Source: Chitinophagales bacterium | Lineage (GTDB): Bacteria > Bacteroidota > Bacteroidia > Chitinophagales > JADIYW01 | NCBI GenBank assembly: GCA_023957235.1 | Contig: JAMLHI010000003.1 | Coordinates: forward strand, 1-64,000 | DNA length: 64,000 nucleotides | Direction: 5' to 3' | Part shown: positions 1 to 64,000 of the stretch, piece after piece | Position numbering within the stretch: position 1 is the first letter of the stretch | Layout of the letters: every line of letters begins with the position of its first letter | Program-made: the position numbers and the translations under genes | The notes under the pieces: model-generated | Database searches by the model: none | Seen by the model: the letters and a program-made list of their open reading frames with translations, nothing else | Told to the model about the DNA's origin: nothing

Positions 1-1019
1 GAAACTATATTTTGTATATCTCTCATACTCACATGAGTGTAAATTTCTGTCGTTCTACTGCTATTGTGGCCAAGTAACTCTTGGATGTAGCGAATATCGG
101 TTCCATTTTCTAATAAATGGGTGGCGTAGCTATGACGAAGCCAATGCAAAGTTGCTGTTTTTTTTATGTTAGCTTTTTCTAAAGCTTGTTTTAAAACAAG
201 CTGCAGACTTCTTGCACTGTATTGTTCCCCTTTTTGTTGTCCTTCAAATAACCAGTATTGAGGGCGATAGGCTTTATAGTATATGCGTAACATCTCAATC
301 GTTCTGTCGCTAATTGAAACTACTCGATCCTTTTTTCCTTTGGATTGATAGATATGTATTAAATGACGGTCTGAAAGAATATCTGAAGGTTTTAGATTCA
401 ACAACTCACTTCGTCGCAATCCACACGCATAAATCAAACTCAGCATAGTTCGGTGTTTTAGATTGGTTGGTGCTTCCAAAATAGCTTTCACTTCTTGTTT
501 GCTAAGTACATTTGGTAAACGATGTTCAATGCGTGGTCGAAGGATTAAGTTAACGACTATCTTTCGGTTTTCTATTGTTTCAAAGAATAATTTAATGCCA
601 TTTACAAACTGATTTTGATAGGAACTAGATAATTTTCGTTGGAGAATGTACTCGTTGTTAAAAAGTATGACATCGTCGTTGGTGATTTCATAAATTGATT
701 TGTCTTTGAAATTAGAAAGAAATGTGCGCGTTACATCTATATAGGTTTTAATTGTATTGGAGCTATAACGCTTAGATAATAACCATTTTTCAAAAGAGTT
801 GAGCTGTTCAATTACTTCGTTCGATAATTCATTGTTGTTATGTAATGAAATTCCAAAACGCTCACGATATGCTTTAGTATTAGGTAGATGCCATACACGT
901 AAAGAGGAACTCCAACGAGCTCCTTTGAGTTGTTTGAATCGTTGAATTAGCTCATCGTCTTGTGGGAATTTGACAGCAATACGTGATTGATTGTGATAAT
1001 TTATAATACTCGCATTCAT
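1..1019 (-). CDS. Tyrosine recombinase/integrase (XerC/XerD-like), 3' end outside window
   Basis: Reading leftward from an ATG at 1019, the frame stays open to the window edge for 339 codons, so the C-terminal end is missing. The N-terminal part resembles a SAM-like core-binding region (a stretch reading KWLLSKRYSSNTIKTY). The catalytic part contains LIYACGLRRSELLNL with the first catalytic Arg, then HWLRHSYATHLLENGTD (HxxR box), then ELLGHNSSRTTEIYTHV with the second His and the nucleophilic Tyr. All key residues of an active site-specific tyrosine recombinase are therefore present. Such enzymes resolve chromosome dimers or integrate mobile elements. No attachment site or cargo can be recognised here, so the role of this copy is open. 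The extra N-terminal region before the SAM-like part suggests a Bacteroidota integrase rather than housekeeping XerC or XerD. Confidence 0.92.
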   Translation of the reverse strand, partial: MNASIINYHNQSRIAVKFPQDDELIQRFKQLKGARWSSSLRVWHLPNTKAYRERFGISLHNNNELSNEVIEQLNSFEKWLLSKRYSSNTIKTYIDVTRTFLSNFKDKSIYEITNDDVILFNNEYILQRKLSSSYQNQFVNGIKLFFETIENRKIVVNLILRPRIEHRLPNVLSKQEVKAILEAPTNLKHRTMLSLIYACGLRRSELLNLKPSDILSDRHLIHIYQSKGKKDRVVSISDRTIEMLRIYYKAYRPQYWLFEGQQKGEQYSARSLQLVLKQALEKANIKKTATLHWLRHSYATHLLENGTDIRYIQELLGHNSSRTTEIYTHVSMRDIQNIV

Positions 1020-1203
1020 CTATATTTTTCTTTTTAAGATGAGGGAAAAGATAAAAATCCATAAAATAGGATTGGAACAATTTTATTTGTGATTAGCTCA
1101 GCTAAAAGTTGACTATGTTAATGGGTGTATTGTAATATAAAATACGAAGTCTATAAGTGGTGGCAATTTAGATTTGCCCAATCATTTGTTCTTTCAGATT
1201 AGG

Positions 1204-1234
1204 TTGTTGAATGATCTTTTTTCCTATAATTTTG
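1204..1234 (+). promoter_or_regulatory. Bacteroidota-type promoter of msrA
   Basis: A TTG at 1204-1206 is followed after 20 bases by TAATTTTG at 1227-1234, which fits the Bacteroidota consensus TTG, 17-23 bases, TAnnTTTG. Initiation a few bases downstream would leave a leader of about 35 bases before the ATG at 1277. Confidence 0.6.
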
Positions 1235-1276
1235 TAGGAATCTGCAACCAAAGTATAAAGTTTTTGTTTGAGTAAT

Positions 1277-1903
1277 ATGAGGTGGTATTGGAATATTTGT
1301 ATGATTTTATTGCTTAGTGGATGCTCTAATCATACCAAGCAATCTCATACGGAACTCATGAATAAAGAGAATATGAATGAAAGAATTATATTGGGAGGTG
1401 GATGTTTTTGGTGTACAGAAGCTGTATTTCAACGCATAAAAGGAGTAGATTCAGTGATTTCTGGATATATGGGTGGAGGTACAAAAAATCCTAATTATAT
1501 GGATGTTTGTACTGGATTGACGGGACATATAGAGGTTGTTCAAGTAAGTTTTCAACCCAATTTAATTTCGTTGAAAGATTTATTAGAGGTGTTTTTCATA
1601 AGTCATGACCCTACCACTCTCAATAGGCAGGGAGCAGATGAGGGTACTCAATACAAATCAGTCATATTTTATGAAAATGAACAGCAAAGGTTGGTTGCTA
1701 TGGATGTTATTAGAACGTTGGAGGATTCAAATATTTATGATTCTCCAATTGTAACTGAGCTTGTTCCTTCTGAAATATTCTATCCAGCAGAAGATTATCA
1801 TCAGAATTATTACCATCTCAATAAGGGTCAAGCATATTGTTCTTTTGTAATTACTCCTAAAATTCAAAAGGTAGAAAGGGTTTTCAAAGAAAGGCTAAAA
1901 TAA
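1277..1903 (+). CDS. msrA: Peptide-methionine (S)-S-oxide reductase MsrA, lipoprotein form
   Basis: MsrA reduces the S-epimer of methionine sulfoxide in proteins. The catalytic motif GGGCFWCTEA is present, with the nucleophilic Cys in GCFWC, as are the family segments VISGYMGGG and HDPTTLNRQGADEGTQYKS. The protein ends shortly after the EDYHQNYY motif. The N-terminus MRWYWNICMILLLSGC is a short lipoprotein signal with an LLSGC lipobox, so the enzyme is probably anchored in the envelope, where it would repair oxidised exported proteins. I chose the ATG at 1277 because it begins the signal sequence directly; a TTG at 1268 is in frame but less likely. It is monocistronic, with a promoter at 1204-1234, and faces the convergent sucAB operon. 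Confidence 0.93.
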   Translation: MRWYWNICMILLLSGCSNHTKQSHTELMNKENMNERIILGGGCFWCTEAVFQRIKGVDSVISGYMGGGTKNPNYMDVCTGLTGHIEVVQVSFQPNLISLKDLLEVFFISHDPTTLNRQGADEGTQYKSVIFYENEQQRLVAMDVIRTLEDSNIYDSPIVTELVPSEIFYPAEDYHQNYYHLNKGQAYCSFVITPKIQKVERVFKERLK

Positions 1904-1929
1904 AAAAGCCCCTAATTGATTAGAGGCTT
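1902..1929 (-). terminator. Rho-independent terminator of the sucAB operon
   Basis: The inverted repeat 1906-1916 / 1919-1929 (AAGCC.CTAAT against ATTAG.GGCTT) is followed on the minus strand by a run of six T. It lies 22 bases after the sucB stop and touches the msrA stop, so the two convergent genes share it. Only the minus-strand side has a U-tract. Confidence 0.7.
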
Positions 1930-1950
1930 AAGAGGAAATTGCTTGATAAT

Positions 1951-3195
1951 TTAAATTTCAAACAACATTCGCTCTGGATTTTCCAAATAATCTTTTACGG
2001 CTACTAAGAAACTCACAGATTCTTTGCCATCTACAATTCTATGGTCATAAGAGAGTGCTAAATACATCATGGGTCTGATGACAATCTGACCATTAATGAC
2101 CATAGGTCGGTCTTGTATCTTGTGCATTCCTAAAATTGCTGATTGTGGTTGATTAATAATAGGAGTACTCAATAAAGATCCAAATACACCTCCATTAGTG
2201 ATAGTAAATGTTCCTCCTTCCATATCTCCTATAGATAGTTGACCATCTCTCCCTAAAGTAGCTAATCTTTTAATTTCCTTTTCAATCTCAGCAAAGCCTA
2301 AGGTTTCTGTATTTCTGATGACAGGCACTACAAGTCCTTTTGGAGTAGAGACAGCAATAGATACATCACAAAAATCATGGTATATTATTGAGTCATCATT
2401 AATGTAAGCATTGATGGCTTCAAACCTTTTTAATGCTAGAGTGCAAGCTTTTACGAAAAAAGACATAAAGCCAAGATTGATACCATGTTCATTACTGAAA
2501 TCATCTTTGTATTGTTTTCTCAACTCCATGATTCTAGACATATCCACTTCATTAAATGTAGTGAGCATGGCAGTGTTATTTTTTACCTCAACTAGTCGTC
2601 TAGAAATAGTTTTTCTCAACCTAGTCATTTTTTCTATTCTCTCTCCACGAGTTCCACTAATGATCACTTCGTTTTTTGCAGAAATGTCTTCTTTTGGAGT
2701 TATTGCAATAGGAAGTTGAGGAGTAGCAATATTATCACTTGTAACAGCTTTAGCATCTTCTTTTGTAATTCTGCCATCTACTCCGGAGCCTTTTATGGCA
2801 CTAGGGTCAATTCCTTTTTCATCCAAAATTTTCTTAGCAGCAGGTGATGGATGTGAGGTGGCATAAGTAATATCTTTTCCTTTTGCACTTTGTTGGGCAA
2901 CTGAAGGTTCGGGAGTTGCTACCTTTGATTCAGATTTTTCAGCAGTCACCTTTTTAGCACCATCTGTATCAATATAGCATACTAAATCTCCAATTTTAAG
3001 ATCTTCTCCTTCTTTGGCAACACGTGTTATAGTTCCTGCTGCCTCAGCAGGCAATTCAAGAGTTGCCTTGTCTGATTCAAATTCACAGAGAGGTTCATCA
3101 ATTTCCACAGATTTTCCGTCTTCGACGAGCCATGAGGAAAGAGTAACTTCTGTAACGGATTCTCCGATAGACGGAACTCTGATTTCTATCTTCAT
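1951..3195 (-). CDS. sucB: Dihydrolipoyllysine-residue succinyltransferase, E2 of 2-oxoglutarate dehydrogenase
   Basis: This is the E2 core of the 2-oxoglutarate dehydrogenase complex, transferring succinyl groups from lipoate to CoA in the TCA cycle. Residues 1-77 form a lipoyl domain, with the lipoylated Lys in FESDKATLE. An Ala/Lys/Glu-rich linker follows, then a peripheral-subunit-binding domain ([17 protein letters not shown], about 114-150), then the catalytic acyltransferase domain from about 185 to the end. The catalytic motif is [13 protein letters not shown] near the C-terminus, with the active His and Asp. Length (414 residues) and domain order are normal. It follows sucA by 23 bases on the same strand. 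No E3 gene is in the window. Confidence 0.95.
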
Positions 3196-3218
3196 TTCAA
3201 GTATTTTATATGATAAAT

Positions 3219-5948
3219 TTAATCGTTAAAAGTCTTTTCTACAATATCGAGCTGTTCTTTTTCATGTATTTTGGCAAATCCTGTTGCTGGTGATGCACTT
3301 GCTAGTCTGGAAACTAGATTCCATTTTATTTCTGGAAGCGTATTTTTAACATACCACCATGCACCCATGTTTGATGGTTCTTCTTGCGTCCAATAAACTT
3401 TAGCTTTGGAATATTTTTTCAATATTTTCTCCACTTGAGTATAAGCCATTGGATACAATTGTTCAATTCTTACAATTGCAACATCATCACGCTGATGGGC
3501 TTTTTTATATTTGAGTAAATCATAGAAGACTTTACCTGAACAAAAGATAAGGCGTTTGACTTTGTTGGGTGCTTCAACTGATACATCATCAATGATTTCC
3601 TGAAATTTGCCTGTGTATATCTCACTGACATCTGAAGTACAGTCAGGATGTCGCAATAAAGATTTGGGAGACATATTGATTAGTGGCTTTCTAAATTCCC
3701 ATGCCAATTGTCGTCTGATGGCATGGAAAAGATTAGCTGGAGTTGTAATATTTGTAACCACCATATTGAGTTCAGCACAGTTCTGTAAGAATCGTTCTAG
3801 TCTTGCACTAGAATGTTCAGGACCGGCTCCTTCATAACCGTGAGGAAGCAATAATATCATACCTGAGCTTTTATTCCATTTGGTTTCGCTAGAGGCTATG
3901 AATTGGTCTAAAATAATCTGAGCACCATTAATGAAGTCTCCAAACTGAGCTTCCCATACGACCAAATGGTCAGGGTGAGCTAATGAATAACCAAATTCAA
4001 ATCCTAGGACACCATATTCAGAAAGATGTGAATTGTAGATTAGAAAATCTCCTTGTTGCTTATCTTCATTGATATAATTTAGTCTATTGTATTCTTCACC
4101 TGTATTTTCATCATAAATAGTAGCGTGTCTGTGAGAGAAAGTACCTCTTTTCACATCTTCTCCACTCATACGCACATTTTTGCCATCCAGAAGAATTGAA
4201 CCATATCCTATCAACTCTCCTGCTGCCCAGTCCACTGATTGTTGTTGGCGCATAATATCCCTTCTGCTTTGGAGCATTTTGTCAATTTTTTTAAGTGGCT
4301 CAAAGTTGTCAGGAACTTTTACTAAGGCTTTAATGATTTTGACAAGATTTGTCTTAGAGATTTTTGTTTCAGGTGAGCTTTCAAAGTCTTCTTGTTTTGC
4401 AAATCGAATTTTTTTCCAAGCAATATCAGTTGGCTGAAGTTGATATGGAAGGGCATTTTGTTTGGTGTAGTCCAATCGTTCTTGAAGTTCTGTCCAAAAA
4501 TCTTTTTCAAATCCTTTTACCAATTCTGCACCAGCCAAGCCCCAGTCAATCAATTTTTGGCTATAAATATCGCGTACGCTTTTGTGGTTTTTGATGATAT
4601 CATACATTTGAGGTTGTGTGTATTGCGGGTCATCTCCTTCATTATGTCCGTGTTTTCTATAACAGACCATGTCAATAAAAGCATCTTTGTGGAATTTTTG
4701 CCTATATTCAACTGCTAGCTCTGAAACAAAAGCGGTAGCTTCTACATCGTCACCGTTCACATGGAATACAGGACATTGTAGCGTAGATGCAATAGATGTA
4801 CTATAATAGGATGAACGAGCATCGTCAAAGTCTGTTGTAAAACCGATTTGATTATTGATAACGAAATGTACCGTGCCCCCCACTTTGTATCCTTTCAATA
4901 AAGACATCTGGAGCACCTCGTAAATAATTCCTTGTCCAGCAATTGCAGCATCACCATGAATTGATATAGGTAAAATTGAGTCATAATCAGATTCATATAC
5001 AGCATCTGCTTTAGCTCTACAAAACCCTTGAACAACTGGATTGACAGCTTCTAGATGAGAAGGATTAGCAAGTAGATTGATATAAATCGTCTTCTCGTCC
5101 ATTGTTTGATATTGAGAAGCATATCCTTTATGATATTTTACATCACCAGTGCCAGAGATAAGATTTTCTGGGGATACTCCTTCAAATTCAGTAAAGACTT
5201 CTTCATAGGTTTTTCCTACGATATTGACTAAGATATTGATACGCCCTCTATGTGCCATACCAATGACCACTTCTTTACAACCTTCATTGGCAGCAACATT
5301 AATCATTGCATCTAAAGAAGGTATAGTTGACTCTCCTCCTTCCAAAGAAAATCTCTTCTGACCTATGAACTTTGTACCTAAAAATTTCTCATATACTGCT
5401 GAGTCGTTGAGTTTTTTCAAAATTCGCTTTTTCTTTTCAAAAGGATGTTCATAAGAAGTATATCCATGTTCAATCTTTTCTCTAAGCCATATTCTTTCTT
5501 CTCTATTGTCAATATAGTTGTATTCCCAACCAATTGTACGACAATAGATTGTTTTTAATCGAGCCAAGATATCTCTAAGTGTTGCTCTTCCAATGCCCAA
5601 CTCATGACCTCCATAAAATGGAGTATCCATATCATTTTCATCCAAATCGTAAAATTTGAGATCAAGGTCGGCATGTCTATCTTTTCTAGGCCTTATCGGG
5701 TTGGTATCAGAGACCAAATGCCCTTTATTACGGTATGCATAAATAAGTTTGATGACCTTAAATTCCTTAGGGTCTAATATAAGTGATTGCTCACCAAGTG
5801 TTGTACTGTTTGATTTTGAAGAGAAATCATACCCTTCAAAGAATATCCTCCATTCACGCTCAACTGAATCTGGATTTTTTAAGTAATCCTTATACAATTG
5901 ATCGACAAAAGAAGGATGGGCATTTAATAGAAAAGACAAATCCATCAT
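3219..5948 (-). CDS. sucA: 2-oxoglutarate dehydrogenase E1 component
   Basis: This thiamine-diphosphate-dependent E1 subunit decarboxylates 2-oxoglutarate and succinylates the lipoyl group of E2. The start is at [19 protein letters not shown], a typical E1o N-terminus; seven further in-frame codons upstream (to 5969) add nothing conserved. Visible family motifs include [18 protein letters not shown], the ThDP-binding segment [34 protein letters not shown], and in the C-terminal half [20 protein letters not shown] and [20 protein letters not shown]. Length of about 909 residues is normal. It forms an operon with sucB and is divergent from rpsT. Confidence 0.96.
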
Positions 5949-6072
5949 AATTCTGAAATAATAAAACAAATATCGCTACTTTATTTTAGATATAAATTTT
6001 ATATGCAAACTTTTAAGATTATTTGAGACTACATTTTCATAAAAAAGTTTTTTTGAAAAAAAGTTTCATTTT

Positions 6073-6107
6073 TTTGTTTTTATTTTTAAAAATACTTACT
6101 ACCTTTG
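6073..6107 (+). promoter_or_regulatory. Bacteroidota-type promoter of rpsT
   Basis: TTTG at 6073-6076 and TACCTTTG at 6100-6107 are separated by 23 bases. The second box is a perfect TAnnTTTG. The leader to the rpsT ATG at 6132 would be about 20 bases. Confidence 0.6.
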
Positions 6108-6131
6108 CCCATTCAAATTGCAAGATAAGTA

Positions 6132-6383
6132 ATGGCACATCATAAATCAGCTCAAAAGCGAATCAGACAGACTGCTAAAAGAAGACTAGAAAATAGATAT
6201 TATGGCAAAACAACCCGTAATGCTATCCGTAAATTACAAAGCTTGACTTCAAAAGAAGAAGCAGAAAAATTATTACCTAGTGTTGTAGCAATGATTGATA
6301 AGTTGGCAAAAAGAAACCAAATTCATCAAAATAAAGCAGCTAACATAAAATCTTCTATCACAAAAGGAGTTAATTCGCTATAA
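6132..6383 (+). CDS. rpsT: 30S ribosomal protein S20
   Basis: This 83-residue basic protein binds 16S rRNA in the body of the small subunit. It starts with the family signature [18 protein letters not shown] and has the typical Lys/Arg-rich helical pattern, ending in a segment like [20 protein letters not shown]. It has its own promoter just upstream and its own terminator downstream, so it is monocistronic. Confidence 0.97.
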
Positions 6384-6410
6384 TTTTTTAGAAAATTTAT
6401 GAAAATATAG

Positions 6411-6443
6411 AAAAGGTGCATCTTAATGATGTACCTTTTTTTT
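6411..6443 (+). terminator. Rho-independent terminator of rpsT
   Basis: The arms 6411-6422 and 6428-6439 form a 12-bp stem with one G-U pair and a five-base loop, followed by a run of T to 6443. The hairpin ends exactly at the radC start codon. Confidence 0.8.
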
Positions 6444-7148
6444 ATGACTCTTATCAACAACAACTATAGTAATATTAAATCTTGGGCGGAAGAAGACCGC
6501 CCTCGTGAGAAGTTATTATCCAAAGGGCGAAGGTCAATGACAGACGCTGAATTACTTGCTATATTGATTGGTTCAGGTACTCAGAATCAGTCAGCATTGG
6601 ACTTAGCAAGAAATGTTTTATCCATAACAAATAATCATTTAGGGGCATTAGGAAATATTTCTATTCAACAACTGATGACCGTAAAAGGCATTGGTGAAGC
6701 GAAAGCTATAACAATTGTTTCTGCTTTAGAATTAGGCAGGCGGCGACAGCAGTCTGTAGCTTTAGAAGAAAAAGTGATAAAGTGCAGTCGTCATTCGTAT
6801 GAGCTTATTTCACCCTGTATAGGCGATTTGAGTCATGAAGAATTCTGGGTGATTTTATTGAATAGGAGAGGTGTAGTCCTCAAACACAAGAGAATGACAA
6901 AAGGAGGATTTGCCGCAACGATTGTTGATGTTAGACAGATTTTCAAATGGGCAATCAGTGAACAAGCGTCTTCTATAATTTTAGCTCACAACCATCCCTC
7001 TGGAACTTTATCCCCTAGTACACAAGATATTCAGATTACCAATTCTTTGGTAAAAGCTGGAGAGTTGTTGGAAATAAAAGTTCTTGACCATATAATAGTG
7101 ACTAGTCAAGGATATTATAGCTTTACTGACGAGGGAAAAATAGTTTAA
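6444..7148 (+). CDS. radC: RadC family JAB/MPN-domain protein
   Basis: RadC proteins combine a helix-hairpin-helix-like N-terminal half with a C-terminal JAB/MPN metalloprotease-fold domain. The segment SWAEEDRPREKLLSKGRR and the HhH stretch GIGEAKAITIVSALELGRRR are visible. The MPN metal-binding motif is LAHNHPSGTLSPSTQDIQIT (HxHPSG...D). Despite its old name as a repair gene, the biochemical role is not settled. I place the start at the ATG at 6444 (MTLINNNYSN). An in-frame ATG at 6426 lies in the loop of the preceding terminator, so it is an unlikely start. It is convergent with apaG, four bases away. Confidence 0.93.
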   Translation: MTLINNNYSNIKSWAEEDRPREKLLSKGRRSMTDAELLAILIGSGTQNQSALDLARNVLSITNNHLGALGNISIQQLMTVKGIGEAKAITIVSALELGRRRQQSVALEEKVIKCSRHSYELISPCIGDLSHEEFWVILLNRRGVVLKHKRMTKGGFAATIVDVRQIFKWAISEQASSIILAHNHPSGTLSPSTQDIQITNSLVKAGELLEIKVLDHIIVTSQGYYSFTDEGKIV

Positions 7149-7152
7149 ATGC

Positions 7153-7539
7153 TTAGTTGAGCTTGTATGGTGCTATAAGAGAGAAATGAGGGATATTGAC
7201 TTTGAATGTTTTGCCATCACTGACCTTTTGCATCAGATAAGTTCCATGCATCTGCCCAAAGTCAGAAGATAGATTGCATCCTGAAATATATTTATAAGAC
7301 TGATTGGGATGAATGATAGGAGTCTCTCCAATAACTCCATCTCCTACCACTTCTTTTTGAGTTCCAAAAGAATCTTTGATGTACCAATGTCTTTTTAATA
7401 ATTGTACAATATGATTGCTCTGATTGACAATTGTTATCCTATAAGCATATAAATAGCTGCCCAGTTTGGGATTGGAGTATTCTTCTTGATAGTATGACTC
7501 CACAGTAATTTTAATATCTCGAGTGATGGCAACAAACAT
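7153..7539 (-). CDS. apaG: ApaG-domain protein
   Basis: The whole 128-residue protein is a single ApaG domain, an immunoglobulin-like beta-sandwich. Diagnostic segments are RDIKITVESYYQEEYSNP, YAYRITIVNQS, the run QLLKRHWYIKDSFGTQKEV, VVGDGVIGETPIIHPNQSYKY, and SGCNLSSDFGQMHGTYLM. Bacterial ApaG was linked genetically to cobalt and magnesium tolerance; its molecular partner is unclear. It may be cotranscribed behind gmk (38 bases). Confidence 0.93.
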   Translation of the reverse strand: MFVAITRDIKITVESYYQEEYSNPKLGSYLYAYRITIVNQSNHIVQLLKRHWYIKDSFGTQKEVVGDGVIGETPIIHPNQSYKYISGCNLSSDFGQMHGTYLMQKVSDGKTFKVNIPHFSLIAPYKLN

Positions 7540-7577
7540 TAGCCTAATATAATAAAAATTATAGAATAAAACTATTG

Positions 7578-8162
7578 TTACTCACTATGAATATAGGTAG
7601 AAATAATTTTGGATGTTTTTGCTTTAGCTTCTTCCAAATCATCATTGACAATGACGATATCTGCATATTTCTCATGTAATAATTCTTGTTCAGCCTTTCT
7701 TATTCTATTGGCAATATTTTTCTGACATTCAGTGCCTCTTTGTTCTAATCTTTCTTTTAAAGTCTGGAGACTAGGTGTTTTTACAAATATTTTGATAGCA
7801 TTTTCTCCAAAATATTTCTTTAAAGTTTCAGAACCAATAACATCTACAACAAAGAGAACAATTTTTCCTTCATTCCAGATTCTTTCTACTTCTGACTTTA
7901 ATGTTCCATAAAACAGATGATCATAAACCTGTTCCCATTCAATGAAGTCATTATTTTCGATATGGTATTTAAATATTTCATTGGTGAAAAACTGATAATC
8001 ATAACCAGGGATTTCGCCATTTCTAGGGAGTCTTGTTGTGGCAGAAACAGACCTTTTGATATTACTAAAAGTTTTTAATATATGCTGAGAAAGCGTTGTT
8101 TTTCCTCCTCCAGATGGACCAGTGAAAATGATAGCTTTATGATGATGAGGATATTGTGGCAT
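7578..8162 (-). CDS. gmk: Guanylate kinase
   Basis: The enzyme phosphorylates GMP to GDP with ATP. The P-loop GPSGGGKTTL lies near residues 15-24, and the GMP-binding region follows as SVSATTRLPRNGEIPGYDYQF. The lid and closing segments, VDVIGSETLKKYF and RGTECQKNIANRIRKAEQEL, match the family. Length of 194 residues is normal. It starts nine bases after yicC; yicC-gmk is a pairing seen in many bacteria. Confidence 0.95.
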   Translation of the reverse strand: MPQYPHHHKAIIFTGPSGGGKTTLSQHILKTFSNIKRSVSATTRLPRNGEIPGYDYQFFTNEIFKYHIENNDFIEWEQVYDHLFYGTLKSEVERIWNEGKIVLFVVDVIGSETLKKYFGENAIKIFVKTPSLQTLKERLEQRGTECQKNIANRIRKAEQELLHEKYADIVIVNDDLEEAKAKTSKIISTYIHSE

Positions 8163-8171
8163 CTTAATCTT

Positions 8172-9056
8172 TTAAAGAATATTATTGACTTGCTCTTTAA
8201 TTTTTTCTAAATCATCTTTCATTAAAATGACTTGCTTTTGTATATCCGAGTCATTTGCTTTTGAGCCGATAGTATTAATTTCCCTTCCCATTTCTTGTGC
8301 CAAAAAGCCTAATTTTTTCCCTTTTTCAATAGAAGAAACATCATTTAAGATCTCTCTAAAATATTCAATATGAGTATTTAGTCTTACTTTTTCCTCATTG
8401 ATATCTAGTTTTTCAATATAAAATATCAACTCCATTTCTAGTCTTCCAGGATTTGCTTCGGATTCTTGGATAAGATTTTTCAACTCACTCTCATATCTTT
8501 CACGAATTTTAGCAATTCGCAAAGGCTCAAAAATTGCAATTTGAGCTAAGGATGTTTCAATGCTTTTTAATTTTATTTTTAAATCTTGATATTGACTAAT
8601 TCCTTCAGTTTTTCTGTGTTCTGATAATAAATGAATAGCTTCTTTTATAGCTTCTGATAATGCATTGACAATTGCTTTTTGATCTTGATGGGTAATATTG
8701 TCTAAAATGACATGAGGAAAGCCTAATACAGTATTGAGCAATTGAAGGTTGTCGATTTTATTCTCTTTAATGAATAGATTTAATTCATTGTAATAATGCA
8801 ATAAGAGTGGGGTATTGATTAGATGATTAGCTTCATTTGAAAAAATATTTTCTTCAATTTGTATCAATACATCAATTTTTCCTCTGATGAGTGTACTCAA
8901 CAAATTTCTGAGTTCAGCTTCGAGAAATTTTAATTCACTAGGTAATTTGATATTAATATCTAAGCTTTTACTATTCAGTGATCTGATCTCAATTTTGTAA
9001 AAAAGATTTTCGTGTTTGCTTGTGGCAGCACCAAATCCAGTCATAGAATATACCAT
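8172..9056 (-). CDS. yicC: YicC family endoribonuclease-like protein
   Basis: The protein begins MVYSMTGFGAATSKHENL, the hallmark YicC N-terminus, followed by EIRSLNSKSLDINIKLP. The C-terminal DUF1732 part reads EKGKKLGFLAQEMGREINTI with GSKANDSDIQKQVILMKDDLEKIKEQ after it, ending with VNNIL. E. coli YicC has been described as an endoribonuclease affecting small RNA turnover; activity here is inferred from homology. It is first in a yicC-gmk(-apaG) unit, with a TAACTTTG box upstream. Confidence 0.93.
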   Translation of the reverse strand: MVYSMTGFGAATSKHENLFYKIEIRSLNSKSLDINIKLPSELKFLEAELRNLLSTLIRGKIDVLIQIEENIFSNEANHLINTPLLLHYYNELNLFIKENKIDNLQLLNTVLGFPHVILDNITHQDQKAIVNALSEAIKEAIHLLSEHRKTEGISQYQDLKIKLKSIETSLAQIAIFEPLRIAKIRERYESELKNLIQESEANPGRLEMELIFYIEKLDINEEKVRLNTHIEYFREILNDVSSIEKGKKLGFLAQEMGREINTIGSKANDSDIQKQVILMKDDLEKIKEQVNNIL

Positions 9057-9096
9057 ACACCTATTTGTTTAAAGAAAGATTTTTCCTTTTGAGGTG

Positions 9097-9104
9097 CAAA
9101 GTTA
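9097..9104 (-). promoter_or_regulatory. Possible -7 box of the yicC-gmk unit
   Basis: Read on the minus strand this is TAACTTTG followed by CACC, matching TAnnTTTG about 40 bases upstream of the yicC ATG. I see no TTG at the expected distance upstream, so only half of the promoter is supported. Confidence 0.4.
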
Positions 9105-9150
9105 CACTTATAATAAGGTAAAAAGAAATTGTGAATTAAATATTCAAACT

Positions 9151-12100
9151 TTAAAAATCTTTAGACAATGAAAACATCCACATCGGTTTTTTACTGACTA
9201 TTCCTCCATCAATTCCCCATGCTATATCCATTCGAATAAAATAACCTAATAGTGTAGTCCTAGCTCCAACTCCAGTTCCCATTACAGTAGGATTTCTGAA
9301 ATATTCAGCCCATACTACAACAGGTGTAGATGTCCCATCTGGTGTGATTTGTTGTTGGATATATGGGTTTTTCTTATTGAATGGAAGCAACCCATTATAT
9401 GCTGTCCCAATATCAAAAAAACTAATGAGTTGAAAGTTTCTAATAAAAGATGATTTGATGGGCTTTTTAGATATAAAGGAAAATAAAGGAAGCCTAAGTT
9501 CGCTATTGATAACAAAAGCACTATTGCCATTTCTAATGTTGATAGGAAATCCTCTGACATTAGTAGCTTGTGCTTGGAAAGCAAAGTCTTGATTGGAAGC
9601 GATAGATATATCGTCATTATATTTATTATTCAGCCATGTATCAACGCCTCCCAAATAATAAATTACCTTTTTCTGTCCAAAAGAACTTGCTCCAGCAAAT
9701 CTATTGGCCCAAATAAAATTTTTGTAAATAGTCGTATAGTGCCTAGCATCAAAGCCAAATGTGAATAAATTGGATTTCTTTTGATTCCAGTTTTTGAAAT
9801 ATTCTGTATAAATTTTATATCTGAATCCATTATAGATATTTTCAGATATCTCTTTAGAGTTGTCGTGGACAAATTCTAATTTTAAAAATGACCAATTTTC
9901 TTTTCTATCGACGTCAGCTATCATTGTGATAGTGTCTGTATAACCCAAAATAAGCCTGTCGTTTCTGACTCCTGAATATAATCTTAGGCTTTTGGTGACA
10001 TCAAAAGGATAGCTCAGTCTTACTTCTGCATAATTGGTTTTTTGTTTGCCAATTGCAGGGATAAGAAAGATATTATTGACCAATAAAGAATATCTTTCTT
10101 GGTTGGATTTTCGATAAAATAATAACCTTTTATCAAGTCGTTTTTTCAAATTTTCATAACTGATAAATAATTCTGTTCCCTTAAAATTGGAAGGCAATCT
10201 AAACCCTCCAATGAGTTTATGGTCTTCCATCAGATCTTGAATGCCGAATGTAATCATCCCACTTAACTCTGGGTAATCAAAGCGACTACCGTTTTGTGCA
10301 ACACTCTGATAGGAAAAAGGCAATACTGAATTATCTAGTTGGGTAGTCAGAAAACTGGAAGAAAATTTTGCCCGATAAGAAACAGAGCCTCCAGGTCGAT
10401 ATTGTGTAATTGCCCTTCCCTCTAATTCAGGATAAGTAAATTCCTCATCTCCATAAATAGATTTTAGGGAGTCTATGTATTGTTTGTGTCTTTCATTTTT
10501 TTCTGACTGAGTAGGTAAGGAGTAATTATATTTTGAATGAAAAGTGAATTTAAAATTTGTTGGGGTTAATAAACTATCTAGTTCTTTTTTCTCTACTGTC
10601 TGAGAAGTTGAATCTTGTAGTAAATTATCTGTAATAGATGAAACTCCATTCTTCAAGGAAGTCAATGAGTTTCTAAATTCTGTATTTTTAAGATTAGCTA
10701 TCCATTCTAATTGTGGAATAGGCTCAAGAAAGGCTGCTTTCTTTTTCATTTCCTTAGTAAGAAATAACCATTGATTTGTCTTAGTAGAAATAGAATATTC
10801 TATGATATTGCTAGAAATATTTGTTATTGATGTACTTGCAACATTGAGTGTGTAAAGTGAATCAAGATATAATTTATCACCATCAACAATACTGTCTATT
10901 GAGAATAATATAGGTTCTAAATGACTTTTGTATAAATTATAAATGCCATTTTTGTCTGATAAATAGATGATTTCCTGATCATTCAGTTTCGTAGCTTGTA
11001 TTTGATTGCCTTGTTTTTCTGAAGTAATGGCGATGAGTTTTTTGTAATTTGGAGCTAATGATAGAAAATAAAGGTTTGTATTTCCTATAGGAAGAATGGA
11101 ATCAATATTATTTTTTTCTGTTTTAGCATTTGGTCTGTTGGATGAATACACGATTCCGTTGGTACCTGCTAAATTGATCATTATAGGATATGAGTCATCA
11201 AAAATGTCATTTGTCAATTGTGTAATACGCATGGTAGGCAGATGATAGAGGAAAATATCTGTCTGACCTTTATTCTGTGCTGAGAAAACTAGACTTTGTC
11301 CATCAGGAGAAAAATTAGTTTGGTAGATTCTCTGAAACCCTCTGATATCTTCTTTCACTTTCTTTTTCTCATCCAATTGGTATCGAATCATTTTGATTTG
11401 ATCTCGTTTTTCATGTATCCCGATAAGTTGGGTTCCATTAGGATGCCATGTCAGAATTGGATAAGACTGGTCATAGGGATAGTTGTCTGAGTTGAATCCT
11501 CCAGAAAATATTTTCTTTTTTTTGTGGGTGAGAATATTTTGAATATAAACTCTATATGCTCCTTGTTTGTGTTTTGCAAATGCAATAGATTGACCGTCAG
11601 GAGATATTTTTACTTCAGATATATTTTGTTTTTTTCTTGTTTTTATTTTAACCTCATTTTTTTTGTCTGGGATTGTTCTGTCAAGAATATCATTTTTTGA
11701 ATGGAATTGGCAATAAGTCTCCCATTCCTTGATGAGTTCTTCCAATGTCTTACCAATTGAATGAACCAAACCTTTGTTGGTGCTTCTATAAATTCTAGTG
11801 AGGTATAAAATATTTTTGATAGCATGGCTACCATATTTTTCATACACATAAAACCATAAAGCATGACCAGCAAGAGTAGCATCTTCTTTTGCTAATTTGG
11901 AAAAAGATGGGCTAGAGGTATGATTCCAAAAATTTCTTAAAGAATCATCATTTTGTGTGTTCCAGCCAGTACCAATAAAATTGGCAAGTCCAGAAATATA
12001 CCAATTGGGAAGATTGAGAAATACAGAGTTTTGAACGGATTCGAAAAAATTCTGTCCTGCCATCATACTGTTGAGATAGACTTTTGTGAGTTCTCTTCTA

Positions 12101-12525
12101 AGCATATTGAGCATATCTCTATGGTTCCCATTGAAGTATAAAAATATTTTAGCTTCATCAGAAATATTGGTTCCTCCTACATTATAGGTGTTTTCCGCAA
12201 TTCCAATATTAGTTTGAGATAAATCAGTAATGTCATTGTAAATCAGGATTTCAATTTTAGAACCATAGGTAAAATTGAGCTGGTCCTCTAGCTCCTGAAT
12301 TCCATTTTCTGCAGCAGTGATAATAAACTTGCCCAATTCTTGACCGCCCGGATAATAATAAGTGATAAAATGTTCTGATTCGTATGAAACCCAGTCAAAA
12401 TCATGGTATTGCACTCTATTTTGACCAAAAGATACTTGTGTGTTTTGAGCAAAAAGCGTATTGAATCCCATAAGAATGGTAATCACTATCATCATTTTAT
12501 ATGTCCAACTACGCTCTTTTATCAT
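9151..12525 (-). CDS. Large exported protein: degenerate protease-like domain, TolB-type propeller, outer-membrane barrel
   Basis: A signal peptide ends at NTLFAQ; the true start may be one of the Met at residues 11-12. Residues about 40-275 resemble the peptidase-MA (gluzincin) region of Bacteroidota proteins, but the expected HELTH-type box reads RRELTKVYLN and the expected Glu in the WxxEGLA box is Ser (NWYISGLANF), so metal catalysis looks lost. Residues about 300-600 carry TolB/WD40-like repeats (SPDGQSIAFAKHKQGAYRVY and SPDGQSLVFSAQNKGQTDIF). The C-terminal 350 residues look like a BamA/surface-antigen barrel, with many alternating hydrophobic strands and a terminal Phe (WMFSLSKDF). It probably sits in the outer membrane. 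The function of this family is not established. Confidence 0.75.
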   Translation of the reverse strand: MIKERSWTYKMMIVITILMGFNTLFAQNTQVSFGQNRVQYHDFDWVSYESEHFITYYYPGGQELGKFIITAAENGIQELEDQLNFTYGSKIEILIYNDITDLSQTNIGIAENTYNVGGTNISDEAKIFLYFNGNHRDMLNMLRRELTKVYLNSMMAGQNFFESVQNSVFLNLPNWYISGLANFIGTGWNTQNDDSLRNFWNHTSSPSFSKLAKEDATLAGHALWFYVYEKYGSHAIKNILYLTRIYRSTNKGLVHSIGKTLEELIKEWETYCQFHSKNDILDRTIPDKKNEVKIKTRKKQNISEVKISPDGQSIAFAKHKQGAYRVYIQNILTHKKKKIFSGGFNSDNYPYDQSYPILTWHPNGTQLIGIHEKRDQIKMIRYQLDEKKKVKEDIRGFQRIYQTNFSPDGQSLVFSAQNKGQTDIFLYHLPTMRITQLTNDIFDDSYPIMINLAGTNGIVYSSNRPNAKTEKNNIDSILPIGNTNLYFLSLAPNYKKLIAITSEKQGNQIQATKLNDQEIIYLSDKNGIYNLYKSHLEPILFSIDSIVDGDKLYLDSLYTLNVASTSITNISSNIIEYSISTKTNQWLFLTKEMKKKAAFLEPIPQLEWIANLKNTEFRNSLTSLKNGVSSITDNLLQDSTSQTVEKKELDSLLTPTNFKFTFHSKYNYSLPTQSEKNERHKQYIDSLKSIYGDEEFTYPELEGRAITQYRPGGSVSYRAKFSSSFLTTQLDNSVLPFSYQSVAQNGSRFDYPELSGMITFGIQDLMEDHKLIGGFRLPSNFKGTELFISYENLKKRLDKRLLFYRKSNQERYSLLVNNIFLIPAIGKQKTNYAEVRLSYPFDVTKSLRLYSGVRNDRLILGYTDTITMIADVDRKENWSFLKLEFVHDNSKEISENIYNGFRYKIYTEYFKNWNQKKSNLFTFGFDARHYTTIYKNFIWANRFAGASSFGQKKVIYYLGGVDTWLNNKYNDDISIASNQDFAFQAQATNVRGFPINIRNGNSAFVINSELRLPLFSFISKKPIKSSFIRNFQLISFFDIGTAYNGLLPFNKKNPYIQQQITPDGTSTPVVVWAEYFRNPTVMGTGVGARTTLLGYFIRMDIAWGIDGGIVSKKPMWMFSLSKDF

Positions 12526-12612
12526 CTATTTCTAATATCTGCTTCTAATTTATCATACCTTTACAAAATTTCAAAACATATTTAAGTTGGAAATCACTAA
12601 AACCCTATTTAA

Positions 12613-13251
12613 ATGACTACTATTACTTCTTTTGTATTCAATCCATTTTATGAGAACACTTATATAATCGCTGATGAAAACAATGATTGTTGGGTAGTTG
12701 ACCCTGGATGTTACTCAGAAGGAGAGCAAATGAAATTAATAAATTATATTACAGAGAAGCAACTTCGTCCTGTATTATTATTGAATACACATTGCCATTT
12801 AGATCATATTTTTGGAAATTCATTGATAGCTAAAACATATAATTTGTCACCTTATTGGCATGAAAATGAAACCCAGATAGCGAAAAATGCTAAAATTGGT
12901 GCGATGATGTTTGGTGTAAAAGCTCCTGAATATGTTGAACCAGGTGGTTTTTTGAAAGAAGGTGAGGTGCTGACAATTGGGAGTTCAACTTTTAAAATAT
13001 TGTTTACTCCAGGGCATTCTCCAGGTAGTGTTTCGTTTTATAATGAAAAAGAAAAATATGTAATCGTTGGAGATGTCCTATTTAGAGAAAGTATTGGAAG
13101 AACAGACTTGCCGGGAGGAAATTTTGATGTTTTAATCAAATCTATAAAAAAGGAAATTTTGACTTTGCCGGAAGACACTGTAGTCTATAATGGTCATGGA
13201 GAACCCACGACTATAGGTCATGAGAAAAAGTACAATCCCTTTTTGAGATAA
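12613..13251 (+). CDS. Metallo-beta-lactamase-fold hydrolase (GloB/hydroxyacylglutathione hydrolase-like)
   Basis: The 212-residue protein has the MBL zinc motif NTHCHLDHIFGN (HxHxDH), a third ligand region in TPGHSPGSVSFY, an Asp bridging ligand in IVGDVLFRESIGRTDLPGG, and a last His in YNGHGEPTTIGHEKKYNP. This is the short glyoxalase-II-like subgroup that lacks the full C-terminal substrate domain. Substrates in this subgroup range from thioesters to sulfane sulfur compounds, so I do not name one. It starts on the strand opposite the preceding barrel gene; a TACCTTTA sequence about 50 bases upstream could be a weak -7 box. Confidence 0.88.
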   Translation: MTTITSFVFNPFYENTYIIADENNDCWVVDPGCYSEGEQMKLINYITEKQLRPVLLLNTHCHLDHIFGNSLIAKTYNLSPYWHENETQIAKNAKIGAMMFGVKAPEYVEPGGFLKEGEVLTIGSSTFKILFTPGHSPGSVSFYNEKEKYVIVGDVLFRESIGRTDLPGGNFDVLIKSIKKEILTLPEDTVVYNGHGEPTTIGHEKKYNPFLR

Positions 13252-13349
13252 ATGTGATTTTGTTTTTTAGAATTACAATCCCCTAAGAATGATGAACAGC
13301 CCATATTTGAGTGAAAAAATTGTTTATTTGTGAAAGTAATCAAGTCCGT

Positions 13350-14357
13350 ATGATATTAGTTACAGGTATAAATAGATGTATTTCAGAAGAGTTGATTCGG
13401 TGTCTTGTTGCTGATGGGCAAAAAATAAAAATTTTTCATTCCAAAGCCATCAACCTTAATCATTACAATCATTGGAAACAAAAGGTAGCGTTTTTTGAAG
13501 GAGATTTGTTAGATGTGACTGATGTCTATGATGCTATTGAGGGAGTGACTGCTGTCTATCATTGTGATTTGATTCCAGAATGGGAGAATTTAGGATATGA
13601 GTCAAGGATAAAGTACAATGTCGAAGGGACAGCCAATATTGTCAATGCGATGTTATACCATGGAGTCAATAGATTGATATTTTTCAGTTCCTTATCTGCT
13701 CTTGGTGCTTTACCTGAGAAAATAGCAGATGAACAAACCAAGATAGAAAAAAATGAATGGACAACTGAATATGCTCTCAGTATTATTTTGGCAGAAAGAG
13801 AAGTGTGGAGAGGGAGTGTAGAAGGGCTGAAAATCAATGTATTGAACTGTGGGCAGGTGCTAACTCATCATTGTAATGATTATAATCATTTTTATAAGGA
13901 AAGTTTAAATATTATCAAAAATCAATCTGTAGATATTTATTCATCTTCTATCTATTATGTAGATGTAGAGGATGTTGCAAATGTTGCTATCAAAGTGCTT
14001 TATGAAAAAGAATGGGATAAAAGATATTTGGTGTTTGGAGGTGAGATAAATAGACTAGATTTTTATAATCAGATAGCCCAATTTCATTCTTTGTCAATCA
14101 AAACTAAGAATATCAATGCTACAAAAATATTTTTCAAACTGACCAAGGATATATTAAAAAGTATTTTCTTACTACAAAGGAGAACATTTAGAAGAGTGGA
14201 TGCTAAGCAAATCATGCAGAAGTTTCATTATGATAATGCATGGACGACTGAACATCTGAATATGAAATGGACAAATCTGACAGAATTTTTGGAAAAGGAG
14301 AAATATTCTGAAAAAAATAATGATTTACACGGCAATGAAATAAAATCTGAGATATAA
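13350..14357 (+). CDS. Extended-SDR (3-beta-HSD/epimerase-like) protein with degenerate cofactor and catalytic motifs
   Basis: The fold is recognisable from MILVTGINRC, FEGDLLDVTDVYDAIEGV, VYHCDLIPEW, KYNVEGTANIVNAML and LIFFSSLSALGALPEK, which follow the extended-SDR pattern closely. Two key motifs are damaged. The TGxxGxxG dinucleotide loop reads TGINRCIS, and the YxxxK catalytic pair reads YALSI, keeping Tyr but replacing Lys with Ile. The chain is otherwise full length (335 residues), so it may be a pseudoenzyme rather than a decaying gene. The start at 13350 puts the first beta strand at the N-terminus; a GTG at 13311 is in frame upstream. It lies 27 bases before thyA and may be cotranscribed with thyA-folA. 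Confidence 0.75.
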   Translation: MILVTGINRCISEELIRCLVADGQKIKIFHSKAINLNHYNHWKQKVAFFEGDLLDVTDVYDAIEGVTAVYHCDLIPEWENLGYESRIKYNVEGTANIVNAMLYHGVNRLIFFSSLSALGALPEKIADEQTKIEKNEWTTEYALSIILAEREVWRGSVEGLKINVLNCGQVLTHHCNDYNHFYKESLNIIKNQSVDIYSSSIYYVDVEDVANVAIKVLYEKEWDKRYLVFGGEINRLDFYNQIAQFHSLSIKTKNINATKIFFKLTKDILKSIFLLQRRTFRRVDAKQIMQKFHYDNAWTTEHLNMKWTNLTEFLEKEKYSEKNNDLHGNEIKSEI

Positions 14358-14384
14358 TTTTATAATTTTTTAGATATTGGTATT

Positions 14385-15287
14385 ATGAAGCAGTATCAAG
14401 ATTTGCTAAGACATATTTTAGCACATGGAGAAAAGAGAGAAGACCGTACTGGTACAGGTACAATAGGTGTGTTTGGATATCAAATGCGGTTTGATTTGAA
14501 TGAAGGATTTCCTTTGGTGACAACAAAAAAAGTACATTTAAAATCAATTATTTACGAACTATTGTGGTTTTTGAAAGGAGAAACAAATATTCAATATCTA
14601 TGTGAAAATAATGTCAGGATATGGGATGATTGGCCTTATGCCAAATATAAATGTAGCGATGATTTTCAGGGTGAAGACATGAAGACATTTGCCCAAAAGA
14701 TAGCATCTGATGCTTCCTTTGCAGAAAAATGGGGCGATCTTGGACCTGTTTATGGTTCGCAATGGAGGTGCTGGCCAGATGGCAATGGAGGTCAAATTGA
14801 CCAAATCTCCAAACTAATTAACCAAATCAAAAATAGTCCAGATTCCAGAAGATTGATTGTAAGTGCATGGAATGTGGCAGATATCGAACAGATGACTTTG
14901 CCCCCTTGTCATACAATTTTTCAATTCTATGTGGGTCAACCCAAAGAGAAGAACGGAAAGCGGAGACTTTCTTGCCAGTTGTATCAGCGAAGTGCAGATA
15001 CATTTTTGGGCGTCCCATTTAATATTGCTTCTTATGCTTTATTTACGATGATGGTGGCTCAGGTCTGTGATTTGGAATTGGGAGATTTTGTACACACATT
15101 TGGAGATGCTCATATATATCTTAATCATATTGAACAAGTTAATTTGCAATTGACAAGAGAGCCATTATCTCTGCCTCAGATGTATGTAAATCCTGAAGTA
15201 AAAGATATATTTGCATTTCGTTTTGAAGATTTTGAATTAAAAAATTACCAAAGTCATCCTGCTATTAAAGGAGAGGTGGCTGTCTAA
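14385..15287 (+). CDS. thyA: Thymidylate synthase
   Basis: ThyA methylates dUMP to dTMP using methylene-tetrahydrofolate. Visible motifs are [41 protein letters not shown], the catalytic Cys175 in [33 protein letters not shown] and [12 protein letters not shown]. It is somewhat longer than E. coli ThyA because of an insertion around residues 85-125, the usual variation in this family. It is followed after 16 bases by folA, which regenerates the folate cofactor. Confidence 0.97.
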
Positions 15288-15303
15288 AAATTATAAACAG
15301 AAA

Positions 15304-15795
15304 ATGATTATATCTCTAATAGTAGCTGTTTCTGAAAATGGCGTTATAGGAAAAGGTAATAAATTACCATGGAAATTATCTGCTGATTTAAAAAGATTTA
15401 AGTATTATACAAAAGGTAAGGCAGTCATTATGGGACGTAAAACGTATGAGTCTATTGGTCATATTTTGCCTGATAGAATTAATATCATTTTGAGTCAAGA
15501 TAAAATGTACAAGCCTGATAAAACTATTGTCTTCTCCGCCATTTCTGATGCCATTAATTTTGTTGCTGATAATAATTTAGAGGAAGTTTTTATTATTGGA
15601 GGAGCAAATATCTATCAACAGACTTTTGATATTGCAGATAGGATTTATTTGACTAAAGTACATACTACAATAGAAGAAGGCGATGCTTTTTTCCATGAAA
15701 TTGATATGTCAGAATGGGATATTGTGGATGAAGAGTTTGTAGCAAAAGATGATAAAAATGAATTTGACAGTACTTTTTATCTTTTAGAACAATAA
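15304..15795 (+). CDS. folA: Dihydrofolate reductase
   Basis: This 163-residue enzyme reduces dihydrofolate to tetrahydrofolate with NADPH. It shows SLIVAVSENGVIGKGNKLPW, KRFKYYTKGKAVIMGRKTYE, DRINIILSQD and EEVFIIGGANIYQQTF, and ends with the Phe/Tyr-rich last strand FDSTFYLLEQ. The usual active-site acid is present as SADLKRF. Placement directly after thyA is the classic thyA-folA arrangement. Confidence 0.97.
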   Translation: MIISLIVAVSENGVIGKGNKLPWKLSADLKRFKYYTKGKAVIMGRKTYESIGHILPDRINIILSQDKMYKPDKTIVFSAISDAINFVADNNLEEVFIIGGANIYQQTFDIADRIYLTKVHTTIEEGDAFFHEIDMSEWDIVDEEFVAKDDKNEFDSTFYLLEQ

Positions 15796-15811
15796 GGATT
15801 CCTCCATCTAC

Positions 15812-16828
15812 TTAAATCACACCTTCGGGATATTGCATCGTTACACAATGTAAAGAGCCATGTTGCAATATCAATGGAAAGCAATTGATGCCTATTACTT
15901 TTCTTTCAGGAAATATAGATTGAATAATGGCTAAGGCAGTGTCATCTTGGCTCACGCCATATATGGGAACAAGTACTGCACCATTGATAATGGTAAAATT
16001 GGCATACGTTGCAGGAAGTCGATTGCCTTCTGGATCATAACAGGCTTCTGGCAATGGGAGAGCAATGAGTTGATAAGGTTGATTATCAAGATTTCTAAAA
16101 GTTTTCAATTCTTCCTCCATCGCTTTTAGCGCTTCATAATGCTCGTCATTTTCATCATCAGATTTTACATAGGCAATTGTATTTTCTTTACAGAATCTAG
16201 CTAAAGTATCAATATGTGAATCAGTATCATCACCTGCAAGATATCCATGATTCAACCAAAGTACTCTTTCAGTTCCAAATAATTCTTTAAAATTTTCTTC
16301 AATGTCTTCCATACTGAGGTGAGGATTTCTATTTGGAGAAAGTTGACAAGCAGTAGTAGTCATAATCGTCCCTTTTCCATCGCTTTCAATTCCTCCTCCT
16401 TCAAGTACCATTCCTACCTTGAACAAAGCATTGGTCTTAAAAATTTCTTTTTCAAATAGTTGATAACTAATCAGATTATCTTTATCAGCAGCAAACTTTA
16501 AGCCCCAGCCATTGAAGATAAAATCTAATAAGGTCATCTCTCCGTCTTCTTCGATAGTTATTGCGCCATGATCTCTAGCCCAAGTGTCATTAGAAGGTAT
16601 TTCTACTAATATGAGTCGATTTTCAGGAATATTTTGAAGATAAGATTTGACAGTAGAGAGATTGTCACATACGATTAATATTTTTTGAAATTGACTGATT
16701 GCTTCAGCTATGGCAACAAAGCAAGGTATGACTTGTTCAAGATATGGCGCCCAATCCGAATTTTTATGAGGAAAAGTAAGTTGGACTGCACTTTGTTTTT
16801 CCCATTCTGCAGGTAGTCTTCTTTGCAT
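15812..16828 (-). CDS. aguA: Agmatine deiminase (peptidyl-arginine deiminase family)
   Basis: The enzyme hydrolyses agmatine to N-carbamoylputrescine and ammonia in a polyamine route. The guanidine-binding and catalytic segments of the family are present: NDTWARDHGAITI, MVLEGGGIESDGKGT, YLAGDDTDSHIDTLARF, and the C-terminal nucleophile region HGSLHCVTMQ with Cys328. It begins MQRRLPAEWEKQSAVQLTFP, as expected. Length of 338 residues is normal. No N-carbamoylputrescine amidase gene is adjacent. It is convergent with folA. Confidence 0.9.
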   Translation of the reverse strand: MQRRLPAEWEKQSAVQLTFPHKNSDWAPYLEQVIPCFVAIAEAISQFQKILIVCDNLSTVKSYLQNIPENRLILVEIPSNDTWARDHGAITIEEDGEMTLLDFIFNGWGLKFAADKDNLISYQLFEKEIFKTNALFKVGMVLEGGGIESDGKGTIMTTTACQLSPNRNPHLSMEDIEENFKELFGTERVLWLNHGYLAGDDTDSHIDTLARFCKENTIAYVKSDDENDEHYEALKAMEEELKTFRNLDNQPYQLIALPLPEACYDPEGNRLPATYANFTIINGAVLVPIYGVSQDDTALAIIQSIFPERKVIGINCFPLILQHGSLHCVTMQYPEGVI

Positions 16829-16844
16829 TTCAATTTGTTTGTTA

Positions 16845-16852
16845 CAAAATTA
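16845..16852 (-). promoter_or_regulatory. Possible -7 box of aguA
   Basis: On the minus strand the sequence is TAATTTTG, a match to TAnnTTTG, 17 bases upstream of the aguA ATG. A TTG lies 25 bases further upstream (16878-16880), slightly beyond the usual spacing, so the leader would be very short and the call is tentative. Confidence 0.35.
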
Positions 16853-17010
16853 GCATAATAAACGAATGTCTATTGAACAAATTATTTCACTTGCAATCTT
16901 CTTCTAAAGTTTGAAATTATTCACTTGTATTTGAATTAAAAAAATCATAAAATGACAGTTTTCGTTGGAAATCTTTATTATTTGATTTACTTTAATTTGA
17001 ATTTTTAGCT

Positions 17011-17469
17011 ATGCGATTGATTGTATTCTTATTAGTTATCTTTATGAGCCATTTTGCTTACTCTCAGGGTAATACGGGTTCTGTTATATCTCAGGCTGAA
17101 TATTCTCTGACGCCACCTTCTTTTCTGGGTGGGAATCTTGCAAAAAAGAGCTTTCTTTCTTCACATATCCAGTATCCTAAAGAAGCTTTGATGAATAAAG
17201 TTGAAGGTGTTGTAGAGTTGAAAATGATTGTAGAAACTGATGGCTCACTTTCAGGCATAAAAATCATTAAGGACCCTGGAGGAGGATTGGGAGAGGAGGC
17301 TTTAAGAGTCTATTTATTAATGCCCAATTGGCAACCTGGCATACTGTATGGTCAGCCTGTTAGAGTGCCTATTACTGAAACTATCAATTTTAAACTGGTC
17401 AGGACTCAAGAACCTAAAGATAAAAAGATTGAGCCAGATCATAACAGAGTTAAAAGAACAAGGCTATAA
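17011..17469 (+). CDS. Exported TonB C-terminal-domain protein
   Basis: A signal peptide (MRLIVFLLVIFMSHFAYSQ) precedes a TonB-C domain at about residues 45-135. The domain reads IQYPKEALMNKVEGVVELKM, then ETDGSLSGIKIIKDPGGGLG, then EEALRVYLLMPNWQPG and ends VRVPITETINFKL, the standard Bacteroidota pattern. It has no N-terminal transmembrane energy-transduction module with an ExbB/D partner, so it is probably a periplasmic stand-alone TonB-C protein rather than a true TonB. The tail is basic and proline-poor. Its partner is unknown. Confidence 0.8.
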   Translation: MRLIVFLLVIFMSHFAYSQGNTGSVISQAEYSLTPPSFLGGNLAKKSFLSSHIQYPKEALMNKVEGVVELKMIVETDGSLSGIKIIKDPGGGLGEEALRVYLLMPNWQPGILYGQPVRVPITETINFKLVRTQEPKDKKIEPDHNRVKRTRL

Positions 17470-17477
17470 TGTGAAAA

Positions 17478-18734
17478 TTAGGTTTTTCTTTCTTTTTTCT
17501 TGGCAGCAGGAAATAAAATATTATTAAGTATAAGCCTATATCCAGGAGAATTGGGGTGAAGATTAAGGTCAGTGGGTGGGTCTCCAACTAGGTGTCGATA
17601 ATCTTCAGGGTCATGCCCTCCATAAAATGTCCAAGTGCCTTTCCCTAATTCACCATGCAAATATTTAGCTTCGTCAATCGTTTTATTTTCGCCCATGATC
17701 AGTACATCTTTTTTGATAACTCTCTTTTTGAAAGCTGTTGTCTGCCCCATAAAACCTTTGATAAGACGAGTATGATTTTGTGTGAGCATTGATGGTACTT
17801 GATCCCATTTGGCTGAAAATTCAAATAGGCTGAAAAAATCTAATCTTTCTTCCATAGGACGCATGGGAGGAACATCTATATCTGAATACTCATATTCCAT
17901 AGGGTTCATACTCAGCTTAAAATTCTCAAATGCAAAAGTTTTAGAATAATCAAGTTTTTGTTGAGCTTGAGGGTCTGCAGGGTCTCCGTCATATACTTGA
18001 TGGCAAATATCTATCCCATCTGCAGATAATGCAATATCGTATGAATCAGTAGCTGAACACATGGCAAACATAAAACCGCCGCCGACAACAAATTCTTTTA
18101 TTTTTTTGGAAACAGCAAGCTTTTCTTTGGAGACTTTATCATAACCTAAAGATTTAGCCAGTTGCTCAGCATCTTTTTGTTGTTGAATATACCAAGGTGC
18201 ATTGTGGAAGGATGAATAAAATTTCCCATACTGTCCTGTAAAATCTTCATGATGCAAGTGCAACCAATCATATAAGGCTAGTTGATTATTGAGAATTTCG
18301 GTATCATAAATGACAGTATATGGTATTTCTGCATAAGTCAATACTAAAGTAACTGCATCGTCCCAAGGAAGTTTGCCCGGCGGACTATAAACAGCAATTT
18401 TGGGTGCTTTTTCTAATCTTACAGCATCCATATTTTCTTCTGGCTGAGCAATTTCAGATAGAATAGCAGTCATTGTTGCATCTGCAATTGTTTGGTACTT
18501 TACTCCTCTGATGATACATTCCTTTTCAATGATAGGTGAAGATTTTAATGCAAAACTTCCTCCTTTATAATTCAAAAGCCAATCTACATCAATTCCTTTT
18601 TCTAATGCTAAATAAGCAATTCCATAAGCTTTCAGATGATTGGCCTGTGACTCATCCATAGGGATTAGGGTGTAGGATGCATAAGTAATAGATGTCCATA
18701 AGCTGAATAAAAGAAATAAAACTGACTTTTGCAT
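17478..18734 (-). CDS. Exported protein of a Bacteroidota family labelled asparagine synthetase B; function unknown
   Basis: The protein has a signal peptide ending near ITYASYTL and a conserved opening LIPMDESQANHLKAYGIAYL followed by the segment WLLNYKGGSF. Related Bacteroidota proteins are often labelled asparagine synthetase B. I see neither an N-terminal Cys glutaminase centre nor the SGGxDS-type ATP pyrophosphatase loop that such an enzyme needs, so I regard the label as wrong. Other visible segments are KIAVYSPPGKLPWDDAVTLV, EFVVGGGFMFAMCSATDSYD and TFYGGHDPEDYRHLVGDPPT. The middle resembles a class I glutamine-amidotransferase-like Rossmann fold (GGGFMFAMC), which is only a suggestion. 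The tail is lysine-rich. Confidence 0.6.
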   Translation of the reverse strand: MQKSVLFLLFSLWTSITYASYTLIPMDESQANHLKAYGIAYLALEKGIDVDWLLNYKGGSFALKSSPIIEKECIIRGVKYQTIADATMTAILSEIAQPEENMDAVRLEKAPKIAVYSPPGKLPWDDAVTLVLTYAEIPYTVIYDTEILNNQLALYDWLHLHHEDFTGQYGKFYSSFHNAPWYIQQQKDAEQLAKSLGYDKVSKEKLAVSKKIKEFVVGGGFMFAMCSATDSYDIALSADGIDICHQVYDGDPADPQAQQKLDYSKTFAFENFKLSMNPMEYEYSDIDVPPMRPMEERLDFFSLFEFSAKWDQVPSMLTQNHTRLIKGFMGQTTAFKKRVIKKDVLIMGENKTIDEAKYLHGELGKGTWTFYGGHDPEDYRHLVGDPPTDLNLHPNSPGYRLILNNILFPAAKKKERKT

Positions 18735-18817
18735 ATTCTAAAGTTACAATTTTTGATTGAGCTAATTTCTTATATTTTTATAAATTGTAGAGATGATTAC
18801 TTCATTGTTTTTATCCT

Positions 18818-19324
18818 ATGGGCTTTGAAAGATTAAATATTGTGCTAGTGCAAGTGGAAAAAACACTTGATGTTTCTATATGTATCATTTTGACACTTGG
18901 AATATTACAATTTATACCTTGGATTTATATGAAGAGCAAGCAAATTCATTTCCTTATTGGCAATGTTTATGTGCTTTTGGTGTTGTTTTTTATTACTCCT
19001 TGTTCTTTGATTTTGGGTTTATTTGATAAATCAATATTTGATAAAATAGGCATTGTGCTTTTTTGGTTTTTAGTTGCTTTCTGCACAAGGAAATCTATCC
19101 ATCAAATAATCAATAAGGAATGGGCTAGTCATTTTCAATGGATGTTTTATAGTTATATATGTATTGTTGAAATTGGATTAATACAATTTTTTAGCAATCA
19201 TTCACTCAGAATATTACTAGTCATAGGTGTATTCTTGCTTTTTATTTTGATAAATTTTATCTTTCAGAAGTTTCGTATTTATGAAAATTTTTCAAATAGA
19301 TATAGATATCAAACGGTACAATAA
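18818..19324 (+). CDS. Small integral membrane protein, DUF2306-like
   Basis: This 168-residue protein has four or five hydrophobic segments (about residues 18-33, 44-66, 75-92, 108-125 and 128-150). The pairs KQIHFLIGNVYVLLVLFF and NKEWASHFQWMFYSYICIV match the DUF2306 pattern, where a His follows the second helix and an H-WM motif precedes the third. In that family these His residues are suspected to bind haem or metal; no function is established. It lies 11 bases before the SDR gene and is probably cotranscribed with it. Confidence 0.55.
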   Translation: MGFERLNIVLVQVEKTLDVSICIILTLGILQFIPWIYMKSKQIHFLIGNVYVLLVLFFITPCSLILGLFDKSIFDKIGIVLFWFLVAFCTRKSIHQIINKEWASHFQWMFYSYICIVEIGLIQFFSNHSLRILLVIGVFLLFILINFIFQKFRIYENFSNRYRYQTVQ

Positions 19325-19335
19325 ACGCTAGTCAA

Positions 19336-20001
19336 ATGGAATTTAAAACTATTGTAATCAGTGGTGCTCATGGAAATCTAGGCAAAAGTGTTGTTGAATA
19401 TTTTTTGCTGAAAGGATGGAATGTTATTGGGTTAGTACATAGACAAAGTACTGATAGTCATTCAAGTTCTAATTATTTTGAAATAGAAGTTGACCTAATG
19501 GATGAAAATCAAGTTCAGATAGCTGTTGAAAAGATTGTCAAAAAATATTCATCAATTGATGTTTTGGTACATACGGTTGGAGGATTTGCTATGGGGAGCT
19601 TTTTGGATACTCCTATGCAGAAAATTAGACAGCAAATGGAATTGAACTTTACTACTGCTTATCATCTTTCGCGTGCTGTTGCCCATCAAATGGTGAAGCA
19701 ATCCAAGGGTAATATATTTTTGATAGGTGCAGCTTCTGCTCAATATCCCTTACATTCCAAAGGTATAGCGGCCTATGCTTTATCCAAGACTTTAGTGAGC
19801 CAGTTGGCACATTTGATTCAATTGGAAATTCATCAAAATAATATTTTTGCACATGTTGTCATGCCAACGATTATAGATACATTACAGAATAGGAAAGATA
19901 TGCCCAATGCTGATTTCTCGACATGGCAATCTCCTATACTGATTGCTCAGACCATCGAAAGATTTATAAATGTAAATCAAATCGAAATTTTAGTGAGCTA
20001 G
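19336..20001 (+). CDS. Short-chain dehydrogenase/reductase
   Basis: A classical SDR of 221 residues. The cofactor loop is SGAHGNLGKSV, the NNAG-like strand is VLVHTVGG, the catalytic Ser is in FLIGAASAQY, and the catalytic pair is YALSK. The substrate cannot be deduced. The C-terminal region is short, as in compact carbonyl-reductase-type SDRs. It is the last chromosomal-looking gene before the insertion-element remnants. Confidence 0.85.
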   Translation: MEFKTIVISGAHGNLGKSVVEYFLLKGWNVIGLVHRQSTDSHSSSNYFEIEVDLMDENQVQIAVEKIVKKYSSIDVLVHTVGGFAMGSFLDTPMQKIRQQMELNFTTAYHLSRAVAHQMVKQSKGNIFLIGAASAQYPLHSKGIAAYALSKTLVSQLAHLIQLEIHQNNIFAHVVMPTIIDTLQNRKDMPNADFSTWQSPILIAQTIERFINVNQIEILVS

Positions 20002-20058
20002 CTTAAATTGATTGGAAGATTCTTCACCTATTTTCCAAACACTCGATAAGCAATTCTG

Positions 20059-20182
20059 CAATGGTATTTCAAAGAGGTTCCTATTTTCCGCCTTTCAATT
20101 TCCACAATAAACACATATTGACATTCAATTAGTTATGTTTGAAAATAACTAGATTTGTCGTGCTAAATTGGACAAGTCGGGA
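20059..20182 (+). mobile_element. Internally deleted copy of the IS remnant at 21053-21790
   Basis: Three blocks match the second element in the same order and orientation. 20059-20090 resembles 21053-21083. 20111-20166 matches 21166-21221 at 51 of 56 positions. 20163-20182 (ending GGACAAGTCGGGA) matches 21771-21790 at 18 of 20. Relative to the second copy, 553 bases of transposase are missing, with the join at a CTAA found at both deletion ends, and about 50 further bases are missing on the left. The gene-free stretch 20002-20356 holds this remnant and nothing else I can recognise. Confidence 0.7.
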
Positions 20183-20356
20183 TGGACTTTATAGATTCTG
20201 CAAATTCATATAGATTTTCAGATGATGACTTTAATGTATCATTCTCTGAATTACTTTTGTTACTGGTCAAATGCTCGAATAGCTTTTTTACGAAACCTTC
20301 GTTATTATCTATTATCAAGTATTCCATGTTTTATGTTTTATTTTGATAAAGTTTTT

Positions 20357-20788
20357 TTATTGCTGTTCCTCCAAAATCTCTACCGTCTTCCAGTCATACT
20401 TCCCTTTAAAATACTTTGCAAGCACTTTTTTATAAAGATTGTCAGGGTTTTCTTCATCAGTAATGGCAAACAAAGTCATGCAGGAATACAGTTTAATATC
20501 ATCAGGACTGCCAAAAATCAAAGTAGCGTTATCGGTATCTTGCATAAGCAGCACATTTGATATTTCCCTCAAGCGCTTGCCAAGAATTTTATGCTGTAAA
20601 TATGCTTTTGCTTCCTCAATACATTTGATTGCATAAAACTTTGATATATCACTAAAACCCAATCCTGCAATCTGTGGAAATATAAACCACATCCAATGAC
20701 TGGTTTTATAACCTGCCTGCATTTCAGCCAATGCAATGGCATATTGTTTTTCCTGTGCTTCAATAAATCGGCTTAAATTAAAGTTCAT
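20357..20788 (-). CDS. DUF1810 family protein
   Basis: The 143-residue protein is a single DUF1810 domain: FNLSRFIEAQEKQYAIALAE, GYKTSHWMWFIFPQIAGLGF, KFYAIKCIEEAKAYLQH, and near the end IFGSPDDIKLYSCMTLFAI and LYKKVLAKYFKGKYDWKT. The family is widespread, often plasmid- or island-borne, and has no settled function known to me. It sits between the two insertion-element remnants, so it was probably brought in, or isolated, by those elements. Confidence 0.85.
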   Translation of the reverse strand: MNFNLSRFIEAQEKQYAIALAEMQAGYKTSHWMWFIFPQIAGLGFSDISKFYAIKCIEEAKAYLQHKILGKRLREISNVLLMQDTDNATLIFGSPDDIKLYSCMTLFAITDEENPDNLYKKVLAKYFKGKYDWKTVEILEEQQ

Positions 20789-21150
20789 GGCTACTCATAC
20801 TTATTTTGAAAAACAAATGGCTCACATGGAATATTATCAACCAACAAACGACTGATGCAATTGAAGTTGGGTAGTTTCAATGAGGTATGGCTGTTGGTTA
20901 TCTTGTCCTGAGATAGGTGTATTTTTCATTTTTTAGTCCTAAATTGGATTTACAAATGTAGTTTGTTTTCAATAATAATTCTTCCATCATCTTTCTGTTT
21001 TAATCTTAGTTTTTGAATAATGAATATGATTTGGTGTCAAATTACCCTTGCTACAATAGTATTCCAAAGGTTTCCATTTTCTGTCATAGAGCATGGAATG
21101 GTGTCATCCTGCAATAGCTTTACTTTTTGCTGATTTGTCCACCCTTTTAA
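20789..21150. other. Gene-free stretch before the IS remnant
   Basis: No convincing gene is present. It contains 21053-21083, the left-hand block shared with 20059-20090, and a TGATTTGTCCAC at about 21131-21142 that resembles the reverse complement of the right end (GGACAAGTC), a possible left inverted repeat of the element. Confidence 0.4.
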
Positions 21151-21790
21151 TTGTCAAAAAAATACACACATATTGATGTTCAATTATTTATGTTTGAAAA
21201 TAATTATATTTGTCGTGCTAATGACAATTTTATGCTTAAAATTTGGGTTGTAAAAATAGCATATAGTTCCAGAAAACAAATTGAAAGAGCAAGACAGGTG
21301 ATTGAAAATCCTTCGAAAAGTAAAAAATTAAAATTCACAAAAACTAACGGTGAAAAAATCGAGTTGAATCAAAAATTAATTGACAAACACATCAAACTAT
21401 TAGGTATCAAAGGTTATTATATAAACTTAGAAGAAACCATTGTTGATAACGCCACCATCATAGGTCGTTATCACGAGTTGTATATAATTGAACAGGCTTT
21501 TAGAATATCAAAAAGTGATTTAGAGACCAGACCAATTTTCCATTTTAAAGAAGAACCCATCAAACTTCATTTATTGGTTTGTTTTATGGCATTAGTTATT
21601 TCAAAGCACATAGAACTCAGAACAAATCACTCTGTCAAACACTTTATTGATGAATGCAAAAAAGTAACTGATGCAAGAATTTACAACCACATAACCCAAA
21701 AAGAAATTAGAATGAGAGCTAAGAAATCAAAAGCCATTATTGAAATTATATCAAAATTGAATTTGTCTTACTAAACCGGACAAGTCGGGA
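21053..21790 (+). mobile_element. Decayed IS4/IS1634-group insertion sequence
   Basis: The element consists of a left non-coding part (21053-21221) fused to the C-terminal part of a transposase gene, and ends in GGACAAGTCGGGA at 21778-21790. The 5' half of the transposase is missing. A second, still shorter relative lies 1 kb to the left. No intact flanking target duplication was found by eye, so the outer limits are approximate. Confidence 0.65.
21151..21774 (+). pseudogene. C-terminal fragment of an IS1634-like transposase
   Basis: The open frame starts only with TTG inside the left part of the element, and real homology begins around 21230. The preserved end includes LLGIKGYYINLEE, GRYHELYIIEQAFRISKSDL, ETRPIFHFKEEPIKLHLLVC and FMALVISKHIELRT. 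Within it, the Y-x2-(R)-x3-E-x6-K signature of IS4-group DDE transposases is visible as YHELYIIEQAFRISK, with Leu at the R position, including the third catalytic acid. The first two catalytic Asp and the N-terminal DNA-binding part are absent, so the fragment cannot transpose. Confidence 0.8.
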
Positions 21791-21816
21791 GTTAAAAACT
21801 GACAGCAATACCATAG

Positions 21817-21856
21817 AGTGCTTTGAAGCGTTTGCTTTGTGTGTAAGCAAAGCACT
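21817..21856 (-). terminator. Hairpin after the SEDS-PBP gene
   Basis: Arms AGTGCTTTG (21817-21825) and CAAAGCACT (21848-21856) can pair, and so can the nested TTTGCTT (21831-21837) and AAGCAAA (21845-21851). It lies 20 bases past the stop of the gene read from the right. No U-tract follows, so it is a hairpin of uncertain use. Confidence 0.35.
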
Positions 21857-21875
21857 AAGCCGTCTTTTCTGTGTA

Positions 21876-24800
21876 CTAATTATACAGTATATTATATTGT
21901 TTTAGGATGGGAATAATACTAATCATCAAATCTTTTGCCGTAAGATTTACAGATGACTCAGGAATTTCTCCGTTGAGGCGAATGCCTATAGTATATTTCC
22001 CGGTACAGAAAATTAAGGAAGAGCTTTGATTTTTATTTGAATTTTCGAGCTGGGCAGTTCCAGTTTTACCAAAAACTTCGGTAGTAATAATTCCGTTTGA
22101 TTTTAGAGCATTTCCAACCTTAGATGCCGTACCAGATGTAATTACTAAATTCATATATGATTTTAATAATGTTAAATGCTCATCATCAAGTGACATAGCT
22201 CCAAATTCAATTGCAGCAGTCGAATTATGTAAAGCCAGTTTCTTACCTGAGGCAATTCTTGCATACCATTTTACAATATCAGAGAGCATATAAGGTTTTT
22301 CCTGGCCTATTGCAATACGATATAGATAGTTTTTTGAATCTAAAGATTTAGAGTAGCAAAATTTGTCTGGTAGTGTTTGGAAATAAGCATCAATAATTCC
22401 AGAAGTAAATGGCAAATCAAAATCTTTTTCTAAAATATTCTTAAACGCATCTTGATGATTAAGCATTATATCCTTTAAAAGTGAAGAGGCATATACATCA
22501 TCAGACCATTGGATAAATTGGGCAAAACTTTTACCATTAAATTTTCGTTCTGAATAGTCAGGATTTATTGCCAATGCACAATAGGCCAAAATTATTTTTT
22601 TAACACTCCCCCCTAGATAAACAACATTCATTTCATTCCTTTCTGAAGAAATAGGATAAGAGGCATTTGAAATAATTGCTCCGGAATTATTATCGACAAT
22701 TAATATTGCCCCTGTATTTATTGGGATACCAATTCTATTCAAATGTGTCTCAATGGATCTGCACAATACAGCCGTTAAATCATTGTTAAGGGTTTTGCTA
22801 TTAGAGCTAATTGTGCCGTAATAAGGATTACTGACTTTGAATGCTGTATTATTATTTATTTGGTGGTTAATGGCATATACAGTTCCAAAAGGAGCAGATT
22901 TCCCGCTAATTTGTTTTTTTGAAATGAGAAGTAAAGAATCTAAATTGATTCTATATGCCACTTTATCCAAACTATTTTCAAAACGGGGCTGGTTTATTTG
23001 TGCATAAGTCTTAGCCTTATGATAGGTAGTAGCAAAGTTTCTTAATACAACCTTTTTCTTGTTCTGAACAGATGTTATGCTTTCGTCCTTAATTTGTTTT
23101 TGAACTTCAGCTATTAATTGCTTTTTATTTAGTGAGAGTACATTTGTACTATCGGCATTTGAAGTATCAGTATCAGATTGCTTATTCCAGAAATAGGCAG
23201 AGCTACTGCTACTGAAAATGAAGAATATCTTAATAGAAATTACTAGAATGACAAATAGAGCTAATAATTTTAGATTATGAACCCTACTTTGCTCGGCAGC
23301 ACTATATGTATAAGATAAAGTCTTTGCTGAAAAAATATATTTTGGATTAGTAAAGAAGGAGCTTACCGGAATTAGAAACAATAAATAGTAAAAACCTTCA
23401 AAATTACTCGTAGAAATAAATGGCAGGCTTTGACCTGTTAATGGCATTGCCAGTATGTTTGAAAATAGCGGATAACTAAATGAAATGACTGCAAAGGAAA
23501 TAAGAAATGCTATAAATGCCGATTCGCGGTTGTGTGGAAGTACAAAGGAATACTCCTTGTTTATACGCATGGGACGAAGGGCAGCATATAGTAACCGAAT
23601 TAAGTCACCCATTAAGAAAAAGTAAATGCTGAGAAATAGAATCAAAAATACTATTTTGCCGAAGACTATTGAAAAGAATAGAGCATAATCACTAAATGAG
23701 GTACTACGCATATTGCCAGGAATAACAACAGAATTCATTGTGGGGGCTTCGTCTAAAACCAATGCTTTTTGTATTAAGTGAAGGTAGCTATAGGTTTCTT
23801 TATCTGCTTCCGGAGCATGTGTTACATTGGAAGAAGAAGGATTTGTATAAGGACTAACTATTCTATATAATTTATGGTCCGAGAAAGCATTTGGAATCAG
23901 GTGGTATATTGCCACTACTGAAATAGCTATGATTGCTCCAAAAATCACAACTTTTCTTTTTGACACACTCGCTTTAACAAGTTCGATAAGCAATAAAGCC
24001 ATAACGGTATATAGGAAACTACCAATGTCGCTCGTAATTAAAGATAAAAGAAAAGAATAGAATGTAAAAACAACTAGCTTGAACCAATAATTAACTGATA
24101 TGGATTGAAAAATTTTGGTTTGAGAAAAGTAAATCAATATAAGTGTTAACAATTTTTGAAAATGCAATATTGGAATTCCAAAAAGTGCTTCATGTGAATG
24201 CTTGAGGTACATCAGTATAGGTAACCCAATCAATAAACTGATTAATAATAGAGTCCAAATTTTTGTTGCTTGGTACCTTAAACCATGCAATAGATTTTTG
24301 GGTAGAAAATAAGAAAGGTTGATAAGAATTAAAGATAGTAGATACCATCCACGGTTATTTGTGACCACCAGTGCAGTGAAAAATATTGGTGCTGCTATAA
24401 GAAATAAATTATTGAAATGAACCCTTAATGCAATTGCGGAAAAAATTAAAGGAGAACTTATTGTTCCAAGAGTTCTTAAAAGCATCACCTGAAAAGAAAC
24501 AACAATAGTTAGCACTAAAATGTAAAACAGTATATTAGCTAACGTATATTTTGGCTGCAAAGAAAATAGGTAGCCACCTACTTCAAATTGAAGAGAATTA
24601 CCGCTGCTAGATTGTATAGTAATGTTGTTTTGCTTTAGTTCATAAGTAGCATTATAGAAGCCATTCGTTTGGATATCCAGTGTATAATATGCGTTTTTTT
24701 TTGTTGATTTTTTGAAACTAAAAACCCTACCTACCTCATAGGGAGCTTCTGTATTCAGGCAGATTCCAAAAACATTATTCGTGTCAGATTGTATGGCGTA

Positions 24801-25331
24801 GATTGTGTGAATACCCTCTGATGGTATATTGATATATTTATTCCCTGCATAATTTATTACTCTTATAGAAACACGAGAATCCCTGTTACCAAAGGCAGAA
24901 TTTAATTTTATTCCGTTGACCAAATCCTTTTCACCTACCAAATCTCCCGCACTAAAATATTTATCTTTTGTAAAATACCCGTTGGTTTGATTCTTAGCAA
25001 CTGCCCAAAAGGGGTTATTTATTTCAGCAGAATCGATTTTTATTATTTTATCGCTTAATTTTAGTACAACAGTACCTTTATCAATTGAAACATGGCCTAA
25101 TGTGTCAGGCAATAAACCGATGGCTTGGGGATAATCCAAGAATAGACTTGAATTTGAATTTTTGCTGGTATTAGAAATATAAAAACCACTGTTGGCAGAT
25201 TCCATCTTTATCCCAACACATTCAATAGTATAAGGAGTTCTATTGTTAAGAACCATAGAATAGAAGCTAATAACAGCATAGATGAAGGACGCCATAGTAA
25301 TAATGGCAGGGAGTATAATTTTTTTCATCAT
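21876..25331 (-). CDS. SEDS (RodA/FtsW-like) domain fused to a penicillin-binding transpeptidase domain
   Basis: This 1151-residue protein joins a glycan-polymerase-type SEDS domain to a transpeptidase in one chain. Residues 6-26 are a membrane anchor and 30-260 an extracytoplasmic region I do not recognise. Residues about 263-665 hold roughly ten membrane helices with SEDS landmarks: TSDIGS (434-437 region), SDYALFFSIVFGK with Asp548 at the position of the essential RodA Asp, and LTGQSLPFISTSNFEG (631-645), like the SEDS motif KGLTLPLVSYGGSS. A further helix (686-706) leads to the transpeptidase (about 780-1150): ILIVDNNSGAIISNASYP, GGSVKK (Ser909, Lys912), WSDDVYAS where SxN reads SDD, AIGQEKPYMLSDIVKWYARI and FGKTGTAQ (Lys1089). 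The catalytic Ser-Lys and KTG motifs look intact. Likely role: peptidoglycan synthesis under special conditions (inferred). Confidence 0.82.
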   Translation of the reverse strand: MMKKIILPAIITMASFIYAVISFYSMVLNNRTPYTIECVGIKMESANSGFYISNTSKNSNSSLFLDYPQAIGLLPDTLGHVSIDKGTVVLKLSDKIIKIDSAEINNPFWAVAKNQTNGYFTKDKYFSAGDLVGEKDLVNGIKLNSAFGNRDSRVSIRVINYAGNKYINIPSEGIHTIYAIQSDTNNVFGICLNTEAPYEVGRVFSFKKSTKKNAYYTLDIQTNGFYNATYELKQNNITIQSSSGNSLQFEVGGYLFSLQPKYTLANILFYILVLTIVVSFQVMLLRTLGTISSPLIFSAIALRVHFNNLFLIAAPIFFTALVVTNNRGWYLLSLILINLSYFLPKNLLHGLRYQATKIWTLLLISLLIGLPILMYLKHSHEALFGIPILHFQKLLTLILIYFSQTKIFQSISVNYWFKLVVFTFYSFLLSLITSDIGSFLYTVMALLLIELVKASVSKRKVVIFGAIIAISVVAIYHLIPNAFSDHKLYRIVSPYTNPSSSNVTHAPEADKETYSYLHLIQKALVLDEAPTMNSVVIPGNMRSTSFSDYALFFSIVFGKIVFLILFLSIYFFLMGDLIRLLYAALRPMRINKEYSFVLPHNRESAFIAFLISFAVISFSYPLFSNILAMPLTGQSLPFISTSNFEGFYYLLFLIPVSSFFTNPKYIFSAKTLSYTYSAAEQSRVHNLKLLALFVILVISIKIFFIFSSSSSAYFWNKQSDTDTSNADSTNVLSLNKKQLIAEVQKQIKDESITSVQNKKKVVLRNFATTYHKAKTYAQINQPRFENSLDKVAYRINLDSLLLISKKQISGKSAPFGTVYAINHQINNNTAFKVSNPYYGTISSNSKTLNNDLTAVLCRSIETHLNRIGIPINTGAILIVDNNSGAIISNASYPISSERNEMNVVYLGGSVKKIILAYCALAINPDYSERKFNGKSFAQFIQWSDDVYASSLLKDIMLNHQDAFKNILEKDFDLPFTSGIIDAYFQTLPDKFCYSKSLDSKNYLYRIAIGQEKPYMLSDIVKWYARIASGKKLALHNSTAAIEFGAMSLDDEHLTLLKSYMNLVITSGTASKVGNALKSNGIITTEVFGKTGTAQLENSNKNQSSSLIFCTGKYTIGIRLNGEIPESSVNLTAKDLMISIIPILKQYNILYN

Positions 25332-25334
25332 TTA

Positions 25335-25562
25335 TTAGTTTTGAGTTGGGTTATTATCCGGCAAAGCATCTACAAAGGCATTGCCTCTGGCTATTGCAGC
25401 TTCCAGCAAACTATTAATTTCTTGGCCTCTAGTTTTGGACTTAAAGGCAGTGGCTTTTTCTGTAGCTGAGAAGTCGTCATCAAAGACAATGCTATCATAT
25501 GCCTTATACGAGTCGTACTTCCCGGCTATCTTTTCGCCTAGTTTTTTTAGTATCTGTTTCAT
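25335..25562 (-). CDS. Small acidic protein of unknown function
   Basis: The 75-residue product has a basic start (MKQILKKLGEKIAGKYDSYK), an acidic middle (SIVFDDDFSATEKATAF) and a helical stretch INSLLEAAIARGNAFVDALP. No signal peptide or membrane segment is visible and I do not recognise the family. It ends three bases before the SEDS-PBP start, so translation is probably coupled, and a promoter lies just upstream (25629-25658). It may be a partner or regulator of the fusion protein; that is inference from position alone. Confidence 0.6.
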   Translation of the reverse strand: MKQILKKLGEKIAGKYDSYKAYDSIVFDDDFSATEKATAFKSKTRGQEINSLLEAAIARGNAFVDALPDNNPTQN

Positions 25563-25628
25563 TGCTTATCGTTTATTTACATAAATTTTTAGGGGAAAAC
25601 CCTATTAAACGCTAAGCGAAAACTTTTA

Positions 25629-25658
25629 CAAAACTATTTCGATTTACATTTTCATCAA
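25629..25658 (-). promoter_or_regulatory. Promoter of the 75-residue gene and the SEDS-PBP gene
   Basis: On the minus strand TTG (25658-25656) is followed after 19 bases by TAGTTTTG (25636-25629), a full match to the Bacteroidota consensus with ideal spacing. The leader to the ATG at 25562 would be about 60 bases. Confidence 0.6.
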
Positions 25659-25697
25659 TATTAATTGCGTTATTTGAAATTATCTAGCCTGTAGTTA

Positions 25698-25730
25698 ATA
25701 TTGACTGCCTTCTTTTCAAGCAGCCAATAT
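25698..25730 (-). terminator. Hairpin after the DUF4407-transglutaminase gene
   Basis: Arms ATATTG.CTGC (25698-25708) and GCAG.CAATAT (25720-25730) form an 11-bp stem in the minus-strand RNA, with one G-U pair and an 11-base loop, 18 bases after the stop. No clear U-tract follows. With the promoter 40 bases further on, it separates two transcription units. Confidence 0.45.
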
Positions 25731-25747
25731 CTACTACCTTAGGAATG

Positions 25748-27355
25748 TTAAAATGTTTTTTCATTCCAAAGATTGTATTGCTCCACTAATTTGTCGTCAG
25801 ACCACACATTCCATTCTTTATGTTCTACCTTGTACATTTTGTATGCCGGATCGGAAAGGAAAACTTCGTCATTATGGTCTATCTGAACACAAGCATGTGA
25901 TACTATCTCGCCATTAACATCCTTAGTAACTTCTACAAAGACTGTCTTGATGCCAATTTTTCGCAAGAAGCTCATGTAAAGAACACTCATTTCACCACAG
26001 ATTGCCCTGCCATCATTCCAAACTTCACGGCTAGTACGATAGAAGAATTTTCCATGGTCGTTTTGGTAGCTTATGTTGCTTACTAACCAGTCAAAGATGG
26101 CCATCGGAACATTTTCCGGCACATTGGTAGCCACTACAGTATCTAAAATAGGCTGCATGCTTTCAGTAAATTGTACAATGCTATCTATGGTTTGGCGAGG
26201 CTGTTCATCGCTTTGTTCATCACGACCGTAAGCTCCTTTTTCTTTTGCTTTACTCTCCCTTTGATTTGCCAACACCCTCTCCAGCGTTCTTTGCAAAACT
26301 GCGGCTTCTTCAGGGTAACCTTTAGCGATAAGCCCTTTTATTTTTATTCTCAGTTCAACGGTATATGCTACGGCTCCATCAAAGTTCATCATCTCTACAT
26401 CTCGCTCTTCCTGCACAATACCACTTTCAAGAACTGCTTGCTTAATGCCTATCTTGCGACCCTCAAGCTCGGTTGTCTTTTCTAATTGTGCAGACAAAGA
26501 TTGTTTTCTACGATCCTCCATCTCCTTCTCTTTTTCAGGGTACTCAGTCTCTCTTTTCATGGATAGTTTTAGAGCTACGGTCTGTAGCTCCACATACCCA
26601 ATTACCAGGGCTGCTGCAATAGCAAGAGCCACCATTAGCCAGCCTTTCTTTTTGATCACCATCGGCATATAGGAAGCTTTGATGAAAAAGTCTTTTGCCT
26701 CTACTGATGCCACAGCATTGCGTTGCGTTTGGTAAGCGTTGTAGTATTGTTGCTCCAGTGTATCTAATTTGGACGATTCCACATTTACGGCCTGTATCAT
26801 GGCATCGTATGCCGCTTTTTTCTCCGTGTATTTCGGACCCGGGTAACCATTGGCTGCCTCCGGCTTTACAACATTGGTATTGTAGGTTTCTGCCTCTTCC
26901 TTTTGTTTTGTAACAGCCGCATACCTTCCTTCTTTAGCTTTAAGGTAGGTGTTGTCTATTTCGGTAAGCACATTCCCACTATCTAATGTTATTTGTCCGT
27001 CAATGGTACTTTGATTAAGCATGACCAAGAGACTTGTAAGGCTGATGAAGGTATTGCTTAGGCCCACTAAAATTCTAAGCCATTTTGTAACCCCATCACC
27101 CAGACCACTATTAATCAGTATCAGGTCAAAAACCAGCACCATGGTGGCCCAAAACGTTCCAGTTCCGATTAACACTGCTTTATTGGCAGTAAACTGTGCG
27201 GCAATTTCAAATCCTGCAAAGAAAGAGACGATTACAGCAAAAATTAAGGAAAGCGACAAACAAGCATGTTTGACGATTGTTCTGTAAGAACAGTGTTTTA
27301 AGATGGCGTAATTCGCACCGCTTAAAAAGAAAAAAATTTGAAGTACCTTTTCCAT
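25748..27355 (-). CDS. DUF4407 membrane protein with C-terminal transglutaminase-like domain
   Basis: The N-terminal part matches DUF4407: FLSGANYAILKHCSYRTIVK, then helices at about 28-50 and 58-82, and a third near 88-108. A long Lys/Glu-rich coiled region (about 130-225) is followed by another helix (about 240-262, GWLMVALAIAAALVIGYVEL) and an extended helical part. The last 140 residues form a transglutaminase-like papain fold with a complete triad: Cys453 in GRAICGEMSVLY, His487 in IVSHACVQI and Asp502 in VFLSDPAYKMY. DUF4407 proteins usually lack this enzyme domain as far as I know. The catalytic domain would hydrolyse or cross-link peptides or amides; whether it faces the cytoplasm depends on the helix count. 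It has its own promoter at 27445-27477 and lies between the receiver operon and the cell-wall fusion gene. Confidence 0.8.
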   Translation of the reverse strand: MEKVLQIFFFLSGANYAILKHCSYRTIVKHACLSLSLIFAVIVSFFAGFEIAAQFTANKAVLIGTGTFWATMVLVFDLILINSGLGDGVTKWLRILVGLSNTFISLTSLLVMLNQSTIDGQITLDSGNVLTEIDNTYLKAKEGRYAAVTKQKEEAETYNTNVVKPEAANGYPGPKYTEKKAAYDAMIQAVNVESSKLDTLEQQYYNAYQTQRNAVASVEAKDFFIKASYMPMVIKKKGWLMVALAIAAALVIGYVELQTVALKLSMKRETEYPEKEKEMEDRRKQSLSAQLEKTTELEGRKIGIKQAVLESGIVQEERDVEMMNFDGAVAYTVELRIKIKGLIAKGYPEEAAVLQRTLERVLANQRESKAKEKGAYGRDEQSDEQPRQTIDSIVQFTESMQPILDTVVATNVPENVPMAIFDWLVSNISYQNDHGKFFYRTSREVWNDGRAICGEMSVLYMSFLRKIGIKTVFVEVTKDVNGEIVSHACVQIDHNDEVFLSDPAYKMYKVEHKEWNVWSDDKLVEQYNLWNEKTF

Positions 27356-27444
27356 TTTGAAAAAATTTAGTGATGAACATAATTTCCCGTGAGGCTAAGC
27401 TCGTTGGTATCACTTAATTTATTCTTTCCTGAAAAAGTATAGTA

Positions 27445-27477
27445 CAAAGGTAATACTAATTTTTTTTGATAACCAAA
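27445..27477 (-). promoter_or_regulatory. Promoter of the DUF4407-transglutaminase gene
   Basis: On the minus strand TTTG (27477-27474) is followed after 21 bases by TACCTTTG (27452-27445), a perfect consensus pair. The leader to the ATG at 27355 would be about 85 bases, room for regulation. This shows that the gene need not depend on the upstream eleven-gene operon. Confidence 0.65.
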
Positions 27478-27595
27478 TTTCTTCTAGTTTTGATTTAGTG
27501 TGATAAAGTTTGAATAGAAATGAGAGAGATTTTTACAACTGTTTAATGCAAGCTGGACAGGTGTTTAGCTCAAAAATTATTTAAAATTATTCAGG

Positions 27596-29197
27596 TTATT
27601 TTTCGGGTAGCAAACCTTGTTCTTTTAGCCAGTTTTTTTCTTCCGGTAGGTAATTTTGTTGAGCAAAGTCTTTTTTCTGTAAAAAAAATTTATTCAACTC
27701 AGCCCCAATATCATTATTGGTAGGTGTACCGTAATTGCCCCAACAGATTATTTTAAAAACCTTAGTAATAAGGTCAGACGCAGCTTCATGGCTTTTGATG
27801 GTTTCATTGTTTGAAATGTAATGCCAAAGCCCAATCCAGAGCCTTCTATGGATCATTGCTGTTTGTAAATCGAGCGATTTCTTGGGAATTTCTAAACTAA
27901 AATGCTCCTTGATATTTAATATGTTTTTGAAATCGGTTTTAGCAAAGCTCATGATGTAATTCCAACATTCATCTACTTTCTCATCTACCTTTTTAAAAAA
28001 TACATAGCTATTTAAAGAGCTTTTAACGGTAAAATAGAGTTGCTTATAAGACGTTTCACCCACTACATTTGTCCATGCTTTTGATGTAATGGCACTCACT
28101 TCATTTGAAACAGCATCGATACATTTCTCATACACTATTCCCGAAAATATTTGCCATTGGATCTCATCTTTTAGGAATTGCTTCTTGTATAGGGTAATTT
28201 TTAGGTCTTGGATGTTTCTAATATGGTTAACTATAAAATCTGCCTGAGAAGTCAATGCTACCAACTGCCTATTACTATTTTGCCCAGCATACTGCAAAAT
28301 ATCGTAGCCCTGCATGGACTGCCAATAAGTTTGCGAATCATCTTTGTAAAGCCGCCAGTCAGAAACAACCACTTTTATATCACCACTTCTATCATTATCT
28401 AATAGCTCTATTGCTTTTTGTGCTGTTTGTACTGCCAACACATCAAATGATGGTGACAGTGCTGCTTTCGCCATCTCCAAATCTTCTTTTACATCGTCAA
28501 TAAGTAGCACTTTAAAACCCGTCTTTTCAATGTCATTATGATTTATGCTTTCTAAAAGAAATTGATTGGCTTTTGCTAAAAAAGCATCTTTTTGCTTGTC
28601 AAAATTTTCTTTCGTTAAACCAGGTGTTGTAATTTGTGTTGCAAAATTATGCCAATCTAATGTCAGCATTTGGTTCTGGGTAAGAAAAGGTACTGCTTCT
28701 GAAAGTACAGCTCCTATATCTGCTCCGAACTTTAGGTTATGATTCAGCTTGTCCAAAACCAAGCCCTTGGTATCGCAAAGCATCAGGCTTATATCCTGCA
28801 AGGTGGCAGAGCTAAGGACAGGTAATTTTTCAGCCAAGGTATTCAATACTTTCTCTGAAAAAGGGAGTTCAAGAAATGCGGTGCCAGGAGCAAACAGGAT
28901 TTTATATTTTAAATTGTTTTTGCTTTTTTGTTCAAAATATTCCTTCTGAATAGGACTGTAAAATACAATCGGAAGTTTAGATTTTTTTACCATCCTAATT
29001 TGCTGAGCGATATCGAAACCATAGTTGTTACTGAGTCTATGGTTTTCCCAATTGAGATGGATGTTGATGAGAATATAATCAATTCCTTCAAAGTCCACTT
29101 TCAGAAAATCATGAAAAGAGGTGCATATGTTTTCTTCAGGAATTGGTTCTAGCCCCAGATTGCATAAGTGAATATATGGCAGACTTTGTCTATTCAT
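27596..29197 (-). CDS. Response-regulator protein: pseudo-receiver, intact receiver, unknown C-terminal domain
   Basis: Residues 1-130 resemble a receiver fold without its acidic pocket (YILINIHLNW, then LPIVFYSPIQKE). Residues about 227-345 form a full receiver: Asp234/Asp235 in VLLIDDVKED, phospho-acceptor Asp280 in VVVSDWRLY, Thr316 in LVALTSQAD and Lys338/339 in LYKKQF. The 190 residues after it are helical and match no output domain I know, so DNA binding is not supported. It is the last gene of the eleven-gene operon and overlaps the preceding gene by eight bases. Its N-terminal part is a paralogue of the neighbour's, sharing the VFYSPI.K motif. A partner kinase is not obvious here. Confidence 0.72.
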   Translation of the reverse strand: MNRQSLPYIHLCNLGLEPIPEENICTSFHDFLKVDFEGIDYILINIHLNWENHRLSNNYGFDIAQQIRMVKKSKLPIVFYSPIQKEYFEQKSKNNLKYKILFAPGTAFLELPFSEKVLNTLAEKLPVLSSATLQDISLMLCDTKGLVLDKLNHNLKFGADIGAVLSEAVPFLTQNQMLTLDWHNFATQITTPGLTKENFDKQKDAFLAKANQFLLESINHNDIEKTGFKVLLIDDVKEDLEMAKAALSPSFDVLAVQTAQKAIELLDNDRSGDIKVVVSDWRLYKDDSQTYWQSMQGYDILQYAGQNSNRQLVALTSQADFIVNHIRNIQDLKITLYKKQFLKDEIQWQIFSGIVYEKCIDAVSNEVSAITSKAWTNVVGETSYKQLYFTVKSSLNSYVFFKKVDEKVDECWNYIMSFAKTDFKNILNIKEHFSLEIPKKSLDLQTAMIHRRLWIGLWHYISNNETIKSHEAASDLITKVFKIICWGNYGTPTNNDIGAELNKFFLQKKDFAQQNYLPEEKNWLKEQGLLPEK

Positions 29198-30935
29198 TTA
29201 AAATACTTACTTTCCTATTTTCAAATATCAATTTCAATGGACTTTTCGAGTTTACACCTTCACATACAATAGAATTTGCTTTAAAGACTTTATTGAACAG
29301 TAAAGATTTAAAATCACTATTATCCTTGTATTTATTAAACAACAAAACAACTCTTTTCTCTAAAGTAGTTAACCAATTATCTTTACCAGAATTGTTCTCT
29401 AAACAATTATAAAAATTAATGTACAAAAGCAATAAAGAAAATGGATAAGATGTGTAAGAGGTTTTTCCGTTTTGATTTTTTACTTTCTTATGAAAATTTT
29501 TATCAAAGTCTACAATTTTTATGCTCCCCTCCAAACTTATAAAAAATATTTGCATTGCTAATGTTGCATCACTTATAGAAAAATCATTAAAACAAGCATG
29601 ATGGCTGGCTTGGTTTCGTACTTCAAAAACAAATGAAATAGCTTCATTTCCGCCGTTTTTTAGCTTTAGTAGCTCTAATATTTTACCAATATTATTACAT
29701 ACTGAAGTAGAAGTAAAGGAATCACTATAATATTCGTTTAAATTTAGGTGCTTTTGTTCAAATATAATTTCACGGTTTAAAAGTCGGCGAATAGCAAACC
29801 AGGCAGATTTCAAAATCGAAATAATTTCCTCCTTATTTTTTATATAATTATCTTCCCAGCCTTTCCCTTTTGCCTTGTCAGGTAAAGATTCAACTTCCTT
29901 CCATATTGCATTTAATTGCTTGTAAATGGCAGTATGGCAAAACCCTTCGATACCATTCTTAAAAATCTCAAAATGGCTTAATTTTTGTTCGTTTAATGCA
30001 TCAACACGAATATCTTTTACCATCCAATCGTCAACACCAAGCGAGTCGAAAAATTTATAAATTGATGTTTTGTTACTAGAACTATGAAATACATAGGGTA
30101 CAGAAGGGAACTCTTTTTTTAAAAAATCAAAGACTTTATAGCCTGATATTGATTTGATTTTAGGAATGTCTTTCCATTCATTCGATTCATGGTTCTCTGT
30201 AAGATAGAAGTCGGATAAGATTAAATCCGGTGTAATATTCTTAATTTTTTTCTTGAGTTCTTGCTCAAAATAATTCCAATTATTTTTTAGATGTATTCGA
30301 TAGTCAGCGTTAGTTTTTATTGGCTTCCCACTTGTGTTCTTAACATAAAAAATCATGGAATCGGCATTAATAAAAATAGTTTGGAGAACTAATTTCCACT
30401 CACTTTGCTGGTCATCTATAAAGAAAATCTTATTATTTTTTGTATCTATATTGGAAAGGGATAGTTTATTTCTTAAATTATCACTATTTGCCAATGCCCA
30501 ACCACTCAACAAATTTTCAGAAGCATTGTTAAACTGCGGGAATTTATTATCCAAAATAATTTGGTGTAGTTCTCTTTCGAACTGCCCATCTTCATATTTA
30601 CATTCCACAAACGGCAACAATTTCAACACATAATTTTCGGGTTTTAATCTTACCAAATCATCTTTGGAAATCGGTGAGTAGAAAACTACTTTTAACTTGT
30701 CTTGGCACTTTTCAAATTGCTTAAGCAAGTGGCGGTAAATGATTACACCACCTTGTTGTAGCATTTTTTCTACTCCTTTGAAGGTGCAATGCACATCAAT
30801 GACAAAAACAGTATCGCCAGAAGTGTCAATTACTTTTTCAAAAAGCTGCTCAATGCCATTTTTTTTGGCAAAAACTATTTCAGCAACTTTTTCGTTTTTG
30901 GCAGAAATATTGGATATGTAAACAGGATTCATCAT
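29190..30935 (-). CDS. Response-regulator protein with pseudo-receiver, receiver, and C-terminal region bearing an RX4H motif
   Basis: Residues 1-130 form a pseudo-receiver (VFVIDVHCTF, KVVFYSPISKDD). Residues about 168-310 form a receiver with an internal insertion: Asp174/Asp175 in IFFIDDQQSEW, Asp242 in LILSDFYL, Ser285/286 in VFHSSSNKT and Lys307 in WMVKD. The C-terminal 270 residues are helical and contain FVFEVRNQASHHACFND, where Arg440 and His445 form an RX4H motif like that of HEPN ribonucleases, in a comparable helical setting. If it is a HEPN domain, the protein would be a phosphorylation-controlled RNase; that is inference from one short motif. It overlaps both neighbours by a few bases and is translationally coupled. 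Confidence 0.68.
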   Translation of the reverse strand: MMNPVYISNISAKNEKVAEIVFAKKNGIEQLFEKVIDTSGDTVFVIDVHCTFKGVEKMLQQGGVIIYRHLLKQFEKCQDKLKVVFYSPISKDDLVRLKPENYVLKLLPFVECKYEDGQFERELHQIILDNKFPQFNNASENLLSGWALANSDNLRNKLSLSNIDTKNNKIFFIDDQQSEWKLVLQTIFINADSMIFYVKNTSGKPIKTNADYRIHLKNNWNYFEQELKKKIKNITPDLILSDFYLTENHESNEWKDIPKIKSISGYKVFDFLKKEFPSVPYVFHSSSNKTSIYKFFDSLGVDDWMVKDIRVDALNEQKLSHFEIFKNGIEGFCHTAIYKQLNAIWKEVESLPDKAKGKGWEDNYIKNKEEIISILKSAWFAIRRLLNREIIFEQKHLNLNEYYSDSFTSTSVCNNIGKILELLKLKNGGNEAISFVFEVRNQASHHACFNDFSISDATLAMQIFFISLEGSIKIVDFDKNFHKKVKNQNGKTSYTSYPFSLLLLYINFYNCLENNSGKDNWLTTLEKRVVLLFNKYKDNSDFKSLLFNKVFKANSIVCEGVNSKSPLKLIFENRKVSILNE

Positions 30936-31489
30936 TTGCCAAGTTTTGTGTTTACATAGGCTTGCAATTCGGCTTTCTTTGTTTTTAGCTCTGCTGTGGG
31001 AGTAGTAAGTGGGTGGGAGGTAGCGAAAGGTTCTAAAAGTGCTTCGAGTTTGGGGTCAAAACTCTGTAATGCTTCAAAAACATTGCCTCCATTTTTTAAT
31101 GCCAATGCAAATGCTTCTAAATCCCATTCAGTTGTAGCATCATCACTTACTTTTCCTTGAAAGGCAAATACGTTCTCATTCTTATTACCCAAGATAATGT
31201 CAGCTCCACCAGAATAAACAATAACGATTTTATCTTGTGGAATTCCATTTACTGCATTATTAAACTGGTCATTACTGTAATGTATAAAGATGTATTTAAT
31301 AAGATTAATGAATTGATCAAAAAATTCTTTGTGGTTACTCCAAACTCCTGTTAAGCTATCAACATTCTGCCCATTAAATTGTCTATGATGAGTGGCTGAT
31401 AAGTCATATCTTTTTAATAAGCTTACAATGTTTTCACCTCTTGTTGTGTTGCTATCAAAAATCAGTATATTAATATTATGCTCCATCAT
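30932..31489 (-). CDS. Small receiver-like protein
   Basis: The 185-residue protein opens like a receiver (NINILIFDSNTTRGENIVSL) and has a second hydrophobic strand with a small-residue turn (KIVIVYSGGADIIL), which parallels the VFYSP motif of the two larger neighbours. The acidic pair and the Lys switch are not convincing, so it may not accept phosphate. The C-terminal 60 residues are a helical, charged tail (TAELKTKKAELQAYVNTKL). It overlaps the upstream gene by 14 bases and the downstream gene by four. A role as adaptor or phosphate-independent receiver is a guess. Confidence 0.6.
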   Translation of the reverse strand: MMEHNINILIFDSNTTRGENIVSLLKRYDLSATHHRQFNGQNVDSLTGVWSNHKEFFDQFINLIKYIFIHYSNDQFNNAVNGIPQDKIVIVYSGGADIILGNKNENVFAFQGKVSDDATTEWDLEAFALALKNGGNVFEALQSFDPKLEALLEPFATSHPLTTPTAELKTKKAELQAYVNTKLGK

Positions 31490-33257
31490 GTTTATAGGTT
31501 TTATAATTAAAAATTAAGTATCGGTGATGGTCTTCAAAATTGCAGTTAGTTTTACCAACTAAACAGTTGTCATTTAGTTTTTCGTATTTAGCATTAGTGA
31601 TAAACATATCGTTATTTTTATTTTTAACAACAAAATAAAAGTCTCCTATATATACAATATTAGGTAGTATTTTTTTTAACACCTCTGGGACATTAGCTGA
31701 ATCGTATGTAAATACTGTATTGTCGTCCATATAACTTAAAATTAAGAATGTGTCTTGCTCCTTTATAGTGCCTTTAACATTGGCATCACTTAAATTTAAG
31801 ATATTCTCAGTAATAATATTATCCAAATAAATATTTAAATTCGTGATTGAATATTTCTTAAAAACTGAGGTAAGTAAATGGCTAATAGCATCTTCAAAAT
31901 ACTCCAAAATATTAACATGTATTCGCTCAGAAGTGGGGTTAATGTTAAAAGTGATTTGTGAATTAAAACCTATCAGATAAGTATTAATTTTTTTTAACAT
32001 AACATTAGAATTTCGATAAGTCACTAAACAAGTAGTATTAATTTTTAACTTTTGAATTTCATCAAGTAAAGCAATAGCTTTATTTTTAACCGTTAAGTCT
32101 GATATGTTTGAAATTTGAGCTTTGGCATCGCTTATGTTTTTAGCTACGTTATTTATCGCATCTTCTTTTTTCCACCTACTGCCATCATTGCTATGACATA
32201 AATCTGCAAAGCCACAAGTGTCAATCAAAAAAGAAAAGACCGTTGGAATTTTTACATTTACCTTCTTCTGATACAAGTGGTAAGCAACATTACCAGCTAA
32301 TACAGAGGATACTCGCTCACTAAGTATTCTAAAAAACACCCTATCTTCTTTTTCTAAAGTATTTTTATAGCCAATAATCAATGAGCCGAGAGACCGCTTT
32401 GTATTTGCTTTCTTGTCAACAAAAATTACGCTTGGTATATTCTCTATTACTACATTAAAAATGAATGATAAAAAACCATGAGCGATTATCGTATTTGCAA
32501 ATGACTCTATTAGTATCTCCTTTTCTGTTTTGTACTCAAAGAAATTGTTGTTGTTTATCCTATTTAATTGTTTGATTTTTTCAACTAACTTTTTTTTGTA
32601 ATTATCTATACTGTTTTTACAAATAAGATTTGAAATCAGAAAGTGGGAGTTGTCAGCATTTCCATTATTGTTGTATATGTTTTCATTTTTATTTGTACTG
32701 GGAATCCACTTGTTGTTAGTATCTAATAATTGTTCTTTGTATTTATCGAAAATTACTTTTTTGGTATCATCATAGCTCTTTTTGTTCCCAAAAATTTCAT
32801 AATAGGGAAACTCAAAAGAAAGTAAGTCAAGTTGATGGATATATCTTACAGCATCATATTTCTTGTCATTACAGCTGATTTTAAAAGCTACTGGTGTTTT
32901 GTCAAATAGCTTTGCAAATGTTATAGACGTTTGTATAGTAGATAAATTGCTATTAAGTCCTTTAAGATAGCTCCGAAAATACCCATAATCGGATACAATG
33001 TATTCTTCAAAACTTCTTTCGTTAAATGAGTTGAAAAAGAAGCGATTATTTGTAATTGATTTTATCTCAAATGGAAAGTCTGTTAAAGTAGAGTATGAGA
33101 ATGAAATGAATTCTAGATTATCGTATTGGTGCATCCATTGAGTGCTACAAATTTCATTAAAAAACTTGTTAATAACATCTTCAATATCATCATATCCAAT
33201 AATTGAAAAATCAATTTTGGATAAAATGTCATAATAAAATGAGGTTATTTTATTCAT
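31476..33257 (-). CDS. Large orphan protein with GAF-like segment, possible sensor of the receiver proteins
   Basis: I do not recognise the full 593-residue chain. Residues about 245-325 resemble the end of a GAF domain, in particular KRSLGSLIIGYKNTLEKEDR followed by the helix VFFRILSERVSSVLAGNVAY. A charged helical part follows (about 360-400). The C-terminal part has an FEDAISHLLTSVFKKY stretch and a later LILSYMDDNTVFTYD that weakly recall the N and G boxes of histidine-kinase ATPase domains, but no phospho-acceptor His box or GxGL motif is clear. There is no signal peptide or membrane helix. Base composition is very AT-rich, with many Asn and Lys codons. Its place before three receiver-type genes suggests a sensory or kinase-like role. 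Confidence 0.55.
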   Translation of the reverse strand: MNKITSFYYDILSKIDFSIIGYDDIEDVINKFFNEICSTQWMHQYDNLEFISFSYSTLTDFPFEIKSITNNRFFFNSFNERSFEEYIVSDYGYFRSYLKGLNSNLSTIQTSITFAKLFDKTPVAFKISCNDKKYDAVRYIHQLDLLSFEFPYYEIFGNKKSYDDTKKVIFDKYKEQLLDTNNKWIPSTNKNENIYNNNGNADNSHFLISNLICKNSIDNYKKKLVEKIKQLNRINNNNFFEYKTEKEILIESFANTIIAHGFLSFIFNVVIENIPSVIFVDKKANTKRSLGSLIIGYKNTLEKEDRVFFRILSERVSSVLAGNVAYHLYQKKVNVKIPTVFSFLIDTCGFADLCHSNDGSRWKKEDAINNVAKNISDAKAQISNISDLTVKNKAIALLDEIQKLKINTTCLVTYRNSNVMLKKINTYLIGFNSQITFNINPTSERIHVNILEYFEDAISHLLTSVFKKYSITNLNIYLDNIITENILNLSDANVKGTIKEQDTFLILSYMDDNTVFTYDSANVPEVLKKILPNIVYIGDFYFVVKNKNNDMFITNAKYEKLNDNCLVGKTNCNFEDHHRYLIFNYKTYKHDGA

Positions 33258-34263
33258 TGGTATATCTATTTATATTATCATATCCAATAGAAAAATAGGT
33301 TTGCCCTTTATGTTTTTCAGCAAGTATTTGTGCCAGTTTTACAGCATATAAAGAGCTTATTCCTAAGTTTCCAATTATTTCATTATTACGATACTGCTCT
33401 TTTAATTCCTCTATTTCCAAATCGGAAGTATAAAACATTTCATCTACCAATGCTTTTGCGGGGTCTATATGTTTAAGAGAAACATTGGGACCGTATAAAC
33501 CAAAAATAACTTGTTTGGATTCAAATGCAGGATAATAAGAGTATATCTTAATATTGGATTTGGCTCCTTTAAATACTTTTGCTACCGCTTCTGTAGAAGT
33601 GCCGTTGCCTAAACCTAAAATGGCAACATCGGGCAAACCATTTGTGCGGATATACTCTTTTGCCATTCTTGAAAAGACATAGGTTATTAAGTTTGATTTT
33701 TCTTCGCTATGGTTAGCGACATAATAGTTATAGGTACTCAACAGTTCTCTCAATTTTTCTATACAAGCATCTATGTAGCCAGGCACTTTTACTATTTCTG
33801 TTCCGGCATCTTCCATTGGTTTTATTCTTCCAGAAGGCAACATATCAGGCACAATCATAGTAAGCTGATAGCCTAAATTTTGGCAAGCCAAAGACAAAGA
33901 AATACCAGAACTACCTGATGTTACTTCTATTATTTTTGTTTGCTCTGGCTCAATAATGCCAAAAGATTCAGCTAAAGCCAAATGTATCAACCAATATCGT
34001 GAATAATGGTTATTACCCATTTCGTTTTCACATTCTAATTTTATATTTAATTGATTGTTATTATCAAGCAACAAATTGTAAACTGGCGTATTGCCAATAC
34101 CTTTATATAACTGCTGATATAGCTTTCTTCTTTGAGGTTTTAATTCAGTAAGCAGGTAAAATATTTCAGACAAATCCTCATTGCCTTCTAAAAAGGTCAA
34201 CAATTTAGGACGTTCTTGTATTTCCCTATATAAATTTGTCTTTACTCGCAATTCTTTTACCAT
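33250..34263 (-). CDS. Cysteine-synthase-fold (PLP type II) protein lacking the Schiff-base lysine
   Basis: The fold is clear from YKGIGNTPVYNL (like IGNTPL of CysK), NIKLECENEMG, IIEVTSGSSGISLSLACQNL, LTMIVPDMLPSGR and the glycine loop AILGLGNGTSTEA. In cysteine synthases the KLE..NP segment continues GSVKDR with the PLP lysine. Here it continues NNHYSR, so Tyr87 replaces Lys. The SGNTG substrate loop also reads SGSSG. A Lys used from elsewhere cannot be excluded, but standard PLP chemistry is doubtful. It may act as a ligand-sensing or structural protein, or bind an amino acid delivered by the importer encoded next to it. It lies six bases after the binding-protein gene and overlaps the next gene by eight. 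Confidence 0.78.
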   Translation of the reverse strand: MVKELRVKTNLYREIQERPKLLTFLEGNEDLSEIFYLLTELKPQRRKLYQQLYKGIGNTPVYNLLLDNNNQLNIKLECENEMGNNHYSRYWLIHLALAESFGIIEPEQTKIIEVTSGSSGISLSLACQNLGYQLTMIVPDMLPSGRIKPMEDAGTEIVKVPGYIDACIEKLRELLSTYNYYVANHSEEKSNLITYVFSRMAKEYIRTNGLPDVAILGLGNGTSTEAVAKVFKGAKSNIKIYSYYPAFESKQVIFGLYGPNVSLKHIDPAKALVDEMFYTSDLEIEELKEQYRNNEIIGNLGISSLYAVKLAQILAEKHKGQTYFSIGYDNINRYTNE

Positions 34264-34269
34264 CTTCTA

Positions 34270-35385
34270 TTATTTAATTATTTCAGGTTTGCCGTTCACT
34301 ATTTTTTTGAATATATTTTCCCTTGATACATCACCATCGCTAAAGTTGAGTGTGCCACCTGCACCATCATAATTTTTTAAATTTCGTATATACTGTGCTA
34401 CTTTAACCGGATCGTTGCCTACTTTATTTATTGCTTCTACTATCAACATAACAGCGTCATAACCATTGGCATCAGCCAACCAAGGCTCTATATTATATTT
34501 AGTTTTAACAGCATTGTAAAAACTTTTAATTTTTGCATCGGTACTTTTGGGGTCGTAAGCTGGAGTCGGAACAATTACTCCATTTGCAGCCGCTCCTGCA
34601 ATATCCAAACAACTTTTCTCTAAGAAACTTGTATTAGAAATGACAGGCAGTTGGTTCTTGTTTTCTCTAAGCTGTTTCATGAAATTACCCATTTCTACTT
34701 GGTTGCCTGCGAGGTAAATACAATCAGCATTGATGTTCTTAATTTTTGTAATGAGTGTTTTAAAGTCAACATTTTCATAATTATAAATCTCTTTAGCAGC
34801 TATAATACCACCTAAATATTTAAACTTTTTTTCAAAACTCTCCATTAATCCTATTCCCCAATCATTGTTTACATATACTACGATTGCTTTCTTAAAGTGC
34901 AGTTGATTAAATGTGTATTCAGCGGCACTATTGGCTTCCTCATTATTAGAAGGCCAATTTCGGGCAAATAAATTACCTGCACCTGTAAGCTTAGGTGTGG
35001 CTGCACCTGGAGAAAATAAGAACACATTGTTTTTTTCGGTAACAGGTAGCATGGCTAACGTAACCGTACTTGATATGTCGCCAATGATATATTTAACTCC
35101 ATCTACATTTATCAGTTTTTGTAGCGAGTTTATCGCCTCTTTATTTTCACCTTTAGAATCTTGCAAAAGAATTTCTAATTTCTTTCCACCAAGTAGAGAA
35201 TCATTGTTTACTTCTTCGAGTGCCGCATCTACACCTCTCTTTACGGCTTCCCCATAGGTGGCTAATTCTCCGGTCATTGGATTAATAAATCCTATTTTAA
35301 TAGTATCTGTTTTATTATTACAAGCACTAAAAAGAAGCACACCTAACACAACCGACAATACCGATTTAAAAATTCCCTTTATCAT
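34270..35385 (-). CDS. LivK-like type I periplasmic binding lipoprotein
   Basis: A lipoprotein signal (SVLSVVLGVLLFSACNN) tethers a periplasmic-binding fold type I domain. Diagnostic segments are IKIGFINPMTGELATYGEAV, KRGVDAALEEVN, GVKYIIGDISSTVTLAMLPV, KAIVVYVNNDWGIGL and DANGYDAVMLIVEAINKVG. The family binds branched-chain amino acids, urea, amides or aromatic acids; the ligand cannot be read from sequence. It sits 14 bases after livF and, with the permeases and ATPases, makes a complete high-affinity importer. Being cotranscribed with receiver proteins suggests a sensing role as well. Confidence 0.9.
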   Translation of the reverse strand: MIKGIFKSVLSVVLGVLLFSACNNKTDTIKIGFINPMTGELATYGEAVKRGVDAALEEVNNDSLLGGKKLEILLQDSKGENKEAINSLQKLINVDGVKYIIGDISSTVTLAMLPVTEKNNVFLFSPGAATPKLTGAGNLFARNWPSNNEEANSAAEYTFNQLHFKKAIVVYVNNDWGIGLMESFEKKFKYLGGIIAAKEIYNYENVDFKTLITKIKNINADCIYLAGNQVEMGNFMKQLRENKNQLPVISNTSFLEKSCLDIAGAAANGVIVPTPAYDPKSTDAKIKSFYNAVKTKYNIEPWLADANGYDAVMLIVEAINKVGNDPVKVAQYIRNLKNYDGAGGTLNFSDGDVSRENIFKKIVNGKPEIIK

Positions 35386-35399
35386 TTTATTTCTATTTA

Positions 35400-36110
35400 T
35401 TAATTATACAAATGGTTGTCTAAAAAATCCTGTTTTAAAAATTCTGCTTTTGCAAAGCTGTCATACAGTTTTCCTTCTTTAATTATCGCTACATGGTCAG
35501 CCAGTTCAAAAGCAACACTGTAATTATGCTCCACTAATATCATGGTTTTTTGCTTTTCTTGTTTCATCTTCTTTAAAAATACCACCGCTTCTTTTACTGC
35601 TTCGGGTGCAAGCCCTGCTGTAGGCTCATCCAACAACCAACAATCTGTCTCCTGGGCCAACAACATGGCAAACGAAAGCATCTGCCTTTGTCCGCCTGAA
35701 AGATTACCACCTCTTTTATCCATACAATTTGCCAAAGCAGGAAAATGAAAGAGACACTCTTCTTTTATGTTTGCTGCTTCTGTTTTGCTTTTATCTTTCA
35801 ATGCCAGTTCAAAATGTTCGCTCACTTTCAGCGTAGGAAATACCATGCCACCCTGCACAAACCATGATATGCCTTGCTGTTTTAAGTCCCATGTGTTTTT
35901 GTTGTTCAACTTCACACCTGCAAAGGAAATGTTTCCTGCATTATCCTTAATTATCCTTGCAATGGTTTTGAGTAAAGTGCTTTTGCCACAGCCGTTTTGC
36001 CCAATCACTGCCAATACTTCGCCTTTGCCTACGGCAAAAGAAATATCGTGCAAAACGGTTTTACCATTATAGCCCGAAGTGAGGTTTTGTATGTTTAATA
36101 TGTGACTCAT
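35400..36110 (-). CDS. livF: LivF-type ABC transporter ATP-binding protein
   Basis: This 236-residue ATPase has Walker A GQNGCGKSTL, signature LSGGQRQMLSFAM, Walker B CWLLDEPTAGL with the catalytic Glu, and the H-loop LVEHNY. The pattern VQGGMVFPTLKVSEHFELAL is LivF-like. All catalytic residues are present. It overlaps livG by four bases (ATGA) and pairs with it as the second ATPase of the importer. Confidence 0.92.
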   Translation of the reverse strand: MSHILNIQNLTSGYNGKTVLHDISFAVGKGEVLAVIGQNGCGKSTLLKTIARIIKDNAGNISFAGVKLNNKNTWDLKQQGISWFVQGGMVFPTLKVSEHFELALKDKSKTEAANIKEECLFHFPALANCMDKRGGNLSGGQRQMLSFAMLLAQETDCWLLDEPTAGLAPEAVKEAVVFLKKMKQEKQKTMILVEHNYSVAFELADHVAIIKEGKLYDSFAKAEFLKQDFLDNHLYN

Positions 36111-36826
36111 ACTGTTGCTATATCGTTAATGGTTTTAATTTTCCCGTCTTTCATTTCAATATGACCATCTGCTACTTTCAATACTTCATTAATATTATGC
36201 TCAATAATTAAGAAGGTAATTCCTTCGCTTCGCATTTGCAGTATCATATTGCTGAACCGTTCTATGGTTTGTGGATTTAGGCCTGCAAAAGGTTCGTCCA
36301 ACAAAGCCAACTGAGTGCCGTTCATGGCAATCATACAAAAAGAAATCAGTTTTTGCTGTCCGTAAGAAAGTTCTCCTGCTGTTTGGTTGCTCAACTCATG
36401 CAAACCAAATTTTGTAAGTAAGTCAAGTGCTTTTTGTTCCAGCGTTTCATCTTCCTGCTTTGCAGTTTTGGGTTTAAAAATGAGGTTCAGAAAACTGTTT
36501 CCTGTGTTGTTGTGTGCTGCCGAAACCAAATTCTCCCACACCAACAAGTTCTTAAACAGTCGTGGCTGCTGATACAAACGAATAATGCCTTGCCTGGCAA
36601 TTTCCAAAGAGGATTTGCCTGTGATGTTGTTCCCGTTGAAAGTGATATTTCCTTTTGTTGGTTTTACCAAGCCTGTAATAAGATTGAACAAAGTGGTTTT
36701 ACCCGCTCCGTTTTCGCCTGTAATAAGCGTTATGCTTTGCTTACTCACGGCAAACGAAACATCTTTGACAGGTGCAACTCCGTCAAAAGATTTGTTCAGG
36801 TTCTGTATGTTCAATAGCTCACTCAT
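36107..36826 (-). CDS. livG: LivG-type ABC transporter ATP-binding protein
   Basis: The ATPase shows Walker A GENGAGKTTLFNLITG, signature LSYGQQKLISF, Walker B LALLDEPFAGLNP and H-loop LIIEHNI. LFKNLLVWENLVSAAHN is the LivG-type Q-loop region. At 239 residues it is slightly shorter than typical LivG. Its start lies inside the end of the DUF1016-N fragment: ATGAGTGA serves as the livG start and the fragment's stop. Confidence 0.92.
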   Translation of the reverse strand: MSELLNIQNLNKSFDGVAPVKDVSFAVSKQSITLITGENGAGKTTLFNLITGLVKPTKGNITFNGNNITGKSSLEIARQGIIRLYQQPRLFKNLLVWENLVSAAHNNTGNSFLNLIFKPKTAKQEDETLEQKALDLLTKFGLHELSNQTAGELSYGQQKLISFCMIAMNGTQLALLDEPFAGLNPQTIERFSNMILQMRSEGITFLIIEHNINEVLKVADGHIEMKDGKIKTINDIATV

Positions 36827-37169
36827 TATCTAATTCAAATTTTATTCTGAAACTCAATTCGGTACGCACTGCGTTCCAAATTGGGAAAGCAAGGAAAAAC
36901 GCTCTCATATTATTGAGGTTGCGTTCATTAAATCCTTTTCCAAACTCTAAGGTCAGTTGGTCAGCAAGGTTTTTTAAAACAGCTTTGCCGTATTCTGCTC
37001 TACATACTCCTTTTTGTTCATCCTCAATAATTAACTGCCCGATTTCCCAATACATTTTAAGGAGAATAGTGTTGGTGTTTCGGTATACGGCAGCTTTAGC
37101 CTCTGATATAATTCGGGCAACAGCTGGGTATAAAGATTGATTTATATGTTGTATATTATCATTCATCAT
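36819..37169 (-). CDS. DUF1016 N-terminal-domain fragment embedded in the importer operon
   Basis: The 116-residue product matches the N-terminal domain of YhcG/DUF1016 proteins: YPAVARIISEAKAAVYRNTN, LLKMYWEIGQLIIEDEQKG, YGKAVLKNLADQLTLEFGKG and FNERNLNNMRAFFLAFP. Full-length members continue after NAVRTELS into a PDDEXK nuclease domain; here the chain stops after 11 more residues. The frame is open, the start touches the livM stop and the stop overlaps the livG start by eight bases, so it is neatly built into the operon. It may be a captured helical binding module or a recent remnant. The nuclease domain is absent from the surrounding sequence. Confidence 0.75.
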   Translation of the reverse strand: MMNDNIQHINQSLYPAVARIISEAKAAVYRNTNTILLKMYWEIGQLIIEDEQKGVCRAEYGKAVLKNLADQLTLEFGKGFNERNLNNMRAFFLAFPIWNAVRTELSFRIKFELDNE

Positions 37170-38038
37170 TATTGAATTAAATATTTTCCGAATAGCCCTT
37201 TTGGTTTAAACCTTACAATCAGCACTAATAATAAACCGAAAAGTATCATCCGCATATTGGCGGCAATACTGTCAGGCATTTGCAAAAACTTCAATAATTC
37301 GGGAAGCAGAATGTAAATGACTGCTCCTGTAATAGGTCCTATTATTCTTCCTGCTCCACCAATTAAAACAATGCTTAGGATTAAAATAGATTCATCTAAT
37401 GTGAATGAACTTGGGTCAATATAAGTAGTATAAGTTGCGTAAAGTGTACCTGCAATGCCTGCAATAACGGCAGAAAGCATAATGCTGATGCGTTTGTAGT
37501 AATTAGGGTTTTTGCCCAAACTCAAAACAGCAATCTGGTCATCTCTTGTTGCCTGTATCAATCGGCTGATAGGTGTTTTCAAAAACCAAACGTAAAAGAG
37601 AATGACCAACAAAACCCAAACGGCACCAAATACAGCAAAACTTGCAGGGGTGTTTATTTTCAACCCAAAAATTTCAGGATTGGATATTCCTGAAATGCCG
37701 TAAGTGCCGTTAGTAACAGGAATCCAGTTGTAAGCAAGGGAAAAGAAAATGATTTGCAAAGCCAATGTTGCCAAACTGAAATAAAGTTCTCTAACTTTTC
37801 CTGCAACAAAACTGAACAATAAAGCAGCAATGATACTAATTAATATAGCAACAGGCAATGCCAACCAATAAGAGAAACCGAATTTTGTAATGGTAATAGC
37901 TGCTGCGTATGCTCCCGATCCATAAAAAACCGCCTGTGCCAAACTCAACAAGCCTGACAAGCCTACCTTCTGATTGGCACTTAATGCCAACAGAATGTAA
38001 ATTTCAAGCATTACCAATATGTGAAAAATATAATTCAT
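37169..38038 (-). CDS. livM: LivM-type ABC transporter permease
   Basis: The protein has about eight hydrophobic helices and the LivM signatures ALSANQKVGLSGLLSLAQAV with FYGSGAYAAAI after it, then LYFSLATLALQIIF, and the EAA-like loop ATRDDQIAVLSLGKNPNYYK. The closing segment IVLIGGAGRIIGPITGAVIY is also typical. It overlaps livH by four bases. Confidence 0.92.
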   Translation of the reverse strand: MNYIFHILVMLEIYILLALSANQKVGLSGLLSLAQAVFYGSGAYAAAITITKFGFSYWLALPVAILISIIAALLFSFVAGKVRELYFSLATLALQIIFFSLAYNWIPVTNGTYGISGISNPEIFGLKINTPASFAVFGAVWVLLVILFYVWFLKTPISRLIQATRDDQIAVLSLGKNPNYYKRISIMLSAVIAGIAGTLYATYTTYIDPSSFTLDESILILSIVLIGGAGRIIGPITGAVIYILLPELLKFLQMPDSIAANMRMILFGLLLVLIVRFKPKGLFGKYLIQ

Positions 38039-38913
38039 GCTCTGTCTTTTCTTAAATTGTAACTAATGATGCCTTCTGTTTTGAATAAAATCACCAACAG
38101 TAAAATCAGGAATGTGATTCCTTCTTTCCATTGTGCATTGAGAAACCATTCAACAGCATTTTGAATAAAGGTCAATCCAACTGAAAAAACAATAATCAAA
38201 AGCACATTCAATCTTGCAACAAGAATGGCAACAACAGCTGCTGTAAGCGTAATGCTCATTCCTGCCTGTGGATCAATGCCTGTTTCCATAGTTTTAAGAA
38301 TGGCAGCAATGCAAGCTAAAATGCTCCCGATGATAAATACTTTGGTTCGTTCCTTTTCTGTGTTGATACCAAAAACTTTGCTGATTGTTTCATTGTCAGA
38401 AACAGCTTGTAAAGCCATGTTGGATTTCGTGACTTTCAAATAGAGTAGGAAAGTGGTAGTAGCTACTATTCCAACTATTGTTTGAATCATCTGGACTTTT
38501 GAGAAAATGATATTACTCAACCCAAAAGAACCTGAAACCGTATTGTCAATTATTTTATTTTCGTTGCCGAAAAACATTGCTAACCCATTTACAATGACCA
38601 CATACAGACCCATTGAGGCAATCAGGGAAATGCTTTGATTGGATTGTTTCTTTGTAAGTGGTAAGTAAATACTTTTTTCAATCAGGTAAATGAGAACTGC
38701 CACAGCCAAAATGGAAAAGGCAACGGCAAAAAACCAATTGTTAGTCTTTGTCAGCATCCACCAACACGCAAATGCTCCCGAAACATAAATGCCGCCATGT
38801 GCTAAATGAAATACTTTTGTTACCTGAAAAATATAAGTAAAGCCGATGGCTACAAGGCTAAGTAGTAACCCTGAAACAATGCTGTTCAATAATATCTGTA
38901 TGCTTTCTGTCAT
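38035..38913 (-). CDS. livH: LivH-type ABC transporter permease
   Basis: This is the first gene of the eleven-gene operon. It has about eight membrane helices and LivH signatures: LLSLVAIGFTYIFQVTKVFH, LAHGGIYVSGAFACWWML, the loop LQAVSDNETISKVFGINTEK and AAVVAILVARLNVLLI. Upstream, 38914-39147 is gene-free. There I see no complete promoter; ACCTTTG lies seven bases before the ATG but has no TTG at the right distance. Read-through from mnmE is possible. Confidence 0.92.
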   Translation of the reverse strand: MTESIQILLNSIVSGLLLSLVAIGFTYIFQVTKVFHLAHGGIYVSGAFACWWMLTKTNNWFFAVAFSILAVAVLIYLIEKSIYLPLTKKQSNQSISLIASMGLYVVIVNGLAMFFGNENKIIDNTVSGSFGLSNIIFSKVQMIQTIVGIVATTTFLLYLKVTKSNMALQAVSDNETISKVFGINTEKERTKVFIIGSILACIAAILKTMETGIDPQAGMSITLTAAVVAILVARLNVLLIIVFSVGLTFIQNAVEWFLNAQWKEGITFLILLLVILFKTEGIISYNLRKDRA

Positions 38914-39147
38914 CTTTTACAAAGGTCTATAATTATCTATTATCCTAAATTATCCTCTTACAAAAACCACAAATTGCTTTTGCCGAAGTCGGGTAAATTA
39001 TCTTCTTGAAAATATTGCTGTGTGGTACTACTTGGCGCATTATTTCTCCACTACATACTAATTTGTGCCATTGGGCAACAAAAAAGTGAAAGAAAAGTGT
39101 AATGAAATTCAACAAAAACAACTACTTGGCAAATAAAAGAAAGATAA

Positions 39148-40500
39148 TTACTTTCCGATACAAAATTTGCTAAAGATATTTCCCAATATGTCATCTGGAG
39201 TAATCTCTCCTGTGATACTACCTATATAATAAATAGCACTTCTGAGTTCTTGTGCGATTAATTCCAGAGAAAGACCTGACTCAATTCCATAAAGGACATT
39301 ATTCAATGATAGTGCTGACTCTCTTAGTGCTTCGAAATGTCTGACATTACTGACTGTAACATTAAGAGGGCTGGCAGTGGTGCCGCTCAACTCGATGAGC
39401 TGTTCTTTGAGTTGTTCTACATTAGTGTGTTGTAATGCAGAAATTGAGAGTTCATTGTCAAACATTTTTTCAGATGACTTATCTGTTTTGTTTTTTACTA
39501 ATAAATAGGGCTTCTGTGACTGATGTATTTCAGAAATAATATCTTCTATATAATGTTTTCCTACGGAGTGATCATATAATACAATGATGATTTGAGCTTT
39601 GGCAATCATTTGTTTGGATCGCTGTATTCCTAAAGCTTCGACATAATCATCAGTTTCACGGATGCCAGCAGTATCTATAAATCTAAATAAAATACCATTG
39701 ATGACTATAGTGTCTTCTATGACATCTCTTGTTGTTCCTGCAATATCAGAAACGATAGCTTTTTCTTCCTCTAGTAAATTATTAAGTAAAGTACTTTTAC
39801 CTACATTGGGTGGTCCAATGATAGCCACACTAATACCATTTTTAATGGCATTGCCGTATTGAAATGTTTCACTCAGTTTGTTGACTTCATTCAGAATAGA
39901 ATAAACACTTGTTTTGAGTTGCTCTCTATTTGCAAATTCTACATCTTCTTCACCAAAGTCTAGTTCGAGTTCTAATAAAGAAGAAAAGTCTAGTAATTGA
40001 TTACGCATATCTTTGAGCTGATTAGAAACTCCACCTTTGAGCTGATGAAGTGCAAGTTGCAATTGTGCTTCAGATTCACTAGCAATGACATCGGCAACCG
40101 CTTCTGCTTGAAGAAGATTAAATCTTCCATTCAGAAAAGCTCTTTGGGTATATTCACCAGGTAAGGCAAGACGTGCACCCAATTGAATCAATAAGGAAAT
40201 AATTTTTCTTTGTATCAGTACTGAACCATGACAAGATATTTCTACAGTATCTTCTTTAGTATAAGATCTAGGTGCCCAAAAGCAAGTAATAACAACTTCA
40301 TCTATCTGAATGTTTTCATCATATATATGACCATATAAAACAGAAGGTTTTTGAGATTTTTCAATTTTTCCACCTTTAAAACATTTGTTAATAATTGAAA
40401 AAGTATCCTTGCCGGACATCCGGATGACTGCGATAGCACCTAAACCATTGGGGGTGGAAAGAGCTACAATAGTATTTTCTTTGTCTTTGAAATATTTCAT
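39148..40500 (-). CDS. mnmE: tRNA uridine-5-carboxymethylaminomethyl modification GTPase MnmE
   Basis: With MnmG, MnmE modifies the wobble uridine of several tRNAs. The N-terminal folate-binding domain starts NTIVALSTPNGLGAIAVIRM and includes ALPGEYTQRAFLNGR. The GTPase domain has G1 GPPNVGKSTLLNNLL, G2 IAGTTRDVIED, G3 DTAGIR and G4 VKNKTDKS. The C-terminus is FSKFCIGK, the conserved CxGK tail with the catalytic Cys. Length of 450 residues is normal. It marks the right border of the accessory block. Confidence 0.97.
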   Translation of the reverse strand: MKYFKDKENTIVALSTPNGLGAIAVIRMSGKDTFSIINKCFKGGKIEKSQKPSVLYGHIYDENIQIDEVVITCFWAPRSYTKEDTVEISCHGSVLIQRKIISLLIQLGARLALPGEYTQRAFLNGRFNLLQAEAVADVIASESEAQLQLALHQLKGGVSNQLKDMRNQLLDFSSLLELELDFGEEDVEFANREQLKTSVYSILNEVNKLSETFQYGNAIKNGISVAIIGPPNVGKSTLLNNLLEEEKAIVSDIAGTTRDVIEDTIVINGILFRFIDTAGIRETDDYVEALGIQRSKQMIAKAQIIIVLYDHSVGKHYIEDIISEIHQSQKPYLLVKNKTDKSSEKMFDNELSISALQHTNVEQLKEQLIELSGTTASPLNVTVSNVRHFEALRESALSLNNVLYGIESGLSLELIAQELRSAIYYIGSITGEITPDDILGNIFSKFCIGK

Positions 40501-40645
40501 TAATAGTCGGTTAGTTATGAAATGTTTTTAAAAATAGGGTGCGTTTTCAGGTGAAAAATCAAGAAAATGTTAAATTTAACAATTAGTTCTTTGTTTTTTA
40601 ATTAAAAATACGGTGCAAGGTGTTACAAATTACAAAACTTAATTA

Positions 40646-40653
40646 TAAATTTG
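40646..40653 (+). promoter_or_regulatory. Possible -7 box of the OmpA-family gene
   Basis: TAAATTTG matches TAnnTTTG, 30 bases before the ATG at 40684. No clear TTG is present 17-23 bases upstream. Confidence 0.4.
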
Positions 40654-40683
40654 CCCTACACGAATCTTAAATTAAACCTAATA

Positions 40684-42192
40684 ATGTTATTTATGAAGAT
40701 ATTCAAATTGAAACATGCTCAAGTAGGACTTGGAATTTTGAGTATAGGACTACTTAGCTTCCCCCTATCTTCAAATGCAGAGGGACTCCAAACGGATAAA
40801 ATTTTAAAAAATTATTCAGTCACAGTTCATGCGGGAGCTACAAGACCATTTACCGATGTTCGTTCTTACGACTTTATCAACATCAAAAGACCCAAAGCTG
40901 ATGTTCAGTATGGTATGGGAGCTTCTGTCACAAGAATGTTTGGCGGTGTATTCGGATTACAAGCTGATTATACCTTTGGTAAATTACAAGGAACATCTAG
41001 ACCTTTAAAAGCTGGATATCAAGACAAGACTACATTCTTACAAATGGGTTTTAAAGATCCTTTCTATTTTAAGACCTTATTTCACCAACCATCTTTAAAT
41101 CTATATATTAATTTTTCAAACATGTTTGTAGGATTAAATAGATATATCAGAGCAAATAAAGAAGGTCGTCCTTTGAATGAAAGAAAAGTATCTGCTTACG
41201 GTAAAGTAGGTATAGGTATGATTTTCTTCGATTCTAAATTGTACAATCTAGAAAATGATAAACATCCTCAACCTTATAAATATATGAGAGGATTTACCAA
41301 TAAAACAACAGAGATTGTTGTTCCAATGGCACTAGGTGTGAAATACAAAATCAATACAAAATTTGATGTCGGAGTTGAAGGTCAATATAATTTGACTAAT
41401 GGTGACAAATTAGATGCACTAGTATTAGATAGCCGTAAGACAGGAAGATTTGATAAGTATGCTTATGTAAACGCTAACTTTACTTACAAATTTGGTAGCA
41501 AAGAAACTCAAAAGGAACACTTAGAATGGGTGAATTCACTAGAATCTTATATGACCAATACAGATGCTAAATTGGCAAACTTGTACACTGTTAAAGATGC
41601 TGATAATGACGGCGTAATTGATGAGTTGGACTGGGAACCAGAGACTGAGGAAGGTGCTATCGTAGATACTCATGGTAGAACTGTAGATAGCGATGGTGAT
41701 GGTATTCCTGACCATAAAGATCCAGAGCCTTTCTCTTCTCCTATGTTACCTATTAAAGATGGTGTAAACGTTAGACAAGATGGATTGACTCCAGATATGA
41801 TTAACCAAATCAAAGAATTGGTATCTACTGAAGTGAAAACTCAAATCTCTGGATGGTTCTTTTCTATTGTGTTCTTTGACTTAGATAAATCTAATATCAG
41901 AACAAGTGAAATTCCTGAATTGTATCAAGTTGCTAATTATATGTTGAGATTCCCTGAAGTGAAAATGAACATCAAAGGTTATACTGACGTAAGAGCAAGT
42001 GAAAAATATAATATTGGCCTTTCTGAAAGAAGAACAGATGCTGTTATCAATTATTTAGTCAATACTTATGGTATTTCTAGAGATAGATTTGTAGGTTCTT
42101 ATTTTGGTGAAGCTGATAATATGGTTAAAAACGCTACTAAAGAACAACAACATCAATTGAATAGAAGAGTTGAAATCACAATCGTGAATTAG
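40684..42192 (+). CDS. OmpA-family outer-membrane protein
   Basis: After a signal peptide ending near LLSFPLSSNAEG, residues about 30-265 form a beta-rich outer-membrane domain with many aromatic strand ends (AYVNANFTYKFG). Thrombospondin type 3-like calcium-binding repeats follow: DADNDGVIDELDWEPE and DSDGDGIPDHKDPEPF. The C-terminal OmpA peptidoglycan-binding domain contains FFDLDKSNIRTSE, YTDVRASEKYNIGLSERR and LNRRVEITIV. It probably ties the outer membrane to the wall. I chose the ATG at 40684 (a second one is at 40693); the TTG at 40651 lies within the promoter-like box. Confidence 0.9.
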   Translation: MLFMKIFKLKHAQVGLGILSIGLLSFPLSSNAEGLQTDKILKNYSVTVHAGATRPFTDVRSYDFINIKRPKADVQYGMGASVTRMFGGVFGLQADYTFGKLQGTSRPLKAGYQDKTTFLQMGFKDPFYFKTLFHQPSLNLYINFSNMFVGLNRYIRANKEGRPLNERKVSAYGKVGIGMIFFDSKLYNLENDKHPQPYKYMRGFTNKTTEIVVPMALGVKYKINTKFDVGVEGQYNLTNGDKLDALVLDSRKTGRFDKYAYVNANFTYKFGSKETQKEHLEWVNSLESYMTNTDAKLANLYTVKDADNDGVIDELDWEPETEEGAIVDTHGRTVDSDGDGIPDHKDPEPFSSPMLPIKDGVNVRQDGLTPDMINQIKELVSTEVKTQISGWFFSIVFFDLDKSNIRTSEIPELYQVANYMLRFPEVKMNIKGYTDVRASEKYNIGLSERRTDAVINYLVNTYGISRDRFVGSYFGEADNMVKNATKEQQHQLNRRVEITIVN

Positions 42193-42214
42193 TTAAAAAT
42201 TCTTTAAAATAAGT

Positions 42215-42245
42215 ATGGGTTGCAACTTGCAACCCATTTTTTTTA
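42215..42245 (+). terminator. Rho-independent terminator of the OmpA-family gene
   Basis: ATGGGTTGCAA and TTGCAACCCAT form a near-perfect hairpin (42215-42237), followed by a run of T, 23 bases after the stop. Confidence 0.85.
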
Positions 42246-42258
42246 TCTTTAATGGATA

Positions 42259-42292
42259 TTGTCTAAATAGGAAAAGTATTTTATTACCTTTG
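42259..42292 (+). promoter_or_regulatory. Promoter of the export-PKS operon
   Basis: TTG (42259-42261) is followed after 23 bases by TACCTTTG (42285-42292) and then CACC, a common Bacteroidota form. The leader to the ATG at 42311 would be about 12 bases. Confidence 0.55.
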
Positions 42293-42310
42293 CACCTTTA
42301 AATATTTCTA

Positions 42311-44782
42311 ATGAAAAAATTAATTGCATCTGCAATTTTTATTACATCCTTACTATTTACAGCCCAAGCTCAAGTAAGCGGAATTAATCTTAATCAAATA
42401 ACTAATATGCTGAGTCCATCTAAAATGATGGGACAATTGCCAAATGTCAATCAATCCTCCATGATGGGATTGGATCAGAATACTTTGAAGTTGTTGATGG
42501 GAAGTCAAGAAAATTTGGATGAGAAAGGTAAGCCAACAACTCCAACTAAAGTTCCTGCTGCTATTGCAACTCCTGCCGCTGGTGATGTGAACCCGACTGC
42601 TGGTTTTGATTTGAGTAGTTCCGAAGGCTTATTTGATATGTTATATTCTCAGACAGCAAGAATGAGAACTTTGCAAGATTCTATAGGAATCATGCAGAAA
42701 AAAATAGATGATTCAAGTTTTGAAAAAACAAAGACCTTATATGTGTGGGGACATGAATTGTTTCATAATGATTTATTACAGACTTATGTTAAATCTGTTG
42801 ATGCAAAAGTCAACGATTCATATATTGTAAGCGTCAATGATGAAATCACACTAGCAGTCTGGGGTTATGCTGATTATAATGGAACTTTTAAAGTGAGTAA
42901 AGATGGATATATTCAAATTCCTGAGTTTGGTAGAGTATATGTAAAGGGGCTTACTTTTGGAGCTGTAAAACAATTAATTGCTAAAAGATTAGCTTCATTT
43001 ATTAATCCAAAGAACACGCAGTATGAAATTACTTTGAACTATGCTAGAAATATTAATATTAACATTTTAGGAGAAGTGATACAACCTGGTACATTTCAGA
43101 TTCCCGCAGTTAATTCTGTGTTTAATGCCTTAAATGCAGCTTATGGTCCTTCTCCAACTGGTAGTTTGAGGAATATTGATGTTCGTAGAGATGGAAAATT
43201 AGTGAGGTCTTTTGACGTCTATGAATTCTTATTGAATAATGATGCTAAACAAAATTTTTATCTGCAAGAGAATGATGTGATTTATGTACCAGTCATTGGT
43301 AAGGTCATAGAAATTACTGGAGCCGTTAGAAAGGAGAATAAATATGAATTGAAGGATGGTGAAGGTATAAAAAAGATTTTAGACTTTGCCGGAGGGCTTC
43401 AAGCAAATGCTTATACTGATTTGATTAAGATTGAAAGATATGTGAACCAAAAGGTAGAAGTTATCAATATTAATCTTACAGATATCTTAAAAAGCGGTAG
43501 TGATTTTGCGCTTCAAGATGGGGATAAAATTTATATTCCTCAAGCTAATATTAGAGGAGAAGATGCAATTGAAATAGCAGGTACAGTTTTAATTCCAGGC
43601 ATCTATGAGTTTAAAGAGGGGTTCAGAGTAAGTGACCTGATAAAAATTGCAGGTGGAATGTTACCACAAACCTATATGGATAGAGCTTATTTGAATAGAA
43701 GAATGGATGATGGCTCTTCTGTATTGATGAAAATTAGCTTGAAAGATATTTTCTTAGATGAGAATACTTCTGATAATATTTTATTAAAGAAAATGGACAA
43801 ATTGGAATTATTTTCAAAAAGCAGTTTTGTTGAAAAATTTAGTGTTTCAATTACTGGCTCCGTTCGTAAGCCTGTAAAAATGGATTATTCAGAAGGTCTC
43901 ACTTTGAATGATTTGATTTTTTATGCTGGAGGCTTGAAAAAAGAAGCTGCAAATAATAAGATTGAAATTTCTAGAGTAATCAATGTAAAAGGCGATGTTG
44001 ATAAGACTATGGAAGCCCAGAGAGTTGTTGTTCAAACATTACAAATAGGTCCTAATTTAGAATTGGATAATTTTTCTAAAAATTATGAATTAGCTCCTAT
44101 GGATCAAGTTTTTGTTAGAAAAAGTGTTGATTTTAATGAACAGATGACAGTCGCTCTTACAGGCGAAGTAATGTATCCAGGAACTTATCCTATTCTAGCT
44201 AAGAATGAGACAATTATTCAATTGATAGAGAGAGCTGGAGGATTGACTCCTTTTGCACATATCAATTCTGCAAAATTATATAGAAAAGACAGTGTAAACG
44301 CTATTGAAATTTTAGATTTAAAAGTGGCATATAGCGATTCTAGTTCTTATGCTAACTATGCATTAATGAATGGTGATATAATTGAAATCCCAACTATGAA
44401 TCCAATGGTATCTGTCAAAGGTGCAATTAAATATCCTACAGATTCTAATCGTTTTGTATCTGCTAGATATATACCTGGAAAATCAGCGAAATACTATATT
44501 AAAAATTATGGTGGAGGTTATGCTCCTAGAGCTAATAGAAAATTGACGGTGGTCATGCATCCTAATGGAGATATTGGTAGGACGAAAAATTTCTTAGGCA
44601 TTAAAAAATACGCAAAAGTAAGAGAAGGCTCTCAAGTGTTGACGTATGCTAAACCACCTAAACCAGAAGATATTCCTGTGCCTAAGCAACCTCTAAACTG
44701 GAATTTGGTTTTGCCTAGTATCATTGTTTCTTTGAGTAGTGCAGCATCTACAATTGCTATTATTTTCTTGTTGAAAAAATAA
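42311..44782 (+). CDS. Wza-like polysaccharide export protein with multiple SLBB domains
   Basis: A signal peptide (ASAIFITSLLFTAQAQ) is followed by a Met/Asn/Gln-rich low-complexity stretch (residues 25-110). A polysaccharide-export domain follows near 175-255 (SVNDEITLAVWGYADYNGTF, DGYIQIPEFGRVYVKGLT), then about five SLBB repeats of the form ITGAVRKE, IAGTVLIPGIYEF, ITGSVRKPVKMDY and LTGEVMYPGTYPI. A C-terminal membrane helix (WNLVLPSIIVSLSSAAST) is present. The protein would form or plug the export channel across the envelope. It is first in an operon with a Wzz-like protein and a polyketide synthase. Confidence 0.88.
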   Translation: MKKLIASAIFITSLLFTAQAQVSGINLNQITNMLSPSKMMGQLPNVNQSSMMGLDQNTLKLLMGSQENLDEKGKPTTPTKVPAAIATPAAGDVNPTAGFDLSSSEGLFDMLYSQTARMRTLQDSIGIMQKKIDDSSFEKTKTLYVWGHELFHNDLLQTYVKSVDAKVNDSYIVSVNDEITLAVWGYADYNGTFKVSKDGYIQIPEFGRVYVKGLTFGAVKQLIAKRLASFINPKNTQYEITLNYARNININILGEVIQPGTFQIPAVNSVFNALNAAYGPSPTGSLRNIDVRRDGKLVRSFDVYEFLLNNDAKQNFYLQENDVIYVPVIGKVIEITGAVRKENKYELKDGEGIKKILDFAGGLQANAYTDLIKIERYVNQKVEVININLTDILKSGSDFALQDGDKIYIPQANIRGEDAIEIAGTVLIPGIYEFKEGFRVSDLIKIAGGMLPQTYMDRAYLNRRMDDGSSVLMKISLKDIFLDENTSDNILLKKMDKLELFSKSSFVEKFSVSITGSVRKPVKMDYSEGLTLNDLIFYAGGLKKEAANNKIEISRVINVKGDVDKTMEAQRVVVQTLQIGPNLELDNFSKNYELAPMDQVFVRKSVDFNEQMTVALTGEVMYPGTYPILAKNETIIQLIERAGGLTPFAHINSAKLYRKDSVNAIEILDLKVAYSDSSSYANYALMNGDIIEIPTMNPMVSVKGAIKYPTDSNRFVSARYIPGKSAKYYIKNYGGGYAPRANRKLTVVMHPNGDIGRTKNFLGIKKYAKVREGSQVLTYAKPPKPEDIPVPKQPLNWNLVLPSIIVSLSSAASTIAIIFLLKK

Positions 44783-44798
44783 AAGAGCTTCTAGTAGT

Positions 44799-45881
44799 AT
44801 GGATCCGTATTTTCAAAGTGACGATATTAAGCTGACTGATTTACTCAGAGGCATAAAGAATTATTCAATATATGTACTGAAACGTATCTATATTGTCATC
44901 GCTGCAACTATATTATTGTATTATGGAGGTCGTTGGTTTGCAGATATATCTGAGAAGCAATGGGTAGCTAATGCATCTTTTAATGCGATAGATTCTCGTA
45001 GTGGTGGAGGTTTTGGTGGCTTGATGTCCCTTGCTTCATCATTTGTAGGAATAGGAGGAGGAACGTCTAATGATATTTTATCAGGGATTTTTTCTTCTCG
45101 TAATGTTGTGAAGACTTCATTATTAGATGAAGTAGAAATTCATGGTAAAAAAGATAAAATTATCAATTTCTATTTAGAGTCATTGGGGTATATGGATGTT
45201 TATAAAGCTACTCCAGGATTGGAAGATTTTAAGTTTACCGCTGTAGATATTTATAAACTTTCTCCAACAGAGGATAGTGTTATTTCTGAAGTGTATAATT
45301 CACTTGTTGAGGATTACATTGAAGTAGAGTTTGACCCTTTGGCGGGTTTAATTCGTGCAGGTGTTTATACTCCAACTAAGGAAGTTGCTCAAAAACTATG
45401 TGAATCCATGTTGAGAAATACTCAACAATATTATGCTTTGAGTGCCAATCGTAAAGCTTTGGATGGATATAATAAATTGAAAAGTAGAGTAGATTCTATT
45501 GATGGCGCTTTGACTTATTATAATGGTTTAGTGGCAACCACCAAAGACCAGAATATTTTTAATAAGAAAGACGAAGGTGTATTATCTTTGACTGAATACA
45601 ATAGAGAAATTGCATTTTTGAATATTCAATATAATGATGCATTGTCTTCCTTAGAAGCAGCTAAAAGTGCTTTAGGAACCGAAAGTGATGTGATGAGGAT
45701 AGTTGACCAGCCGGCATTTTCTACAGAGATTGATGAAAGAGATCCGGATTTTTGGGGATTAATAGGTTTGGGGGTCGGTGCTGTTTTAAGTATTCTTATC
45801 CTTTGTTTCGTTAAGGCTTCTCAAGATTCTTTTACAGAAGAAAAGTTGGAAAAGGAAAAAATGACTACAACAATCTCCTAG
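44799..45881 (+). CDS. Wzz-like chain-length determinant/export protein
   Basis: The protein has membrane helices at about residues 28-45 and 320-340, with a large periplasmic part between them, the Wzz topology. LRGIKNYSIYVLKRIYIVIA resembles the start of chain-length determinants, and the coiled part around 215-300 is typical. No C-terminal tyrosine-kinase domain follows. A Gly/Ser-rich loop (residues 66-95) is unusual. It follows the Wza-like gene by 16 bases and precedes the PKS gene by 53. Confidence 0.75.
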   Translation: MDPYFQSDDIKLTDLLRGIKNYSIYVLKRIYIVIAATILLYYGGRWFADISEKQWVANASFNAIDSRSGGGFGGLMSLASSFVGIGGGTSNDILSGIFSSRNVVKTSLLDEVEIHGKKDKIINFYLESLGYMDVYKATPGLEDFKFTAVDIYKLSPTEDSVISEVYNSLVEDYIEVEFDPLAGLIRAGVYTPTKEVAQKLCESMLRNTQQYYALSANRKALDGYNKLKSRVDSIDGALTYYNGLVATTKDQNIFNKKDEGVLSLTEYNREIAFLNIQYNDALSSLEAAKSALGTESDVMRIVDQPAFSTEIDERDPDFWGLIGLGVGAVLSILILCFVKASQDSFTEEKLEKEKMTTTIS

Positions 45882-45934
45882 GTTTTTACTTAAATCGTAT
45901 ATAGATGTTATCTTTATAGGAAAACTATCTATCT

Positions 45935-48900
45935 ATGAAAATTTCTGATCTTGCAGATACTTCTAAAAGGACTTTCCCTTCTCAAGAGCCTATTGCTATT
46001 ATAGGTGTTGGATGTAGATATTCAGGAGGAATTAATAATTTAGAAGATTTTTGGAAGGTATTAATTGAAAAAAAGAGTACTCTGCATGATGTGCCTTTAG
46101 ATAGATTTACTCATGGAGATAATCTTTTTGATCCTGATAGAGGGTATAGAAAAATTGTTTCTAAGCGGGGAGGCTGGCTGAATAATTTAAAAGAATTTGA
46201 TGCTAAATTTTTTAAAATTTCACCTAGGGAAGCAGAGAAAGTTGACCCTCATCAACGTTTGATGCTGGAAGTTACTTATGAAGCACTTGAAGATGCAGGC
46301 CTCAAACTTGAAGATGTTTGGGGCACTCGTACAGGTGTTTATGCGGGAATGTGGTCTAGCGATTTTGAGCATATCTTAACGCAATCTAAAGATGATATAG
46401 ATGTCTATTCAACAACAGGAAGTGGCAGATATGGTGCTGCAGGTCGATTGGCCTATTTTTTCAATTTACAAGGGCCTACGTTTACATTAGATACTGCTTG
46501 TTCTACGTCTTTAGTAGCTATTCATTTGGCTTGTCAGAGTTTGCATTTAAGAGAAAGTGATATGTCTGTCTGTTCTGCTGCCAATTTGATTTTAGATCCT
46601 TTTATTTCTATTGGATATTCAAGGTCAAGGTTGCTGTCAGATTATGGCAAGTGTCGTTTTGGAGCCAAAGATGCATCTGGTTATGTTAGGACAGAAGGTG
46701 CAGCTACGGTTATTCTTAAAAGATTAAGTGATGCACAAAGAGATGGGGATTTTATTTATGGGGTAATACCAGGGTCTGCTTGTAACAGTGATGGCCAGTC
46801 ACATAAACACATGATGGCTCCTAGTGCCATTACTCAGGAGATTATGATTAAAGATGCACTCAGTCGTGCACATATAGCTCCTCAATTAGTTCAATATGTT
46901 GAAGCTCATGGCACAGGCACAAAGGCGGGAGATCCAGCTGAAATTGCTTCTATTTCTGGTGCGCTCAGCGAAGGAAGAAACCCTGAAGATATATTCTATG
47001 TAGGTTCTATTAAAACAAATTTAGGTCATACTGAAGCAGCTTCTGGTGTGGCTGGTTTAATCAAAGTTTTATTATCTATACAACATAGAACTATACCGGG
47101 CAACTTATATGCAGATGAAGAGAAAAACCCTTATATCCAATGGGATAATTTATCTCTTAGAATTCCCTCAGAAGCAATAGCTTGGCCTCATCCTGAAAGA
47201 CCTTTACTTGCAGGACTGAACTCATTTGGTATTTCTGGAACGAATGCCCATGTTGTCATTCAAGAAGCCCCTCAATCTGATAAATCGAAACCTTCTTTCA
47301 AAAGAAAATATAACATTCTGCCAATTTCAGCAGCCAACGAAAAGGCTCTTCAAGCATATTGTAAATTGTATTTGCCATATTTTGAAAAGGTTCAATCAGA
47401 TGAAGATTTTTTGAATCTAGTTAAAAATATAGCGATTAGAAAGGCTGATTTAGCACAAAGAGCAGCTATTGTCTTTCAAGATAAAAAGGATGTTATAGTA
47501 GGGCTTCAGTCTATTATTTCTGGTAAATATGCAGATAATGTTTTAATTGGATATAGTGAAGAGAAAAGAAGAACAGCACTAGTATTTCCTGGGCAAGGTG
47601 CTCAATGGAATCAAATGGGTAAAGATTTATATTCGTCTGAACCTGTTTTTAAAAATGCGATAGATGAATTTGCATTTGCCTGTCAACCTTATATTTCAGG
47701 GTCTTTGTTAGATGAGCTATTTTCTGATGATGGACTTAAGGAAATTGATACGATTCAACCTGCTTTGTTAGCTGTAGAGATAGCTTTGGCTAAGTGGTGG
47801 TTTTCTATTGGTTTAGATTTTAAAGCTGTGATGGGTCATAGTATGGGAGAAATAGGTGCTGCATATCTTGCTGGAGTCATTTCTATAGATGTAGCTGCAG
47901 CAATTATTTGTACTAGAAGCCAATTGATGAAAACAACCTCAGGGCAAGGTGCCATGGCATATATTGCACTACCTCCATCTGTTGTGTCTGAACAGTTTAA
48001 AGGAAGAGAAGCTGAAATAGGTATTGGTGTGAATAATAGCCCATCCTCTTGTGTGATTTCAGGTACCAATAATATTGTAGATGAAATTTGTTTACATTTT
48101 GAAAATGAAGGTGCATTTGTTCGTAAAATAAAAGTAGATGTAGCATCTCATAGTCCGCAGATGTATCCATTGACTGAGCCTTTAAAGACAAAGATTGAAG
48201 CAATGGAAGCTATGTCTTCTGAATTGGAAGTCTTTTCTACTGTCTATGCTAGAAATGTAGATGGGAAAGAGTTGAATTCTGCATATTGGGCGTTAAATCT
48301 TAGCCAGACAGTTCGTTTCTCAGAAACTGTCCAGTTCATGATTCAAGATGGATATGGTTTGTTTGTAGAAGTAAGCCCTCATCCTACGCTGTTACAAGCA
48401 CTTCAAGAAAATGCTGAAAGCCTACAGTCTGAAATAGTCACTGTTGGAAGTATGGAACGTGAAAAGGACAATCAGTTGATATTGATGCAACAGGTCGCAA
48501 CATATTTTGCCAATGGAGGGAGAGTGAGTTGGAAGAAATTGTATGATTTAAATTTTGAGAAAATACTATTACCTGCTTATCCATGGCAAAGGGTAAAATA
48601 TTGGGTGGAAGAGGAGACATTGAATTCAAGGAGGTTGGCTCTAGGTGGAAAGGGAAATGTATCTACTCACCCTTTCTTATCTCAATCATTTGATTTGCCA
48701 AAAGAAACAGAGATTTTGCTCTGGGAAACAGTTATCAGCTTAAATGAGTTGCCATATTTAAAAGACCATAAAATTCAGGATACTGTTATTTTTCCTGGAG
48801 CAGGATATATAGAAATGATTTGGGCAGCTGTTGATGATCATTTTAATCATGCAAATTGTGTTATTCAGAATTTAGAACTCAAAAATGCTTTGCCTATTGA

Positions 48901-51900
48901 TGAAAATAAAGACACTATTCTTCAAATTGTTCTGACGAAAGAATTTGATAATCAATTTCTAGCCTCTATTTATGGTGTTACTGAGAATAAAGAAGAAGCT
49001 AATTGGGTAGAATATGCACAAGCAACGATATTTATTCGCAGTTTGGATAATCAAATTTTAGATAATGAGATTTTTGCTAATGTCAATGAAGAATTATCTG
49101 AGAATGTGAAGATTTCAAAAGAGGAACATTACAGCCATACTTCAAAAATCCATTTGCCCTATGGAGAAACATTTCAGACAGTTAGTCAATTGAATATAGG
49201 TACAAATGAAGTCGTGGCAGATATTCAGTCTGTCAACTCTATTAATAATTCAGTGTCGAAGTATTTTATTCATCCAGCTATTTTAGATGGATTTATTCAG
49301 GCGTTTCTATCAGCTAGATATCTCAATAATCAATCAACATTTGTTCCTGTTAAAGTAGGTGAAATAGTTCTTCATCATTTTGATAAAGATATTTTCTTTG
49401 GGAAAATTAAAATTCGGCTGATTGGTAACGATACAAATCGCATAATAGGTGATGCAATTGTATTCAATGAAAATGGACATCTTTTATTGGAATTGAAAGG
49501 ATTTGAATTGGCAAGTTTGGAGCAAGACTTTCAACAAGAGGATCAATTTGAAGAACAGATTTTATTTGAAACCATAGCCATAGAACAATCACTTCCTGAG
49601 TTCGTTGAAAAGAATGTTATTATTTTTGTCTCAGATGACTCTGCGGAGGATTTGATAGATGCTTTCCAACCCAAATGGATTGTGCGTAAGGGGGATTTTT
49701 TCCATCATCAAGGTAATCAGTTCATTATAGACCCAGGAAGGTTTGAAGATTACCAATCACTCTTCGATGTTGTTGGCAAAAGTATTGATACAATTGTACA
49801 TACATGGAATCTAGATGAAAAATTCGTTGCAGGTTTAGAACCTCAAGAAAATACGACACTATCAGTTGTTAGAATTATTCGAGCTGTTTCATATAAGGAT
49901 ATTACACCTAGATTATGGGTGCTGACAGAATCTATAGAGAAATTTCCAGCTCAATCCACCGTGCTTGGTTTGTTAAATGTGGCTAGAAATGAACATCCAG
50001 AGTTGAATGTTTCATCTATTGAAATGATGGATGATGATTTGAGCCGAGTAGTACAGATTGTCAATAGTGATACGGAGGAGAATTCATGGAAAATTCAAAT
50101 GGACTCTCAGACAGTGGATAGATTGTCACCAATTGATATCCAAGAAAATATAGATAAAGATGTAAAGAGAGTTTCAGCTGAACATCAAATCTTTGAGGTG
50201 GCAATGAGTCAGCCTGGAATTTTAGACAATTTAATTTTTAGAAAAAAATATTTGCCTAAGCTTAAGCCTCAAGAAGTCAAAGTTAATGTGCGAGCCATTG
50301 GTATTAATTTTATGAATCTGATGTCTGCCTTAGGAATTTATCCAGGTAAAGAAAATGGATTTGCTACTTTAGGTATTGAATGTGCAGGTATTGTTGATGA
50401 GGTTGGAGAAGACGTCAAACATTTAAAAGTAGGAGATAGAGTTTTTGGTATGGCATATCATACAATGGCATCTCATATCCATGTAGATGCTTCATTGATG
50501 CAAATTATTCCTGAAAATTTAAGTTTTGATGACGCTGCAAGTATTCCAGTAGTTTATTTAACGGTGTATTATGGACTGGTTACATTGTCAAGGCTGCAAA
50601 AAGGTGAGAGGGTTTTAATCCATTCTGCTACTGGAGGGGTAGGCCTAGCTGCGATACAGATTGCAAAGATAATTGGTGCTGAGGTGTATGCTACCGCAGG
50701 AAATGATGAGAAGAAAGCCTTGCTTTACTCAATGGGCATTAGTCATGTATATGATTCGAGAAGTTTGGATTTCGCAGAACAGATTCTTAAAGACACTTCT
50801 GGAGAAGGAGTTGATGTTGTTCTCAATTCTTTGACGGGAAGTGCTATGATAAAGAGTATGCACCTATTGCGAAGTTTTGGTCGTTTTGTAGAAATTGGAA
50901 AGAAAGATGTCTATGCCAATTCCAAAGTAGGACTAGAGGTCTTTAGTAGAGGTCTAAGTTATTTTATGATAGACTTTGAAAAGATGATTTTCGAAAAGCC
51001 ACGATTGGTTGGAGATTTATTGGGAGAGTTAATCCCTTATTTTGAGAATGAAGAATTGACGCCGATACAAAATAAAATTTTTCATGTGTCAGATGTGAAA
51101 TCAGCATTTGAATATATGTCTTCAGGTAAGCATATTGGAAAGATTGTGATTCAGGTGAATTCCGACAATGTATTTTTAGAAGAAGTCGTTGGGAGCAAAG
51201 GATTTAGAGAAGATGCTACATATCTGATAACTGGTGGTTATGGTGGTTTAGGATTGACATTTGCCCAATATATGGTAGAAAAAGGGGCAAGGAGATTGAT
51301 ACTGTTAGGTCGCTCAGGACATTCAGATAGTGAAATAATTGGTCAGTTAAGAGCATTAGGAACGGAGGTGATTGTAGAAAAGGCAGATGTAAGTGAAAGA
51401 GAGGACTTTGAGAGGGTATTGGCAATTCATCATAGTAATGAGCAACCATTGAAAGGGGTGTTTCATTTAGCGGGTATTTTAGATGACTCTTCTATTTTAA
51501 ATCTAGATGAAGATGCTTATTATAGGGTTTTAAGTCCTAAAGTTTTAGGAGCTTATAATCTCCATATCACAACTCAGGCTTATGACTTGGATTATTTTGT
51601 ATTATTTAGTTCATCAACAATTTTATTCGGCTCTCCAGGACAGTCTGCTTATGTAGCTGCCAATATGTATATGGATGCTTTGGTAGAACACAGGCAGAGA
51701 ATGGGATTGGGAGGGATGTCGATTCAATGGGGGACGGTTTCTGATATAGGGCTGGCTGCTTCTGCAGAAAATCGTTCTAATCGCTTGGAAGAAGAAGGGG
51801 TTGCTCCTTTATCGCCTATAGAGTGTACAGAATGGTTTGATAAAATGATTCAGATGGATATTCCTGTAATTGGAGCATTTAGATTTGAATTAGCAAAATG

Positions 51901-52504
51901 GCAAAAGGCTTATCCATCAGTGTTAAAAAATCATTTTTATGATTTATTGCGAAAAGATGGTTTTGATAAAGAAGAGACTTTGGATGTCTCCAAAGAATTG
52001 TCGCTCACTGAATTGCTATTGAATATTGATGATGTAGAAATAAGATTAAATACACTGGAGAATCAGTTGAAAGGAATAGTGGGACATATAGTAAAATTAC
52101 CTGCTGATGATATTCATATCAAAACAACCTTTAAATCATTGGGGATAGATTCTCTGATGTCTATTCAATTGAAAAATCAACTGGAAAAGGCTTATGCTGT
52201 TTCGCTTTCAGTAACTGCTTTTTGGACATATTCGAATATTAGGGACTATGCTAAGTTCTTATTTGAAAAGCTGAACTTGAATATTGTTGAGCCAGTAACT
52301 GAACCTGCCCCAAAGGAAAATATTTCAACCCAATCAGTTGTGATAGAGCCAGTTGCAATGACAGAAAGTATTCCTCAAACTGAATTAAATATTTCTGAAA
52401 CTAAAGTGGAAGAGAAGAAATTGAAAGAAGAAAATGAAGATGATTTGTCACTAGATGATTTAAGTAAATTATTGGATGATGAATTAAATAGTTTGCTAGA
52501 TTAA
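45935..52504 (+). CDS. Fully reducing single-module type I polyketide synthase (KS-AT-DH-psiKR-ER-KR-ACP)
   Basis: KS (about 17-440): DTACSTSLVAIH with Cys189, EAHGTGTKAGDP with His325, NLGHTEAASG with His365. AT (about 555-880): FPGQGAQWNQMG, GHSMGE with Ser636, and VASHSPQ in the specificity region, close to the YASH form more often tied to methylmalonyl. DH (about 910-1200): DHKIQDTVIFPGAG with His945 (Gly of HxxxG is Asp) and HPAILDGF with Asp1118. A structural half-KR (about 1220-1400) precedes ER (about 1420-1735, HSATGGVGLAAIQIAK). KR (about 1755-1940): TGGYGGLGL, Tyr1906 in QSAYVAAN. ACP: LGIDSLMSIQ with Ser2073. The order resembles mycocerosic-acid-type iterative synthases. No thioesterase or loading module. 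An acidic tail ends DDELNSLLD. Product unknown; export genes are upstream. Confidence 0.93.
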   Translation: MKISDLADTSKRTFPSQEPIAIIGVGCRYSGGINNLEDFWKVLIEKKSTLHDVPLDRFTHGDNLFDPDRGYRKIVSKRGGWLNNLKEFDAKFFKISPREAEKVDPHQRLMLEVTYEALEDAGLKLEDVWGTRTGVYAGMWSSDFEHILTQSKDDIDVYSTTGSGRYGAAGRLAYFFNLQGPTFTLDTACSTSLVAIHLACQSLHLRESDMSVCSAANLILDPFISIGYSRSRLLSDYGKCRFGAKDASGYVRTEGAATVILKRLSDAQRDGDFIYGVIPGSACNSDGQSHKHMMAPSAITQEIMIKDALSRAHIAPQLVQYVEAHGTGTKAGDPAEIASISGALSEGRNPEDIFYVGSIKTNLGHTEAASGVAGLIKVLLSIQHRTIPGNLYADEEKNPYIQWDNLSLRIPSEAIAWPHPERPLLAGLNSFGISGTNAHVVIQEAPQSDKSKPSFKRKYNILPISAANEKALQAYCKLYLPYFEKVQSDEDFLNLVKNIAIRKADLAQRAAIVFQDKKDVIVGLQSIISGKYADNVLIGYSEEKRRTALVFPGQGAQWNQMGKDLYSSEPVFKNAIDEFAFACQPYISGSLLDELFSDDGLKEIDTIQPALLAVEIALAKWWFSIGLDFKAVMGHSMGEIGAAYLAGVISIDVAAAIICTRSQLMKTTSGQGAMAYIALPPSVVSEQFKGREAEIGIGVNNSPSSCVISGTNNIVDEICLHFENEGAFVRKIKVDVASHSPQMYPLTEPLKTKIEAMEAMSSELEVFSTVYARNVDGKELNSAYWALNLSQTVRFSETVQFMIQDGYGLFVEVSPHPTLLQALQENAESLQSEIVTVGSMEREKDNQLILMQQVATYFANGGRVSWKKLYDLNFEKILLPAYPWQRVKYWVEEETLNSRRLALGGKGNVSTHPFLSQSFDLPKETEILLWETVISLNELPYLKDHKIQDTVIFPGAGYIEMIWAAVDDHFNHANCVIQNLELKNALPIDENKDTILQIVLTKEFDNQFLASIYGVTENKEEANWVEYAQATIFIRSLDNQILDNEIFANVNEELSENVKISKEEHYSHTSKIHLPYGETFQTVSQLNIGTNEVVADIQSVNSINNSVSKYFIHPAILDGFIQAFLSARYLNNQSTFVPVKVGEIVLHHFDKDIFFGKIKIRLIGNDTNRIIGDAIVFNENGHLLLELKGFELASLEQDFQQEDQFEEQILFETIAIEQSLPEFVEKNVIIFVSDDSAEDLIDAFQPKWIVRKGDFFHHQGNQFIIDPGRFEDYQSLFDVVGKSIDTIVHTWNLDEKFVAGLEPQENTTLSVVRIIRAVSYKDITPRLWVLTESIEKFPAQSTVLGLLNVARNEHPELNVSSIEMMDDDLSRVVQIVNSDTEENSWKIQMDSQTVDRLSPIDIQENIDKDVKRVSAEHQIFEVAMSQPGILDNLIFRKKYLPKLKPQEVKVNVRAIGINFMNLMSALGIYPGKENGFATLGIECAGIVDEVGEDVKHLKVGDRVFGMAYHTMASHIHVDASLMQIIPENLSFDDAASIPVVYLTVYYGLVTLSRLQKGERVLIHSATGGVGLAAIQIAKIIGAEVYATAGNDEKKALLYSMGISHVYDSRSLDFAEQILKDTSGEGVDVVLNSLTGSAMIKSMHLLRSFGRFVEIGKKDVYANSKVGLEVFSRGLSYFMIDFEKMIFEKPRLVGDLLGELIPYFENEELTPIQNKIFHVSDVKSAFEYMSSGKHIGKIVIQVNSDNVFLEEVVGSKGFREDATYLITGGYGGLGLTFAQYMVEKGARRLILLGRSGHSDSEIIGQLRALGTEVIVEKADVSEREDFERVLAIHHSNEQPLKGVFHLAGILDDSSILNLDEDAYYRVLSPKVLGAYNLHITTQAYDLDYFVLFSSSTILFGSPGQSAYVAANMYMDALVEHRQRMGLGGMSIQWGTVSDIGLAASAENRSNRLEEEGVAPLSPIECTEWFDKMIQMDIPVIGAFRFELAKWQKAYPSVLKNHFYDLLRKDGFDKEETLDVSKELSLTELLLNIDDVEIRLNTLENQLKGIVGHIVKLPADDIHIKTTFKSLGIDSLMSIQLKNQLEKAYAVSLSVTAFWTYSNIRDYAKFLFEKLNLNIVEPVTEPAPKENISTQSVVIEPVAMTESIPQTELNISETKVEEKKLKEENEDDLSLDDLSKLLDDELNSLLD

Positions 52505-53607
52505 TGGGTTTGAGTATTGAGAGTTTTCCAAAGTTTATAGATTATTTCTTCTGCGAGTGTAGTTTTTTCTATACTTATATATTCGAGTAAGCGGATTTCT
52601 TGTCGGCCATTATCTTCTATTTGATCTGGGGATATATGGTGATTGAAAGATTCGTCAGCACGAGTGATAGCAAAAACAAATTTTTTTTCATCTATATCAT
52701 ATTCTAGTATGCATATTTTCTCATCATTAGATAATAGAGGTATGTATATATGTTTTGGGCTTTTTACATAAAATTGATTATTCATATTTGAGGTATATCC
52801 ATACATGAAATAATAGTATTCCTTATATTGAAATGGTATGCCTACTTTTTCAAGTAAATGGATAAGTTTACTGGTCTCATCTTCTATTATTTGTGCGCTT
52901 CCTTTAGTGGGAGTTAGGTCTTCTTTGCTCACCCAGCAACCTTTAACCCAGTCGAAATATTCGTATTCTCCCAATCGTAATTTATAATTAAATAGTTTAT
53001 TTTTTTGCATGATATATCCAGGGTAATAATAATTATATTGATTTTTTATTCCCCAGCTAATTTCTAAATACATGGTAAATAACCCTAGACTATAAGCTCC
53101 ATAGTCAAGATTATAAGCTCCTAAAATACTAGCAATACTATTTTTTCCTATATCAAAAACACTGAACGCTATTAATTGGTCGCCATCATAAATGTTTACT
53201 TCGTAGGAGTTGAAATTAGAAAAGTATATAGAACTTCCAAATAAAAATGACTCTAAGCTATTATTGTTTTTAGAATTAAATTTAGAAAAATGCCGCATGT
53301 ATAAATCTTCCTTTTCTGGGCTGATTACGAAAGGTTGTATGCTGTAACTAAATTTTTTTTCTACTCGACGTGCAATTTTTTGAATACTCTTGGAAAATTG
53401 ATGGTGCTCAAGGTTTAATCTGATATTTCTCACCTCATCTAATTCACCTTTCTGACTATAAATTTGTGTTGAAAACATGCCGCCAGCATGTCTAAAATAT
53501 CCCTGAGCTAAATATAAATCCAATTTCCTTCCAATCATGTATGTTGGTTGTACGAAATTGATAATTTGTTTACGAAGATTGGTCATCTGAAATAGCGTAG
53601 TAGGCAA
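52501..53607 (-). CDS. Ate1-like (arginyl/leucyl-tRNA-protein transferase, GNAT-fold) protein
   Basis: The C-terminal half contains GAYSLGLFTMYLEISWGIKN, then QYNYYYPGYIMQKNKLFNYK and GEYEYFDWVKGCWVSKEDL, which match the C-terminal GNAT-type domain of Ate1/Bpt transferases. The N-terminal Cys pairs of eukaryotic Ate1 are not visible, as is usual for bacterial forms. Such enzymes add an amino acid to protein N-termini for degradation by ClpAP-type proteases. The activity of this Bacteroidota subgroup is unproven. Its stop overlaps the PKS stop by four bases (convergent); no functional link to the PKS is apparent. Confidence 0.65.
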   Translation of the reverse strand: MPTTLFQMTNLRKQIINFVQPTYMIGRKLDLYLAQGYFRHAGGMFSTQIYSQKGELDEVRNIRLNLEHHQFSKSIQKIARRVEKKFSYSIQPFVISPEKEDLYMRHFSKFNSKNNNSLESFLFGSSIYFSNFNSYEVNIYDGDQLIAFSVFDIGKNSIASILGAYNLDYGAYSLGLFTMYLEISWGIKNQYNYYYPGYIMQKNKLFNYKLRLGEYEYFDWVKGCWVSKEDLTPTKGSAQIIEDETSKLIHLLEKVGIPFQYKEYYYFMYGYTSNMNNQFYVKSPKHIYIPLLSNDEKICILEYDIDEKKFVFAITRADESFNHHISPDQIEDNGRQEIRLLEYISIEKTTLAEEIIYKLWKTLNTQTH

Positions 53608-53826
53608 CTAAATATCTTTCGAATATAGCAAATAATGAATCTTATTTTTCTTTTTTATTTTTAATAAATCAATGACATTATGACACAAAATATTTATTAA
53701 ATCAGAAATAATGGCATGAGTTGCTGCTTTATCAGAAGTAATTGCTTATTTATTAGCCGAAAAATAGAGTGGAATATCTTTTGACTGTATGATATCAAAA
53801 TTACTAAACAATTTAAACTTAAAATT

Positions 53827-54264
53827 ATGACACTCGTAAGAAACAGATTCAGACAAAATGCATTTCCTGCTCTTTTTGATGATGCATTCTTTAAAGATTT
53901 TTTTGATGCTACTCCAAGGTTTTCCAAAGATGTACCAGCAGTAAATATCAAGGAAACTGACAATGCTTTTCTAGTTGAATTAGCAGCGCCGGGATTGAGT
54001 AAGGGAGATTTTAATATCTCAGTTGAGAATAATGTATTGACTATTTCAAGTGAATCTAAAAGAGAAGACACTTCTACAGATAAAGATGAAAAATACACTA
54101 GAAGGGAGTTTTCTTATTCTTCATTCTCTAGGAGTTTTACTTTAGATGAACAACATATTGATGTTGAAGCTATTTCAGCTAATTATGAATCAGGTGTGCT
54201 CAAATTATCAATTCCAAAAAAGACTGAGCCAGAGAAATTGAAAAAGACTATTGAAATACAATAA
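53827..54264 (+). CDS. Hsp20/alpha-crystallin small heat-shock protein
   Basis: The 145-residue protein has a short N-terminal arm (RFRQNAFPALFDDAFFKDFF), an alpha-crystallin domain (VPAVNIKETDNAFLVELAAP, FNISVENNVLTISSESKRED) and the conserved A-x-x-x-x-G-V-L box (ANYESGVLKLSIPKKTE). An I-x-I-like tail (TIEIQ) closes it. It would hold unfolding proteins under stress. It is monocistronic with a strong terminator. I found no convincing heat-shock operator in 53608-53826. Confidence 0.93.
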   Translation: MTLVRNRFRQNAFPALFDDAFFKDFFDATPRFSKDVPAVNIKETDNAFLVELAAPGLSKGDFNISVENNVLTISSESKREDTSTDKDEKYTRREFSYSSFSRSFTLDEQHIDVEAISANYESGVLKLSIPKKTEPEKLKKTIEIQ

Positions 54265-54292
54265 GTTGGCATTCAGTATTATATGCAAAATG

Positions 54293-54323
54293 AAAGGCTA
54301 TACTTCAAGGTATAGCCTTTTTT
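54293..54323 (+). terminator. Rho-independent terminator of hsp20
   Basis: AAAGGCTATAC (54293-54303) and GTATAGCCTTT (54310-54320) form a perfect 11-bp stem with a six-base loop and a T-run. The A-run on the other arm gives it a U-tract on the minus strand as well, but it lies before the convergent receptor gene's stop is reached from the right only by 20 bases, so it can serve both genes. Confidence 0.85.
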
Positions 54324-54342
54324 ATGGGATGAATAATAGGTA

Positions 54343-56355
54343 TTAAAATCTCCAAATGATATTTAAAAAGAAGTTTCTACCCATTCTTGGAATCTTATTC
54401 CAATCGGAGAAAGTACTATAATTTTTATCCAAAATATTTTCTACACCTATTTTAGTAATCAGCTTGTGTTTCAATGATATATTGAATTGTTTAGCTATTG
54501 TAGTATTAAGAATAGCATATTTTTGAGCAGGTGTCTCACCATAATTTTTTCCATAATGCATCTGTTTGGCAGCTCCTTCTACTTGAATTTCAGCTAGGTA
54601 TTCATTTTTTTCAAACTTCAATTTAGCATTATAAGACAATGGTTGAATTTGTGGCATAGATTCTTTTTCAATTTTACCCAATCTATATATTAGATTTCCA
54701 GATAATTGTAGATAGTCTAAGATATTATAGTTAAGGGCAATTTGAGCATTGAATAGATGTGCATTTTTGTATTGCTGATAGATTTTTACACCTTTAGCAC
54801 CAATAGTCATTTGAACTAAATCTTGTTGAGGAACTCCAATAATATAATCTATGATTCTGAAATAATTGATTTGTCCTTTAATGTTGAATTTTGAAAATAT
54901 CAAAGTTGTCGAAGTGTTGACTTCAAATGATTTTTCATTATTGAGAAATGGATTGCCTATATAATCATATTTATCAAAACTATTGAATAGATAGAATCCA
55001 TATCCTTCAGATACAGAAGGAGCACGCTCTCCATACGCCAATCCGGTATTTTGAATTAAGATTCCTTTGATATAAGTAAAATTTATACCCGCATTTTTTA
55101 GCCAGCGGAGATTGCCTTTCTTTAATTCAGGATAAAAAATATTTAAACTTCTCAAACCAAAATCATCCTTCACTTCATCGTAATGAATGGCTGTCCCTAG
55201 TGTAGCAATAGTATTCCATTGTTCATTCAATTGAATTTTGTCCTCAGCAAATATTTTAGAAAAATAGGTGGCCACGCCAGGCCAAGTGAGCATATACATC
55301 TCTTTTTCATTAGGATTGTTGGGATACATAGTCATTTCAGCAAATGATTTATTGAAGTGACCAGAAAGGTTGGCTTTCCATGAATGTTTGCCTTTGCTTC
55401 CTTGTATTACACTATATAAGCCTGCAGTATTGGTCCATCCCGGCATATCCATACGGATGGGTACAATTGGGCGTTGAGAGTCATCCATGATATGTTTGAC
55501 ATGATTGTAATATAGTTTTGTGTCCCAGCTGTGAATATGGGGAGAAATATTGATGAAATTGTATTCTAAAGATGTAATGATAGCCTCTGCAAGAGATACA
55601 TCCATAGGTAGTGCAGGATAGCCTACATCTGTAGCTCTGTCGTATATCAATGAAGCGGTAAGACTATGCCTAAGATTGACTTTCCATCCTTGGGTAGTAG
55701 AAAGATTATATTTGGTAAACTGGGAGTATGGAACCTTTTCCTTCCCTCCCGCTTTATAATTATTAGCATCTCTAAATGTGAAATCGATGTCAGAGAAAAA
55801 TCTTGTTCCTGAATAGCTCAGCTTTGTACCCACAATTTTTTGAAGGTTATTGCTTTCTATCCCACTGAATAACATTCCTTTAAATCCAGAATTATCACAT
55901 GATGAGTGTTGTCTCACTAAATCAATACTGCCTGCAATTGTTCCACCATGACATGATCCAGATTGACCATTTTGTATATTAGCTTTGCTGAGGTTGGTAA
56001 TTTCAACATAAGAAGTGATAGGATCCATTTTGTCAGTGCAAGCACCATAAATTCTCATTCCATCTATTGTTATGACAGAACGCTCTGATGCCATTCCATT
56101 GAGCATAGGCTCGGCAGCATAAGCACCTCTTTTCATCATATTGATAGCATTATTGGATTCCAAATAGGCATCTAAGGATGATAAAACCTTTGATTGCTTG
56201 TTGATGACATCTTTCTTTTCTGTGATGATTACCTCATCTAACAAATATGAATTGGCTATGCTATCCAAGTATTCATCGGAGATCTCTTGTGCCCATATAT
56301 TTTGAGCAAGCGATGAGCAAAGTGTAAATAGAAAGATTATACCTAGTTTGTTCAT
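54343..56355 (-). CDS. TonB-dependent outer-membrane receptor, NosA/OprC-like (probable copper)
   Basis: A signal peptide (FLFTLCSSLAQNIWAQ) precedes a plug domain and a beta-barrel of about 520 residues ending in LNIIWRF. The plug contains ITIDGMRIYGACTDKMDPIT and later QSGSCHGGTIAGSIDL. The G-x-C-x-x-x-MDP-x-T-x-Y pattern is the mark of NosA/OprC receptors, which take up copper through Cys and Met ligands; the Cys, Met and Pro are all kept here. It is the last gene of a three-gene cluster with a Met/His-rich lipoprotein and a CNGKC protein, which supports a metal role. Copper is the inferred substrate. Confidence 0.82.
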   Translation of the reverse strand: MNKLGIIFLFTLCSSLAQNIWAQEISDEYLDSIANSYLLDEVIITEKKDVINKQSKVLSSLDAYLESNNAINMMKRGAYAAEPMLNGMASERSVITIDGMRIYGACTDKMDPITSYVEITNLSKANIQNGQSGSCHGGTIAGSIDLVRQHSSCDNSGFKGMLFSGIESNNLQKIVGTKLSYSGTRFFSDIDFTFRDANNYKAGGKEKVPYSQFTKYNLSTTQGWKVNLRHSLTASLIYDRATDVGYPALPMDVSLAEAIITSLEYNFINISPHIHSWDTKLYYNHVKHIMDDSQRPIVPIRMDMPGWTNTAGLYSVIQGSKGKHSWKANLSGHFNKSFAEMTMYPNNPNEKEMYMLTWPGVATYFSKIFAEDKIQLNEQWNTIATLGTAIHYDEVKDDFGLRSLNIFYPELKKGNLRWLKNAGINFTYIKGILIQNTGLAYGERAPSVSEGYGFYLFNSFDKYDYIGNPFLNNEKSFEVNTSTTLIFSKFNIKGQINYFRIIDYIIGVPQQDLVQMTIGAKGVKIYQQYKNAHLFNAQIALNYNILDYLQLSGNLIYRLGKIEKESMPQIQPLSYNAKLKFEKNEYLAEIQVEGAAKQMHYGKNYGETPAQKYAILNTTIAKQFNISLKHKLITKIGVENILDKNYSTFSDWNKIPRMGRNFFLNIIWRF

Positions 56356-56433
56356 AAATATAAATTTTGCATTAAAGGAGATTACAGGAGCAAATAAGAT
56401 AAAACTCCTGTAATATGTTTCCTTTAAAATGAT

Positions 56434-57273
56434 TTAGAACTCGACTTCAAAAAATAGACTACTACTTTCATTTTCATTAGTGACTGGTTCACCTTTCAGC
56501 AATTCTGCTGCTTCATTGAACACCTGTAGATTGATTTTCCAATATCCAGTCATTGAGAAAGCTACTTTTCCCTCATAAAAAGAAGTTGATTTCTGAGTTA
56601 AATTCTCATTATTAGGCGAACTATGATTTTCCATACTTGGCATACGAGGATCGATTTTTATAGTGTATCCATTGACAGGAATAAAACTCATCATGTTTTC
56701 CATTGTGTACAATAATGCTGTTATTGAATTCAGCCCTTCTTTAGGTTGAGTTGGTTGAACCATTGCCAAGACATATTTTTTTCCATCGCTTCCTGTAAAG
56801 GTTGTTGCTCTTTTTTTGGAAGCTGGTATAACATTGATTTTAGCACTTAGATTGTATGGAGACTCTTGTACAATTATGTTAATACTTAGTTCCCAATATT
56901 CCATATCGTTTCCTGCCATTTGGAAAACAATGAAACCTTTATGTAATGTTTTAGAATCTGACACTAGGCTTATTGAGGAATAGGGACAAGCATGACTTTT
57001 GTCCATCATGTGCATTATAGGGGACCAGCTAGCCTGGGCATTTTCAATTAGATGTCCTTCAACATCTTTAATCTGGAAAAAAACTTCATTATACCCTTGT
57101 TCTAGCTTTCCACTTACAGTATATAAATCAATAATAAATGGGTCATTTTTGATGGATTGAACCAGTTTTAATCCATCGGTTTCATTAGGGAGATTGATAT
57201 TAATATCATCCTTTTTACAAGAAATTGTAATCAATATCAGCATGATGCTGCTGAAATATTTTAATATTTTCAT
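56434..57273 (-). CDS. Lipoprotein with two YtkA/FixH-like domains, probable metal-binding partner of the receptor
   Basis: A lipobox (SIMLILITISCKKDD) is followed by two related immunoglobulin-like halves. The first has WSPIMHMMDKSHACPYSSI and then FQMAGNDMEYWELSINIIV. The second has IKIDPRMPSMENHSSPNN and FSMTGYWKINLQVFNEA. Each half pairs a Met/His-rich loop with a final W-x-L/I-x-I strand, the layout of YtkA/FixH-like domains linked to copper handling. It lies between the receptor and the CNGKC gene on the same strand. Confidence 0.75.
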   Translation of the reverse strand: MKILKYFSSIMLILITISCKKDDININLPNETDGLKLVQSIKNDPFIIDLYTVSGKLEQGYNEVFFQIKDVEGHLIENAQASWSPIMHMMDKSHACPYSSISLVSDSKTLHKGFIVFQMAGNDMEYWELSINIIVQESPYNLSAKINVIPASKKRATTFTGSDGKKYVLAMVQPTQPKEGLNSITALLYTMENMMSFIPVNGYTIKIDPRMPSMENHSSPNNENLTQKSTSFYEGKVAFSMTGYWKINLQVFNEAAELLKGEPVTNENESSSLFFEVEF

Positions 57274-57340
57274 TTGAATTAATTTTTAAGTGAATAGAAA
57301 TAATTTTCTTTTTGAACAAAAGAAAGTTGTGTTTTTAGAG

Positions 57341-57727
57341 TCAACTTAAAAATCGTGGAGGCTTCTCTTGAAAAGGTGAAAATTGAAAAGAATAAATGTT
57401 AATTGGTTGTTGAAGATGAACTAAGGGTGTTAGCACTGTGATATACTCACCAGCATTAATTGCTTCAACTTCATTTAAATAGAAAAAAACTTCTTTTTGT
57501 AATTCAATCAATGTCTGAGTAGCCTGATTGTGTTGGTCTTGCTCTTCAGCAATATGTGATAGTTGACACTTTCCATTACATTCCATTTCTGGATTTGACT
57601 GATTGATACAAAATAAATTAATAAAAACTTCTTGGTCAATTTCATAGATACCTAGCAAAACTGTATTCTTAGTTGTACAAAACAACATCAAAGAAAATAA
57701 GAAATATGCCGTTATCTTTTGAATCAT
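57341..57727 (-). CDS. Small exported protein with CNGKC motif
   Basis: From the ATG at 57727 the product is 128 residues, beginning with a signal-like helix (IQKITAYFLFSLMLFCT). The middle carries NPEMECNGKCQLSHIAEEQD, a Cys-x-x-x-Cys motif with a neighbouring Met and His that could bind a metal. An in-frame ATG at 57799 would add 24 residues, but it lies upstream of the promoter-like box at 57763-57790, so I prefer 57727. It is first in the receptor cluster. Similar CNGKC proteins are common beside such receptors in Bacteroidota, as far as I recall; the function is unproven. Confidence 0.7.
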   Translation of the reverse strand: MIQKITAYFLFSLMLFCTTKNTVLLGIYEIDQEVFINLFCINQSNPEMECNGKCQLSHIAEEQDQHNQATQTLIELQKEVFFYLNEVEAINAGEYITVLTPLVHLQQPINIYSFQFSPFQEKPPRFLS

Positions 57728-57762
57728 AATTGAAGTATTGACTTGCAGTTCTATTTCTACAA

Positions 57763-57790
57763 CAAATTTACTACTAATATAAAGAACAAA
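57763..57790 (-). promoter_or_regulatory. Promoter of the probable copper-uptake cluster
   Basis: On the minus strand TTTG (57790-57787) is followed after 16 bases by TAAATTTG (57770-57763). The -7 match is perfect and the spacing is at the short end. The leader to the ATG at 57727 is about 30 bases. No metal-regulator operator was recognised. Confidence 0.5.
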
Positions 57791-57943
57791 ACCTGACATG
57801 AATCACAATACTACGTTACTGATTTTTCACTTCTATGTTGATTTATTCTTAAATACATCATTTCTGTGAGTTCAGACATATAAATAGATATGAATCATTG
57901 AAGTAGATTTGATAGTGATTTTAAATATAATTCTTAGAAAAAT

Positions 57944-60055
57944 CTATAATACTTGACTCCATTCACCTTTTAAGTGTGCTTGATGATTGAAATAATATTT
58001 TAATCCAGCATGTTGAGCAAGATTGAGACTAGGGTCATTTTCCAATAAAAGTATAGCCGCATTGCGGGCTTCTTCAAGTATGGCTTTGTCAATGGCTAGA
58101 TTGGATAGTTTCAATTGAATATCTCCACTTTGTTGAGTTCCTTCTATATTACCTGGCCCTCTTAAATCTAGATCTACTTCTGAGATTTTAAATCCATCAT
58201 TAGTATCACACATTGTCTGGATACGTACTTTGCTTTCATTACTGAGTTTTTGTCCCGTCATCAAGATGCAAAATGATTGCTCAGCTCCACGACCAACTCT
58301 TCCTCTCAATTGATGAAGTTGTGATAGCCCGAAACGTTCTGCATTTTCTATGACCATCACAGAGGCATTGGGAATATTTACTCCGACTTCTATCACTGTA
58401 GTTGCCACCATTATATGAGATTTGTGATGGATAAACTGTTGCATTTCAATATCTTTAAATTCAGACTTCATCTTTCCATGCACAATACTGATTTGATATT
58501 GTGGTCTTGGAAAAATTTTACACAAGCTATCATATCCTTCCATCAAAGATGCTAAATCAGATTTCTCAGACTCTTCTATCAATGGATATACTACATAGAC
58601 TTGTCTTCCTTTGGAAATTTCTTCAGACATAAAGCCATAAACACTAAGCCGATGTGCATCTGTTTTGTGTATTGTCTTGATAGGTTTTCTTCCTGGAGGC
58701 AGCTCATTAATGACCGAATAATCCAAGTCGCCATAAAATACCATTGCTAATGAACGGGGAATAGGTGTGGCTGTCATCACTAAAATATGAGGTGGTATCA
58801 TTGCTTTATTTTTGAGTTGAGCCCGTTGCTGAACTCCAAAGCGATGTTGTTCATCAATAACAATAATTCCAACGTTTTTAAATTTGACAGAAGGCTCTAT
58901 CAGTGCGTGTGTACCTATTAAAATATCTATTTCTCCATTTTCTAAGGCTTGAAGAATAGCAGTTCTTTTTTTTCCTTTTATGGTTCCAGACAATAATTCT
59001 ACCCGCAAATTTATTGGTTGGACAAGTGATTTTATGCTGTCAAAATGTTGTTGAGCAAGTATTTCAGTAGGTGCCATTAAGGCGGATTGGTATCCATTGC
59101 CAATGCCCATTAGCATGGTCAGAAGAGCAACGATTGTTTTTCCACTACCCACATCTCCTTGAAGCAGTCGATTCATTTGATGACCGCTCATAGTATCTTT
59201 TCTTATTTCTTTTAATACTCTTTTTTGGGCATTAGTCAGTGAAAAAGGAAGATGATGACGATAAAAAATATTGAATAATTCTCCCACCTCAGGCAGTAGT
59301 ATTCCATTCTCTTTCGTTCTCAATAATCTCAATCGGACTAATTGAAGTTGAAGAACAAATAATTCTTCAAATTTCATCCTTCTAAGTGCAGATAATTGGT
59401 CTGGAAGAGAAGGAGGCTGATGGATATGTATTGTTGAAATATATTTTTCTGGCAGACGATATTTTTCTAATAAGTACCTAGGAAGTATCTCTATAATATC
59501 CTCTTTCTTAATAATTTGTAACAATTGTTGGACAAGTCTTAATACACCCCTAGAATCGAGTCCCTTTAACTTCATTTTTTCTGAAGTGTTATATAGCGCT
59601 TGATATCCTTGTTTTCCACTGTTTTGGTATGAAGAGAATGTTTCTATTTCAGGATGAGTGAGATTGTATTTCCCATTAAAAAGATGGGGTTTGTCAAATA
59701 ATACATAAATCTCATTGGGTTTGATAAAGTCTTTTACCCATTTGATGGCATTAAACCAGACTACCTCTATAATACTACCTCTTTCATCTTGGAAAAGTCC
59801 TACTAATCTTTTACCTCGTACTTGCTTGATTTCTTCTAATTTGATAAATCTTCCTTTGAGTTGAATAAAAGTATTAGAATCAGTTAGTTCGGCAATCAAG
59901 GTAAACTTCGATCTGTCCACATATCTATATGGGTAATATTCCAATAAATCGCGGTATGTGTGAATATTTTTTTCACGTTTAAGAATATTGGCCTTCTCTG
60001 TAGAGATTCCTTTTAAATATTCTATAGGCGTATCTAAAATAGGTGGCATATTCAA
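57944..60055 (-). CDS. recG: ATP-dependent DNA helicase RecG
   Basis: RecG remodels stalled forks and branched DNA. The N-terminal wedge/OB region begins LDTPIEYLKGISTEKANILK with YYPYRYVDRSKF. The helicase core has Walker A LQGDVGSGKTIVALL, motif II IVIDEQHRFGVQQR, motif III MTATPIPRSLAM, and motif VI LHQLRGRVGRG. The C-terminal hook region is LRGPGNIEGTQQSGD. Length of 703 residues is normal. Confidence 0.96.
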   Translation of the reverse strand: MNMPPILDTPIEYLKGISTEKANILKREKNIHTYRDLLEYYPYRYVDRSKFTLIAELTDSNTFIQLKGRFIKLEEIKQVRGKRLVGLFQDERGSIIEVVWFNAIKWVKDFIKPNEIYVLFDKPHLFNGKYNLTHPEIETFSSYQNSGKQGYQALYNTSEKMKLKGLDSRGVLRLVQQLLQIIKKEDIIEILPRYLLEKYRLPEKYISTIHIHQPPSLPDQLSALRRMKFEELFVLQLQLVRLRLLRTKENGILLPEVGELFNIFYRHHLPFSLTNAQKRVLKEIRKDTMSGHQMNRLLQGDVGSGKTIVALLTMLMGIGNGYQSALMAPTEILAQQHFDSIKSLVQPINLRVELLSGTIKGKKRTAILQALENGEIDILIGTHALIEPSVKFKNVGIIVIDEQHRFGVQQRAQLKNKAMIPPHILVMTATPIPRSLAMVFYGDLDYSVINELPPGRKPIKTIHKTDAHRLSVYGFMSEEISKGRQVYVVYPLIEESEKSDLASLMEGYDSLCKIFPRPQYQISIVHGKMKSEFKDIEMQQFIHHKSHIMVATTVIEVGVNIPNASVMVIENAERFGLSQLHQLRGRVGRGAEQSFCILMTGQKLSNESKVRIQTMCDTNDGFKISEVDLDLRGPGNIEGTQQSGDIQLKLSNLAIDKAILEEARNAAILLLENDPSLNLAQHAGLKYYFNHQAHLKGEWSQVL

Positions 60056-60163
60056 CTTTAAAATAGAGCTTCTTCTTTTCTATATATTATCAGTATGAAA
60101 ATAGCATATTTATACTTGAAATTAAAATTGCTAGTCCAAGTGCCTATTCAGCAGATTATATAG

Positions 60164-60757
60164 CTATTCCCATCGAGTTGTTTCAATGATGTGCTTCATA
60201 TCCACTTTAAGGAATTCTAATGCAGGTAATACAGAGTCAATGTTTGGAGCAGATTTGAAATAGATTGCTCCTCTCAAATAATGTTTGGTGCTATCAGTAA
60301 TAAAAAATTGAGAACTTGTTGCAGCGTCACCTCCAACATCAAACTGATATCCAAAAACATGATGTTCTGGAATCTCAATTGGTTCTTCATCTATGAAATC
60401 AGCTTTTTGACTGTGTTTGTAGGTTAATTTATAACTATCTGAAATGACTTTTTCAAAATTCTTTCTATTGCTGACATCTCTATATGAAATGAAAATGGTA
60501 GCATTGAAATAGGGGAAATTGATATTTAGCCAACAAGGATGTTCGGGTTTTTCATCAAAAAAATGTTCTTCTCTTTCTACTTGGGCATAAGTTGGAATTT
60601 CAAATGTACAAGGGCAGACATCATTTTTATATACGCGATATGAGTGGTCTGGCACGTCTATATGAAAATAACCACTAGGTTTAGGAATATAATCTTCTTT
60701 ACAGGAGATGGCAATAAAAATTAATATTATACCAATGACAGAAACTCTATGATTCAT
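60164..60757 (-). CDS. gldD: Gliding-motility lipoprotein GldD
   Basis: The 197-residue protein has a lipobox (LIFIAISCKEDY) and the GldD pattern YIPKPSGYFHIDVPDHSYRV, CPCTFEIPTYAQVE, ATIFISYRDVSN and RGAIYFKSAPNIDSVLPALE. GldD is needed for gliding and for type IX secretion in Flavobacterium. It overlaps gldE by 11 bases, the usual gldE-gldD pairing. Confidence 0.93.
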   Translation of the reverse strand: MNHRVSVIGIILIFIAISCKEDYIPKPSGYFHIDVPDHSYRVYKNDVCPCTFEIPTYAQVEREEHFFDEKPEHPCWLNINFPYFNATIFISYRDVSNRKNFEKVISDSYKLTYKHSQKADFIDEEPIEIPEHHVFGYQFDVGGDAATSSQFFITDSTKHYLRGAIYFKSAPNIDSVLPALEFLKVDMKHIIETTRWE

Positions 60758-62108
60758 GAATTGTGATTTTAACTTTTACGATGCGAGTAGCATTTGTTTC
60801 CATGACCTTAAAGGTAAAATCTTTTAGTTCAATTTCTTCTCCTTGTTCGGGAAGTTCACCTTTTATTTCCAAAATCATTCCTGCCAAAGTATCTACACCT
60901 TCTCTGATGCTTTCAAATGTATCAATGCTGATATTCAATATTTTACACACATCATATATGCTGGTCTTACCTTCGAATATATAATTATTGTTGTCAATTT
61001 TTCTAAAATCTATCTCATGTATATCATCAAATTCATCTTTGATTTCACCGATTACTTCTTCTAAAACATCTTCCATTGTTATCAATCCTGAAGCTCCTCC
61101 ATATTCATCTACAACAATTGCCATGTGTATTCGTTTTGTTTGAAATTCTTCTAGCAATGAATCAATTTTTTTGCTTTCTGGTATAAATAATGCGGGTTTT
61201 ATCAGAGAATGCCAGTTAAATGTTTCCTTTTCATCTAAATAGGATAACAAATCTTTGGCGTAAATGATTCCCAAGGTGTGGTCAAAATCATTATTGCAAA
61301 CTGGTATTCTAGAATACCCTGAATCTCGTACTGTATCTAATAAATCATGGAAATTTAAAGAAACATCTACCCATACAACATCCATCCGCGACCTCATGAC
61401 CTGAGTAACATAAATGTTTCCAAATTTTATTATGCTTTTTAATAAATTCTTTTCTTCTTGTCCCTGATGCTTAGACTCGCTGATGTGGCTGTCCAATACT
61501 TGACCAAGTTCTTCTACAAATACAATTTTATCAAACTTCTCTATCTTCCGTTCTAGAAAAGAAGACACTTTGAGGAAAATAAAGGTAAAAGGCTTTAATA
61601 AGATATTGAGAAAATAAACAATATAAATTGTCTTTTTAGCAAAAGAAAGATTGTTTTGAAGTGCAAATAATTTTGGACCTATCTCTCCAAAGATAAGTTT
61701 CAAAATAAAAATGATGGTAAAGACACTGAAATAAACTAAACCTTTATATTGAGCAATGAAATAAAGATGGATGATGGCATTACTAGCAATAATTCCTAAG
61801 AAAACCAATATAGAATATAAGAGAAAGTTTGTAAATAAAATAGTACTCAATAGTGATCTAGGTGTACTCAGAAGTTTTAAGATAGCACTATCTTTTGTTT
61901 GAAATTTTCTTTCTAGTTCTTTTTTTTCTAATTGAGAGATAGAAAATAGTGCAATTTCAGCTGAAGCAATCAGTCCGCTTAAAATGACTAATAAGATTAT
62001 TACAGCTATACAAAATAGGAGACTTTGAAATGTATTGAAGCTCACAAATGTAAAAACACTTGCAATATACGTGTCAGGTTCAGGGGGTACGGGCGAGCTA
62101 CTGTCCAA
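60747..62108 (-). CDS. gldE: Gliding-motility-associated membrane protein GldE (CNNM/CorC-like)
   Basis: A DUF21/CNNM transmembrane domain (three or four helices in residues 30-190, with SGLIASAEIALFSISQLEKK) is followed by a CBS pair (VTQVMRSRMDVVWVDVSLNF, then AIVVDEYGGASGLITMEDVL) and a CorC-HlyC C-terminal domain (SIREGVDTLAGMILEIKGEL). Homologues of this architecture are linked to magnesium or cobalt handling; GldE supports GldD function. It follows ssb by 27 bases. Confidence 0.92.
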   Translation of the reverse strand: MDSSSPVPPEPDTYIASVFTFVSFNTFQSLLFCIAVIILLVILSGLIASAEIALFSISQLEKKELERKFQTKDSAILKLLSTPRSLLSTILFTNFLLYSILVFLGIIASNAIIHLYFIAQYKGLVYFSVFTIIFILKLIFGEIGPKLFALQNNLSFAKKTIYIVYFLNILLKPFTFIFLKVSSFLERKIEKFDKIVFVEELGQVLDSHISESKHQGQEEKNLLKSIIKFGNIYVTQVMRSRMDVVWVDVSLNFHDLLDTVRDSGYSRIPVCNNDFDHTLGIIYAKDLLSYLDEKETFNWHSLIKPALFIPESKKIDSLLEEFQTKRIHMAIVVDEYGGASGLITMEDVLEEVIGEIKDEFDDIHEIDFRKIDNNNYIFEGKTSIYDVCKILNISIDTFESIREGVDTLAGMILEIKGELPEQGEEIELKDFTFKVMETNATRIVKVKITIHES

Positions 62109-62135
62109 GTCTTTAGATTTATAAATATTGCAAAC

Positions 62136-62567
62136 TTAAAAAGGAAGTTTGTCTTCTGAAGGATTTAAGTTGTTATAATCTATGTCTTCATCCTGATTTT
62201 GGTCAGAAAGGGAAGAGTTGTCTCTTTGATAGTTTTCGCGAGGGGATAAATTCTGATAGTATTCAGCTATTACTTCAGTAGCATACCTTTTATGACCTTC
62301 TTTGTCTTCCCATGAGCGAGTCCTTATTTTGCCTTCGACATATATAAGTCCTCCCTTTTTTATGTCTTTTTCTCCTCTTTCAGCCATAGGTCCCCACATG
62401 ACTATTGTGTGCCAATCGGTGATATCATTCCATTCTCCATTGGGGTTTTTGTAGCTTTCTGTAGTTGCAATTCTTAAATTCAATTTTGATCGAGAATTTT
62501 CCATTTTTCTCAATTCAGGATCTGTACCTACTCTACCAATTAACATGACCTTGTTAACTCCTCTCAT
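62136..62567 (-). CDS. ssb: Single-stranded DNA-binding protein
   Basis: The OB fold is clear from GVNKVMLIGRVGTDPELRKM, LRIATTESYKN and the segment TDWHTIVMWGPMAERGEKDI followed by KKGGLIYVEGKIRTRSWED. The C-terminal tail is acidic and ends DKLPF, the protein-interaction tip. Order mutY-ssb-gldE-gldD is typical of Bacteroidota. Confidence 0.95.
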   Translation of the reverse strand: MRGVNKVMLIGRVGTDPELRKMENSRSKLNLRIATTESYKNPNGEWNDITDWHTIVMWGPMAERGEKDIKKGGLIYVEGKIRTRSWEDKEGHKRYATEVIAEYYQNLSPRENYQRDNSSLSDQNQDEDIDYNNLNPSEDKLPF

Positions 62568-62602
62568 AACATTAATATTTGCGTGTTTCTAAATAATATT
62601 AT

Positions 62603-63649
62603 CTAATATATGTAATTATATCGTTTAGACAAATATTCTCGTATAATTTTTGGATAGCTATAATCTTTTATTTGATGAAAAGGAATTAAAATCCAGTCAC
62701 TTGAAGCCTGAAGATATGAGGCTCTTACTTCCCAGAATTTTGCCTTTATTTTTCTGTGTGTTAAAATTTGAATGAATATTTCGCTTTCTTCAATAATCTG
62801 AAATCGTCCATTAAAATAAGTTGCCAAATCCTCATGATTGATAACTTTAGTTTCATTCGCTTCTATCATTGGAAATTGAAATAAAAACTGCCAAATATCT
62901 TTTTGTTTTCTTTGTTGGATATAGACTTGATGATTCCAGTGTATGATGAAAAAATGAAAAAATCTTTCCTGAATATTAATTTTTTTTGATTTAACTGGCA
63001 AAAGAGATATTTTTTCTTTGTTGAATGCCTCACAATTTGAAGATAAGGGACATTGTTCACACAAAGGGTTCATGGGTTTACAGATAGTGGCACCTAGATC
63101 GATTAATGCCTGATTGTATTGTGCTGGGTATTGGAAATCAAGGCAATCAACAGCCAATTGTTTGAAATATTTTTTCCCTTCAGTTGTATCAATAGGAATT
63201 TCTACACCAAAAAATCTAGCCAGCACTCTATAAGTATTTCCATCGAGAGTAGGATATGGTAGGTCAAAAGCAAAAGAAGCAATAGCTGCTGCAGTATATT
63301 CACCAATTCCTTTAAGTTGAAGAATAAGGTCATATTGGCGAGGAAATATTCCTTGATAATGTTCGACGATGAATTGGGCAGTCTGATGAAGATTTTTTGC
63401 TCTAGAATAATACCCTAATCCTTCCCAACTTTTGTAGATGTCTTCTAATGAAGAAGATGCTAAATGTTGAATATCAGGATATTTCATTAAGAAAGTATGA
63501 TAGTAAGAACTACCTTGCTCAATACGTGTTTGTTGTAAGATAACTTCTCTCAACCAGATATGATATGGGTTCTTTGTATTTTGCCAAGGCAAAAGCCTTT
63601 TATGGTCATTTGACCATTGAATTAAGGTTTTTTTAAAGTTAGGATACAT
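62603..63649 (-). CDS. mutY: A/G-specific adenine DNA glycosylase
   Basis: MutY removes adenine opposite 8-oxoguanine. The catalytic Glu is in WLREVILQQTRIEQG, the HhH motif is LKGIGEYTAAAIASFAF, and the catalytic Asp is in YPTLDGNTYRVLARFF. The iron-sulfur ligands are C-x6-C-x2-C-x5-C within CKPMNPLCEQCPLSSNC. A NUDIX-like C-terminal 8-oxoG recognition domain follows (IHWNHQVYIQQRKQKDIWQF). It is divergent from the HU-family gene. Confidence 0.95.
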   Translation of the reverse strand: MYPNFKKTLIQWSNDHKRLLPWQNTKNPYHIWLREVILQQTRIEQGSSYYHTFLMKYPDIQHLASSSLEDIYKSWEGLGYYSRAKNLHQTAQFIVEHYQGIFPRQYDLILQLKGIGEYTAAAIASFAFDLPYPTLDGNTYRVLARFFGVEIPIDTTEGKKYFKQLAVDCLDFQYPAQYNQALIDLGATICKPMNPLCEQCPLSSNCEAFNKEKISLLPVKSKKINIQERFFHFFIIHWNHQVYIQQRKQKDIWQFLFQFPMIEANETKVINHEDLATYFNGRFQIIEESEIFIQILTHRKIKAKFWEVRASYLQASSDWILIPFHQIKDYSYPKIIREYLSKRYNYIY

Positions 63650-63759
63650 TTTTTAATACAAAAACAATTGAAATATGCAATCTTAATGCTTTTTTTACCG
63701 ATTAATTTAGCATTTTTGCCTAAACATAGATATTTACACACATAAACTATAAATACGAA

Positions 63760-64000
63760 ATGAGAAAAGCAGACATGATTACAAGAATTTCAGAGAAGAC
63801 AGGCGTTCCTAAAGTGGATGTATTGGTTTCTTTAGAAGCATTTTTTTCTGAAGTGAAAGAAACTTTATCTGAAGGTGAAAATTTGTACATTAGAGGTTTT
63901 GGTAGCTTTATTAGAAAAACTCGTAAGGCGAAAATAGGTAGAAATATTAAGAAGAATATTGCTATTGATATTCCTGAGCATGATATCCCTGCTTTTAAGC
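63760..64000 (+). CDS. HU-family DNA-binding protein, 3' end outside window
   Basis: Eighty codons are visible from the ATG at 63760. They read MRKADMITRISEKTGVPKVD, then ALEAFFSEVKETL-like helix residues (VSLEAFFSEVKETLSEGE), then NLYIRGFGSFIRKTRKAKIG with the basic arm RNIKKN and the IPEHDIPAFK end, as in IHF/HU proteins. The reading frame continues beyond the window. HU next to mutY is a common Bacteroidota arrangement. CATTTTTG about 50 bases upstream is a weak -7 candidate. Confidence 0.92.
   Translation, partial: MRKADMITRISEKTGVPKVDVLVSLEAFFSEVKETLSEGENLYIRGFGSFIRKTRKAKIGRNIKKNIAIDIPEHDIPAFK

Follow-up and report, generated by a model that had tools for sequence, protein, structure and literature searches.

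Eleven consecutive genes on the minus strand of the window (the whole stretch of 64,000 nucleotides analysed here) join a complete Liv-type importer to a phosphorelay-like signalling set with receiver proteins, and we consider the chances about even that they encode a modular signalling system, gated by the importer and passed on horizontally, with a receiver-controlled HEPN-type effector. On comparative sequence evidence, the cluster is not a chance neighbourhood. The original observation of a one-strand run with tight gaps and overlaps is confirmed: the 11 open reading frames start at 38913 and end at 27596, and their ten junctions measure, in that order, -4, -1, -8, -4, +14, +6, -8, -14, -4 and -8 bases (hence -14 to +14). 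The unit probably extends past 27596, towards position 20000. The features of the region are as follows.

38035..38913, minus strand: livH-type permease (NCBIfam UrtB 7e-21 and LivH 2e-15, both below cut-off; 85% identical to locus L010, 45% to L008)
37169..38038, minus strand: livM-type permease, the clade marker used for the tree (BPD_transp_2 9e-44; 95% to L010, 55% to L008)
36819..37169, minus strand: DUF1016_N fragment of 116 residues between livM and livG (DUF1016_N 1.5e-26)
36107..36826, minus strand: livG-type ATPase (blastp only, 94% to L010)
35400..36110, minus strand: livF-type ATPase (ABC_tran 1e-29; UrtE-like 1e-55; 90% to L010)
34270..35385, minus strand: Liv-type substrate-binding lipoprotein, SBP (Peripla_BP_6 9e-58; lipobox FSAC, C22)
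33250..34263, minus strand: cysteine-synthase-fold protein in the variable enzyme slot (PALP 6e-25; Tyr replaces the PLP lysine in the alignment)
31476..33257, minus strand: 593-residue orphan, in the histidine-kinase slot of most relatives (homologues found in L010 and G277 only)
30932..31489, minus strand: 185-residue protein (slot position; weak similarity only)
29190..30935, minus strand: RR581, receiver with a helical HEPN-like C-terminus (D174, D175, D242, S287, K307; R440-x4-H445)
27596..29197, minus strand: RR533, receiver with an unassigned output domain (D234, D235, D280, S317, K338)
25748..27355, minus strand: inferred accessory, DUF4407-like region (four TM-like stretches) with a transglutaminase-like domain (Transglut_core 5e-7; DUF4407 0.012, below cut-off)
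21876..25331, minus strand: inferred accessory, 1151-residue polytopic protein with a PBP transpeptidase-like C-terminus (KTGT; Transpeptidase 1.7e-4, 21.4 bits against a cut-off of 22.1; TM-like stretches)
19998..39145, no strand: genomic island, from mnmE to the conserved flank (blastn of the window against L088; gene comparison)

The importer parts are those of a complete HAAT (Liv/Urt-type) system, with two permeases, two ATPases and a Peripla_BP_6 SBP, and the earlier naming of these parts, of the PALP fold and of DUF1016_N is supported by Pfam (LivM, LivF and SBP among the importer parts), by the sub-cut-off NCBIfam match of LivH and by blastp to relatives for LivG. None of LivH, LivM, LivF and SBP reaches a curated Liv/Urt NCBIfam cut-off, and a substrate name is not assignable from these models; Pfam and the solved relatives of SBP (closest 3td9, 4n0q and 4gnr, with AmiC also among them) place it with the amino-acid type. 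The DUF1016_N fragment, listed earlier among the genes of the operon, is not a conserved member but an insertion: it splits DNA that is otherwise collinear with L010 (which has a 333-residue DUF1016/YhcG_C gene upstream of livH), and in each of the other seven uncut loci livM lies directly against livG, so that the fragment is ruled out as a component of the system.

A tree of LivM places the window in an 11-row group (support 89/89) whose loci span Bacteroidota, Chitinivibrionales and Desulfobulbaceae. All eight uncut loci of this group (a count that omits L012, L014 and L062, cut by contig ends, and L011, a cut copy of L073, and that takes L010/L074 and L007/L008 as the same loci, counted once each) combine importer and SBP with receiver-type genes and either a kinase or the orphan, in most cases together with an enzyme, and the module always lies after SBP; this linkage count is biased, since most relatives were found via the importer. 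Full-length RR533 homologues occur in 3 of 395 phylum genomes (best few candidates scored per genome), and all three lie inside Liv loci. As these three genomes are themselves rows of the query profile, the new information is the absence of others: among the best few candidates of each of the 395 genomes, no full-length homologue was found outside Liv loci. Receiver-only short matches (G469, G473, G543) and second short matches (G048, G675, G277/G676 and G677, whose stretch L075 contains no related gene) were set aside. The proposal of a single signalling unit made up of importer, SBP, enzyme-fold protein and receivers draws support from the eight uncut loci and the RR533 linkage, and is weakened by L057, which keeps importer and kinase and shows neither a called livH nor a full-length RR533 homologue (the latter also applies to L013), and by G277. 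The orphan accompanies Liv genes in L010, but in G277 it lies with a small gene near a uvrA-like gene, unlinked to Liv.

In most relatives the slot of the orphan is occupied by a histidine kinase, recognizable by an H-box (MSHN-x2-SHV) and N-box (EN[ILV]IRN) in L008, L073, L058 and L013, by an H-box in the split L056 gene and by a variant H-box in L057. The three kinases examined for membrane segments (L008, L073 and L058) show no clear one, and so probably read the cytosol. The window orphan lacks both kinase motifs, matches nothing significantly in Pfam, NCBIfam or PDB (best PDB profile search E 0.14) and yields an unusable AlphaFold model (mean pLDDT 30.6); its former description as GAF-like is accordingly not confirmed, and a degenerate kinase was rejected too, hhalign with four kinases giving a probability of 0.2%. 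Neither the motifs of the orphan nor a search of the window genome (G000) with the relatives' kinase profile, which found no match, provided a cognate histidine kinase for the window.

Three proteins had been called receiver-type, of which RR581 and RR533 stand. Both score below cut-off for Pfam Response_reg (E 0.052 and 0.0043, respectively), both have the acidic, Asp, Ser and Lys positions of a phosphorylatable receiver, largely kept in relatives, and a Foldseek search with the weak RR581 model retrieved receivers. The 185-residue protein is not confirmed as a receiver, its similarity being weak (as are its Cas10 and Csm6 matches in Pfam and PADLOC), and we suspect that it is a stand-alone one; six of the eight uncut loci have a small gene in this slot, L057 having a 337-residue open reading frame there and L013 none that was seen. 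In L013 the kinase-like gene is followed, as far as the end of the stretch, by an open reading frame whose receiver match (E 0.0085) is below cut-off. The receiver genes diverge fast, and neither RR581 nor RR533 matches a DNA-binding or ANTAR domain in Pfam or NCBIfam. The HEPN signature R-x4-H is present in five of the seven proteins of the RR581 slot (the window and four homologues), and in RR581 it falls in an all-helical domain, the helices being those of a low-confidence model (mean pLDDT 43). Curated HEPN cut-offs are not reached by the window protein (HEPN_Swt1 0.017, 15.8 bits against 27.5), and the L058 protein of this slot likewise matches below cut-off (DUF4145 8e-4, 19.9 bits against 23.1; HEPN_RiboL-PSP 0.007). 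Motif and sub-cut-off matches together indicate that RR581 is probably HEPN-like, a predicted RNase; for the corresponding proteins of L073 and L057, which have TM-like stretches instead, HEPN was ruled out.

The enzyme slot is varied in kind, with PLP-fold, SDR, methyltransferase, radical SAM and B12-radical SAM proteins across loci. The window protein belongs to the PALP family (5.6e-25, 88.7 bits against a cut-off of 35), and in an alignment with two solved cysteine synthases their catalytic lysine falls on its Tyr87, within a motif (NNHYSR) that recurs unchanged in the L056 homologue (43% identity); the loss of the lysine noted earlier is thereby verified, and the protein may not be an enzyme. 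The L056 gene, the only other lysine-less PLP gene found, accompanies the SBP closest to that of the window (50%), and in the genome whose LivM is 95% identical, SBP identity is 29% and a methyltransferase takes the place of the PLP gene; from this one comparable pair (window and L056) the slot appears to vary with the binding protein. Uncut operons contain one or two enzyme genes (none in L008) and no catabolic set, in keeping with the view that the importer does not cluster with ordinary amino-acid metabolism; the intact-looking PALP enzyme of the L058 operon, which could belong to such metabolism, is a possible exception.

The locus is carried by a 19-kb island after mnmE. Its importer genes are 85-95% identical to those of the distant genome G674, as against 47% for mnmE, and close DNA identity to L010 ends 84 bases into the SBP gene, at the signal peptide; past this point, genes have been replaced or have diverged widely. 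At the same site, the congener G032 has 1.96 kb with an AbiE-type pair (AbiEii by Pfam match, 5e-30; AbiEi, like mnmE and uvrA, is a name read from sequence). The transglutaminase/DUF4407 gene, 240 bases after RR533, has no match in G032, G100, G018 or G674 and a homologue of 30% identity that lies downstream of the system in G567, where a 37% homologue of the 1151-residue PBP-like protein adjoins it. Single-protein scans of IMG/VR, which reach close relatives, found no viral relatives of RR581 or the orphan, and in PLSDB neither the orphan nor RR581 nor the L008 kinase has a plasmid relative; the LivH query met 876 plasmid records, all below 60% identity (the best 20 of 876 at 25-31%), and a viral or plasmid origin was rejected on these results. 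The cluster appears to be mobile, with parts swapped between distant bacteria, and such swapping hints at a system for stress or defence that has yet to be described. Operons of the sister group of the importer contain TIR (spbK model 7e-11), GGDEF and DUF4062 genes.

Building on gene order, conservation of genes and motifs, cassette exchange and island location, we propose a model in which a small molecule would be captured and imported by the Liv-type importer and its lipoprotein, import being the putative trigger. The molecule would then be handled by the matched enzyme-fold protein (here the lysine-less PLP fold), and a cytosolic sensor (a kinase in most relatives, the orphan here) would activate the receivers in response to the ligand or to the state of the importer, presumably by phosphotransfer. 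RR581 would act as a receiver-controlled HEPN-type ribonuclease leading to growth stop or cell death, with the 185-residue protein as a possible buffer or relay and RR533 with the downstream envelope genes as a candidate second output, the whole serving a presumed conflict or defence role.

PADLOC (PADLOC-DB 2.0.0) matched neither the signalling genes of the window nor the L008 and L073 kinases with confidence, and no match was listed under the name Detocs. Detocs, a defensive two-component system, encodes kinase, receiver proteins and a receiver-linked effector together, with exchangeable effectors. The available text on Detocs describes a three-gene family whose best-described member has a PNP effector (PMC11249213, PMC10952713); compared by description, the window resembles it in the joint encoding and exchangeable effectors, but adds an importer of five genes, a slot for an enzyme, a HEPN-like effector and perhaps envelope genes, has no kinase, and shows no Pfam match to the PNP effector among its signalling genes. 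HEPN toxins and effectors (Anantharaman et al, 2013) likewise have a helical domain with R-x4-H placed after a sensory domain, the nearest models being Swt1-like, RiboL-PSP and DUF4145, whereas the accessible part of PMC3710099 describes no importer-coupled receiver-HEPN protein. The MoxR-vWA/ternary conflict systems (eLife 2020, 2021) use receivers as switches, proposed in the available text to act without histidine kinases (PMC8195603), which would suit the kinase-less window; the scanned window genes, however, have no MoxR or vWA-ternary Pfam match, and the accessible portions of PMC7159879 and PMC8195603 contain no ABC importer. A figure legend of PMC13092281 names systems that contain HATPase and REC domains and are predicted to act in defence, and the window system may overlap with them. 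Among the open-access PMC papers listed, no title or abstract opening names receiver-HEPN or TIR genes together with a Liv importer.

An ordinary nutrient-responsive regulator, in which kinase and receivers tune uptake or metabolism of an amino-acid-like compound, is unlikely. It has a precedent in AmiC/AmiR, where, according to the available text of PMC3369931, a Liv-fold ligand-binding protein controls a receiver-fold RNA-acting antiterminator in response to amides, and the AmiC relationship and amino-acid type of SBP and the PALP enzyme of L058 fit it; AmiC is, however, not described there as an importer part, the window proteins have no ANTAR or DNA-binding match, and the HEPN-like motif of RR581, the missing catabolic set in eight uncut operons, fast receiver divergence and the AbiE-type genes at the congener's site all argue against it.

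Signal exchange of a kin- or quorum-like sort, whereby the variable enzyme makes or modifies a signal that SBP and importer retrieve and the receivers answer as a sign of present or damaged neighbours, is unlikely: the diversity of enzyme types and the tracking of SBP by enzyme type in the window/L056 pair favour it, but Pfam recognizes no exporter in the window operon, L008 has no enzyme gene, and the window PLP-fold protein may have no activity. Distinctly improbable is a conflict module that merely hitch-hikes behind a mobile importer operon and gains only transcription; the sharp drop in DNA identity between importer and downstream genes, and the other modules of related sister-group importers, would accord with two unrelated cassettes, yet the same kind of module follows SBP in all eight uncut loci across phyla, and SBP changes with the downstream genes, not with the importer.

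Returning to importer-gated signalling, we tentatively raise a broader possibility, that the Liv-type importer superclade serves as the receptor arm of conflict systems, with SBP and tailoring enzyme swapped together to change the ligand, with outputs swapped among receiver-HEPN, membrane, TIR, GGDEF and DUF4062/NTPase modules, and with import, rather than mere outside binding, as the trigger. Even a modest reading leaves a cross-phylum operon family with unannotated genes. If the broader one is true, toxin-like effectors would be armed by ABC importers working as sensors (the open-access literature found describes no such route, as far as its accessible text goes), and small-molecule uptake would be linked to RNase or TIR-type outputs. 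The natural swaps, in which a near-identical importer works with a different SBP and enzyme, would then form a ligand-switchable receptor series, and would offer a concrete test of which small molecules bacteria take for danger or kin signals.

On the minus strand, from 38913 to 27596, the window's gene calls give 11 consecutive ORFs joined at ten junctions of -4, -1, -8, -4, +14, +6, -8, -14, -4 and -8 bases, bearing out the original prediction of a single-strand 11-gene run with gaps of at most 14 bases and overlaps of 1-14. Upstream, 234 bases distant, lies a gene that we take, reading the sequence by eye, to be mnmE. The complete Liv-type importer that had been proposed is upheld by Pfam for LivM, LivF and the binding lipoprotein (SBP), by an NCBIfam match below cut-off for LivH, and by blastp to relatives for LivG; Pfam also matches DUF1016_N and the PALP fold (a cysteine-synthase-fold protein with Tyr replacing the PLP lysine, hereafter Lys-less PLP). 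The proposed receivers stand by their receiver residues, present in both RR581 (with a HEPN-like C-terminus) and RR533 and conserved in the two nearest aligned relatives, but not by Pfam, where Response_reg falls below cut-off (E 0.052 and 0.0043, respectively).

A genome of another family in the same order (G048, locus L008) carries a second copy of this plan on one strand, in the order LivH, LivM, LivG, LivF, SBP, 958-aa kinase, 234-aa protein, 725-aa receiver protein and 660-aa receiver protein (identity to the window 55% for LivM, 45% for LivH, 30% for SBP and 24-29% for the receivers). Searching genome contigs with LivH returned five loci:

L010: Bacteroidota KLAP123, similar gene order
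L011 (a cut copy of L073): Chitinivibrionales, similar gene order
L012: Saprospiraceae, truncated at contig end, LivHMGF-SBP present
L013: Desulfobulbaceae, similar gene order
L014: Kiritimatiellaeota, truncated at contig end

The LivM proteins of L008 (a Bacteroidota order) and L073 (Chitinivibrionales) are 82% identical, a likeness that suggests cross-phylum transfer of the importer.

A LivM profile run over 395 genomes of the phylum had 18 hits at E 1e-46 or better, spread over 14 genomes: the window LivM itself plus 17 more, of which the one in G666 is partial. A gap follows before generic importers start at 3e-38. In a tree of 28 LivM rows the window falls inside an 11-row group, the boundary of which is not firm given branch support of 89/89; support for an inner 6-row group containing the window is 99/98. 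Eight of the 11 loci are uncut by contig ends (window, L010, L008, L073, L056, L058, L057 and L013), and all eight carry receiver-type genes together with a kinase or the orphan (the 593-aa window protein occupying the kinase slot). On the LivM tree this module label changes four times, the three cut loci being scored as negatives; when labels are shuffled the figure is 7.1, and it fell as low in 7 of 500 shuffles. An RR533 profile, with the best three or fewer candidates scored per genome, found full-length matches among the 395 genomes only in G000 (the window's genome), G332 and G567, each at a Liv locus, and short receiver matches (~1e-9) in three further genomes. Since those three full-length matches are the profile's own rows, the informative part is the absence of any unlinked full-length homologue among these candidates, in keeping with the predicted linkage. 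G513, whose locus L057 has importer and kinase, is absent from the RR533 matches, and full-length RR533 is thus found in six of the eight uncut loci; the downstream part of L013 lies outside the stretch seen. Few genomes carry the orphan: it turned up in 2 of 298 from the order and in 1 of 395 from the phylum, its own genome counted both times. Its expected linkage held in L010, where it fills the kinase slot of a Liv locus, but not in the counter-example G277, where orphan and a 217-aa gene lie at the end of a contig, ~1 kb beyond a uvrA-like gene. A weak match at identical coordinates in G277 and in G676 (the genome of L012) makes it probable that these are one and the same assembly. We consider it highly probable that the window operon genes form one functional unit.

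Window and L010 DNA are 86.7% identical over 38955-37171 and 88.6% over 36827-35302; the second match stops 84 bases into SBP, where the signal peptide and lipobox are encoded, and past this point the two align only over ~274 bases of RR533 (66%). The gap separating the two blocks is occupied by the DUF1016_N fragment, which shares 73% identity with the first part of the L010 DUF1016/YhcG_C gene immediately upstream of livH; the product of that L010 gene matches PADLOC candidate family PDC-S02 (1.6e-129). LivM is 95% identical between the window and the L010 genome versus 47% for mnmE, which indicates that the importer was transferred between distant hosts. Identity matrices likewise indicate that importer and SBP/downstream parts are separable: window and L010 share 95% in LivM and 29% in SBP, window and L056 (in G567) 51% and 50%, with the Lys-less PLP gene common to the latter pair (43-44%). 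The predicted tie of PLP fold to importer holds in the window and L056 (Lys-less) and in L058 (PALP), with another enzyme or none elsewhere among the eight loci.

Occupants of the enzyme slot
Window: Lys-less PLP
L056: SDR and Lys-less PLP
L058: PALP and methyltransferase; lysine motif FKIR seen by eye
L010: methyltransferase
L073: radical SAM
L057: B12-radical SAM
L013: weak methyltransferase-like match at start of kinase (E 0.006)
L008: none

The kinases of L008, L073, L058 and L013 share an H-box of type MSHN-x2-SHV and an N-box EN[ILV]IRN, and L057 has the N-box with a variant H-box, AHNMGAH. That of L056 is split over two overlapping ORFs (9292-12871; H-box in the first), reflecting a frameshift, an assembly error or two genes. 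A test for membrane segments in three kinases found none in L008 and L073 and one borderline stretch, adjoining the N-box, in L058; these three therefore probably sense the cytosol. The orphan family, which takes the kinase slot in the window, L010 and G277, yielded no kinase motif and no profile similarity to the relatives' kinases, the profile of which had zero matches in G000, G674 (the genome of L010) and G277. Where the kinase is missing, the receivers may take their charge from another donor, or they may be nucleotide-type switches, as PMC8195603 proposes for other conflict systems.

Across seven proteins of the RR581 slot, R-x4-H is common to five (RNQASH, RNSASH, RGDASH, RNEASH and RNTVAH in window, L010, L008, L056 and L058), its R and H accounting for two of the four invariant columns in an alignment 399 columns long. 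The C-terminal part of RR581 is mostly helix in a low-confidence predicted model. Below cut-off, Pfam matches L058 to DUF4145 (8e-4) and HEPN_RiboL-PSP (0.007) and the window protein to HEPN_Swt1 (0.017); it gave no HEPN match for L010, L008 or L056. We lean towards a receiver-controlled HEPN as the output. L073 and L057 carry a different protein in this slot, with two TM-like stretches, and the effector thus appears exchangeable.

The closest solved relatives of the window SBP are branched-chain amino-acid binding proteins (3td9, 6e-42). In three alignments the homologues are acidic (GDG, GEG, GDG) where the window protein reads NTS; in such proteins this acid contacts the amino group of the ligand, and its replacement means that the ligand may be other than a standard amino acid.

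Relative to the congener G032, homology breaks at 39146 (the mnmE stop) and restarts at 19997, leaving a variable site of 19.1 kb in the window (19998-39145) versus 1.96 kb in G032 (L088, 10669-12631). The G032 site holds AbiEii (Pfam 5e-30) and an ORF that we take by eye to be AbiEi-like, for which Pfam gave no match. In a second congener, G100, other neighbours adjoin mnmE and an equivalent empty site was not seen. Four genes (513, 823, 360 and 2189 aa; window 40651-52504) form a stable flank, conserved beside mnmE in both congeners. Starting 240 bases downstream of the operon, on its strand, are a DUF4407/transglutaminase gene and then:

21876-25331, minus strand, 1151-aa polytopic protein with a PBP transpeptidase-like C-terminus (KTGT), paired with the DUF4407/transglutaminase gene

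By eye this protein resembles a permease-transpeptidase fusion. The pair recurs together downstream of the G567 system (30% and 37% identity). After its receivers L008 encodes three further proteins, one with four TM-like stretches, one with a lipobox and one of Transgly-Transpeptidase type, and L074 (the same locus as L010) the first two kinds; as their likeness is mostly architectural (one blastp match, E 0.002), we infer rather than observe an envelope module downstream of the receivers.

A sister LivM group (8 rows, support 100/100) includes L066 (14036-19798, G494:C44), where LivF, radical SAM, a TIR protein (PF13676 6e-7; spbK model 7e-11), SBP, LivH and LivM form one run. Other importer operons of these relatives hold a GGDEF gene (L068, 1e-8), a DUF4062/NTPase gene (L064, 7e-6) and a B12-radical SAM gene (L071); L067 has a weakly P-loop NTPase-like gene, and further genes, such as a 566-aa gene of L065, had no Pfam match. 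In another 4-row group (L060, L061, L063), toxin-antitoxin- or AbiE-like genes, judged by eye, either separate livH from livM or stand immediately ahead of livH (compare the window DUF1016_N fragment). Operons of the Liv type may be hot spots for insertion.

Beside the observed gene order, conservation, motifs, exchange and island location, we infer every causal step of the following mechanism. Importer and binding protein would capture and import a ligand that the enzyme-fold protein would handle; the kinase or orphan would sense in the cytosol and the receivers become activated, upon which RR581 would cleave RNA, with a second output, possibly at the envelope. A role in conflict or defence is a tentative reading, to which we give slightly less than even weight. 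As far as the available descriptions go, Detocs shares the defensive two-component logic but is set apart as a three-gene family whose best-known member has a PNP effector, and in AmiC/AmiR there is already a receiver-fold regulator under the control of a Liv-fold protein. Among the open-access PMC papers that literature searches returned, we found no account of an importer-coupled receiver-HEPN system; one of them, PMC13092281, predicts HATPase/REC defence systems, with which the present one may overlap. The assembly may be new as a system, made from known kinds of parts, and weighed by those parts it may be a form of two-component conflict systems.

Follow-up and report, generated by a model that had tools for sequence, protein, structure and literature searches.

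A reducing polyketide synthase gene beside Wza-like and Wzz-like export genes in Chitinophagales, and its proposed place in a dispersed three-protein assembly line

Mycobacterial methyl-branched acyl synthases of the MAS/Pks2 type, of which Pks2 serves sulfolipid-1, have the same domain order (KS-AT-DH-psiKR-ER-KR-ACP) as the polyketide synthase (PKS) described here, and both have in common a methylmalonyl-type AT and the proposed principle of placing acyl chains made by a PKS on sugars of the cell surface. The present enzyme differs in that it is proposed to belong to a docked line of three proteins, occurs in Bacteroidota and is encoded beside Wza/Wzz genes. The curacin proteins CurG/H and CurK/L belong to a modular cis-AT line with class 2 docking, in which an N-terminal coil precedes the KS of downstream proteins and an acidic C-terminal helix closes upstream ones. 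One module per protein is likewise seen here, and the AT of the protein that we call PKS-C resembles the malonyl AT of CurL; however, the present genes lie at three loci in the genus concerned, there is no integrated thioesterase (TE) and a polysaccharide exporter adjoins. A large fatty-acid-synthase-like gene for RkpA in the rkp-1 region is needed for a surface polysaccharide, the K-antigen capsule of Sinorhizobium; that system is alphaproteobacterial, whereas a multi-module A-B-C line with Wza-Wzz is proposed here. The Wza-Wzc and Wza-Wzz systems that export Wzx/Wzy-type polysaccharides share with our locus an OPX protein (Poly_export and SLBB) and the co-polymerase fold, while the predicted operon described here has a PKS gene next in line, no kinase and no glycosyltransferase. 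Closest in taxonomy are loci of the Chitinophagales families f3 and f15, where related Wza/Wzz genes occur with an MBOAT gene, its small partner, Wzx and sulfotransferases, without a PKS except in genus g18 of f15. In the literature searched, nothing relevant was found on a PKS with Wza/Wzz, a PKS with MBOAT, or a PKS of Chitinophagales.

The window, that is the whole stretch of DNA analyzed, comprises 64,000 nucleotides (C11:1-64000) of the 3.0-Mb genome of a Chitinophagales bacterium. The features on which the argument draws are the following.

40651..42192, + strand: OmpA-like protein, with an N-terminal outer-membrane barrel-like part and a C-terminal OmpA domain (Pfam)
42215..42237, + strand: terminator-like stem-loop with T run, between OmpA and Wza, closing the OmpA gene
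42259..42292, + strand: candidate Bacteroidota-type promoter, TTG-N23-TACCTTTG, for Wza-Wzz-PKS
42311..44782, + strand: Wza-like OPX protein, 823 aa, with Poly_export, multiple SLBB domains, a signal peptide and a C-terminal hydrophobic helix
44799..45881, + strand: Wzz-like polysaccharide co-polymerase without kinase, 360 aa (AlphaFold/Foldseek)
45935..52504, + strand: PKS-A, 2189 aa, with domains KS-AT-DH-psiKR-ER-KR-ACP, putatively the first module of a three-protein line with dispersed genes
45986..47284, + strand: KS domain, aa 18-450 (Pfam), with no N-terminal docking coil before it
47582..48508, + strand: AT domain, aa 550-858, motifs GHSMGE and VASHS, nearest solved ATs those of DEBS and MAS (methylmalonyl type)
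48668..49528, + strand: DH domain, aa 912-1198 (Pfam)
49613..50044, + strand: structural (psi) KR, aa 1227-1370 (PF21394)
50264..51151, + strand: ER domain, aa 1444-1739 (Pfam)
51215..51742, + strand: KR domain, aa 1761-1936, LDD motif (B-type)
52064..52261, + strand: ACP domain, aa 2044-2109 (Pfam), single ACP
52433..52501, + strand: acidic C-terminal helix DDLSLDDLSKLLDDELNSLLD, resembling a class 2 C-terminal docking domain

An earlier note on this DNA had placed the Wza-like, Wzz-like and PKS genes one after another behind a single promoter, and the ORF coordinates agree with the spacing it gave, 16 bases from Wza to Wzz and 53 bases from Wzz to PKS. A scan with the Bacteroidota-type promoter consensus is in keeping with the single promoter, as a promoter-like match (TTG at 42259, TACCTTTG at 42285-42292) was found just before Wza and none in the same scan before Wzz or PKS. 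The consensus matched the + strand 14 times against 7.5 expected, and the match before Wza is one of only three located 20-150 bp before a + strand ORF. The OmpA-like gene, whose place ahead of Wza is conserved in genera g1 and g3 as judged by synteny, is predicted to form a separate transcription unit. At 40646 a promoter-like TAAATTTG extends over the TTG start of its ORF, and translation probably begins at an ATG near 40684 or 40693 instead. The AlphaFold model of its product was set aside (pLDDT 32).

The Wza-like protein carries PF02563 together with SLBB domains, as an OPX/Wza protein does. The Wzz-like protein had no Pfam match, including to Pfam Wzz, but all 50 PDB matches of its AlphaFold model (pLDDT 74) with E<=0.001 in Foldseek were Wzc, WzzE and KpsE co-polymerases, and the model has the predicted fold of a two-TM co-polymerase. 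A second Wza/Wzz pair lies elsewhere in the genome beside nucleotide-sugar genes, so the pair in the window is not the genome's only exporter.

Within PKS-A the catalytic motifs of KS, AT, DH (variant HxxxD), ER, KR and ACP are intact. A domain scan of the whole protein, together with the motifs, bore out the full reducing set without loading module or TE that had been read from the sequence before. The nearest relative with an accession, encoded on Chitinophagales MAG contig JAMLHJ010000008.1, is 79% identical, and a scan of genome contigs with PKS-A returned a single relative, on a contig of G033. A lipid synthase of the PfaA/HglE type was considered and is not supported, since the PfaA profile scored 320 against 1010 bits and the ACP is single, not tandem.

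To describe conservation we used a sample of 13 genomes from four genera of family f1. Wzz orthologues were detected in 11 of the 13, the other two being incomplete assemblies (85% and 72%), of which G119 gave only a weak match, and in 11/11 the next gene downstream was a PKS, namely PKS-A in g1 and g3 and PKS-B in g2. The linkage of PKS and export genes in f1 is therefore real, and the finding that would have told against the earlier note, a PKS lying away from the export genes in relatives, did not occur. Wherever the flank was inspected, mnmE adjoined the Wza-Wzz-PKS locus. PKS-C was found in 13/13 of these genomes and a PKS-B-type KS-AT in 12/13, and the dN/dS of PKS-A, B and C between two species was 0.05-0.08, with dS near saturation, indicative of purifying selection. 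Outside f1, a PKS beside Wza/Wzz was also seen in two f15 genomes (G014 and G078, genus g18).

We propose, with moderate confidence, a cis-AT line that starts with PKS-A as its first extension module and continues through PKS-B to PKS-C. Its home locus would be mnmE with Wza-Wzz-PKS, and its chain would be joined to a glycan or glycolipid exported by Wza/Wzz. In the window genome PKS-B (KS-AT-KR-ACP, with two ACPs there) lies at C1:196 kb and PKS-C (KS-AT-ACP) at C11:287 kb. The case for a three-protein line comes from gene order, from N-terminal coils on B and C and from an A/B hybrid gene. With respect to gene order, PKS-A and PKS-B stand in tandem in G046, which also has C-TE-PPTase, and B-C-TE-PPTase is the order in g2; the order of modules thus agrees with the order of genes in these genomes, and the genes are dispersed in g1. 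With respect to docking, a coil of about 30 residues precedes the KS at the N-terminus of both PKS-B and PKS-C, as would be expected of downstream members of a modular line, and is absent from PKS-A; the PKS-B of g2 retains the coil except in the G081 hybrid. This hybrid is A-like to about aa 400 and B-like thereafter, without the DH and ER of A, and its simplest reading is a deletion between a tandem A and B, which points to an A-B tandem ancestor. Its lack of a coil would be as expected for a first module. In the KS tree PKS-A, PKS-B and PKS-C fall in separate groups.

An acidic C-terminal tail is present on PKS-A and PKS-B and absent from PKS-C, and the acidic helices of A and B are similar to the class 2 docking domains described in PMC9113145. 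Since the stand-alone PKSs of family f50, which seem to be the sole type I PKSs of their genomes, end in similar tails, the tail alone is weak docking evidence and was not accepted as proof of a docking partner. A PDB sequence search with the PKS-A tail gave no match.

These results bear on the reading of PKS-A as a single, self-contained iterative synthase. On this reading it would act alone in the manner of MAS, its product being a fatty acyl chain that is saturated or carries methyl branches, and B and C would serve other pathways. PKS-A does share the domain order of MAS, its best PDB match is full-length MAS, and PKSs of the same architecture stand alone in f50; nevertheless, for the KS-AT part the scores against DEBS (595) and CurL (549) exceed that against MAS (527), PKS-A reaches 1209 of the 2400 bits of the Pks2 equivalog cutoff (NF041183), and the A-B tandem of G046, the N-terminal coil of PKS-B and the G081 hybrid all argue for a line of proteins. 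We therefore consider the stand-alone iterative reading unlikely, and probably wrong.

With regard to the order of events along the proposed A-B-C line, PKS-A would take an external acyl starter, as it has no loading domain, add one unit and reduce it fully before handing the chain to PKS-B by way of docking helices. PKS-B would add a beta-hydroxy unit and pass the chain to PKS-C, which would add an unreduced malonyl unit. The AT domains of A and B scored best against those of DEBS and MAS and that of C against CurL, so that methylmalonyl-CoA is the likely predicted extender for A and B and malonyl-CoA for C. The product would be a methyl-branched 5-hydroxy-3-oxo-acyl chain, R-CH2-CH(CH3)-CH(OH)-CH(CH3)-CO-CH2-CO-S-ACP, where R is the starter. 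Acyltransferases would then join the finished chain to a glycan or glycolipid for export through Wza/Wzz. Two observations weigh against this line: in the window genome the three PKS genes are not linked to one another, and PKS-A is confined to g1 and g3, with g2 lacking a full copy.

The genes that might carry out the later steps are found in relatives. Beyond the PKS genes the g2 locus contains an MBOAT gene with its small partner, acyltransferase-3 proteins, a Wzx flippase and a GT4 glycosyltransferase, and in several g2 genomes this g2/g3 glycan locus lies next to the PKS genes. A separate TE lies next to PKS-C in g2 and g3. One Sfp-type PPTase and a PKS-type TE are encoded in the window genome, with 38-44% identity to their counterparts at the g2 locus, and the TE is unlinked to the PKS. 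In the window ORFs scanned, which covered nearly all the larger ones, there was no glycosyltransferase domain. The absence of TE and glycosyltransferase noted earlier thus holds locally but not more widely, as a TE of the same kind is encoded elsewhere in the genome and relatives keep both beside the PKS. MBOAT was present in 13/13 f1 genomes, with the partner adjacent wherever the flank was long enough. The partner, which had no match in a PDB search, is putatively SGNH-type from its motifs and its pairing. A 696-aa ORF in L050 was rejected as an antisense ORF. In the genus of the window genome the MBOAT pair is unlinked to the PKS and far from it, an observation that counts against the line as proposed.

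A different possibility is that A, B and C make a free or membrane polyketide, for example a dihydropyrone, and that Wza/Wzz are neighbors for historical reasons and export an ordinary polysaccharide whose synthesis is encoded elsewhere. A 5-hydroxy-3-oxo thioester might indeed cyclise spontaneously, the scanned ORFs of the window are free of glycosyltransferases, and in f3 and f15 the related Wza-Wzz pairs mostly have MBOAT, the partner, Wzx and sulfotransferases in place of a PKS, from which it follows that the export pair is older than the PKS. It is also to be noted that Wza/Wzz and the PKS might have only regulation in common. We nonetheless regard a small-molecule product as improbable, given that the linkage is kept in 11/11 although other rearrangements occurred, that a PKS lies beside Wza/Wzz in f15 as well, and that acyltransferase, flippase and glycosyltransferase genes share the g2 locus. 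A lipid carrier or anchor for building or holding the polysaccharide, as proposed for RkpA and the rhizobial K antigen, would suit a structural role of the kind that conservation throughout f1 suggests, but is quite unlikely as the product of the PKS because a chain leaving the C module would end in an unreduced beta-keto group, which is odd for an anchor.

The reduced acyl chain on a surface glycan or lipid that the earlier note had put forward accordingly stays our best guess in a more specific form, namely that a glycan exported through Wza may be decorated or anchored by a short acyl chain with methyl branches, of predicted chemistry and putative attachment; the Wzx, glycosyltransferase, MBOAT and other acyltransferase genes at the locus of relatives speak for it.

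A further observation concerns primary metabolism. No stand-alone FabD was found in 13/13 f1 genomes, in which the fabD model matched PKS AT domains only and the AT of PKS-C best, nor in the two PKS-bearing f15 genomes, and FabD was present in f50 genomes. In the PKS-less Chitinophagales G231 neither FabD nor KS was found in the 28% of the genome sampled. It is conceivable, but doubtful, that the PKS line is part of core lipid metabolism, with the malonyl AT of PKS-C acting as malonyl-CoA:ACP transacylase for fatty acid synthesis and the megasynthase being essential. Such a take-over by the PKS-C AT, if true, would explain the fixation of the PKS in f1. Should the absence of FabD be confirmed, it would mean that polyketide synthesis and primary fatty acid synthesis have merged here, which is rare.

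For uncultured Chitinophagales these results add a conserved and testable case in which a polyketide line is proposed to be coupled to an exporter of the capsule type, with a module order and a rough product formula now available to look for. They suggest that a surface glycan of family f1 cells bears a lipid made by the PKS, and a chain on an exported glycan, if true, would be a Gram-negative parallel to the acyl-sugars of mycobacteria.

Searching the 13 genomes of family f1, to which the window belongs, with the fabD model identified no stand-alone FabD in any of the 13, and the matches obtained were to PKS AT domains only. In family f50, another family of the same class, a stand-alone PKS of about 2150 aa was observed (L200-L205, L208) with the architecture of PKS-A (KS-AT-DH-psiKR-ER-KR-ACP). 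In the 11 sampled f50 genomes (some partial), this PKS was distant from Wza/Wzz, and its neighborhoods differed between genomes.

The G081 PKS (L048:9486-13946) is a natural A/B hybrid with an A-like KS and B-like AT, KR and ACP, and it lacks the docking coil. In G101, PKS-B (KS-AT-KR-ACP; L046:10557-15469) is represented by two ORFs of 933 and 682 aa, broken between AT and KR, which is either a real split or a frameshift. PKS-C (KS-AT-ACP) carries a conserved tail C-terminal to the ACP (pattern DWHEIK..D..WLRWFKK.DK, e.g. L041:10668-13940), and the fused PKS of G078 ends in a basic, Trp-containing helix resembling this tail.

In G046 (L170, C1; L044 downstream) PKS-B is directly followed by an FA_hydroxylase-family membrane protein, with TE and PPTase genes located 3' of PKS-C. 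The glycan locus of genera g2 and g3 (L166, L168, L169) encodes large membrane proteins of about 440-555 aa with no Pfam match; within this set, the G046 glycan locus also contains a sulfotransferase gene.

Two further features of the window were recorded:
27596-33257, minus strand, four successive proteins (533, 581, 185 and 593 aa) with no Pfam match
52501-53607, minus strand, arginyltransferase-like (ATE_C) gene, convergent with PKS-A with a 4-base overlap

Next to the genes of these four proteins lie one for a PLP enzyme and an operon encoding an ABC transporter of the branched-chain type. The G033 counterpart of the ATE_C gene is only 56% identical, and this gene is fast evolving.
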